Part shown: positions 1 to 29,629 of the stretch, one piece after another | Position numbering within the stretch: position 1 is the first letter of the stretch | Layout: each line of letters opens with the position of its first letter | Source of the DNA: a virus | Direction: 5' to 3' (one strand) | DNA length: 29,629 nucleotides | IMG/VR virus record: IMGVR_UViG_3300036944_000570 | Location: 1-29,629 of that record | The notes under the pieces: model-generated | What the model was told of the DNA's origin: nothing | The model's database searches: none | What the model saw: only the letters and a program-made list of their open reading frames with translations | Program-made: the position numbers and the translations under genes

Positions 1-127
1 TTAATTCATCAACTGCTATCAAAGCACATTGTTTGGCTTTAAATAAGTTCAATCCACTACCCTCGTAGTCTAAAACATTGAGTCTAAAATTTTCTACTAA
101 CTCTTTTGCTTTTTCTTTGGGCGTCAT
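1..127 (-). CDS. Small MTPKEKA-family protein, 3' end cut by window edge
   Basis: This is a partial leftward gene. It starts with the ATG read from 127 down and runs off the left edge, so its C-terminus and stop are missing. The visible part begins MTPKEKAKELVENF and ends with a KAKQCALIAVDEL segment. It belongs to the same small-protein family as the genes at 124-369 and 29436-29624, and its first 104 coding bases are identical to the latter. The start overlaps the stop of the upstream gene (ATGA at 124-127), so translation is probably coupled. The KQCA-I-VDE core is a predicted amphipathic helix and no catalytic motif is visible. Function unknown. It may be the same gene as 29436-29624 seen twice on a circular genome, but bases 1-23 differ at four positions. 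Confidence 0.75.
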   Translation of the reverse strand, partial: MTPKEKAKELVENFRLNVLDYEGSGLNLFKAKQCALIAVDEL

Positions 128-132
128 AATTC
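24..132. repeat. Terminal direct repeat, left copy (109 bp)
   Basis: These 109 bases are identical to 29521-29629, the last 109 bases of the window. The repeat covers the 5' part of a small leftward gene plus five bases of upstream sequence. Similarity continues outward (bases 1-23 match 29498-29520 at 19 of 23 positions), so the repeat is embedded in longer paralogous sequence. It could be an assembly overlap of a circular genome or a true pair of gene copies. Confidence 0.9.
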
Positions 133-369
133 TTCTATTTCTTGTTTAACTTTATTTAGGTAATCTAATTCAATAGCTTCAAATTCACTCCTATCTTCAT
201 TAAAAACTATCATTAAAGATAACATTTGACTAATCATCTCATCAACTGTTATTATTGCACATTGTTTGGCTTTTTGGTAAAGTATTCTTTTAAACGATAA
301 AGAACCATTATCGTAAAGTGATTCTAATAATTTATCTACTAAATCTTCTGCTTTTTCTTTGGGCGTCAT
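124..369 (-). CDS. Small MTPKEKA-family protein, 81 aa
   Basis: Hypothetical leftward protein, complete. It shares the N-terminal MTPKEKA-LV signature, a KAKQCAI-TVDE central helix and a C-terminal VKQEIEEL tail with the 62-residue protein at 29436-29624, so the two are paralogues. The 81-residue copy carries an extra acidic stretch (FNEDRSEFEAIELDY) before the tail. It has no membrane segment or metal-binding motif. Its ATG overlaps the stop of the helix-turn-helix gene (ATGA, 366-369) and its own stop overlaps the next start (124-127), so it is the second gene of a tightly coupled leftward operon. Function unknown; tandem copies of one small family suggest a host-facing or dosage role, which is inference. 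Confidence 0.8.
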   Translation of the reverse strand: MTPKEKAEDLVDKLLESLYDNGSLSFKRILYQKAKQCAIITVDEMISQMLSLMIVFNEDRSEFEAIELDYLNKVKQEIEEL

Positions 370-578
370 AATAACTGAATTTTAATTATACAATTGTTTT
401 GATAAATAGTAAATTTTTTAATACCTAATTCTCTAGCGACTTCAATCGACCATTCAATAGATCCTTTTACATCGCTAGTTAATCGTTTGCTAAATGTCGC
501 CTGTTTTACCCCTATTTTTGGGTAAATATCAATCGCCCTGGCGTTGGCGATTTGCATAACTTGTTTAATTGGATTCAT
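366..578 (-). CDS. Small putative HTH DNA-binding protein, 70 aa
   Basis: I start this at the ATG read from 578 (MNPIKQVMQ). An in-frame upstream extension to 629 is hydrophobic, lysine-poor sequence encoded by the promoter region and is unlikely to be translated. Residues about 15-35 (IYPKIGVKQATFSKRL) look like a helix-turn-helix of the Cro/repressor kind: a short helix, a glycine turn, then a polar recognition helix with Q, T and S. It is the first gene of the leftward unit, facing the rightward early genes across the divergent promoter region. A role as a Cro-like regulator is plausible. The HTH call rests on pattern alone, and the remainder (ELGIKKFTIYQNN) is not diagnostic. Confidence 0.65.
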   Translation of the reverse strand: MNPIKQVMQIANARAIDIYPKIGVKQATFSKRLTSDVKGSIEWSIEVARELGIKKFTIYQNNCIIKIQLL

Positions 579-598
579 AATTTTAATTTTATTTTTGA

Positions 599-606
599 CA
601 AAGATA
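599..606 (-). promoter_or_regulatory. Leftward early promoter, -7 box
   Basis: On the minus strand 606-599 reads TATCTTTG, a match to the Bacteroidetes -7 consensus TAnnTTTG. It lies 21 bases upstream of the leftward start codon at 578. I see no clear TTG -33 box at the usual 19-base spacing, so the promoter may be weak or activator-dependent. Confidence 0.5.
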
Positions 607-649
607 TAAAAAAAAATAATAAAAATCATTTTTATATGAATTAAATTTA

Positions 650-657
650 TATATTTG
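650..657 (+). promoter_or_regulatory. Rightward early promoter, -7 box
   Basis: TATATTTG at 650-657 matches TAnnTTTG and lies 23 bases upstream of the first rightward start codon (681). No TTG is present at the expected -33 position (about 628), where there is an A/T-rich run instead. Together with the opposing box at 599-606 it makes a divergent control region between the two arms of the genome. Confidence 0.5.
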
Positions 658-680
658 TAAAAATTTTAAATCTTAAAACT

Positions 681-848
681 ATGGAAAGTAACAATTTAAA
701 CGAGTGCCTAGAGTACGCAAAAGACACGGGAGATTTTGAGCCTATTGAATGTGCCGTAATTGAACAAACTAAAATTATTGAAAAGGCAATATTACAATTG
801 CTAGAATTAAAAAAAACTTTATTATCAAATCAAAACCCAATTTTATGA
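681..848 (+). CDS. Small early hypothetical protein, 55 aa
   Basis: First gene of the rightward unit, starting MESNNLNECLEYAKD at the first ATG after the divergent promoter. The protein is acidic in its first half and ends in a leucine/isoleucine-rich amphipathic helix (KIIEKAILQLLELKK) that could form a coiled coil. The stop overlaps the next start (ATGA, 845-848). No family recognised. The position, overlap and phage-like packing support it as a real gene. Confidence 0.65.
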   Translation: MESNNLNECLEYAKDTGDFEPIECAVIEQTKIIEKAILQLLELKKTLLSNQNPIL

Positions 849-967
849 ACGAAAAAAGAGTGCAAAGCTTCTACGAGTGGCTTTTAAAAATTCACAACAT
901 TTATTTAAACGATAACGCTCAAGTAACCCGAGCATTTAACAAAGTATACAATTATGAGCAAAGATAA
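845..967 (+). CDS. Small early hypothetical protein, 40 aa
   Basis: Starts MNEKRVQSFYEWLLK at an ATG overlapping the preceding stop and ends inside the first codons of the following gene (954). The sequence is mostly helical with aromatic residues and carries no motif I recognise. It is kept because start and stop are both coupled to its neighbours, which chance ORFs rarely show. Confidence 0.55.
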   Translation: MNEKRVQSFYEWLLKIHNIYLNDNAQVTRAFNKVYNYEQR

Positions 968-1403
968 ATTTTTAGAGATGAGAATGGAAGAGGTCGCAGT
1001 AATGTACGATCATAATTTCACAAAAAAAGAGGCCATTTTAACAGGTAAAAGAATGGTTGACGATTTATTAGAAGCTGGCGAAGTTGAGCCGCTAAAAGTT
1101 TGGACGAATATTTGCCGACTTAAAGAGGTTATAAATTCAGCGGACGCTAGATTCCGGGATAAAATAGAAATTATTGAAAAGGAGTCTATAAACGGCGTTG
1201 AATTTAGCGCGGTGCAAGGTGGCGAAACTATCAACTATAAAGACGATGAAATTTATATGGATATTTTTAACGAGCTTAAAGAGCGCGAGGAACTTTTAAA
1301 AATCGCTTTTAAGTCTAAAAATGAAATTTACGATCAAAACGGGGTTTTAGTTACTAAATGCAGTTCGACTCCTAGAAAATCGTCTATAACGTGTAAATTT
1401 TAA
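954..1403 (+). CDS. Conserved phage hypothetical protein, 149 aa
   Basis: A soluble, charged, largely helical protein. The central part (LLEAGEVEPLKVWTNICRLKEVI, about residues 38-60) followed by an ADARFRDK segment and INGVEFSAVQGGE (about 80-92) resembles a protein often found beside RecT and SSB genes in Bacteroidetes phages; this is from memory of the family, not a search. No catalytic motif is visible. It overlaps the preceding small gene by 14 bases and precedes a MazG-like gene by three bases. A role in early DNA metabolism is inferred from position only. Confidence 0.75.
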   Translation: MSKDKFLEMRMEEVAVMYDHNFTKKEAILTGKRMVDDLLEAGEVEPLKVWTNICRLKEVINSADARFRDKIEIIEKESINGVEFSAVQGGETINYKDDEIYMDIFNELKEREELLKIAFKSKNEIYDQNGVLVTKCSSTPRKSSITCKF

Positions 1404-1406
1404 GTT

Positions 1407-1595
1407 ATGCAAGATAGTATAGTAAATTCAGTAATTGACAAATTTAAACAGCGATCTGAGGCCGGAATTAATAAATACGGTACAACTTTAGACCGAGACG
1501 ATTTAACTACCTTAGAATGGTTAAAACACGCCCAGGAGGAGGCTATGGATTTTTGTTTATATTTAGAAAAATTATCAAAAGAATTAGAGCAATGA
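1407..1595 (+). CDS. MazG-like all-alpha NTP pyrophosphohydrolase candidate, 62 aa
   Basis: The sequence has the arrangement KYGTTLDRDDL (about residues 23-33) then WLKHAQEEAMDFCLYLEKL (about 38-56), a pattern seen in short phage proteins related to all-alpha nucleoside triphosphate pyrophosphatases. The EEAMD segment corresponds to the acidic metal-binding helix of that fold (ExxED-like). At 62 residues it is shorter than full MazG proteins and holds at most one acidic helix pair, so catalysis is uncertain. Its TGA overlaps the next ATG. If active it would hydrolyse (d)NTPs, adjusting nucleotide pools or alarmone levels during early infection; that function is inferred. Confidence 0.55.
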   Translation: MQDSIVNSVIDKFKQRSEAGINKYGTTLDRDDLTTLEWLKHAQEEAMDFCLYLEKLSKELEQ

Positions 1596-1777
1596 AACAT
1601 AAAATAGGAGATGTAGTTTTTTTAAAAACAGACAAAGAACAAGATCCAAGAATTATTACAGGAATTTTAATTAGGCCTTATGGTAATTTATATTATTTGT
1701 CAAAATGCGATACAGAAACTACACACTTTGATATTGAATTTACATCAGATATAAACGAAATTTTAAAATTATTATGA
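1592..1777 (+). CDS. Small beta-rich hypothetical protein, 61 aa
   Basis: Starts at the ATG at 1592, which overlaps the preceding stop. An in-frame extension upstream lies inside the MazG-like gene and is rejected. The protein begins MKHKIGDVVFLKTD, and the KxGDxVFLKTDKEQDPRIITGI pattern resembles the first strands of a small SH3-like barrel. No catalytic residues are apparent. The stop overlaps the next start (ATGA, 1774-1777). Function unknown. Confidence 0.65.
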   Translation: MKHKIGDVVFLKTDKEQDPRIITGILIRPYGNLYYLSKCDTETTHFDIEFTSDINEILKLL

Positions 1778-2025
1778 ATCCAAAAAAAGTAAACGTAAAA
1801 ATGCACTTATTTTTTTGCTTAATGCAATTACTCCTGGAGTGCCTGGACGAGTTAAAAGTAACTAGTCCTAAAATGCTAAAGTTAAAAGTAGATTTAACAG
1901 AAATGTGTGAGCTGTTAAATAATGAATGCGCAAACACTTTTACAATTCAAAAAACAACTTATTTTAGTGAAATTTCAAATAAAATTTATACTTTAATGAG
2001 AAAACATTTTGATAATAAAATGTAA
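1774..2025 (+). CDS. Hypothetical early protein, 83 aa
   Basis: Last gene of the first rightward cluster. The N-terminus (MNPKKVNVKMHLFFCLMQLLL) is basic then hydrophobic, but the hydrophobic part is short and reads more like a buried helix than a signal peptide. Leucine-rich helices follow (LKVDLTEMCELLNNE). It has three cysteines and no obvious metal site. It is coupled to the upstream gene by ATGA. The next promoter's TTG box (2009-2011) lies inside its last codons. No family recognised. Confidence 0.65.
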   Translation: MNPKKVNVKMHLFFCLMQLLLECLDELKVTSPKMLKLKVDLTEMCELLNNECANTFTIQKTTYFSEISNKIYTLMRKHFDNKM

Positions 2026-2038
2026 TTATTTACATTTG
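2009..2038 (+). promoter_or_regulatory. Bacteroidetes-type promoter before the recombination/replication genes
   Basis: TTG at 2009-2011, 19 bases, then TACATTTG at 2031-2038: an exact fit to the Bacteroidetes sigma-A pattern (TTG, 19, TAnnTTTG). Transcription should start near 2044-2046, giving a leader of about 100 bases before the RecT-like gene. The -33 box overlaps the 3' end of the preceding coding sequence. Confidence 0.7.
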
Positions 2039-2049
2039 CACAACGATAG

Positions 2050-2130
2050 TGGTCAGACTATTTAAAAAACTAATTATTTTTAACCCTATCTGTGCCAATT
2101 CTGACCAATTGGATTTCGGATAGGGTTTTT
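2050..2130 (+). ncRNA. Structured leader or small RNA: terminator hairpin with pseudoknot potential
   Basis: The RNA expected from the promoter at 2009-2038 can fold into a long hairpin. Its outer stem is 2082-2092 with 2117-2127 (11 pairs, one G-U) and its inner stem is CCAATT 2095-2100 with AATTGG 2107-2112. It is followed by five T at 2126-2130, like an intrinsic terminator. All six bases of the apical loop (CTGACC, 2101-2106) are complementary to an upstream segment. The full match is TGGTCAGA at 2050-2057 with TCTGACCA at 2100-2107. The interleaved order allows either an H-type pseudoknot or mutually exclusive folds (attenuator). The product could be an attenuated leader of the RecT operon or a free RNA of about 85 bases. 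I cannot assign it to a named RNA family. Confidence 0.6.
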
Positions 2131-2144
2131 AAATTTATAAAATT

Positions 2145-2807
2145 ATGAAAAATGAAATTTCAGTAATGGCAGTTAATGACATTATGGTAATGGCAAAAAC
2201 TTTTGCCGAGAGTGGAATGTTTACAGACGCGAAAGCAATGGGTCAAGCATTCGTTAAAATTCAAGCGGGCCAAGAGATTGGAATACCTCCTTTTGCCGCA
2301 ATGTCGGGGATACATATTATCCAGGGTAAACCAACTTTAGGAGCCGGTTTAATCGCTTCCGCTGTAAAAGGATCCGGGAAGTACGATTATAAGGTTTTGA
2401 AACTAGACGATAAAAATTGCTCAATCGATTTTTTACAAGGTGGCGAAGTAATTGGTAACTCTAGCTTTTCAATCGAGGACGCGAAAAAAGCACAAACGAA
2501 AAATATTGATAAATTCCCTAAAAATATGCTGTTTGCGCGTGCTATTTCAAACGGTGTAAAATGGTTTTGCCCTGATGTGTTTGCGGGGCCTGTTTATGTA
2601 TCCGAAGAAATGCCGGATAATACCGTAGACGTAAATCATATTGAAGTAATTGAGCCAACTATTTTAAACAAAAAGCAATTTGATAAGGTTTTAGAAAACG
2701 TTGACACTTTAAATAGATGTATGGACGCGGTTTCTGAGGGTAAAATAAAATTATCCGAGGAGCAGGCTATTTTAATTGAACAATATAAATCAACTTTAAT
2801 AAATTAA
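2145..2807 (+). CDS. RecT-like single-strand annealing protein, 220 aa
   Basis: Resembles phage RecT-type recombinases of Bacteroidetes: an N-terminal helical part with AFVKIQAGQEIGIPPFAAMSGI (about residues 43-64), then IIQGKPTLGAGLIAS (about 66-80) and FPKNMLFARAISNGVKWFCPD (about 125-145). These K-x-P-A-R-A-G features recur in that group. Such proteins bind ssDNA and anneal complementary strands, acting with an SSB and a nuclease in replication-linked recombination. The SSB gene follows after four bases and a helicase and VRR-NUC nuclease lie downstream, consistent with a recombination module. No RecE/lambda-exo type exonuclease is evident. The start is the ATG after the structured leader. 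Alternative: an uncharacterised ssDNA-binding protein of the same superfamily. Confidence 0.75.
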   Translation: MKNEISVMAVNDIMVMAKTFAESGMFTDAKAMGQAFVKIQAGQEIGIPPFAAMSGIHIIQGKPTLGAGLIASAVKGSGKYDYKVLKLDDKNCSIDFLQGGEVIGNSSFSIEDAKKAQTKNIDKFPKNMLFARAISNGVKWFCPDVFAGPVYVSEEMPDNTVDVNHIEVIEPTILNKKQFDKVLENVDTLNRCMDAVSEGKIKLSEEQAILIEQYKSTLIN

Positions 2808-2811
2808 TAAA

Positions 2812-3147
2812 ATGGAAGTAGTAGGAAAAATTAAATCAATAGGGCAAACTGCCGAAGTTGGAAGTTCTAACTTTAAAAAAAGGGATATTGTAGTAACAAC
2901 CCAGGAACAATACCCGCAGCATATTTTAATTCAATTTGTGCAAGATAAATGCGATATTTTAGATAATTATAAAGTCGGTCAATCTGTAACCGTTGGCGTA
3001 AATCTACGCGGTCGAGAATGGGTAAACCAAAAAGGCGAAACAGTATATTTTAATACTATTCAAGGCTGGAAAATAAACGCCGAGGAAGTAGTCGAAGAGG
3101 CCCAGGAGGTCGAGATTTTAGAAACGGATCCCGATTTACCTTTTTAA
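2812..3147 (+). CDS. Single-stranded DNA-binding protein (DUF3127-like OB fold), 111 aa
   Basis: A short beta-rich protein beginning MEVVGKIKSIGQTAEVG and continuing with RDIVVTTQEQYPQHILIQF and VGQSVTVGVNLRGREW, typical of the DUF3127 OB-fold group that serves as SSB in Bacteroidetes. The last third is acidic (AEEVVEEAQEVEILETD) and ends DPDLPF, closely matching the conserved SSB tail (DDxIPF) that recruits replication and repair partners. It would coat ssDNA at the phage fork and present it to the RecT-like protein encoded just upstream. A terminator-like hairpin follows the stop by ten bases. Confidence 0.85.
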   Translation: MEVVGKIKSIGQTAEVGSSNFKKRDIVVTTQEQYPQHILIQFVQDKCDILDNYKVGQSVTVGVNLRGREWVNQKGETVYFNTIQGWKINAEEVVEEAQEVEILETDPDLPF

Positions 3148-3157
3148 ATTTAAAAAC

Positions 3158-3189
3158 GGCGGGTAATTAATTTTATCCGCCATTTTTTT
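3158..3189 (+). terminator. Intrinsic terminator between SSB and helicase
   Basis: Stem GGCGGGTAA (3158-3166) with TTATCCGCC (3173-3181), nine pairs including one G-U, with a six-base loop and then seven T at 3183-3189. An A run precedes the stem. The T run ends four bases before the helicase ATG (3194), so the element occupies the whole helicase leader. Either readthrough is partial or the hairpin also regulates helicase translation. Confidence 0.75.
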
Positions 3190-3193
3190 GACT

Positions 3194-4720
3194 ATGAAAA
3201 AAATCTTAAGACCATACCAACAGGAACTACTAGACGAAATTTTGCAAAACAAATCAAATCGTTTATGTGTTCAGCTTTCAACCGGTGGCGGTAAAACCGT
3301 TATTTTTACCGAGTTAGTTGTACAACTAAACTCCAAAACTTTAATTTTAGTAGATAGTATTGATTTGGTTAATCAAACCGTTGACACGTTTAAAAAGCAA
3401 GGCGTTGACGTTGGTTGTGTTTTAGCCGGTGCCAAAAAAATACCCGATAATTTGGTAATTGTAGCAATGGTAAAAAGCCTTTGGAATAGAAAATCAAAGC
3501 TACCAAACTTTAATTATTGTATAGTCGATGAGTGCCACAATTGGGAGTTTAATAAATTGTTCCCATACCTAAAAGATTGCAAAATAATAGGATTTACTGC
3601 AACCCCTGACCGATTAAAACGCTATAAATTAAATGATTTACAAAGCGCTAAGGAAACGATGAGCGATGTGTACGATGATATTATTTGCGGTAAGTCAATA
3701 AGCTGGTTAATGGATAACGGCTATTTAGTACGCGAAGAAAATAAATATATTGAGTTTGACGCTTCGCCACTTAAAGTAGACGCTAGCGGGGAATTTACCG
3801 CGTCAAGTTTAAAAGAGGTGTTTCAATCTGAGGATTATAAAAAAGCACTTAGGCAAACATTCGATAAACTTTGCAACGGTAAAAAAACGCTTTTATTTAC
3901 TTCGTCAACAGAAACAAACGCTATTTATGCGGAATTATTTAAAGACAAAAACGTAAAAACATACGATAGCGTCAATAATTTACCAAACGAACGCGCCGAA
4001 ATTATAGATTGGTTTCGTAATACACCGGACGCGCTTTTAATAAATACAGGGTGTTTTACTAAAGGTTTTGATGTCGATGACGTGGAATGTATAGTAATGG
4101 CCCGAGCTACAAAATCGCTAGCCTTATGGATACAAATTGCGGGACGTGGCGCCAGGCCAACCAATAAAATAGAAAAGCCTTTTTTTACTTTAATTGACGG
4201 CGGTAACAATAACAAAGAACACCAATTTTTTAGTTTTGAGCGAGATTGGAATAAGATATTTTACGATCAAAAAATAAAAAATATACTCGAGGACATTCAA
4301 GAATGTGAGGAATGCGGTTTTACTTTTACAAAAAAGGACAAAATTTGTCCTAATTGCGGAGCTGAAGTTCCCGAAGAGTTAAGCGAAGAACAAGAGCTTG
4401 AAATAAAAAAATTTCAAATTTACGGCCAAAAAAATAAACTACAACCGCCTACAATTGACCTAGATTTTTTTATTAATAAGGGCGCTACAAAATACGAAAC
4501 TTTAAAAATTCTAAAAGAAAAATGGATAAAATTCCTTTTATCTCAAGAATTTACAGAAAATTCGTTTGACGTGAATATTGATAAAAGATTTGCCGTACTT
4601 TTACGGCCCTATTATTTTAAAATTTTAGGCTCAATTTTAGAAAATGGTAAAAGGGTTAAGTATTTTACCTATACCGAACAAATCAAAAATCAATTTAAAA
4701 AAATTAAATATGGACTTTAG
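3194..4720 (+). CDS. SF2 DNA helicase with C-terminal zinc ribbon, 508 aa
   Basis: Start chosen at the ATG at 3194 rather than the in-frame TTG at 3188. A Q-motif-like RPYQQELLDEI (residues 6-16) precedes Walker A STGGGKT (29-35), motif II DECH (112-115) and motif III FTATPDR (about 134-140). Motif VI is QIAGRGARP (about 315-323). Around residue 370 there is a Cys4 ribbon (CEECGF then CPNCGA). This layout resembles phage helicases of the T5 D10/UvsW and type I restriction HsdR-like group. It would unwind DNA or remodel branched intermediates at forks. It follows the SSB gene after a terminator hairpin and overlaps the primase gene by 11 bases, so the two are probably translated together. Confidence 0.9.
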   Translation: MKKILRPYQQELLDEILQNKSNRLCVQLSTGGGKTVIFTELVVQLNSKTLILVDSIDLVNQTVDTFKKQGVDVGCVLAGAKKIPDNLVIVAMVKSLWNRKSKLPNFNYCIVDECHNWEFNKLFPYLKDCKIIGFTATPDRLKRYKLNDLQSAKETMSDVYDDIICGKSISWLMDNGYLVREENKYIEFDASPLKVDASGEFTASSLKEVFQSEDYKKALRQTFDKLCNGKKTLLFTSSTETNAIYAELFKDKNVKTYDSVNNLPNERAEIIDWFRNTPDALLINTGCFTKGFDVDDVECIVMARATKSLALWIQIAGRGARPTNKIEKPFFTLIDGGNNNKEHQFFSFERDWNKIFYDQKIKNILEDIQECEECGFTFTKKDKICPNCGAEVPEELSEEQELEIKKFQIYGQKNKLQPPTIDLDFFINKGATKYETLKILKEKWIKFLLSQEFTENSFDVNIDKRFAVLLRPYYFKILGSILENGKRVKYFTYTEQIKNQFKKIKYGL

Positions 4721-6863
4721 CCAAATAAAAATTAGTACATTCCCTAGCATAGCTAGTAAAAAAAGTAATATCCTAGATTGCGACATTTCACTCCGGGATT
4801 ATATCGAAGACGTAAAACGCGGTAAATATTTGAACGAGATTATAGATGTTCGTAATGCTTTGCAAAAATACGGCAAAGGTAAAGAATATTCCGAAGCCAA
4901 AAAAAAACTACCACTAGCTACCGCTTGCTGCACAATTAAAGCGGGACACACACGAGGCAAAAATAATATTTCAGAAATGAACGGTTTTTATTTGGCCGAT
5001 ATTGATGACGATGTAAGCGATTCACTTTTTGAGGATTTAAAAAATGATAAATACACTTGTATAATTCACAGATCAGTAGGCGGTAAAGGCGTTTGTATTT
5101 TTGTAAAAATCAATCCAAAAAAGTTTATTGAGACTTTTTACGATTTGGCTCAATATTATTTAGACAATTATAACATATCAATTGATCAGGCTTGCAAAGA
5201 TGAGGCGCGTGCTAGATTTGTTTCTTTTGATCCGTATATTTTTGAAAACCCAAACTCGCAAAAATTTATTTCAACTTATAAAAAACCAAAAGAAAAACCT
5301 AAACAAGATTATTTATTTGCCGAAGATGATTTTGGCAGAATTGTAAAAGATTTAGAAGGTAAGGATTTATGCCAGGGCGACTATAAAAGATATTTAGATA
5401 TAGGATTTGCAATAGCCTCAAAATTTGGTCAGTCAGGTTTTGGTTATTACGATAGCATTTGCCGAGGTGGCGATAAATACGATCAGCAAAGAATAGAACG
5501 CGATTATAATAGATTTTGTAAAGGTAATTCAGACGGTATTACAATAGCCACTTTATACCATTACGCAAAAGAGGCCGGAGTCGATGTAGTTTCAAAAACA
5601 ACAAAGCAAGCGATTGAAAAGGTACGAATTTCAAAAGCCACAAAAAAACCAATTGAAAAACCTACCGACCTAGAAGCTCAAATTATTAAAATAGGCGATT
5701 CAATTTTAAAACAAGATAAATCCGAGGACTTAGATAGTAAAGTTTTGGCTTTTGTAAGTCAGGAATGGCTACCGATTTTTAATGAATTTAACGGCCTTAT
5801 TGAAGTTTTAGGAACAGTTTTAGACGATAGGACTCTAAACACAATTTCGATTCAAGCTAGCGCATATTGTGAGCAAGATGTAACACCTCAGCGAGTAATG
5901 AAATGCCTTAACTCATACGCCACAAAAAGCGAGAATAAAGTTTTGGATTATTTTAAAAATTTAGAATATAAAGGGGACGGTTTTATAAAAAAATACGTAG
6001 AATTAATCGAGCCAAAAAAAGAAATTAATACAGCCTATTTTAGTTCCTGGATAGTTGGAATGATCAATAATATACACCGCAAAAGAATTTCGGATAAAAT
6101 TAGCCCGCTTACAATTGTTTTAGCCGGTGGCCGTCAAGGTATTGGTAAATCAACCTGGTGCCGTCAAATTTTACCTAAAGATTTAGAGGATTATTTTGTC
6201 GAGGGTAAAATCGAAGAGACAAAAGATTTTAAATTTAGAATGTGCCGTAATATAATTATGTATGACGATGAGTTTGGAGGAGTTGGAGCAAAGGACGTTA
6301 AAAACTTTAAATCTGTATCCGATATGAGCGTAGCGGTTGATCGTAAATCATACGGTATAAATGACAGCCGAGAGCTTAGAAAAGTTAGTTTACTCGGAAG
6401 TACAAACGAACTCGATATATTAAAAGATCCAACAGGAAACCGCCGAATTTTACCTATTAAAGTCGATAGTATTGATTATGATTCGTGTATAAATTTTGAT
6501 TCTAAAGCAATGTTAGCAGAAGCCTATAAATTATACCTAGACGGTTTTGAATGGGTTATTAGAAAAGAGGAGGATCTTGAATTAATGAGATCTGAAAATG
6601 AGAGCTTTTACGAAAACGATGAGATTGAGGATATATTTTTCAGTAAATTTTCTTTTGTAGAAACTCCTTATTTTAATGCAAAAAAAGTATATAACAAAGG
6701 CGAGATTTTAAAATTATTTTCAAACACAAATTTAAAATTCTCAAAATTTGATTTGCGTAAAATCTACATAAAAAATAAAATGGAATATAAATTATATCGA
6801 ATTAATGACGAAATCAAAAAAGGCTTTTTACTTTTTGAAAAATCGGAAAGCGTTGATTTTTAG
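4710..6863 (+). CDS. BT4734/VirE-type primase fused to VapE-like helicase, 717 aa
   Basis: The ATG at 4710 (MDFSQIKIS) is preferred over an upstream in-frame start that lies inside the helicase gene. The N-terminal region (about residues 30-200) has the BT4734/VirE-N pattern: GFYLADIDDD at 92-101 with acidic residues expected at a primase active site, then SVGGKGVCIFVKI. A linker with helical PriCT-like features follows (CQGDYKRYLDIGFAIAS; SDGITIATLYHYAKE). The C-terminal half is a VapE/D5-like ATPase: Walker A GGRQGIGKST at about 473-482, Walker B IIMYDDEFGG, and a sensor-like LLGSTNE followed by NRRILPI. The protein would synthesise primers and unwind DNA as the phage replisome core. It is directly upstream of an iteron-bearing region that may be its origin. 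Confidence 0.88.
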   Translation: MDFSQIKISTFPSIASKKSNILDCDISLRDYIEDVKRGKYLNEIIDVRNALQKYGKGKEYSEAKKKLPLATACCTIKAGHTRGKNNISEMNGFYLADIDDDVSDSLFEDLKNDKYTCIIHRSVGGKGVCIFVKINPKKFIETFYDLAQYYLDNYNISIDQACKDEARARFVSFDPYIFENPNSQKFISTYKKPKEKPKQDYLFAEDDFGRIVKDLEGKDLCQGDYKRYLDIGFAIASKFGQSGFGYYDSICRGGDKYDQQRIERDYNRFCKGNSDGITIATLYHYAKEAGVDVVSKTTKQAIEKVRISKATKKPIEKPTDLEAQIIKIGDSILKQDKSEDLDSKVLAFVSQEWLPIFNEFNGLIEVLGTVLDDRTLNTISIQASAYCEQDVTPQRVMKCLNSYATKSENKVLDYFKNLEYKGDGFIKKYVELIEPKKEINTAYFSSWIVGMINNIHRKRISDKISPLTIVLAGGRQGIGKSTWCRQILPKDLEDYFVEGKIEETKDFKFRMCRNIIMYDDEFGGVGAKDVKNFKSVSDMSVAVDRKSYGINDSRELRKVSLLGSTNELDILKDPTGNRRILPIKVDSIDYDSCINFDSKAMLAEAYKLYLDGFEWVIRKEEDLELMRSENESFYENDEIEDIFFSKFSFVETPYFNAKKVYNKGEILKLFSNTNLKFSKFDLRKIYIKNKMEYKLYRINDEIKKGFLLFEKSESVDF

Positions 6864-7063
6864 AGATGTAACTTGTTACCTTTTTTTAAAAACGTTACTT
6901 TAAAACTTAATAGAAAATAAATAAAAAAAAAATAACACATAAAAAAAATAATAATATGATATACTTTATAATAAATAGGTTACATAGGTTATTATAGTTA
7001 CATTATTTATTATCAAATAGTTAGAGCGTTACCTTTTTTTATTTGTTACCTAATGTTACCAAA
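6864..7063. other. Iteron-rich intergenic region, candidate replication origin
   Basis: A 200-base, extremely A/T-rich stretch without a convincing gene. It holds eight GTTAC motifs, starting at 6868 (inverted), 6875, 6894, 6979, 6997, 7028, 7045 and 7055. Four are extended to GTTACC. GTAAC-TT-GTTAC at 6868-6879 is a perfect small palindrome, and a 14-base repeat (GTTACC, seven T, A) occurs at 6875-6888 and 7028-7041. Iterons plus an A/T-rich segment right after a primase-helicase gene fit an origin. A multi-site operator for the downstream nuclease gene is the main alternative. Confidence 0.5.
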
Positions 7064-7399
7064 ATGAGCGAAGATCAAATACAACAACAAATAGTAATTT
7101 ACTTTAGAAATTACATAAAAGGAATGATTTTTTCAGTTCCAAACGGCGGATCACGAAACGTAGCCGAAGCCAAAAAATTAAAAAATACCGGATTACTTCC
7201 AGGCGTTGCGGATTTAATTATCCTTTTACCTAACGCACAAACTATTTTTATTGAGGTTAAAACCGATAAAGGTAAGCAATCGGAAGTACAGAATATATTT
7301 GAAAAAAACGTTTCACAAATGGGGTTTAAATATTTTGTGGTAAAAAATTTAGAAGATTTTAAAAATATTTTTGATTTATTATTGCATATATCAAAATAA
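7064..7399 (+). CDS. VRR-NUC domain nuclease, 111 aa
   Basis: Start placed at ATG 7064 (MSEDQIQQQIVIYF); an in-frame TTG at 7043 lies in the iteron region and is unlikely. The chain is a stand-alone VRR-NUC fold: SVPNGGSRN (about 28-36), LLPGVADLIIL with the catalytic Asp (about 48-58), IFIEVKTDKGKQSEVQ giving the E-x-K and Gln of the PD-(D/E)xK site (about 66-82), then GFKYFVVKNLEDF. Family members cut branched or flapped DNA, often as Holliday-junction resolvase-like enzymes. With the RecT-like, SSB and helicase genes upstream, a role in resolving replication intermediates before packaging is likely. Its size is normal for phage versions. Confidence 0.88.
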   Translation: MSEDQIQQQIVIYFRNYIKGMIFSVPNGGSRNVAEAKKLKNTGLLPGVADLIILLPNAQTIFIEVKTDKGKQSEVQNIFEKNVSQMGFKYFVVKNLEDFKNIFDLLLHISK

Positions 7400-7411
7400 G
7401 TATTATCTTTG
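7382..7411 (+). promoter_or_regulatory. Bacteroidetes-type promoter before the pentapeptide-repeat cluster
   Basis: TTG at 7382-7384, a 19-base spacer, then TATCTTTG at 7404-7411, matching TTG-19-TAnnTTTG exactly. It overlaps the end of the nuclease gene and would start a transcript near 7418, about 26 bases before the small membrane-protein start at 7444. Confidence 0.65.
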
Positions 7412-7443
7412 GCCCATAATAATAACTAAAAAATCAAATCAAA

Positions 7444-7533
7444 ATGAAACAAAATCTAAAAGACTTCGGATTGGCCCTTATATTTATGGCTTGTGTATTT
7501 ACAGTATTACTAATCGTTTTAAATAAATTTTAA
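7444..7533 (+). CDS. Tiny single-span membrane protein, 29 aa
   Basis: MKQNLKDFG, then a continuous hydrophobic stretch of about 18 residues ([17 protein letters not shown]), then NKF and stop. This is a typical one-helix membrane miniprotein with a basic N-terminus and a short polar tail. It is the first ORF after a good host-type promoter and ends two bases before the next ATG, which supports translation. The function cannot be read from sequence; tiny membrane proteins of this kind in phages can act as inhibitors, superinfection-exclusion factors or lysis helpers (inference). Confidence 0.6.
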
Positions 7534-7535
7534 TT

Positions 7536-8129
7536 ATGAAAATAGAAATAAAATCAATATTTGGAATTTTGCTTTTTGAATATGAATGCGAAAAAAATAC
7601 TATAAAAAAAACTGTTGAAAAGGCATATTTACGTGGTGCAAATTTAAGTGATGCATATTTACGTGGTGCAGATTTAAGTGGTGCAAATTTAAGTGATGCA
7701 AATTTACGTGGTGCAAATTTAAGTAATGCATATTTAAATGGTGCAAATTTACGTGATGCAGATTTAAGTGATGCATATTTACGTGGTGCAAATTTAAGTG
7801 ATGCAAATTTAAATGGTGCAAATTTAAGTAATGCATATTTAAGTGATGCAGATTTACGTGGTGCAAATTTAAGTGATGCAAATTTAAATGGTGCAAATTT
7901 AAGTAATGCATATTTAAGTGATGCAGATTTACCTATTTACTGCAAATGGAATCATTCAATTAAAGATGATAAAATAAGAATAGGTTGTAAGATACAGACA
8001 ATTCAAGAATGGGATTTATTCTTTGAATCAGATGAAGTTTATGAAACTCAAAGAAACACACAAGAATTTAAACAAATTCAAGCAGTATATTTAGCATATA
8101 AATCTTATTTAATACATTTGAACAAATGA
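7536..8129 (+). CDS. Pentapeptide-repeat protein, 197 aa
   Basis: Residues 1-29 form a short beta-rich cap ([19 protein letters not shown]). Residues 30-134 are 21 consecutive pentapeptides of type A(N/D/Y)L(S/R/N)(G/D/N), which fold into a right-handed quadrilateral beta-helix. The C-terminal 63 residues ([18 protein letters not shown] ... [18 protein letters not shown]) match a tail found on phage pentapeptide proteins. Related DNA-mimic pentapeptide proteins (Qnr, MfpA) protect gyrase, so a DNA-mimic or scaffold role is possible but not shown. The coding DNA is nearly as repetitive as the protein, with an exact 75-base tandem duplication. The stop overlaps the next start (ATGA, 8126-8129). 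Confidence 0.9.
7623..7931 (+). repeat. 15-bp coding tandem repeat with a 75-bp exact duplication
   Basis: About 20 units of 15 bases with core GCAnATTTAnnTGnT, in frame with the pentapeptides. Units differ at only a few fixed positions. 7782-7856 and 7857-7931 are identical 75-base blocks (five units each), a sign of recent slippage or unequal recombination. Copy number probably varies between isolates. Confidence 0.9.
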
Positions 8130-8347
8130 AAACACTACTCGAAAGATTGAAACCGGAACTAATCCAAGCTATGAACGAAGACGCTAAAAAATTTCCAGCT
8201 ATGATGAGATCGTTAAAAAAAGAATTAAGCCTCTGCGTATCAGTTAGCGAAATGACGATTGAAAACGCGTATAGACTCACCTACTTAACAGACGAAAAAA
8301 TATTCGGTTTTATTGAACTATCAAACTGCTTTTTACCAAATGACTAA
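8126..8347 (+). CDS. Small hypothetical protein, 73 aa
   Basis: Begins [20 protein letters not shown] and is helical throughout: basic middle ([10 protein letters not shown]), then [20 protein letters not shown] and a hydrophobic end ([10 protein letters not shown]). It is coupled to the pentapeptide gene by ATGA and overlaps the next gene by eight bases. Small helical proteins just ahead of the packaging genes are common in phages, but I cannot assign this one. Confidence 0.65.
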
Positions 8348-8498
8348 ACAAGAAAATAGAGGCGGTCCCCGGGCAAACGCTGGGCGGCCAAAAACAAATC
8401 TAAAAACGTACGCCGTCAGATGTAACCCCGAAGCTATTGCAGCAGTTCGCCGATTAGCTAAATACCTATCAAATGAAAAAAATTTCTCAAATAGCTAA
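8340..8498 (+). CDS. GRGGxRxGAGRPK-type small protein, 52 aa
   Basis: The ATG at 8340 ([20 protein letters not shown]) is preferred over an in-frame start at 8313 inside the preceding gene. The N-terminus matches the GGxRxGAGRPK signature of many short mobile-element proteins. It is followed by KTYAVRCNPEAIAAVRRLAKYL, similar to a ribbon-helix-helix: one strand, then an amphipathic helix. It may be a small DNA-binding regulator. It overlaps both neighbours. Confidence 0.6.
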   Translation: MTKQENRGGPRANAGRPKTNLKTYAVRCNPEAIAAVRRLAKYLSNEKNFSNS

Positions 8499-8703
8499 AG
8501 AGACAGGACAAACTACATACGTTATCCGGTACCTTATTGAACGCGAAAAAATAATACCTTACCGTAAAGGCCTTATGAAACTCGATAAAAATCAGGAGGC
8601 ATTAATTCATAAAATTTTATTCTTTGAGGGTAAATTAATTTATCTTACATTTGAATCAAAAATAAATGATCGAAATTTACGCCAAACATCAATACTGGAT
8701 TAA
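8473..8703 (+). CDS. Small MerR/excisionase-like HTH protein, 76 aa
   Basis: Residues 1-36 (MKKISQIAKETGQTTYVIRY ... REKIIPYRKG) follow the winged-helix layout of MerR/Xis-type proteins: an IAKETG first helix, a turn, a TTYVIRYLIE recognition helix and the IIPYRKG wing. The C-terminus is less distinctive. No integrase is present, so a transcription-factor role is more likely than excision. It lies just before and overlaps the sigma-factor gene by 38 bases, suggesting the two are regulated together. The assignment rests on the HTH pattern. Confidence 0.6.
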   Translation: MKKISQIAKETGQTTYVIRYLIEREKIIPYRKGLMKLDKNQEALIHKILFFEGKLIYLTFESKINDRNLRQTSILD

Positions 8704-9106
8704 ATTAGCCGTAAAATACGGCGTAACTGACTATCCGGAAGATATTGTACAGGAGGCGTACATTAAAATTCACGGCAAAGAAAATATAAATACATCTTAT
8801 TTTCACTCGGTAATACGATCTATTTGCTTAGATAAGCAAAAAAAACGTAAATTGCAAACGGTACAAATTATTGAAAACCTGGATCAGATTGATGAGGATT
8901 TTGAAAAGCCTGACATCAACCCGATTTTAGATTTTATAAATACCTGGCATTGGTTTGACAAAATGTTTTACTTACAATACATTGAAAATAAAACGAGTTT
9001 ACGTAAATTTGCCAAAAAATACGATTACGATTATCAATTTGTATATAGAACACTTTTAAAAATAAATAAAAAACTTTTAGATTATGGCATTAAAAATAAC
9101 AGATGA
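8666..9106 (+). CDS. ECF-like phage sigma factor, 146 aa
   Basis: Residues about 20-62 correspond to sigma region 2: YPEDIVQEAYIKIH is the ECF (D/E)D-(I/V)-QE-(A/T)-(F/Y) -10-binding/core helix, and SYFHSVIRSICLDKQKKRK is the WL..IARN..D..RK helix. Residues about 103-143 match region 4: FYLQYIENKTSLRKFAKKYD then a recognition helix YQFVYRTLLKINKKL. At 146 residues it is slightly shorter than cellular ECF factors, with a compressed linker. It is encoded immediately before the packaging and structural genes, the expected place for a late-gene activator. Candidate targets are the three GAAAC/CGTTTAC elements at 10780, 17845 and 20656. Confidence 0.75.
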   Translation: MIEIYAKHQYWIKLAVKYGVTDYPEDIVQEAYIKIHGKENINTSYFHSVIRSICLDKQKKRKLQTVQIIENLDQIDEDFEKPDINPILDFINTWHWFDKMFYLQYIENKTSLRKFAKKYDYDYQFVYRTLLKINKKLLDYGIKNNR

Positions 9107-9281
9107 CGAAACAAAAATCCTAAACGATTTTTTCAAAGGAACTCAGGAATTAAACCTAGAGGCAAAAGCGGTATTAATCCCGATTTACAATAAGTATTTT
9201 GGAACTGCGGACGCTGGCGATAATAACAGCCAATGGAGACACTATTTAGATAATTTGAGACCGTTGGTTAAAATAAAATAA
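9084..9281 (+). CDS. Small hypothetical protein before the terminase, 65 aa
   Basis: Begins MALKITDDETKILNDFFKGT and contains IPIYNKYFGTADAGDNNSQWRHYLDNLRPLV; soluble, helical, no motif recognised. It overlaps the sigma-factor gene by 23 bases and is followed by 25 bases of A/T-rich sequence before the probable small terminase. Small proteins here in related phages may assist packaging, but nothing in the sequence shows this. Confidence 0.6.
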   Translation: MALKITDDETKILNDFFKGTQELNLEAKAVLIPIYNKYFGTADAGDNNSQWRHYLDNLRPLVKIK

Positions 9282-9306
9282 TTCAATTATTTGATTTATA
9301 TTGAAA

Positions 9307-9600
9307 ATGGATAAACGTAAGCTAAACGGCGGTAATTCGACTAAAGCAGTTCGGCCCGATGACAAACGATTAATGTCAAAAACCGAACTCCAGGACGCAC
9401 ATTTACAACTTAGCCCGTATTGTCAAAAAGCTATTCAAGTTCACGCCCAGGCTATCGAATTGGGGGAACGTTGGGCCGTTGAATTATTTTATAAATATTA
9501 CTTCCGACTTCCAACGCAAACAATTGATCAAAAGGTTGAAGTTTCAAATTTCGATATTACAAAATTGTATGATCAAGAAACACCCGAAGCATTGGAATAA
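9307..9600 (+). CDS. Probable terminase small subunit, 97 aa
   Basis: Start at ATG 9307, six bases inside an in-frame TTG. A basic, flexible N-terminus (MDKRKLNGGNSTKAVRPDDKR) is followed by helices (LQLSPYCQKAIQVHAQAIEL; RWAVELFYKYYFRLP). The gene ends with a 32-base overlap into terL, and its C-terminus would contact the large subunit. It is shorter than most TerS proteins and lacks a clear N-terminal HTH, so assignment is mainly positional. TerS proteins select the packaging site and stimulate the TerL ATPase. Confidence 0.55.
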   Translation: MDKRKLNGGNSTKAVRPDDKRLMSKTELQDAHLQLSPYCQKAIQVHAQAIELGERWAVELFYKYYFRLPTQTIDQKVEVSNFDITKLYDQETPEALE

Positions 9601-10774
9601 ATTAATAAATCCGACTAGATATTTTATTATAACTGGCGGTCGTGGGAGTGGTAAATCGTTTGAGGTTGGGCGATTTGCTACTCTTTTATCGTTTGAAAAG
9701 GGCCATAAGATTTTATTCACTCGGCAAACAATGACCTCAGCGCACTTATCTATTATCCCGGAATTTCAGGAAAAAATAGAACTGCTAGAATTAAATCACG
9801 CTTTTGATATTCGAAAATCTGAAATCGTAAATCTACAAAGCGGAAGCGAAATTATTTTCAAAGGAATTAAAACCAGCTCCGGCGATCAAACTGCAAATCT
9901 TAAATCACTCCAGGGCGTTACAACCTGGATACTCGATGAGGCCGAAGAGTTAACAGACGAATCTATATTTGATAAAATTAACTTTTCAATCCGGCAAAAG
10001 GGTAAACAAAACCGCGTTATTTTAATTCTCAATCCTAGCACTAAAGAACATTGGATTTATAAAAAATTTTTCGAGCAAGTCGGAATACAGGAGGGATTTA
10101 ACGGCCAAAAGGATAACGTTACTTACATACACACCACGTACAAAGATAACATCGAAAATTTAGATCCGTCTTTTTTACACGAAGTCGAGCAAGTCAAAAT
10201 TAACAATCCAAAAAAATACGAACACGTAATTTTGGGCGGTTGGTTAGACAAAGCCGAGGGCGTAGTTTTTACAAATTGGAAGTTCGGCGAATTTAACCCG
10301 GATAATTTACAGACCTCTTTTGGTATGGACTTTGGGTTTTCTATTGATCCGGATACCTTAACCGAGGTCGCAATCGACAATACAAAAAAGAAACTTTACG
10401 TAAAACAAAAAATTTACCAAAACAAACTCAAAACTCACGAGCTTTGTCAATTAGTCAAATCAATTACAGGCGATAAATTGATCGTGGCTGATAGTTCCGA
10501 GAGTCGTTTGATTGAGGATATGAAAGCCTTTTCTATTAATGTCGTAGGCGTTAAAAAAGGAACGATTGAAAGCGGTATAGTACGAATGCAAGATTTTGAG
10601 ATTATAGTCGAGCAGAACAGCCACGATATAGCAAAGGAGCTTAATAATTACGTTTACTTAAATAGAGTCGGAAAATTATATATTGACGCTTATAATCACG
10701 CTATTGACGGAATTAGGTATAACGTAATACACCATTTAGATAATCCAAACTCCGGAAAATATTTTATCTACTAA
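9569..10774 (+). CDS. terL: Terminase large subunit, 401 aa
   Basis: Start placed at ATG 9569 (MIKKHPKHWNKL), since an upstream in-frame start lies deep within the preceding gene. The ATPase domain has Walker A GGRGSGKS (23-30), an adenine-binding-type RQTMTSAHLS (about 52-61), Walker B ILDEAEE (121-127) and a coupling motif around ILNPSTKEHW. The C-terminal RNase H-like nuclease shows its first Asp in GMDFGFSIDPD (about 253), a second in LIVADSSES and a third in YIDAYNHAIDGIRY. It is the packaging motor: it cuts concatemers and pumps DNA into proheads. Size and motif order are those of pbsx/T4-like Terminase_3/6 proteins. The first late CGTTTAC element begins six bases after its stop. Confidence 0.95.
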   Translation: MIKKHPKHWNKLINPTRYFIITGGRGSGKSFEVGRFATLLSFEKGHKILFTRQTMTSAHLSIIPEFQEKIELLELNHAFDIRKSEIVNLQSGSEIIFKGIKTSSGDQTANLKSLQGVTTWILDEAEELTDESIFDKINFSIRQKGKQNRVILILNPSTKEHWIYKKFFEQVGIQEGFNGQKDNVTYIHTTYKDNIENLDPSFLHEVEQVKINNPKKYEHVILGGWLDKAEGVVFTNWKFGEFNPDNLQTSFGMDFGFSIDPDTLTEVAIDNTKKKLYVKQKIYQNKLKTHELCQLVKSITGDKLIVADSSESRLIEDMKAFSINVVGVKKGTIESGIVRMQDFEIIVEQNSHDIAKELNNYVYLNRVGKLYIDAYNHAIDGIRYNVIHHLDNPNSGKYFIY

Positions 10775-10779
10775 AAAAC

Positions 10780-10807
10780 GAAACACTTTTTTTAAAAATT
10801 CGTTTAC
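10780..10807 (+). promoter_or_regulatory. Candidate phage-sigma late promoter 1 (tail module)
   Basis: GAAAC at 10780-10784, exactly 16 bases, then CGTTTAC at 10801-10807, and the ATG five bases later at 10813. This is ECF-type -35/-10 architecture and the same layout as 20656-20683. CGTTTAC is also mirrored by GTAAACG at 10818-10824, so an operator dyad is a second possibility. Confidence 0.6.
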
Positions 10808-10812
10808 TATTT

Positions 10813-11466
10813 ATGAAAGTAAACGTAACAATCCCGACTAAACTAAGCGAAATTACTTTATCGCAATATCAAAAGTATTTGGATATTTTAAAAGATAACC
10901 AGGATACTAATTTTATGCTGCAAAAAACAGTACAAATTTTTTGTAACGTGAAATTATCGGACGTCGCAAATATGCGTTATAAAGATGTTATCGATATTGT
11001 AGGCAAAATAGAAAACGCTTTTAAAGAGCAAACAAATTTAATCCCAACTTTTACGCACAACGGTACAAAATTCGGCTTTATTCCTAAGCTAGAGGATATG
11101 TCGTTTGACGAATACTCAAACCTCGATTCTTATTTAGCCGATTGGAATAATATACATCGGGCTATGGCTATTTTATACAGGCCTATTGTAAAGGAATTTA
11201 AAAACACGTACGAAATAGCGCCCTATTCCGGGACAACCGATTACGCAGAGGTTATGAAATCAATGCCGCTCGATGTGGTTTTGGGTGCGAATGTTTTTTT
11301 TTGGAATTTAAGCAACGACTTATTGACAGCTTCCCTGAGTTATTTGGAGAGGACTGTGGCGGATTTGATTCAAACGCCCAATTTGGTCGCCGGTGGGGTT
11401 GGTACGCCAGCCTTTATGCAATTGCGGGAGGAAGTCTCCTCAATTTTGAAGCAGCTGCAAAAATAA
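10813..11466 (+). CDS. Tail assembly chaperone, zero-frame product (G-like), 217 aa
   Basis: First gene of the tail module, starting five bases after a CGTTTAC element. The N-terminal part (KVNVTIPTKLSEITLSQYQK) and the central helical part (NIHRAMAILYRPIV) look like Bacteroidetes phage proteins at this position. At codons 161-163 (VFF, 11293-11301) the mRNA has a T_TTT_TTT slippery heptamer, and a -1 reading frame opens exactly there and continues to 11543. This is the G/GT arrangement of siphoviral tail chaperones, which coat the tape measure during tube assembly. Unlike classical G, the zero frame continues about 54 codons past the slip site. Here the gene is not next to the tape-measure gene. 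Confidence 0.65.
   Translation: MKVNVTIPTKLSEITLSQYQKYLDILKDNQDTNFMLQKTVQIFCNVKLSDVANMRYKDVIDIVGKIENAFKEQTNLIPTFTHNGTKFGFIPKLEDMSFDEYSNLDSYLADWNNIHRAMAILYRPIVKEFKNTYEIAPYSGTTDYAEVMKSMPLDVVLGANVFFWNLSNDLLTASLSYLERTVADLIQTPNLVAGGVGTPAFMQLREEVSSILKQLQK
11295..11301 (+). promoter_or_regulatory. -1 ribosomal frameshift site T_TTT_TTT
   Basis: In the zero frame the codons are GTT TTT TTT TGG (11293-11304), so T11295, TTT 11296-11298 and TTT 11299-11301 form a canonical X_XXY_YYZ heptamer within a run of nine T. After a -1 slip the next codon is TTG at 11301, the first codon of the downstream open frame. No strong stimulatory pseudoknot was evident by eye. Confidence 0.65.
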
Positions 11467-11543
11467 ATATTTACGAATGCCTCACGTTTCTAACTTTTGA
11501 AAAGGAGAAAAACGAAATGGAAATTAAAATGTTAAAAAAATGA
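11301..11543 (+). CDS. -1 frame extension of the tail chaperone (T part of a GT fusion)
   Basis: An 80-residue frame with no ATG or independent start signal near its beginning, so it is best read as the C-terminal part of a 243-residue fusion (163 zero-frame codons plus 80). Its sequence (FPELFGEDCGG ... WGWYASLYAIAGGSLLNFEA ... NIYECLTFLTFEKEKNEME) resembles the C-terminal domain of tail chaperones as I remember them in Bacteroidetes phages, with a Lys/Glu-rich final helix. The fusion would bridge the tape measure and tube subunits at a low stoichiometric ratio. Its TGA overlaps the next ATG (11540-11543). Confidence 0.65.
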   Translation: MEFKQRLIDSFPELFGEDCGGFDSNAQFGRRWGWYASLYAIAGGSLLNFEAAAKINIYECLTFLTFEKEKNEMEIKMLKK

Positions 11544-11965
11544 TAGGATATTACCAAATTTTAGACACGATCAAAGCGAAATTATTAGAAGACAAATTTT
11601 GTAAAACGACTTCTAGCGGATCGATTTTTAATGTAGCGTTAAACAAACAGGATATTTACCCGATATCGCACATTATAGTAAATTCATTTGCCGAAGAGGG
11701 CGAGGCTTTTAACTATAATATTAGCGTGCTTTGTATGGATTTGGTAAACGATGACGATAGCAACGAAGAGGACGTTATACATACACAATCAATGGTAGCG
11801 ATTCGATTAGTTGAGTCGTTAAGACGTGGTAATTTGTTTAGGGATTTATACCAATTAAACGGGGCCACTACATACGAATTTTTCACAGATCGTTTCGAGG
11901 ATAAAGTCGCCGGGTGTACCGCTACTTTTAATGTTTTGGTAAGTAATGAAATGTCAATCCGATGA
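11540..11965 (+). CDS. Probable tail terminator/completion protein, 141 aa
   Basis: A small alpha/beta protein beginning MIGYYQILDTIKAKLLED. It contains LNKQDIYPISHIIVNS, ISVLCMDLVND, EDVIHTQSMVAIRLVESLRRG and a final beta strand (CTATFNVLVS). The order fits the gpU-like tail-terminator fold: an N-terminal helix, a sheet, a helix, and a strand-rich end. It is coupled by ATGA to the chaperone frame upstream and to the gp10-like gene downstream, a usual place for tail-end proteins. The assignment is by pattern and neighbourhood; a neck connector is the alternative. Confidence 0.55.
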   Translation: MIGYYQILDTIKAKLLEDKFCKTTSSGSIFNVALNKQDIYPISHIIVNSFAEEGEAFNYNISVLCMDLVNDDDSNEEDVIHTQSMVAIRLVESLRRGNLFRDLYQLNGATTYEFFTDRFEDKVAGCTATFNVLVSNEMSIR

Positions 11966-12510
11966 CCGAAGTAGAAAACACAATTTTAAAATTTCGTAAT
12001 TACGTTATACAGCAATCTAGGTCAAATTTAACCAAGGGTAAAAAAAACGTAACGCGTAAACTATACGATAGTATAAAAGGCGAAATAGTAACCGAAAACG
12101 GTTTTACTATTGTAGGTTTTAAAATGGACGAATACGGAAGCTATCAGGATTTGGGTGTAAAGGGAGCCGATCCGTCACAAGTTTCAAAGAACTCAAAAAT
12201 TAGAGGTCAGCAAGCGCCGAATAGTCCGTATAAATTCAAGCGTCGAATCCCGTCCGCGCCTTTTGAAAAGTGGGCAAGGTTTCGAGGTGTGAGATTCAGA
12301 AACGCCAAAGGCGAATTTGCAAAAGGAGGGTTTAAATCGATAGGTTATATTATCGCTAAAAATGTTTGGGCTAGGGGGATAAAACCGAGTCTATTTTTTA
12401 CAAAACCTTTTGAGGCCGGTTATAAAAAATATATCGATATTGACTTAGTAAAATCATTTGGCCAAGATGTCGAGACCATAGTAGATTATAATTTAATACC
12501 TAAAAAATGA
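11962..12510 (+). CDS. HK97 gp10-like neck/tail-completion protein, 182 aa
   Basis: The N-terminal helix VENTILKFRNYVIQQSRSNL is followed by KKNVTRKLYDSIKGEIV and YGSYQDLGVKGADPS, the typical gp10 pattern in which a basic K-LYDSI helix precedes Y---DLGVKG. A basic loop-rich middle (YKFKRRIPSAPFEKWARFRG) and an RGIKPSLFFTKPFEAGY segment match longer versions seen in Bacteroidetes phages. Such proteins join the tail to the head. It overlaps its neighbours by four bases on each side. Confidence 0.65.
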   Translation: MTEVENTILKFRNYVIQQSRSNLTKGKKNVTRKLYDSIKGEIVTENGFTIVGFKMDEYGSYQDLGVKGADPSQVSKNSKIRGQQAPNSPYKFKRRIPSAPFEKWARFRGVRFRNAKGEFAKGGFKSIGYIIAKNVWARGIKPSLFFTKPFEAGYKKYIDIDLVKSFGQDVETIVDYNLIPKK

Positions 12511-12668
12511 ACGTAGTAAAAATATACAAAGGCCAAGATCAAACGCCGACTTTTATAATAGAAAGCGAAACTGTAATTGATTCAACTCAATATGTAAATT
12601 TATGGAGTTGCAAAGAAGAGATTTATATTGATGAGGAATTAATTGACACAATATACCATACAAAATGA
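12507..12668 (+). CDS. Small tail-module protein, 53 aa
   Basis: Starts MNVVKIYKGQDQTPTFIIES at an ATG overlapping the previous stop and ends overlapping the next start. It is beta-rich with an acidic second half (CKEEIYIDEELIDTIY). No family recognised, but both junctions are coupled and it fills the gap between two structural genes. Confidence 0.6.
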   Translation: MNVVKIYKGQDQTPTFIIESETVIDSTQYVNLWSCKEEIYIDEELIDTIYHTK

Positions 12669-13753
12669 AAGTAGTAAAAGTAAGAAGCCCTTTTTTAGTT
12701 GAAATCGGCAGTCAAGGAAGTACGCACGTAGGAAGTAAGATAGTTTTGACTATTTGGAATAGTGGAGAATCTGAGCCAACAAGCGGTTTAGGATATTATT
12801 CCCTATCTAAAAGCAATCCAAGTCTAACGCAAAAAACTACAACTTACAACGTCTCAAATTATGTAAAGGAGTTTATAGATAATGTAAAACCAAATAATTA
12901 TAATTTAACTACGGTTGCAGCCGAAGACGTTGACGAATGGTGTATTTTTCACGTTGTATCTTATTGGTTTAATGGAACATCATACACAGCTTTAACCGAT
13001 AATTATTATTATGGCGTAAATGGGTTTACAAATTATTCAGACGGTTACCAAAACCCTAACTCAAGTAAATTAGTTTTATTAGCGAATCCAAATATTAATA
13101 ATTACTATTATAAAAGTTCGTTTTCTGACTTAAAAATGGAGTATTTAAATTTACTATTTGACAAATTGAGTACAGATAGTTTTACATTAAAATACGAGAG
13201 GATTGACGGTACAGTTTATTCTACAACTCAAAATCTATTAAGCGGAGTTGCTGGAACTGACAACTTAAAAATACCTATTACACCGGTTATATTTGATAGT
13301 AATTTCGTGAATGGTTGCAAGGTTACAATAACTTTAGATACAACGGTTTTTATATTTTACAGCTATCCTATTGAGGAATATAAATATACACCTGTTCGAT
13401 GTTCGTTTATAAATCGTTATGGTGGTTGGAAGGATATAATCTTTTTTAAGCAACAGACAAATAGCATATCTGTAAAAAATACAAATTATAAAACAAATTT
13501 AGCATTAATAGGCCAATCAAAAATTATTAACGTAAACGGCACACAAACTGTAAAATTAAATACCGGTTGGGTAAATGAGAATTTTGCCGAATTAGTTACC
13601 GATTTGCTTTTATCTGAACGCGTACTTTTAGACGAAAAACCAGTAACTGTAAAGAGTCAAAGTTTTGATCTAAAAAGTGTTTTAAAAGATAAAATGATAA
13701 ATTACGAGGTTGAATTTGAATTAGATTATAATTTAATAAACGACGTTATATGA
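12665..13753 (+). CDS. Tail structural protein, 362 aa
   Basis: A beta-rich, Asn/Tyr/Thr/Ser-rich protein with the amino-acid profile of a virion surface component. It begins with an SPFLVEIG strand and SKIVLTIWNSGE, has a long aromatic-rich middle, and ends with FDLKSVLKDKMINYEVEFEL. It has no transmembrane segment and no enzymatic motif. It lies between tail-completion genes and a larger tail protein with which it shares an ATGA overlap, so the two probably form part of the distal tail. Repeated YY and NN runs and local A/T richness suggest fast evolution. Confidence 0.6.
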   Translation: MKVVKVRSPFLVEIGSQGSTHVGSKIVLTIWNSGESEPTSGLGYYSLSKSNPSLTQKTTTYNVSNYVKEFIDNVKPNNYNLTTVAAEDVDEWCIFHVVSYWFNGTSYTALTDNYYYGVNGFTNYSDGYQNPNSSKLVLLANPNINNYYYKSSFSDLKMEYLNLLFDKLSTDSFTLKYERIDGTVYSTTQNLLSGVAGTDNLKIPITPVIFDSNFVNGCKVTITLDTTVFIFYSYPIEEYKYTPVRCSFINRYGGWKDIIFFKQQTNSISVKNTNYKTNLALIGQSKIINVNGTQTVKLNTGWVNENFAELVTDLLLSERVLLDEKPVTVKSQSFDLKSVLKDKMINYEVEFELDYNLINDVI

Positions 13754-15807
13754 TAATAGTAGGCCTATTTATTAAAACCGATAACGAGTTTTTGAGAGTT
13801 GATTTTTTTAACGATGAGAAAATTTCTCTCAATTCGTCAATTCAAAATATTGCGGACATATCAAAAGTAACTACGGATTTTTCGCAGTCGTTTACGGTGC
13901 CAGCTACAAAGCAAAATAATAGAATTTTCAAACATTGGTATGAGAGCAGTATCGATAGCGGATTTAATTCTAATTTAAAAGTTGAGGCTTACATCGAATT
14001 AGATACTATACCATTTCGTAATGGTAAAATACAGCTTGAGGGCGCAACGGTTAAAAATGGAAGCCCTGAGAATTACAGCATTAATTTTGTCGGTAATTTA
14101 ACAAATTTAAAAGATAAGTTCGCGGGTAAATTGTTAAAAGATTTGACCGATAATACTCATAATATTGAATATGACGCCACAATAGTAAAAGACAAAATAG
14201 TAAATACAACCACTAGCGCAGACGTTATGTTCCCTTTGATTAGTTCGGATAGGTATTGGACTTATAATGCAGGAGATGAAAACATAAACGATACAACAAA
14301 AGCAATAAGATTTAACGAGTTGTTTCCAGCTTTGCGAGTTAGTGTGGTTTTAAATATGATTGAGTCTCAATTTGGGGTTAATTTTGACGGATCTTTTTTG
14401 AGTAATAATAAGTTTTTGAATGCTTATTTGTATATGAAAAACGCAGAAACTTTTAAAGCAAAACCACAATTAACGAAATTACTTTTTGAGCGAGAAAGTT
14501 GGATTGGTAGTGCGACAAATGAAAGCGGATTTACTATGAATTTGTCAACTGATAAATTAACACTTTTTGAGATACCAGCGACAATAGTTATAGGCGCAAC
14601 TACTTATAATTTTCAATATAGACAGGCTTCATTTTCTATAACCACAACAAACGCGGGTGTACCTTTTACAATTTCTTATTTTAAAAATGGTGTAAAATTT
14701 CAACAAGATGATAAATTATCAACTGCCGGGGGTGTTTTTAGTGGGAATAATATACCGCTTTCAACTTATGGTAGATTTGCCTCAACAGATTATTTTGAAT
14801 GCTATATTGAATCTTCAATGCCTTTAACATATACTACTAATTTTGAGGGGCTCGCTCGTTATCAATCAAGTGGTGGGCTTACACAAATTAGATATTATTT
14901 TGCAAACTCAGCTATTGGAACAACACAAACTACACCGACATATTATTTGCCTATAAATGCATACTTCCCCGAAATTAAAATCGAGGATTTTTTTAGCGGA
15001 CTTTTAAAAATGTTCAATTTGACTTGCTTTTCTACTGACGGGGTAAACTATACACTAGAAAGGATTGACGATTATTATAATAACGGATCATTTATAGACA
15101 TTACAAAGTATATAGATATTGAATCAAATACAAGTGTTAACCGTGTAAAGACCTTTAAAAAGATAAATTTTGAATACGAAAAGAGCGAATCGATAATAAA
15201 TGTAGGCTTTTTAGGTAGCACAGGGTTAGAATATGGTAGTTTATCGGCCGATACTGGATACGAGGGCGAGGAATATTCAATTAAATTACCCTTTGAGGAT
15301 TTAAATTTCAACAATATAGGGGGCGGATTATTACAGGTTGGCTACGTTTTGAAGTCAGATTTAGCGAAATACGTACCGAAAGCGGTTATTTTATACGATT
15401 ATAACCCCTCAGGATTAACAACGTGCCCGCAATTTTACTTTAATACAAATTTAACGGGAGGGACTTCGACAGCTCATACAACTTATAAAGCATTTGGCCA
15501 GGAGACTTTAATAAGTAGCGAAACATTTTCGTTAAATTTTGGTACTCAGCAATCGACACTAACTAATTTAATTATAGAAAACGGATTATATGCTCAAAAT
15601 TACGATCAATATTTAGCGAATATTTTTAACATTAAATCTAGGTTGATAAAAATAAAAACCTATTTACCGACTTCGATATTGACAACGATAAAATTAAATG
15701 ATCGGTTAATAATCCGGGATAAAAGATATATTATAAATTCGATGAATTTAGACTTAACTACCGGCGAGGTACAATTTGAATTATTAAACGATTTTAGAAC
15801 GATATGA
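13750..15807 (+). CDS. Distal tail/baseplate-type structural protein, 685 aa
   Basis: The start region carries FLRVDFFNDEKISLNSSIQNI and then DISKVTTDFSQSFTVPATKQ (residues about 37-56), a segment I associate with tail proteins of Bacteroidetes phages. Glycine/threonine-rich beta segments follow, then KIEDFFSGLLKMFNLTCF. The C-terminus ends as a barrel-like module (IKLNDRLIIRDKRYIINSMNLDL then GEVQFELLNDF), similar to hub or distal-tail proteins where a compact barrel contacts the tube. Placed right before the tape measure with one 48-residue gene between, it is a likely Dit/Tal equivalent. There is no peptidase or lysozyme motif. Confidence 0.6.
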   Translation: MIIVGLFIKTDNEFLRVDFFNDEKISLNSSIQNIADISKVTTDFSQSFTVPATKQNNRIFKHWYESSIDSGFNSNLKVEAYIELDTIPFRNGKIQLEGATVKNGSPENYSINFVGNLTNLKDKFAGKLLKDLTDNTHNIEYDATIVKDKIVNTTTSADVMFPLISSDRYWTYNAGDENINDTTKAIRFNELFPALRVSVVLNMIESQFGVNFDGSFLSNNKFLNAYLYMKNAETFKAKPQLTKLLFERESWIGSATNESGFTMNLSTDKLTLFEIPATIVIGATTYNFQYRQASFSITTTNAGVPFTISYFKNGVKFQQDDKLSTAGGVFSGNNIPLSTYGRFASTDYFECYIESSMPLTYTTNFEGLARYQSSGGLTQIRYYFANSAIGTTQTTPTYYLPINAYFPEIKIEDFFSGLLKMFNLTCFSTDGVNYTLERIDDYYNNGSFIDITKYIDIESNTSVNRVKTFKKINFEYEKSESIINVGFLGSTGLEYGSLSADTGYEGEEYSIKLPFEDLNFNNIGGGLLQVGYVLKSDLAKYVPKAVILYDYNPSGLTTCPQFYFNTNLTGGTSTAHTTYKAFGQETLISSETFSLNFGTQQSTLTNLIIENGLYAQNYDQYLANIFNIKSRLIKIKTYLPTSILTTIKLNDRLIIRDKRYIINSMNLDLTTGEVQFELLNDFRTI

Positions 15808-15950
15808 TAAAAAACATTTTAGACCTTTTAGCGCTCGATGAGTTCTACGGTCAAAGCGAAAATATAGAAATTGCCAAAGGCAAATTTGAATTAATTGATA
15901 GCTGGAAAAAAGCATTTAAACAACTAAAAAGACAATGGAAAATAAGGTAG
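15804..15950 (+). CDS. Small protein before the tape measure, 48 aa
   Basis: MIKNILDLLALDEFYGQSEN, then a lysine-rich amphipathic helix (DSWKKAFKQLKRQWKIR). It is coupled to the upstream gene by ATGA and overlaps the tape-measure start by 16 bases. Position suggests a tail-assembly helper. No family recognised. Confidence 0.6.
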   Translation: MIKNILDLLALDEFYGQSENIEIAKGKFELIDSWKKAFKQLKRQWKIR

Positions 15951-17842
15951 TAAATTTAGAGGTTAAGGATAATTTAGGAAGTTTAAAATCTCAGCTTAGA
16001 GAGGCACAGGCGGAAGTAGCGGCGCTATCGGATAAGTTCGGAGCGACTTCGAGAGAGGCGGTAAACGCTGCTAAAAAAGCGGGAGAGTTAAAAGATAGGA
16101 TAGGAGACGCGAAAGCCTTAACGGACGCGTTTAATCCTGACGCAAAATTCAAAGCGTTAACAGCTTCGTTGAGTGGTGTCGCGGGTGGTTTCTCAGCAGT
16201 TCAAGGCGGAATGGCTTTGCTAGGTGTTGAAAGCGAAAACGCCGAGGCAGCGCTTTTGAAAGTTCAATCCGCAATGGCACTATCGCAAGGCGCTCAGGCG
16301 GTAGGCGAAAGCGTGGATAGTTTTAAGCAATTAGGGGCCGTAATAAAATCGACAACTATATTCCAACAAATATCTACACAAGCGCAAAGACTTTGGAACT
16401 TAGCAATGTCAGCTAATCCTATTGGCGCAGTTGTTTTAGCTATTACTGCTTTAATAGCGGCGGGGGCGGCTTTAGTAAGTTGGTATAAATCGTCAAGCGA
16501 TGAGGCTAAAAAAAATTCGCAAGCTGTTAAATCTAATTCTCAAGCCTTAGAAAGTCAAAAGAAAACAGCCGACAAAACTGCGGACTCTATTAAAAAGAAT
16601 AGCGATTATCAGTTAGAAATGGCCAAAGCCTCCGGAGCTAGTGCGGAATCAATTAGAAAATTAGAATTAAAACTAGTTGATGAAAAAATAGCCTATGCAA
16701 ACTCAAGTAGAGAGGTTGCAAAAAATACGTATTATAAAAATTTAAATGCTATAGCAAGTTTAAAAGCAGCAGGTGCTGATGAGGAAGTTATTAAAGCACA
16801 AGCTGAAATTACAAAAAAATCATTAGAGGAATTTGGTAAACAAACTAAAAATTTAAATGACGCTAATTCTGAAAAGGTACAAATAATTCGTAAGCATAAT
16901 GTAGAAAAAAAACAAGCTGAAACAAATCATAATAAAGAGGTTGCAGATGAAAGCAAAAAAGCTGCAACTGAAGCTAAACAAAAGGCTTCCGATGAGGCTA
17001 AACAAAAAGCTGAGCAAGCCGAAAAAGAACGTCAGGAATTAATAACAAAACAAGGAGAGAGAGCTAGGGAAGAATACGAAGCTGCTGAAAAATTAATTAA
17101 AGATACAAAAAAAGCAAATGAAGACGCTTTAAAAACTGAAAATCAATTAAAAGTTGAGAAAGAAAATGCGGAATTTGAAGCTAAAAAAGCAAATTTACTA
17201 AGCAAAGGATTATCTATTGAAGAAATAGAAAAGGAACACAAAAGAAAATTAGCTCAATTAGATGATGAATATTTTGCCTCCGAAGCCGACAAAGCAATAA
17301 AATCAACGGCAGACGCAAAAGCAGCTTCAGAAGCTAAAATAAAATTAATTGAGTTAGAGAAAAAAGCAAGGTTAGACGCTGCGGACGCGATAGCTAATAC
17401 TTTATCTTCTATGTCTGAATTGTTAGGTAAAGAAACAGCAGCAGGAAAAGCGGCTGCGGTTGCAAGTGCAACTATTAATACTTTTAGCTCAGCTCAAAAG
17501 GCTTATGATTCTACGGTAGGTATTCCTTTTGTGGGGCCTTTTTTAGCTCCAATTAATGCAGGTTTAGCAATTGCTGGAGGTATTAAAAATGTTAAGTCTA
17601 TTTTATCGGTTAAAGTTCCTGGAGGCGGTGGCGGAGGTAGCGCTCCAACTTCAAACGGAGGCACCGGATCAGCTTCGCAACCTCCGGCGTTTAACGTAGT
17701 AGGTGCAAGTTCAACAAATCAATTAGCGCAAACAATCGCGGGACAACAACAGCAACCGATTAAGGCTTATGTAGTTGCAAACGATGTAACAACTCAGCAA
17801 AGTTTAGACAGAAATATAGTTCAATCAGCAACAATAGGATAA
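15935..17842 (+). CDS. Tape measure protein, 635 aa
   Basis: The N-terminal region is a coiled coil (KSQLREAQAEVAALSDKFG). It is followed by GGFSAVQGGMALLGVESENAEAALLKVQSA, a recurrent element of Bacteroidetes tape measures, and a hydrophobic membrane-capable segment (GAVVLAITALIAAGAALVSW, about 168-187). About 200 residues of Lys/Glu/Ala coiled coil occupy the middle (roughly 200-460). Near the end a glycine run (about 565-572) precedes PAFNVVGAS and QPIKAYVVANDVTTQQSLDR, a conserved tail in this group. The tape measure sets tail length and ejects first. At about 1.5 angstroms per residue the helical part predicts a tail near 90-95 nm, a siphovirus. It ends 35 bases before the head module. 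Confidence 0.85.
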   Translation: MENKVVNLEVKDNLGSLKSQLREAQAEVAALSDKFGATSREAVNAAKKAGELKDRIGDAKALTDAFNPDAKFKALTASLSGVAGGFSAVQGGMALLGVESENAEAALLKVQSAMALSQGAQAVGESVDSFKQLGAVIKSTTIFQQISTQAQRLWNLAMSANPIGAVVLAITALIAAGAALVSWYKSSSDEAKKNSQAVKSNSQALESQKKTADKTADSIKKNSDYQLEMAKASGASAESIRKLELKLVDEKIAYANSSREVAKNTYYKNLNAIASLKAAGADEEVIKAQAEITKKSLEEFGKQTKNLNDANSEKVQIIRKHNVEKKQAETNHNKEVADESKKAATEAKQKASDEAKQKAEQAEKERQELITKQGERAREEYEAAEKLIKDTKKANEDALKTENQLKVEKENAEFEAKKANLLSKGLSIEEIEKEHKRKLAQLDDEYFASEADKAIKSTADAKAASEAKIKLIELEKKARLDAADAIANTLSSMSELLGKETAAGKAAAVASATINTFSSAQKAYDSTVGIPFVGPFLAPINAGLAIAGGIKNVKSILSVKVPGGGGGGSAPTSNGGTGSASQPPAFNVVGASSTNQLAQTIAGQQQQPIKAYVVANDVTTQQSLDRNIVQSATIG

Positions 17843-17844
17843 AA

Positions 17845-17872
17845 CAAAACAAAACACAAATTAATCGTTTAC
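17845..17872 (+). promoter_or_regulatory. Candidate phage-sigma late promoter 2 (head module)
   Basis: CGTTTAC at 17866-17872, with the ATG five bases later at 17878, as at the other two sites. The upstream half is less good: at the GAAAC position (17845-17849) it reads CAAAA, with AAAAC one base closer. GTAAA follows the ATG, a partial mirror of the box. Confidence 0.5.
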
Positions 17873-17877
17873 TTTAT

Positions 17878-18435
17878 ATGGTAAAATCTTTTGAATTAAT
17901 ATTAGACGAAGACGACGACGGCGTTTATGCGATTAGTTTAGTCGACCGGCCAGCTATCCAAGAAAATTGGATCGCGCTTTCGGAATCTAATAAAATTGAA
18001 TTTAAAGAAATTGATTTTAAAGAAAATATACTTATTGGAGCGGTGTTAATTCCTGACTTAGAAATAGACCGGTTAGATGAAAATAAAGAGATTTACAAAG
18101 TTCATTTTTCGGGAGAAACGATTAAAAAGATAGCGCATAAATTTATGATACAAGGCTATCAATCGGAATCCACATTACAGCATAAAACAAAAGTTAAAGG
18201 AGTTACCGTAGTTGAGACCTGGTTAAAAGAGGATATGATCCACGATAAATCTGTAAAGTACGGTTTTGATTATCCTTTAAATACGTGGTTAGTAAAAATT
18301 TCAGTCGATAACGAAGAGATAAAAGAAAAGGTAAAATCGGGCGAAATAAAAGGCTTTTCAATAGAGGGGTTTTTTAACCAAAAATCCGAAGATCAAAAAC
18401 TATTTGATCAATTAAAAGAATTATTAACAAATTAA
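17878..18435 (+). CDS. XkdF-like prohead protease candidate, 185 aa
   Basis: The N-terminus reads FELILDEDDDGVYAISLVDRPAIQENWIAL, the signature opening of XkdF-like phage proteins, in which a substrate-like strand is followed by LVDxPAI. Then come ILIGAVLIPDLEIDR, HFSGETIKKIAHKFM, and a His-containing segment (STLQHKTKVKGVTVVETW), and WLVKISVDNEEIKEKVKSGEIKGFSIEGFF near the end. The KGFSIEG motif and paired His/Ser residues resemble the S78/U35-type prohead-protease fold, though I cannot fix the catalytic set. It would mature the capsid and scaffold. It is first in the head module, directly after a late promoter element and followed by a scaffold-like gene and the capsid gene. Confidence 0.7.
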   Translation: MVKSFELILDEDDDGVYAISLVDRPAIQENWIALSESNKIEFKEIDFKENILIGAVLIPDLEIDRLDENKEIYKVHFSGETIKKIAHKFMIQGYQSESTLQHKTKVKGVTVVETWLKEDMIHDKSVKYGFDYPLNTWLVKISVDNEEIKEKVKSGEIKGFSIEGFFNQKSEDQKLFDQLKELLTN

Positions 18436-18442
18436 TTATAAA

Positions 18443-18973
18443 ATGGAGTACAAACAAACATTAAACAAAGTGCGAGCTTTACTTTCTTTGGAAGTAAAAT
18501 TAGCTCAAATGACTTTAATAGACGGAGTTACAATTTTAGAAGCGGAAGCGTTTGAGCCTGACTATTCAGTTGGAATCGTAACCGAAGACGGAATTATACC
18601 GGCGCCTATCGGAGTTCACGAAACAACTGACGGAATGATTATTACCGTTGAAGTTGAGGGAATTATTAAATCCGTTGAAATGAAAAAAGAAGAGCCAGCT
18701 GAAGAGGTTGAAATCGAAGCTAGTGAATCGCCTAAAAAGGTAGTTGAAACTATCTCTAAAGAAACTTTTTTCGAAGAGGTAAAAGTTGAGATTGAAAAAT
18801 TAGAATCTGAAAACACAGCTTTAAAAGTTGAGTTAGCGGAAGTTAAAAAACAATTAGAGTTAGCAAGCGTTAAGCCTATCGCTTTTAACCCGGAAGTAAA
18901 ACAAACAAAATCGGTTTCAGAAATGACGCCACTAGAAAAACACAGACTTTTTAAACAAACACAAATAAACTAA
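18443..18973 (+). CDS. Scaffold/capsid-assembly protein candidate, 176 aa
   Basis: An acidic protein in two parts. Residues 1-85 are beta-rich (VEGIIKSVEMKK). Residues about 85-150 are a Glu/Lys coiled coil (KVEIEKLESENTALKVELAE VKK...). A basic C-terminal peptide follows (MTPLEKHRLFKQTQIN), as in many scaffolds that bind capsid subunits. It lies between the XkdF-like gene (seven-base gap) and the major capsid gene (six-base gap), the standard scaffold position. Substrate of the protease by analogy only. Confidence 0.65.
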   Translation: MEYKQTLNKVRALLSLEVKLAQMTLIDGVTILEAEAFEPDYSVGIVTEDGIIPAPIGVHETTDGMIITVEVEGIIKSVEMKKEEPAEEVEIEASESPKKVVETISKETFFEEVKVEIEKLESENTALKVELAEVKKQLELASVKPIAFNPEVKQTKSVSEMTPLEKHRLFKQTQIN

Positions 18974-18979
18974 TAAATT

Positions 18980-19999
18980 ATGGCAATTTCGTATACATCA
19001 GTAGACATTAGAGGTAAGGCAGTTGAGCCAATCCTAGAGGAAGTTTTCTTCGCAAACAAAACAATTAACGACGGTTATGTAACTTTTAACAGCGACATCA
19101 AAGCTGGAACAATCTTTACCGAAGAGGGAGTAGATGTAACCGCACAACTTTACACAGGTGCTGCGCTTTCAAATAGTGGATCTATGACAATCACAGATCG
19201 TACTATCACTCCAACCAAATTAGAGTACAAACAAACATTTTTACAGGAATCTTTAAGAGCGGGTAGATTTGGACGTTCAATGAATCCAGGTGCTTTTAAC
19301 ATTGAGTCTAGCGAGTTCGCTTCAACTGTTTTAGCGCAATACGCTCCGGCAGTTTCTGAGGATTCAGAAAAAATCTTTTGGGGTGGTATTACAGCAGCTA
19401 CAAAAACAGCTATCGCAGCTTTAACTCCAGGCGCTGCTCAAGGATCTATAACTGCCGCTACTCAAACAGCAGTAGCTGGATTGACTGCCGGATTAGTTGA
19501 CGGGGTATTTGCAAAAGTTCTTTATGATAACGCTGCTTTGGGAGGTTATATTAAAGTAACAGGAACAACTGTAACAGCTGCTAACATCGCCGCTGAGTGT
19601 GCTAAAATTTTCGCTGCAATACCAGCCGAAAACTTAAACGATACAGTTAGCCCAACGGTTATCTACGCTCCTAGAGGTTGGAAACAACTTTGCTACAACG
19701 CTAATAATACAGTTGGCGCTGCTCAACAAGTTAACTTCCAAATTTCTGGTAACGACTTCAACAGCTCAAAAGTATTTTACAACGGAATCGAATTGTTATT
19801 TGTACCGGCTCCAACAAATAACTTAGCTTACACACAAAGAAAAGCGGCAGTTTCTTGGAATACTGACTTAGTAGATGACGTAAACAGATTTGAAGTAGGT
19901 AAATTGGTAAATGACGGGGACACTCAATTTGTGAGAACTATCTATACTTTGGCTGCAAACGTTGGTCAAGCTACAAAAGGAGTACTTTACGGAGGTTAA
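18980..19999 (+). CDS. Major capsid protein, 339 aa
   Basis: The protein is Ala/Thr-rich with HK97-like character: an N-terminal arm (MAISYTSVDIRGKAVEPILEE), a strand-rich E-loop-like part (KAGTIFTEEGVDVTAQLYTG), a spine-helix-type segment (FASTVLAQYAPAVSEDSEK) and a C-terminal domain ending RFEVGKLVNDGDTQFVRTIY. Codon use is visibly more optimised (more GCT, AAC, ATC) than in its neighbours, as expected for the most highly expressed phage gene. It directly follows the protease and scaffold genes and is closed by a strong terminator at 20011-20036. The region about 145-175 is an Ala/Thr repeat (ITAATKTAIAALTPG; ITAATQTAVAGLTAG), probably an internal duplication. Confidence 0.82.
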   Translation: MAISYTSVDIRGKAVEPILEEVFFANKTINDGYVTFNSDIKAGTIFTEEGVDVTAQLYTGAALSNSGSMTITDRTITPTKLEYKQTFLQESLRAGRFGRSMNPGAFNIESSEFASTVLAQYAPAVSEDSEKIFWGGITAATKTAIAALTPGAAQGSITAATQTAVAGLTAGLVDGVFAKVLYDNAALGGYIKVTGTTVTAANIAAECAKIFAAIPAENLNDTVSPTVIYAPRGWKQLCYNANNTVGAAQQVNFQISGNDFNSSKVFYNGIELLFVPAPTNNLAYTQRKAAVSWNTDLVDDVNRFEVGKLVNDGDTQFVRTIYTLAANVGQATKGVLYGG

Positions 20000-20010
20000 T
20001 TAATAACAAT

Positions 20011-20036
20011 AACCCCCTTTAATTAGGGGGTTTTTT
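20011..20036 (+). terminator. Intrinsic terminator after the capsid gene
   Basis: AACCCCCT (20011-20018) pairs with AGGGGGTT (20025-20032) around a six-base loop, followed by six T (20031-20036). Placed 12 bases after the capsid stop. No promoter is obvious between it and the tail-tube gene (20050), so partial readthrough may set the capsid-to-tube ratio. Confidence 0.9.
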
Positions 20037-20049
20037 AAAACATATAGAT

Positions 20050-20598
20050 ATGCCAGCAGAAGCTTTTACATTAGGGCGCCTAGAGCCTACAAAATCTAGC
20101 AACGGTGGTTTAAGAAACGTTTATTTTATCACTAGCGGGCTTATTGCTCCGAGTGCTTTTACATACGGAACTACAACCAACACGGACGCTATCGCAAGCG
20201 TTACGTCAGCGGCTTCGGTTACTGCCGTAAAATATGAACTTTTGGGAGCGAATAGCTTTGATCAAACTATGACTAGTTCACGTGAAAACGGAACTACATT
20301 TTTTGAGCAAAAATTAGCGTTAAAATTGAAAAAATTAAACGCGGCTACTCATAAGGAATTGAAACTTATTGCTTACTCAAGATGTCAAATAGTAGTTGAG
20401 GATAATAACGGAAATTTAATGTTAGCCGGACTGACTAACGGAATGGACGTTACAGGAGGTACAATCGTATCGGGTACAGCTTTAGGCGATCACTCAGGAT
20501 ATACTTTGGAATTAATGGGAATGGAGCCAGTAGGTGCAAACTTTATTACAGGTGCAATTACAACAGTTATCGGCGGTACAATAACAGCAGGTTCATAG
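20050..20598 (+). CDS. Major tail (tube) protein, 182 aa
   Basis: A compact beta-rich protein with YFITSGLIAPSAF, YELLGANSFDQTMTSSRENG (about residues 60-79), FFEQKLALKLKKLNAATHKE, then a QIVVEDNNGNLMLAGLTNGM strand pair and GYTLELMGMEP. The ENGTTFFEQKL and VVEDNNGN segments recur in the tube proteins of Bacteroidetes siphoviruses as I know them. High-expression codon use like that of the capsid gene supports a major virion component. It stands between terminators on both sides (20011 and 20627). Being inside the head block is unusual but not prohibitive. Confidence 0.7.
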   Translation: MPAEAFTLGRLEPTKSSNGGLRNVYFITSGLIAPSAFTYGTTTNTDAIASVTSAASVTAVKYELLGANSFDQTMTSSRENGTTFFEQKLALKLKKLNAATHKELKLIAYSRCQIVVEDNNGNLMLAGLTNGMDVTGGTIVSGTALGDHSGYTLELMGMEPVGANFITGAITTVIGGTITAGS

Positions 20599-20626
20599 TT
20601 TGATTTTTGATTTTTTGATTGAAAGG

Positions 20627-20655
20627 CGCCTAATTAATTTTAGGCGTTTTTTTTT
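20627..20655 (+). terminator. Intrinsic terminator after the tail-tube gene
   Basis: CGCCTAA (20627-20633) and TTAGGCG (20640-20646) with a six-base loop and nine T at 20647-20655. The T run abuts the GAAAC box of the next late promoter. The 28 bases ahead of the stem (20599-20626) are TTTGA-rich filler with no gene. Confidence 0.9.
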
Positions 20656-20683
20656 GAAACAAAAAGAAATAAAATTCGTTTAC
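20656..20683 (+). promoter_or_regulatory. Candidate phage-sigma late promoter 3 (portal module)
   Basis: GAAAC at 20656-20660, 16 bases, CGTTTAC at 20677-20683, five bases, ATG at 20689. It sits right after a strong terminator, which argues for a genuine restart of transcription. This is the best of the three sites. Confidence 0.65.
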
Positions 20684-20688
20684 TTTTT

Positions 20689-21000
20689 ATGATTATACTA
20701 TTAGAAACAAATCAAAGTCAACAAATATCTTTTATCCCGCGTGAGATGACCGCTTATTTGTTGAAAATTAAAAACGAAACTACGGAAGTAGTGCAAACGA
20801 TAACGCCTACGTTTTATAAAAACGATTATTATTATACGTGTTCGGCAGTTTTTAACCTAAAAGAAAATCATTTTTATAATTTAGAAGTGCAAGATATGAA
20901 CGAAAAGGTAATTTACTTAGATAAAATCTTTTGTAAAAGTCAAAATCCTAGTTCGTATCCAACTGCAAACCCTACAAATACAATAATTTATGAGCAATAA
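20689..21000 (+). CDS. Small beta-rich structural-module protein, 103 aa
   Basis: MIILLETNQSQQISFIPREM followed by alternating strands (YLLKIKNETTEVV, YYYTCSAVFNLKE, HFYNLEVQDMNEKVIYLDKI). The pattern is an immunoglobulin-like or small beta-sandwich domain, often used on virion surfaces. It starts five bases after a late CGTTTAC element and overlaps the portal start by 11 bases. Role unknown; a decoration or head-associated protein is possible. Confidence 0.6.
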   Translation: MIILLETNQSQQISFIPREMTAYLLKIKNETTEVVQTITPTFYKNDYYYTCSAVFNLKENHFYNLEVQDMNEKVIYLDKIFCKSQNPSSYPTANPTNTIIYEQ

Positions 21001-22831
21001 TAACCACGTTATAGAATTAAAAGCATATAACCCGCCAAAAGCGGTTGAAAGTCGCCAAGATAATTGGATAAAATTCGGCGAAAAAAACGACTATTATGAT
21101 TTTTTAATAGAGCGTTACAATAATTCTACAACAAATAACCAGGTTATAAATAATATTGTAAAATTAATTTACGGTAAAGGTTTAATTTCTAAAGATTCAG
21201 CGCAAAAACCTCAGGAATATGCACAATTAAAAACGCTTTTTACTAAAGAAAACGTAAAAAAAGCGATTACCGATATGTATTTATTGGGCCAATGTGCTTT
21301 TCAAATTATATATTCTAAAAATAAAAAGCAAATAGTTGAAGTTCAGCATATACCGGTTAATCTTTTAAGGCCCGAAAAATGCAATGCCGAGGGTATTATT
21401 GAAAATTATTACTATTCAGATAATTGGAAAAATTTAAGAGAATATCCTGCAAAACCTATCCCGGCTTTTGGTTATGGCGATCGTACTTTAGAGATTTTTA
21501 TGATCGGAAATTATACAATAGGGCAAAAGTATCTAAGTAGCGTTTCATATATTGGCGGACTTCCATACGCAAAGCTAGAAGAGGATATATCCGAGTATTT
21601 AATTTCATTAGTTGAGACAGGATTCACGCCGCTTAAGATACTGAATTTCAACAATGGAATCCCGGATTCGGACACTCAAAGACGAGTTAACGAAAGCGTT
21701 ATTGATCAAACCACAGGAGCAAGCGGCAAAAAATTAATAGTTTCTTTTAACTCAGACGAAACTAAAAAGACTACTATTGACAGCGTTAGTTTAGATAATG
21801 CCAGCGCTCAATATGAATATTTAAGCAACGAGGCACGCGCTAAAATTATGCTATCTCACGGGGTTACTTCCGGGCTTTTATTTGGTATTCCAACGGCAAA
21901 CGGTTTTAGCTCAAACGCGGACGAATTAAAAACGGCTTTTATGCTTTTTAATAACAACGTAATTATTCCAAATCAAGAGCAATTTTGTGACGGTATAGAT
22001 AAGATTTTAGCTTATAACGGTATAGCTTTGGATTTAGGTTTTGAGACGTTAAACACGCTAGAGGATACGATTGAAATAAGCGAATCCGATATATCTAATA
22101 AAACAATCTCAGCGGTTAACGCTATGAGTCCTTTGGTTGCTAATAAAGTTCTAGACTCGATGACTCCGGACGAAATTAGAAATCTAATAGGATTACCGCC
22201 AACGCTAGGAGGCTCGACACTTGACACGAAATTAAAATCAATTGAAGTTGAGGCGACGGATTTTAGCAGCGATTTAGATTTAAACGAATGGGAGCTTTGC
22301 GATAGTTCGGTAGTGGATTATGATAAAGAGGACGAATACGACGAAATAATTAAAAAAGCAAATAACCCTAGTTTATTTAAACGTATTCAGCATTTTGCTA
22401 GCACAGGAACAGCATACCCTAGACGTAATTCGGAACAGGATACAAAATTATTTAAGACGCGTTATAGATACAGCGGTAATGCAATAGGCGAGCGTGAATT
22501 TTGTAAAAAAATGTTACAGGCAAATAAGCTGTATAGAAAAGAGGATATTTTAGCAATGTCAAAGGTAACTGTTAACCCTGGTTTTGGAATGAGTCCGGAT
22601 CCTAACGAGCCTTATTCTATATGGTTATGGAAGGGCGGGGGCAAACTTTCGGAGGCTTATCCAAATGGAACGTGTAAGCACTTTTGGGTACGTGAAACAT
22701 ACCGCAGAAAAGGAACAGACATTTTAAGTCCTTTGGCTCAAAAAATAACGCCAGCGCAAGCTAGAAAAGAGGGCGAAATATTACCTACTAACGATCCGCG
22801 AGTTTACAAAGCTCCGCACGATATGAAATAA
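20990..22831 (+). CDS. Portal protein with an extra C-terminal domain, 613 aa
   Basis: Residues 1-400 resemble a portal subunit: WIKFGEKNDYYDFLIERYNNS and INNIVKLIYGKGL in the N-terminal part, a YLLGQCAFQIIYSKNK wing, a long stem helix region, and HGVTSGLLFGIPTANGFSSNADELKTAF, the usual post-stem signature with the GxSSN-like turn. EIRNLIGLPPTLGG (about 400-413) ends the portal clip as in many portals. Residues about 465-600 form an added domain (KTRYRYSGNAIGEREFCKKM, KLYRKEDILAMSK, VNPGFGMSP, YSIWLWKGGG, CKHFWVRETYRRKG) with a Cys/His-Trp motif and many aromatic and basic residues. Fused processing or head-binding domains of this kind recur in Bacteroidetes phages. The portal forms the dodecameric DNA entry ring. 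Confidence 0.82.
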   Translation: MSNNNHVIELKAYNPPKAVESRQDNWIKFGEKNDYYDFLIERYNNSTTNNQVINNIVKLIYGKGLISKDSAQKPQEYAQLKTLFTKENVKKAITDMYLLGQCAFQIIYSKNKKQIVEVQHIPVNLLRPEKCNAEGIIENYYYSDNWKNLREYPAKPIPAFGYGDRTLEIFMIGNYTIGQKYLSSVSYIGGLPYAKLEEDISEYLISLVETGFTPLKILNFNNGIPDSDTQRRVNESVIDQTTGASGKKLIVSFNSDETKKTTIDSVSLDNASAQYEYLSNEARAKIMLSHGVTSGLLFGIPTANGFSSNADELKTAFMLFNNNVIIPNQEQFCDGIDKILAYNGIALDLGFETLNTLEDTIEISESDISNKTISAVNAMSPLVANKVLDSMTPDEIRNLIGLPPTLGGSTLDTKLKSIEVEATDFSSDLDLNEWELCDSSVVDYDKEDEYDEIIKKANNPSLFKRIQHFASTGTAYPRRNSEQDTKLFKTRYRYSGNAIGEREFCKKMLQANKLYRKEDILAMSKVTVNPGFGMSPDPNEPYSIWLWKGGGKLSEAYPNGTCKHFWVRETYRRKGTDILSPLAQKITPAQARKEGEILPTNDPRVYKAPHDMK

Positions 22832-22837
22832 TAAATT

Positions 22838-23392
22838 ATGGCAAAAGCACTTTTTATAACGGACAAAGAATTAAAACAAATGACTGTTTTAAACGGGAAT
22901 TTAGATCCTGACAAAACAAAGCAGTTTGTTATTATCGCTCAAGATACCCACATTTATACATATTTGGGCAGTAATTTATTTGACAAAATTAACAACGATA
23001 TTGTAGCGGGTACTTTATCCGGTAATTATTTGAGCTTATTGAATAATTACATTAAGCCTATGGTAATACATTGGGCTATGGTTGAAATTTTACCTTTTAG
23101 CGCGTACACAATCGCAAACAAAGGAGTTTTTAAACATAGCAGCGAAAATAGCGTATCGGTTGAAAAATCCGAAATAGATTATTTAGTTGAAAAGGAGCGA
23201 CAAATTGCACAAAATTATACTCAAAAATTCATTGATTATATGGTTGATAATTTTACTTTGTTCCCGGAGTATTATTTAGCAAATACGGGAGATACTATTC
23301 CGTTTATGAGTGCTAATTTTGCGGGTTGGTATTTACCCCAAAATACAGGATTAGAGCGAAATGACACGGGCGATTTTAGATATAATAAATAA
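22838..23392 (+). CDS. Head-tail connector (adaptor) candidate, 184 aa
   Basis: A helical protein beginning MAKALFITDKELKQMTVLNG, with DTHIYTYLGSNLFDKINNDI, PMVIHWAMVEILPFSAYTIA and a long amphipathic helix (EKERQIAQNYTQKFIDYMVDNF). This looks like the gp6/Gp15 adaptor group that binds the portal clip: a short helical bundle with the signature Y-G..L...I. It follows the portal gene by six bases. The C-terminal part (FPEYYLANTGD) may contact the tail. Assignment from layout and pattern. Confidence 0.6.
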   Translation: MAKALFITDKELKQMTVLNGNLDPDKTKQFVIIAQDTHIYTYLGSNLFDKINNDIVAGTLSGNYLSLLNNYIKPMVIHWAMVEILPFSAYTIANKGVFKHSSENSVSVEKSEIDYLVEKERQIAQNYTQKFIDYMVDNFTLFPEYYLANTGDTIPFMSANFAGWYLPQNTGLERNDTGDFRYNK

Positions 23393-23397
23393 GCGAT

Positions 23398-23709
23398 ATG
23401 AACTTTGAACACATAAAAGGCGATACTTTTGACGCGGTAAATTTTCAAATTAATTTTAATTCAAACCCTTTGAATTTAACAGGGGCCACAATTAGAATGC
23501 AACTTAGAAAAGAATACCAAGGGTTAATATTTTTTAACGTAGCTTTGACGATAGTAAACGGATCTGCAGGGACTTTCAGAATTAATAAGCAAATAATTAA
23601 TATTGAGGCCTGGGATTATCTTTATGATATAGAAATTGCTTTGGCAGACGGGACAGTAAAAACGTGGGTAAGTGGTATTTTTTCAATCTCTAATAACGTG
23701 ACGGAATAA
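23398..23709 (+). CDS. BppU-like N-terminal-domain protein, 103 aa
   Basis: The sequence FEHIKGDTFDAVNFQINF, then PLNLTGATIRMQLRK and a YDIEIALADGTVKTWVSGIF end, has the all-beta sandwich pattern typical of the N-terminal domain of baseplate upper proteins and some tail-fiber adaptors (GDT--, LTGA-I-MQLR). It probably forms an adaptor between tail tip and fiber, whose gene starts at the overlapping base 23709. Confidence 0.6.
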   Translation: MNFEHIKGDTFDAVNFQINFNSNPLNLTGATIRMQLRKEYQGLIFFNVALTIVNGSAGTFRINKQIINIEAWDYLYDIEIALADGTVKTWVSGIFSISNNVTE

Positions 23710-25304
23710 TGGCAGATACAGTAGATATAAACGTAACGCAAACAGTTGAAACAGTTGATATAATAGTACAACCGAATTTAGTAACTGTAAATATTAATCA
23801 AATTGCACCTGGTCAAGGAGGTGCTACAAATTTAGGATATACACCAAGCCCGACAAATGGAATAGTAACAAGCGATACAGGAACGGACGCGACTATACCT
23901 TTGGCCGACGCTACAAATGCGGGATTATTAACACCGGCAGAAAAGACTAAAATAGCAAATATTCCAACCGCTACAAATCAAATAACTAATAACGGCTCGG
24001 ACGGTGTAAATCCTTTTATAACTGCATTAGATATTCCAACTGCTGGTCAAGCTGGAACAATAGTTAGAGAAGTTAAAAATATGACAGGCGCAACCTTAAC
24101 AAAAGGTACGGTCGTTTATATTAGTGGTGCAAATGGAAGTAAAGCGTTAGTATCAAAAGCACTTGCTACAACAGATGCTTTAAGTGCAAGAACATTCGGA
24201 TTACTACAATCAGATATTTTAAATAATGGTTTAGGAAATTGTGTTATCATTGGGGATTTAAGCGGGGTTGATACATCATCATTTGCAGAAGGAGCTCAAC
24301 TTTATTTAAGTGGAGTTACTGCGGGTACTTTTACTTCAACAAAAGTATTAGCACCTACACATTTAGTTTACGTTGGTAAAGTTACAAGAGTACACCCGAC
24401 ACAAGGACAAATCGAGGTTGGCATTCAAAATGGTTATGAATTAGAAGAAATACACGATTGCCAAATAATAACACCTCAAAACAATCAATTATTAGTTTAC
24501 GAAACTGCTACTGATTTATGGAAGAATAAAACCATAGGATTACAGCAAATTCTTAATAATGGAAACACAACCCAAACGGGTTTGACTTTTGACGTAGCGT
24601 CGGAAAATTTTGGAGTTCAAATAAATTTATCCAACGAAAATTCAAGCGGGATTGGCATACAAACAAATTCAGGTTTGGCAGGGGTAACCCCGATTTCAAT
24701 TTCAAACGAAAATGAACAAATTTTCAATTTAGACAATGTAGGTAATGCAACAGCAAAAGCATTCATAAAAGATGGAGGCACATCTTCTCAATTTTTAATG
24801 GCGGATGGCTCAACATCAAGTGGAGGTACACCACCAATTAATGCTTATTCATTTTTAGCAAATAACACAAATGCAACAGCAACTCCTACTGCACAACCTT
24901 TTGAAAATTTAACAAATGAATCATATACAAGCACTATTGTTTGGACAGGTGGTTCTGCTCCAAGTAATTCTACGCAACACACTTACTCTTTATCTCAAAT
25001 TGGTAATTTAGTAACACTAATTATAAATTTATCTTATGGAACTGCGGGAGCAGCTACTTTAACAGCAGTTGCTTGTGAATTACCAAATACAGCGCCAACA
25101 CCAGCTTTACCTACATCTGTTTCAGCTGTTGGAGATGTTTTAAATTATGGAAGTGGTTTAATTAGTGCGTTAAAAACAGCTAACACAGTATTTAATTCAG
25201 TTGCTTTAAGAATAAAATCAACAGGTGTTTATGAAGTTGCAGTCACAAGAACAACAGGAGTAGGAGCAAAACAAGCATATATAACAATTCAATACTTCGT
25301 ATAA
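23709..25304 (+). CDS. Tail fiber / receptor-binding appendage protein, 531 aa
   Basis: Asn/Thr/Ala/Gly-rich with GYTPSPTNGIVTSDTGTDAT and TPAEKTKIANI (about 43-90), a segment shared by many Flavobacterium-group fiber proteins. It continues with EVKNMTGATLTKGTVVYISG, GLLQSDILNNGLGNCVIIGD and VLAPTHLVYVGKVTRVHPTQ, beta-structured repeats that suggest a trimeric shaft or carrier domain. The last third is Ala/Thr/Ser-rich beta and may carry the receptor-binding tip. The A/T-rich, lower-complexity 3' part suggests diversification. It starts on the last base of the preceding stop and is followed immediately by a small gene, a possible fiber chaperone. Confidence 0.7.
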   Translation: MADTVDINVTQTVETVDIIVQPNLVTVNINQIAPGQGGATNLGYTPSPTNGIVTSDTGTDATIPLADATNAGLLTPAEKTKIANIPTATNQITNNGSDGVNPFITALDIPTAGQAGTIVREVKNMTGATLTKGTVVYISGANGSKALVSKALATTDALSARTFGLLQSDILNNGLGNCVIIGDLSGVDTSSFAEGAQLYLSGVTAGTFTSTKVLAPTHLVYVGKVTRVHPTQGQIEVGIQNGYELEEIHDCQIITPQNNQLLVYETATDLWKNKTIGLQQILNNGNTTQTGLTFDVASENFGVQINLSNENSSGIGIQTNSGLAGVTPISISNENEQIFNLDNVGNATAKAFIKDGGTSSQFLMADGSTSSGGTPPINAYSFLANNTNATATPTAQPFENLTNESYTSTIVWTGGSAPSNSTQHTYSLSQIGNLVTLIINLSYGTAGAATLTAVACELPNTAPTPALPTSVSAVGDVLNYGSGLISALKTANTVFNSVALRIKSTGVYEVAVTRTTGVGAKQAYITIQYFV

Positions 25305-25475
25305 ATGAAACACATAAGACAAATTAATTCAGTAGGTACAGATAGTTATACCATTGTAATAGCTGAAGAGCCGTTAGAATTACACCCGTCAATAGTTAAT
25401 AATCCCGATTTATTTGAAATTTCAGAGGACGAAATTCCAGAACAACACCAATATTTGCAATATGAAATATCTTAA
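25305..25475 (+). CDS. Small protein following the fiber gene, 56 aa
   Basis: MKHIRQINSVGTDSYTIVIA, with an acidic second half (LFEISEDEIPEQHQYLQY). The ATG begins directly after the fiber stop codon and its end overlaps the holin start by 14 bases. Small proteins in this position in related phages may be fiber-assembly chaperones; nothing in the sequence proves it. Confidence 0.6.
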   Translation: MKHIRQINSVGTDSYTIVIAEEPLELHPSIVNNPDLFEISEDEIPEQHQYLQYEIS

Positions 25476-25893
25476 CTATATTTTAAGTAGCTTAGTTGTA
25501 TTATTTGTGCCGATACAGGGGATATTAATTTCAGTTGGAATGGCAATAATTTTAGACACGTTTACAGGCGTTTTTAAGGCCGTAAAATTAAACGGCTGGC
25601 AAAGTATTAAAAGCCGAACTTTGTCGCAAATCGTGTCAAAATTATTGCTTTACGAAGTGTGTATTTTGTTATTATTTGTAATTGACAAATTCATATTAAA
25701 CGAATTTATAATAAAATGGCTAGGAATTAATTATATGTTTACCAAAATTTGCGCAATACTTCTTATATTTGTTGAGTTAGTCAGCATAAAAGAGAACATC
25801 GAGGCTAGTTATAATATTAGTATATGGAAGCTATTAAAAAATCTATTTTTGCGGGCCAAAGAAATTAAACAAGATATAGATCAAATCAAATGA
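25462..25893 (+). CDS. Holin, Holin_4-type, 143 aa
   Basis: The start is ATG 25462 (MKYLNYILSSLVVLF), as an upstream in-frame TTG lies in the preceding gene. It has three to four hydrophobic segments: about 4-34 in two parts (SSLVVLFVPI; ILISVGMAIILDTFTGVFKAV), about 63-80 (LLLYEVCILLLFVIDKFI) and about 90-112 (MFTKICAILLIFVELVSI). The basic tail (LKNLFLRAKEIKQDIDQIK) lies in the cytoplasm. The DTFTGVFKAVKLNGWQSIKSR motif is typical of the Bacteroidetes/Gram-positive holin_4 family. It would permeabilise the inner membrane and release the amidase encoded at 25890. Its TGA overlaps the next ATG. Confidence 0.8.
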   Translation: MKYLNYILSSLVVLFVPIQGILISVGMAIILDTFTGVFKAVKLNGWQSIKSRTLSQIVSKLLLYEVCILLLFVIDKFILNEFIIKWLGINYMFTKICAILLIFVELVSIKENIEASYNISIWKLLKNLFLRAKEIKQDIDQIK

Positions 25894-26294
25894 GAATAAT
25901 AAAATATATTGTAATACATTGCACAGCTACGCAACCAAACACAAAAAAAGAAGCTATTTTAAATTATTGGAAAAATACGCTTAAATGGAAGTCGGTAGGC
26001 TATCATAGATTGATTGACGCTAACGGTATTATTCACGAGCTTGCAAATTACGATCAAATCACAAACGGGGTAAAAGGTTATAATTCGGAGTCAATCCATT
26101 TTAGCTATATTGGTGGGATTGATGAAGCCGGACGCCCAAAAGACACTAGAACAATAAAACAAAAAGAGAGTTTATTGTATTTAGTGCAAAAGACGAAAAA
26201 AAAATATCCTGAGGCTATCGTTTTAGGTCATAAAGATTTTAAAGGAGTTGTAAAAGCGTGTCCTAGTTTTGACGCGAAAACCGAGTACAAATGA
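25890..26294 (+). CDS. Endolysin: T7-lysozyme-type N-acetylmuramoyl-L-alanine amidase, 134 aa
   Basis: Zinc ligands are visible as His10 (YIVIHCTA), His114 (VLGHKDF) and Cys124 (KACPSF), and Lys122 two residues before the Cys matches T7 Lys128. Tyr38 (GYHRLI) sits where T7 has Tyr46. Length and order match the compact amidase_2/PGRP-like domain without a cell-wall binding module. It lacks a signal peptide, so it depends on the holin. It cleaves the amide bond between MurNAc and L-Ala. The downstream spanin gene overlaps it by four bases. Confidence 0.92.
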   Translation: MRIIKYIVIHCTATQPNTKKEAILNYWKNTLKWKSVGYHRLIDANGIIHELANYDQITNGVKGYNSESIHFSYIGGIDEAGRPKDTRTIKQKESLLYLVQKTKKKYPEAIVLGHKDFKGVVKACPSFDAKTEYK

Positions 26295-26725
26295 AAAATG
26301 TAATTTTGTTTTTATTAATTTTATTTTCGTCCTGTTCTACTCGAAAAGTAGCAATAGACAAAGTAAAAAAGGATAGTTTGTCCCAAATTTCAACTAAAAT
26401 AGGGACGAATGAAACTATTAAAATTGAAACTAAAAACGATATTATAATCGATGAGTTTACAATTATGCCTTTTGACACGTGCAAGGATATTGTAGTAAAC
26501 GGAATTACCTATAAAAACGCTATTTTAAGATACAAAAAGACAAAAGATAACACTATACAAGTTAAAGACAAAAAAACGTCTAAAATCGAACAAAAAAAAC
26601 AAACTACAAAGGTCGAAATTGAAACAAAAAATAAAGAAACCGAAAAGAAAACTATTATTCCCTGGTGGATTTATTTACTTTTAGCCGGTGGCCTTTATTT
26701 AATTTACCTAGATTATAAATTATGA
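26291..26725 (+). CDS. Unimolecular spanin (lipoprotein with C-terminal TM), 144 aa
   Basis: The N-terminus is a lipoprotein signal (MKNVILFLLILFSSC) with a lipobox FSSC, lipidation expected at Cys15. The body is Lys/Glu/Thr-rich and likely helical-extended (KKTSKIEQKKQTTKVEIET). The C-terminus is a single hydrophobic span (IPWWIYLLLAGGLYLIYL, about 122-140) followed by DYKL. An outer-membrane lipid anchor plus an inner-membrane anchor in one chain is the T1 gp11-type u-spanin, which fuses the two membranes at the end of lysis. It lies directly after the amidase gene, as expected, and supports a Gram-negative host. Confidence 0.85.
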   Translation: MKNVILFLLILFSSCSTRKVAIDKVKKDSLSQISTKIGTNETIKIETKNDIIIDEFTIMPFDTCKDIVVNGITYKNAILRYKKTKDNTIQVKDKKTSKIEQKKQTTKVEIETKNKETEKKTIIPWWIYLLLAGGLYLIYLDYKL

Positions 26726-27873
26726 CTTCAAAATGGGCCGTTTACGACAATAAAATAATAGAATTTTTTGAGCATAACGAAACGGCAAACCATTGGGAGG
26801 CTGCTAAATTTTTATCCCCGGTTAAAAAACACCCAACTATAAAAGCGTTTTCGCTTTACATTAAAAGAAACAAATCGCGTTTATTAAATTTAAACGAGGG
26901 AATTTTTGACGCTTGCGAAGAGATAAACGTCGATTTTGACACGGCTAAAAACATTTGGATTAAGACAAAAAATGTCAGCGGTTTTGTAGTAAATCCAAAT
27001 TACAAACCGATTGAGCAAAAGGAATTAAATAGTTTACAATCCGATTTAATTGCGGACTTGAAACAATATTCGCCAAAATTTGTCAAACTTGAAAGGCTAG
27101 AAAATACAAACTCTTATTTATTAGTCCTGGATCCAGCCGATATACACATCGGTAAATTATGCGATTCATTTGAAACGGGAGAAAGTTACAATAGTCAAAT
27201 AGCAGTACAAAGAGTTTTAGAGGGTGTAAAAGGGATTTTGCAAAAAGTAAGCTCGTTTAATATTGATAAAATTTTATTTATCGGCGGTAATGATATTTTA
27301 CACATCGATAACGCTAGGCGAACTACAACCTCAGGAACGCCACAAGATACAGACGGGCAGTGGCACAATAATTTTTTAATCGCAAAACAATTATACGTTG
27401 AAGTTTTAGAAATTTTGCTATCGGTGGCCGATGTTCATTTTACTTTTAACCCGTCAAATCACGATTATACAAACGGATTTTTTTTGGCCCAGGTTATAGA
27501 AACGTATTTTAGAAATTGCGAAAATATAACTTTTGATTGCTCAGTATCACACCGAAAAGCGTTTCAATATTACAATAATTTAATCGGAACAACCCACGGG
27601 GACGGAGCTAAACAACAAGATTTACCTCTTTTAATGGCGGTTGAGTTTTCTAAAGAGTGGGCCGAAACCAAACATCGATACGTTTATACACACCACGTAC
27701 ACCACAAAACTAGTAAAGACTTTGCCGGTATAACCGTTGAGAGTTTACGAAGTCCCTCCGGCGCGGATAGTTGGCACCATAGAAACGGATACCAACACGC
27801 ACCAAAAGCCGTCGAGGGTTTTTTACATTGTAAAGTCAACAGGCAAATCGCTCGGATCACTCATATTTTTTAA
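26722..27873 (+). CDS. Calcineurin-like metallophosphoesterase, 383 aa
   Basis: Residues 1-125 are a helical, partly wHTH-like N-terminal region (WAVYDNKIIEFFEHNETANH...). The catalytic part has the full metal-binding series: LDPADIHIGK (D-x-H, about 137-146), FIGGNDILH (GxND, about 188-196), FNPSNHDYT (NHD, about 242-250), THGDGAK (His, about 294-300) and THHVHHKTS (HxH-type, about 327-335). The fold is shared with Mre11/SbcD-type nucleases and phage phosphoesterases. Its position after the lysis genes and before the convergent leftward genes is odd for a DNA-processing enzyme, yet it is coupled to the spanin gene by ATGA. DNA cleavage, nucleotide-signal hydrolysis and end processing are all possible. 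The 3' end overlaps the opposite-strand gene at 27823-28017. Confidence 0.8.
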   Translation: MTSKWAVYDNKIIEFFEHNETANHWEAAKFLSPVKKHPTIKAFSLYIKRNKSRLLNLNEGIFDACEEINVDFDTAKNIWIKTKNVSGFVVNPNYKPIEQKELNSLQSDLIADLKQYSPKFVKLERLENTNSYLLVLDPADIHIGKLCDSFETGESYNSQIAVQRVLEGVKGILQKVSSFNIDKILFIGGNDILHIDNARRTTTSGTPQDTDGQWHNNFLIAKQLYVEVLEILLSVADVHFTFNPSNHDYTNGFFLAQVIETYFRNCENITFDCSVSHRKAFQYYNNLIGTTHGDGAKQQDLPLLMAVEFSKEWAETKHRYVYTHHVHHKTSKDFAGITVESLRSPSGADSWHHRNGYQHAPKAVEGFLHCKVNRQIARITHIF

Positions 27874-28017
27874 CTCCCAATACTCATCACATTTACCGTC
27901 TTTTATGGGTGGCTTTAAAAAATAAGATTGTCTAAATTCGCTAGGTTTTGCTTTGTATCGGTAACACGTTTGAGCCAAAGGGCAATAGTTACCACTGCAT
28001 AATGTTATATCTGGCAT
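27823..28017 (-). CDS. Small four-cysteine protein, 64 aa
   Basis: MPDITLCSGNYCPLAQTCYR, then AKPSEFRQSYFLKPPIKDGK and CDEYW. Cysteines 7, 12, 18 and 43 would suit a zinc or Fe-S site. The C-x(4)-C-x(5)-C plus QSYF-xxPP layout matches a recurring small Bacteroidetes phage protein of unknown role. It is convergent with and overlaps the last 51 bases of the metallophosphoesterase gene and is the terminal gene of the leftward unit. The antisense overlap, with no terminator between, is unusual. Confidence 0.7.
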   Translation of the reverse strand: MPDITLCSGNYCPLAQTCYRYKAKPSEFRQSYFLKPPIKDGKCDEYWELKNMSDPSDLPVDFTM

Positions 28018-28019
28018 AG

Positions 28020-28169
28020 TTATTTTTTTTTAATTTGATTTTGTAAATCCCGAATAATATTTTTACAATCATTCCATTCATTGTATAAATCAATATACTT
28101 TTTATTTAAAGTAAATAATTCAATTCTTAACTCTACTATTTTATCAATTAAATTTTCAATTGTTTTCAT
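28020..28169 (-). CDS. Tiny coiled-coil protein, 49 aa
   Basis: Read from ATG 28169: MKTIENLIDKIVELRIELF, then KKYIDLYNEWNDCKNIIRDL and a basic tail (QNQIKKK). Heptad spacing of Ile/Leu is evident across the whole length. It ends two bases before the next leftward start at 28017. No family recognised. Confidence 0.6.
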   Translation of the reverse strand: MKTIENLIDKIVELRIELFTLNKKYIDLYNEWNDCKNIIRDLQNQIKKK

Positions 28170-28171
28170 TG

Positions 28172-28333
28172 TTATTTTTTTATAGTTTCTAATTTTCTTA
28201 TTTCATCAATAATCATATTCATTATTCTATGATAATCATTTGGAGTTACTAATCTTTCAGATGTTAATTCAAATTTTATTTCACAATAATTAGTTCCAGT
28301 TTCTGGATTATATTTATATTCAATTGTTTTCAT
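28172..28333 (-). CDS. Small hypothetical protein, 53 aa
   Basis: MKTIEYKYNPETGTNYCEIK (strand-turn-strand), then FELTSERLVTPNDYHRIMNM and a lysine-rich helix (IIDEIRKLETIKK). It shares the MKTIE opening with the neighbouring 49-residue protein, so the two starts may derive from a duplication. It ends two bases before that gene. Confidence 0.6.
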   Translation of the reverse strand: MKTIEYKYNPETGTNYCEIKFELTSERLVTPNDYHRIMNMIIDEIRKLETIKK

Positions 28334-28336
28334 AAA

Positions 28337-28612
28337 TTATAACGGTTGTTTAATTCCTATTTCATATTTCGATTGTTTGTTTGTAAATTTAAGGAGTATA
28401 AATAGTTGTTCGGCTTCAGAGTAGTCTATTCTATTTTTTTCGTTAAACTCAATTATTAATCCGTTGCCGTCATTTATAATACTCATACAAATAGTTCCTT
28501 TTATATGGTCATTCCATTCACTTGTATTGCTGTAATAAAGTACGTGTAAATTATTAGCTGTTAATTCGTAATCGTACTCGTGTAAATCATTTACAAAAAT
28601 TTGTTTTTTCAT
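28337..28612 (-). CDS. Small hypothetical protein, 91 aa
   Basis: Begins MKKQIFVNDLHEYDYELTAN and shows alternating strands (LHVLYYSNTSEWND; ICMSIINDGNGLIIEFNE), then YSEAEQLFILLKFTNKQSKYEIG. An acidic alpha/beta protein of about 91 residues with no motif. It is one of a run of small leftward genes; its composition and packed neighbours support translation. Host-takeover or anti-defence function is inference only. Confidence 0.6.
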   Translation of the reverse strand: MKKQIFVNDLHEYDYELTANNLHVLYYSNTSEWNDHIKGTICMSIINDGNGLIIEFNEKNRIDYSEAEQLFILLKFTNKQSKYEIGIKQPL

Positions 28613-28615
28613 TTT

Positions 28616-28798
28616 TTATTTATTTAAATTAGAATTATTTTTATTTTTCAAAAACATCAACATTTTAGCGCGATGTTTTGAGTAGCATATTTTGCCACAA
28701 TACAAATCCTCAGTGAAACCGATTGAAATGATTTTACTACATTTATTGCATAGTGTAGCACCTTTGCCGTTGTTAAATTTGTGGATTGGGTTTATCAT
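28616..28798 (-). CDS. Small zinc-ribbon-like protein, 60 aa
   Basis: Two cysteine pairs, C17-x-x-C20 (GATLCNKCSKII) and C34-x(3)-C38 (LYCGKICYSKH), with a basic C-terminus (RAKMLMFLKNKNNSNLNK) that could bind nucleic acid. The GATLCNKCxxIISxG pattern recurs in small Bacteroidetes phage proteins. The ATG overlaps the upstream stop (28795-28798). DNA/RNA binding is likely, target unknown. Confidence 0.65.
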   Translation of the reverse strand: MINPIHKFNNGKGATLCNKCSKIISIGFTEDLYCGKICYSKHRAKMLMFLKNKNNSNLNK

Positions 28799-28968
28799 TG
28801 TATTAACTCTTCTACATTAAGATTGTATTTTTCTAAAATTTCTACTATTCTAAAATCGTGATTTAAATTGCTTATATGCCATAAAGCTAAAGCCATTTGT
28901 AAAGATTGATTTGCTCTATTAAACTCTGATTGTTCTTCAGGTAATTTAAATTCTAATGTTGCTTTCAT
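28795..28968 (-). CDS. Small MKATLEF-type phage protein, 57 aa
   Basis: Start taken at ATG 28968 (MKATLEFKLPEEQSEFNRAN) rather than an in-frame start at 29004, because the MKATLEF-LPE opening matches a common small Bacteroidetes phage protein and 28968 abuts the stop of the upstream tiny ORF (ATGA, 28965-28968). One strand, then helices (SLQMALALWHISNL; RIVEILEKYNL). Function unknown. Confidence 0.65.
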   Translation of the reverse strand: MKATLEFKLPEEQSEFNRANQSLQMALALWHISNLNHDFRIVEILEKYNLNVEELIQ

Positions 28969-29057
28969 TCTGTTCCTTTTTTTATTAGATAATACCATAG
29001 CCAAATTATTTTTGACCTTATAAACTCGTATGTTGCTAAAATTAATATATACTTCAT
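28965..29057 (-). CDS. Tiny hydrophobic ORF, 30 aa
   Basis: MKYILILATYEFIRSKIIWL, then WYYLIKKGTE; two short hydrophobic patches rich in Ile, Leu, Trp and Tyr with a basic C-terminus, possibly membrane-associated. The size alone would not justify a call, but its start and stop both form ATGA overlaps with flanking genes (29054-29057 and 28965-28968), so translation is plausible. Confidence 0.45.
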   Translation of the reverse strand: MKYILILATYEFIRSKIIWLWYYLIKKGTE

Positions 29058-29173
29058 AACTTATAATAATTTATCCAAAAGCGTTTTAAACTTTGCGGGA
29101 TTGTTTCCCATGTATATAAATTGACGTCGGGTTCTTGACCCTCATTTAATTTGTCTATTATTTTTTGTTTCAT
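29054..29173 (-). CDS. Tiny hypothetical protein, 39 aa
   Basis: MKQKIIDKLNEGQEPDVNLY, then TWETIPQSLKRFWINYYKL. Aromatic-rich C-terminus, no motif recognised. It begins within the upstream stop (ATGA, 29170-29173) and ends within the next start, which supports expression as part of the leftward mini-gene series. Confidence 0.5.
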   Translation of the reverse strand: MKQKIIDKLNEGQEPDVNLYTWETIPQSLKRFWINYYKL

Positions 29174-29439
29174 TTCTTTTTAAATTGTTCAAACCATTTA
29201 TCAAACCCTTGTTCTGTGTTAGAACCTTTAGTATTCCACCAATGATAAAAGAACTCTAAAGATATTTTCCTAACTTCTTCCTCACTATAACTTCTTTCTT
29301 GTTGCCATTTAGCACCATTATCAAATCCTAAATTAAATGCAACTCTTGCAACTTCTTCAAGTGTTTCTTGTTTACCTCCAAAATATTGACTTGCTAAATC
29401 GTTAAATTCTTTTGTTCCAAATTGAGGTTCTTGTTTCAT
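29170..29439 (-). CDS. Small hypothetical protein, 89 aa
   Basis: An acidic, helical protein: MKQEPQFGTKEFNDLASQYF, then ETLEEVARVAFNLGFDNGAK, WQQERSYSEEEVRKISLEFF, and an aromatic C-terminus (GFDKWFEQFKKK). The AARxAxxxGxxxGAKWQxERSYSEEEV arrangement is frequent in small phage proteins of this host group. It is coupled at both ends (ATGA at 29436-29439 and 29170-29173). Function unknown. Confidence 0.7.
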   Translation of the reverse strand: MKQEPQFGTKEFNDLASQYFGGKQETLEEVARVAFNLGFDNGAKWQQERSYSEEEVRKISLEFFYHWWNTKGSNTEQGFDKWFEQFKKK

Positions 29440-29624
29440 AATCCTTTTTCTATTTCTTGTTTAACTTCTTGCCAATACTTTTTACCAGTTTCTTTTATTA
29501 GTTCCTCAACTGCTATTAATGCACATTGTTTGGCTTTAAATAAGTTCAATCCACTACCCTCGTAGTCTAAAACATTGAGTCTAAAATTTTCTACTAACTC
29601 TTTTGCTTTTTCTTTGGGCGTCAT
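29436..29624 (-). CDS. Small MTPKEKA-family protein, 62 aa
   Basis: Complete copy of the family seen at 124-369 and in part at 1-127: MTPKEKAKELVENFRLNV, FKAKQCALIAVEELIKETGK and WQEVKQEIEKGL. It lacks the acidic insert of the 81-residue paralogue. Its first 104 coding bases are identical to those of the truncated copy at the left edge, so the gene is probably the one interrupted there on a circular genome, or a very recent duplicate. It starts five bases before the right window edge, and its stop overlaps the next ATG. Confidence 0.8.
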   Translation of the reverse strand: MTPKEKAKELVENFRLNVLDYEGSGLNLFKAKQCALIAVEELIKETGKKYWQEVKQEIEKGL

Positions 29625-29629
29625 AATTC
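29521..29629. repeat. Terminal direct repeat, right copy (109 bp)
   Basis: Identical to 24-132 over 109 bases, ending exactly at the window edge. Joining the right end to base 133 restores the 3' end of the 81-residue gene in frame, which supports a circular map. Confidence 0.9.

Follow-up and report, generated by a model that had tools for sequence, protein, structure and literature searches.

Phage late sigma factors include gp55 of T4 and gp28 and gp33/34 of SPO1. T4 gp55 reads only a −10 element, TATAAATA, and requires gp33 and the gp45 clamp. Among bacterial ECF sigma factors, SigW of Bacillus subtilis uses the promoter TGAAAC-N16-CGTA. Leaderless genes of Actinobacteria and Deinococcus carry their −10 box some 12 bp ahead of the start codon; their promoters use TANNNT, for which M. 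tuberculosis showed no −35 motif (PMC3160421, PMC3898074). A fixed spacing of about 12 nt between −10 element and start codon is itself a criterion for leaderless genes (PMC3160421). In the Bacteroidota, the phylum of the hosts concerned here, most transcripts carry leaders (PMC6847099). Our literature search, from which most subscription journals and all preprints were outside, found nothing relevant on late transcription in Bacteroidota phages and no report of leaderless or ECF-type late promoters in them.

The window analyzed here is the whole 29,629-nucleotide stretch of the IMG/VR record IMGVR_UViG_3300036944_000570. The sigma gene with its upstream element, the terminase genes, the late promoters, the terminators, and the late genes described below are all on the plus strand. 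The window sigma resembles SigW-type factors in having only regions 2 and 4, in its profile match, and in an AAC-type −35 element, a 15 to 17 nt spacer, and a CGT-type −10 element; it differs in being phage-encoded and shorter (146 aa), with a promoter fixed at the start codon. With T4 gp55 and SPO1 gp28 and gp33/34 it would share the role of a phage sigma-family protein that switches the host polymerase to late genes. Unlike the gp55 system, the window system keeps a −35 element and its promoter abuts the ATG; a gp55-type promoter consisting of the −10 element alone was ruled out by the conserved −35-like AAC. The leaderless genes of Actinobacteria and Deinococcus are alike in the −10 position (about −12), the pyrimidine at −1, and the purine start, whereas the window promoter is ECF-type, bipartite, and confined to the phage late regulon. 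The component parts are of a known kind; what is new, as far as could be found, is the fusion of a late promoter at a fixed distance to the start codon in phages of Bacteroidota.

The phage sigma factor

The ORF at 8666..9106 encodes a short ECF-like sigma factor of 146 aa that consists of region 2 (PEDIVQEAYIKIH...SYFHSVIRSICLD) and a region 4 HTH (SLRKFAKKYDYDYQFVYRTLLKI), with regions 1.1 and 3 absent. This assignment, made earlier in a sequence-only reading of the window, agrees with TIGR02937, the SigW profile, and Foldseek. All 34 of 34 sigma family members match TIGR02937, with scores under its curated cut-off; the window protein (E 9e-6) scores 25.4 bits against a cut-off of 42.9 and is too divergent to pass it, so "ECF-like" is the proper term. 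The Pfam profile search of this protein gave no match. A PDB profile search retrieved SigW (E 0.0018), with an alignment spanning both regions 2 and 4. ECF sigmas top the Foldseek list at E 0.01–0.05, none below E 0.001, for an AF2 model of modest quality (pLDDT 74, pTM 0.39). The bipartite promoter described below, with an AAC-type −35, a spacer of about 16, and a CGT-type −10, also fits ECF membership. From this homology, the protein probably acts as an ECF-type sigma.

A MerR-like small protein gene (8473-8703) adjoins the sigma gene, and no membrane anti-sigma was noticed among its neighbors. A host-type −7 element at 8646..8653, TACATTTG (TAnnTTTG), lies 12 nt before the sigma ATG and is a possible, weak candidate for a host promoter of this gene. 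In relative L005, TATATTTG is found 4 nt before the sigma ATG; such −7-type elements were seen before just 2 of the 35 sigma genes of the family, and no general host promoter emerged there. The same element of the host primary sigma (sigma-ABfr), TAnnTTTG, is absent from all three late sites of the window.

Three late sites in the window

CGTTTAC occurs at 10801, 17866, and 20677, followed each time by five A/T bases and an ATG (10813, 17878, and 20689), exactly where the sequence-only reading had placed it; these three occurrences of CGTTTAC-N5-ATG compare with 0.05–0.07 expected by chance. Late promoter 1 combines a −35-like GAAAC (10780..10784) with a −10-like CGTTTAC (10801..10807), and late promoter 3 combines GAAAC (20656..20660) with CGTTTAC (20677..20683), the spacing being exactly 16 nt in both. 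At late promoter 2 (CGTTTAC at 17866..17872), the CAAAA and AAAAC of the earlier reading stand at spacers 16 and 15, respectively, and the AAC within the latter (17848..17850) is taken as the −35-like element. In all three, the C of CGTTTAC is at −12 of the ATG, and the AAC at spacer 15–17 is the part conserved in the family. GAAAC-N16-CGTTTAC-N5-ATG occurs twice in the window and in none of 300 simulated sequences. The word CGTTTAC alone is over-represented (14 versus 5.1 expected), so the bare word is weak as evidence and the weight is carried by its position and the upstream element.

Between the sigma gene and the large terminase gene (9479..10774; PF04466, E 1.4e-35; true start probably near 9570–9600) lies a small gene (9301..9600) that, from its position and phrog_38011, is a probable terminase small subunit. 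Late promoter 1 precedes the gene after the large terminase (10813..11466, 217 aa; phrog_32199, E 1.1e-17), which opens late unit 1; late promoter 2 precedes an XkdF-type prohead protease gene (17878..18435; PF14550, E 3.1e-15), which opens the head unit; and late promoter 3 precedes a small pre-portal gene (20689..21000, 103 aa), which opens the portal unit. The predicted +1 positions are 10813, 17878, and 20689. The earlier naming of these units as tail, head, and portal was loose: the phrog_32199-like gene behind the first site is of unknown function, the second site is followed by the prohead protease gene, and the small gene at the third overlaps the downstream portal gene of late unit 3 (20990..22831; phrog_33693, E 1e-91). 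The element is present at 15 of 16 orthologues of the prohead protease gene.

An intrinsic terminator follows the putative major capsid gene (20014..20036). A second one (20621..20655; −17.2 kcal/mol, z −5.6) ends just before the GAAAC at 20656, its T run abutting late promoter 3, which bears out the claim that one site directly follows a terminator. Pre-portal sites occupy a similar position in relatives L281, L245, L228, L278, and L259. In five genomes (the window and four relatives) the pre-portal terminator runs right up to the −35 element, with no space between them for another promoter.

Conservation of the element

An unbiased positional 4-mer scan of 553 upstream regions, taken from contigs encoding a homologous sigma, returned CGTT at −12 from the ATG as the most enriched positional 4-mer (46 versus 2.1 expected). 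AAC lies 15–17 nt before CGTT in 27 of 34 non-redundant sites, with about 0.6 expected per position. Judged from these sequences, the family-wide rule is AAC-N15..17-[C/T/G/A]GTTW at −12, and the exact words GAAAC and CGTTTAC are specific to the window phage and its near kin. When IMG/VR as a whole was scanned for the exact GAAAC-N14..18-CGTTTAC-N5-ATG, 119 stretches came up, almost all of them chance matches and mostly outside gene starts; the real gene-start matches belonged only to the window phage and near kin, which marks the exact words as lineage-specific. CGTTTA at offset 11 was rejected as a promoter, being mostly coding sequence at sigma gene ends.

The −12 distance is not absolute: the element stands at −13, −14, or −15 in some relatives (L215, L140, and L276); in L140 and L215 it is 1–3 nt further out. 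Discordant sites occur in L252 and L266 (TGTTTATA and GGTTTA).

A tblastn search with three family sigmas found no match among 50,697 isolated-phage records; the isolated Nonlabens phages P12024S/L (Inhavirus) were reached via the terminase. They resemble the window in having a sigma gene before the terminase and, in P12024S, six AAC-N16/17-CGTT sites of the same geometry at −12 of an ATG, though the sigma is only about 19–27% identical. The six ATGs lie at 179, 3031, 5412, 23961, 25201, and 26802 of NC_018271, and P12024S was isolated on Persicivirga sp. IMCC12024. They differ in this very divergent sigma, in a −10 of CGTTAATA or CGTTACTA, and in the absence of the element at the terminase-adjacent gene. 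No promoter analysis of P12024S/L was found in the literature searched. In the related prophages of Flagellimonas (L292) and Galbibacter (L294), the sigmas are very divergent and no convincing element was seen.

Linkage of the proposed promoter with the sigma factor

To examine linkage, the genes that follow the large terminase were grouped at 92% into 81 clusters; single-linkage clustering at 80% was dropped because it joined clades with and without the motif and obscured the linkage. With the caveat that clusters are not phylogenetically independent, the element was found in 40 of 41 clusters with a short sigma next to the gene, standing exactly at −12 in 38 of them, at −13 in one, and at −15 in one. 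It was also found in 8 of 9 with an adjacent longer sigma, and in none of the 8 in which the sigma is distant or missing, genomes that look like one or few clades. Retention of the motif in relatives that keep the sigma gene was a check named in the sequence-only reading, and this outcome strongly supports the proposed pairing of sigma and promoter.

Within genomes, the −12 to −5 octamers of the gene after the terminase and of unrelated late genes agree at 7.33 of 8 positions, versus 5.81 when shuffled (20 genomes; none of 20000 permutations as high, P<5e-5). Among all sigma alignment columns, column 56 best separates the classes of −12 base: it is Asp in 40 of 43 sigmas with an amino base (C/A) and in 0 of 6 with a keto base (T/G). 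Three C-type sigmas lack Asp56. The window belongs to the C−12 type and L228 to the T−12 type. All four independent switches at −12 were accompanied by loss of Asp56; these are only four changes, chosen after the fact (sign test p 0.125). The SigW alignment places an Asp at or adjoining column 56.

Start codon and predicted leaderless transcription

T is found at −1 in 65 of 77 motif genes (84%) and in 242 of 700 control genes (35%; p 2e-17), the bias to be expected with +1 at the A of ATG. At the gene after the terminase, all 54 of 54 CGTT sites use ATG, with GTG and TTG allowed. The −10 element stands exactly at −12 from the start in 38 of 41 short-sigma clusters. Motif and control genes showed no Kozak-type difference at −3 (A 62% versus 55%), and control genes of the same phages have an A-rich upstream context in place of the element. 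Since the −10 element lies exactly 12 nt before the ATG and T is at −1, the A of ATG is the expected first transcribed base, and the late mRNAs would be leaderless, beginning with AUG. The near-leaderless start that had been suggested earlier is supported by the constant spacing of −12, the T at −1, and the terminators abutting the −35 element, and we still regard it as an inference from sequence.

Proposed mechanism and alternatives

Here, we propose that a late regulon with leaderless (0–3 nt) transcripts is under the control of the phage ECF-type sigma, a model we consider very probable. The host polymerase would read the early genes and probably the sigma gene too. Once made, the minimal sigma (regions 2 and 4) would redirect the host RNA polymerase to AAC-N15..17-NGTTW late promoters, which in the window read (G/A)AAAC-N15/16-CGTTTAC before 10813, 17878, and 20689, and open the late units. 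At least some of these units are closed by a terminator and would be restarted by their own late promoter. The first transcribed base would be the A of ATG, with a start up to about 3 nt away in a few relatives, and the messages would be translated without a leader.

The sites may instead be phage-sigma promoters at which RNA starts a few nucleotides upstream of or inside the ATG, giving a very short leader or the use of another start codon. The relatives with the element at −13, −14, or −15 (L215, L140, and L276) would have leaders of 1–3 nt, and in bacteria the spacing from −10 to +1 differs by one or two nucleotides between promoters; the tight hold at −12 in 38 of 41 short-sigma clusters argues against variable leaders, T−1/A+1 is strongly favored, and we judge this reading unlikely. 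A recognizer other than the phage sigma, either a host alternative sigma or a phage DNA-binding regulator, might be considered in view of the many ECF sigmas of host Bacteroidota and the MerR-like neighbor of the sigma gene. Presence of the element nevertheless tracks the adjacent phage sigma, the layout fits ECF promoters, and the −10 variant is shared by sites across a genome and follows sigma residue 56, which makes such a recognizer quite improbable.

The element could also be conceived as a signal for translation or RNA stability, carried by longer transcripts in their 5′ leader. A fixed distance from start codons is typical of translation signals, and F. johnsoniae relies on specific bases upstream of the start, at −3 and −6 (PMC6847099). 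The element is, however, bipartite with a helical spacing of 15–17, it directly follows a terminator in five genomes, control genes show an A-rich context instead, and its variants co-vary with the sigma gene; a signal of this kind is very improbable. Chance recurrence of an A/T-rich word, or plain common descent of upstream sequence, would accord with the excess of CGTTTAC in the window, the close kinship of many loci, and the mostly chance hits of the exact IMG/VR scan. Three sites against 0.05 expected speak against it, and so does the recurrence of this geometry at genes that are not orthologous and in distant phages whose flanks differ; the 4-mer scan, the sigma linkage, and the AAC spacing in non-redundant sites refute it, and hardly any credence is left to it.

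Implications for Bacteroidota phages

Late transcription of Bacteroidota phages is little described, and the model of a phage ECF-type sigma with start-codon-fused promoters names the protein, the DNA, and the +1 base. The rule AAC-N15..17-NGTTW at −12 could serve in annotating many metagenomic phages, as a mark of their late operons and true start codons, and the relation between residue 56 and base −12 offers natural sigma–promoter pairs for specificity studies. Bacteroidota hosts do without Shine–Dalgarno sequences, and, if the model is true, the regulon of these phages would be an example of a viral one with promoters locked to start codons. More tentatively, widespread and largely uncultured Bacteroidota phages may have a late regulon that is leaderless by design, in which the −12 base of the start-codon-fused promoter is read by residue 56 of the sigma, Asp going with C/A and Asn, Gln, or Arg with T/G. 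Sigma and promoter might then have co-diverged into mutually insulated late regulons, and leaderless messages may free late translation from host leader requirements.

Putative late promoter elements in the window and its relatives

The CGTTTAC-N5-ATG sites at 10801, 17866 and 20677, and the GAAAC-N16 elements of two of them (10780 and 20656), were found exactly where the sequence-only reading had placed them. Simulated sequences of the same composition are expected to hold 0.05–0.07 CGTTTAC-N5-ATG, as against three in the window, and none of them combined it with GAAAC-N16. The terminator reported directly before one promoter was also confirmed: the T run of its hairpin (−17.2 kcal/mol, z −5.6) ends immediately 5′ of the GAAAC at 20656. 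That reading holds in substance, and its wording needs changing on the motif, the protein and the +1 position.

A family profile search detected a homologous sigma gene on at least 482 viral contigs, 80 of which were kept. Together with the previously identified sigma loci, these supplied 553 distinct upstream regions (all ATG genes having a 20-nt gap), which were scanned for over-representation of any 4-mer at any offset, no motif being named. The top 4-mer was CGTT at −12 from the ATG (46 seen, 2.1 expected), which recurs before the gene after the terminase, the protease and the small pre-portal gene. It is present in 15 of 16 protease orthologues and in 54 of 69 genes after the terminase, the others mostly having GGTT or TGTT instead. 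Among 34 non-redundant sites, whose −12 to −9 bases are invariant by site selection, AAC lies 15 (10 sites), 16 (12) or 17 nt (5) 5′ of CGTT in 27, about 0.6 being expected per position, and −8 and −7 are exclusively A/T. AAC, a 15–17 spacer and CGTT is the layout of an ECF promoter. The host primary-sigma element TAnnTTTG (PMC6847099) was absent from the motif sites.

The element is a family of motifs whose −10 words differ by lineage. The −12 to −5 octamer varies among phages (CGTTTACT, CGTTTATA, CGTTATAT, TGTTATTA, GGTTATAA and AGTTTAAT), whereas unrelated late genes of one phage carry nearly identical octamers, with 7.33 of 8 matches versus 5.81 ± 0.27 when shuffled (20 genomes), a value reached in 0 of 20,000 permutations. 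Such agreement is what a trans-acting reader produces. The exceptions are the relatives L252 and L266, most clearly at their protease sites (13849 and 19355, respectively), which have GGTTTA versus TGTTTATA at their genes after the terminase.

Linkage of the element to the sigma gene

Linkage was analyzed in 81 clusters (92% identity) of the gene after the terminase. The element was found in 40 of 41 clusters with a short sigma within 7 kb (38 exactly at −12, one at −13 and one at −15). It occurred in 8 of 9 clusters in which the longer form lay no more than 7 kb away; all 8 clusters whose sigma gene was >8 kb distant, or missing from at least 5 kb of sequence, lacked it. By our own arithmetic, the hypergeometric tail is ~1e-7 or less, with clusters that are non-independent and negatives that look like few clades. 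One long-sigma positive, L292, has no recognizable AAC, and its element may be due to chance. The sole short-sigma exception is P12024, in which the element occurs at six other genes.

The longer, paralogous sigma form has about 176–200 residues. Where it lies 8–9.5 kb upstream (L210, L223, L226, L229, L237 and L251), there is no −12 element; where it adjoins the terminase region (L267, L271, L278, L280 and L284), AGTT, GGTT, TGTT or CGTT stands at −12. In relatives whose sigma gene is distant or not seen in the DNA examined (L217, L219, L223, L226, L227, L230, L237, L250, L256, L258 and their kin), another conserved sequence, TTTAATACAAT...TTTATTTTATTATTATAAAAAA, is located 45 nt 5′ of the gene after the terminase and is followed by an A-rich stretch and the ATG. 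It is probably a different promoter type, with a leader.

The sigma protein

The sequence-only reading of the 146-residue protein (8666–9106) as an ECF-like sigma is borne out by homology, with scores below curated cut-offs. The protein had no Pfam match; TIGR02937 (sigma70-ECF) matched it at E 9e-6, under the curated cut-off, and also matched all 34 family members tested. A family profile search of solved structures ranked SigW first (E 0.0018). The AlphaFold2 model is all-helical (pLDDT 74, pTM 0.39), with residues 63–80 between the two regions poorly predicted, and its top Foldseek matches are the ECF sigmas SigL, SigH and SigE (probability 0.92–0.99, E 0.01–0.05). Because of these results, "ECF-like" is the proper term. 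In the relative L005 (1–160), a host −7 element, TATATTTG, lies 4 nt 5′ of the sigma-gene ATG, so this gene too might give a leaderless transcript, read with the host sigma.

On the sigma tree, the −12 base switched between amino (C/A) and keto (T/G) four times. Of all protein columns, residue 56 discriminates best between the two types, with the next far behind: 40 of 43 amino types have Asp there, and 0 of 6 keto types do. T at −12 arose twice, and residues 56 and 59 were both Asn each time. Aligned to SigW, residue 56 falls in region 2.4 or at its border, and SigW has an Asp at or beside that position. A contact of residue 56 with the −12 base is a lead, since the column was chosen by inspection and four events are too few for significance on the tree (p 0.125).

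Probable leaderless start

With the C of CGTT at −12, the A of the ATG would be +1, and in other bacteria the mark of a leaderless gene is a −10 box some 12 bp 5′ of its start (PMC3160421). T occupies −1 in 65 of 77 motif genes versus 242 of 700 others from these phages (p 2e-17), which fits the preference of start sites for pyrimidine at −1 and purine at +1 (PMC3898074). All 54 CGTT sites of the gene after the terminase have an ATG start. At the pre-portal promoter, a terminator abuts the −35 element in five genomes, so a longer leader would need read-through. The late transcripts are likely leaderless, as the sequence-only reading had proposed; we infer this step, because +1 is a position predicted from sequence and F. 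johnsoniae leaders are mostly >10 nt (PMC6847099).

The genome and its isolated relatives

At the ends of this 29.6-kb virus record, 1–132 and 29498–29629 match at 97% identity over 132 nt within genes of the MTPKEKA... family, which has more partial copies at 239–372; the record either has an imperfect terminal repeat, or its contig ends cut through tandem paralogues. A pentapeptide-repeat protein is encoded at 7536–8129, and the HHLNLHH ORF on the opposite strand (7600–7911) is a by-product of the repeat. GenBank OQ791282 (Shigella phage Henu10) and Riemerella phage vB_RanS_PT15 give terminase matches at identical coordinates and with equal identity, and the Shigella host stated for the former may be mislabelled.

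In P12024S (NC_018271), TAnnTTTG occurs on the complementary strand at four of six late promoters (around 5412, 23961, 3031 and 26802), either over the late −35 or a short way upstream of it. The copies at 5412 and 3031 each point towards a small divergent gene in the annotation, and late sigma binding could shut off an early divergent transcript.

The gene content of the window is siphophage-type (terminase, XkdF-type protease and portal), and the large terminase shares 67% identity with its counterpart in the Nonlabens phages P12024S/L, whose terminase likewise lies directly after a gene annotated as Sigma-70 region 2. With these isolated phages, the model is testable now.
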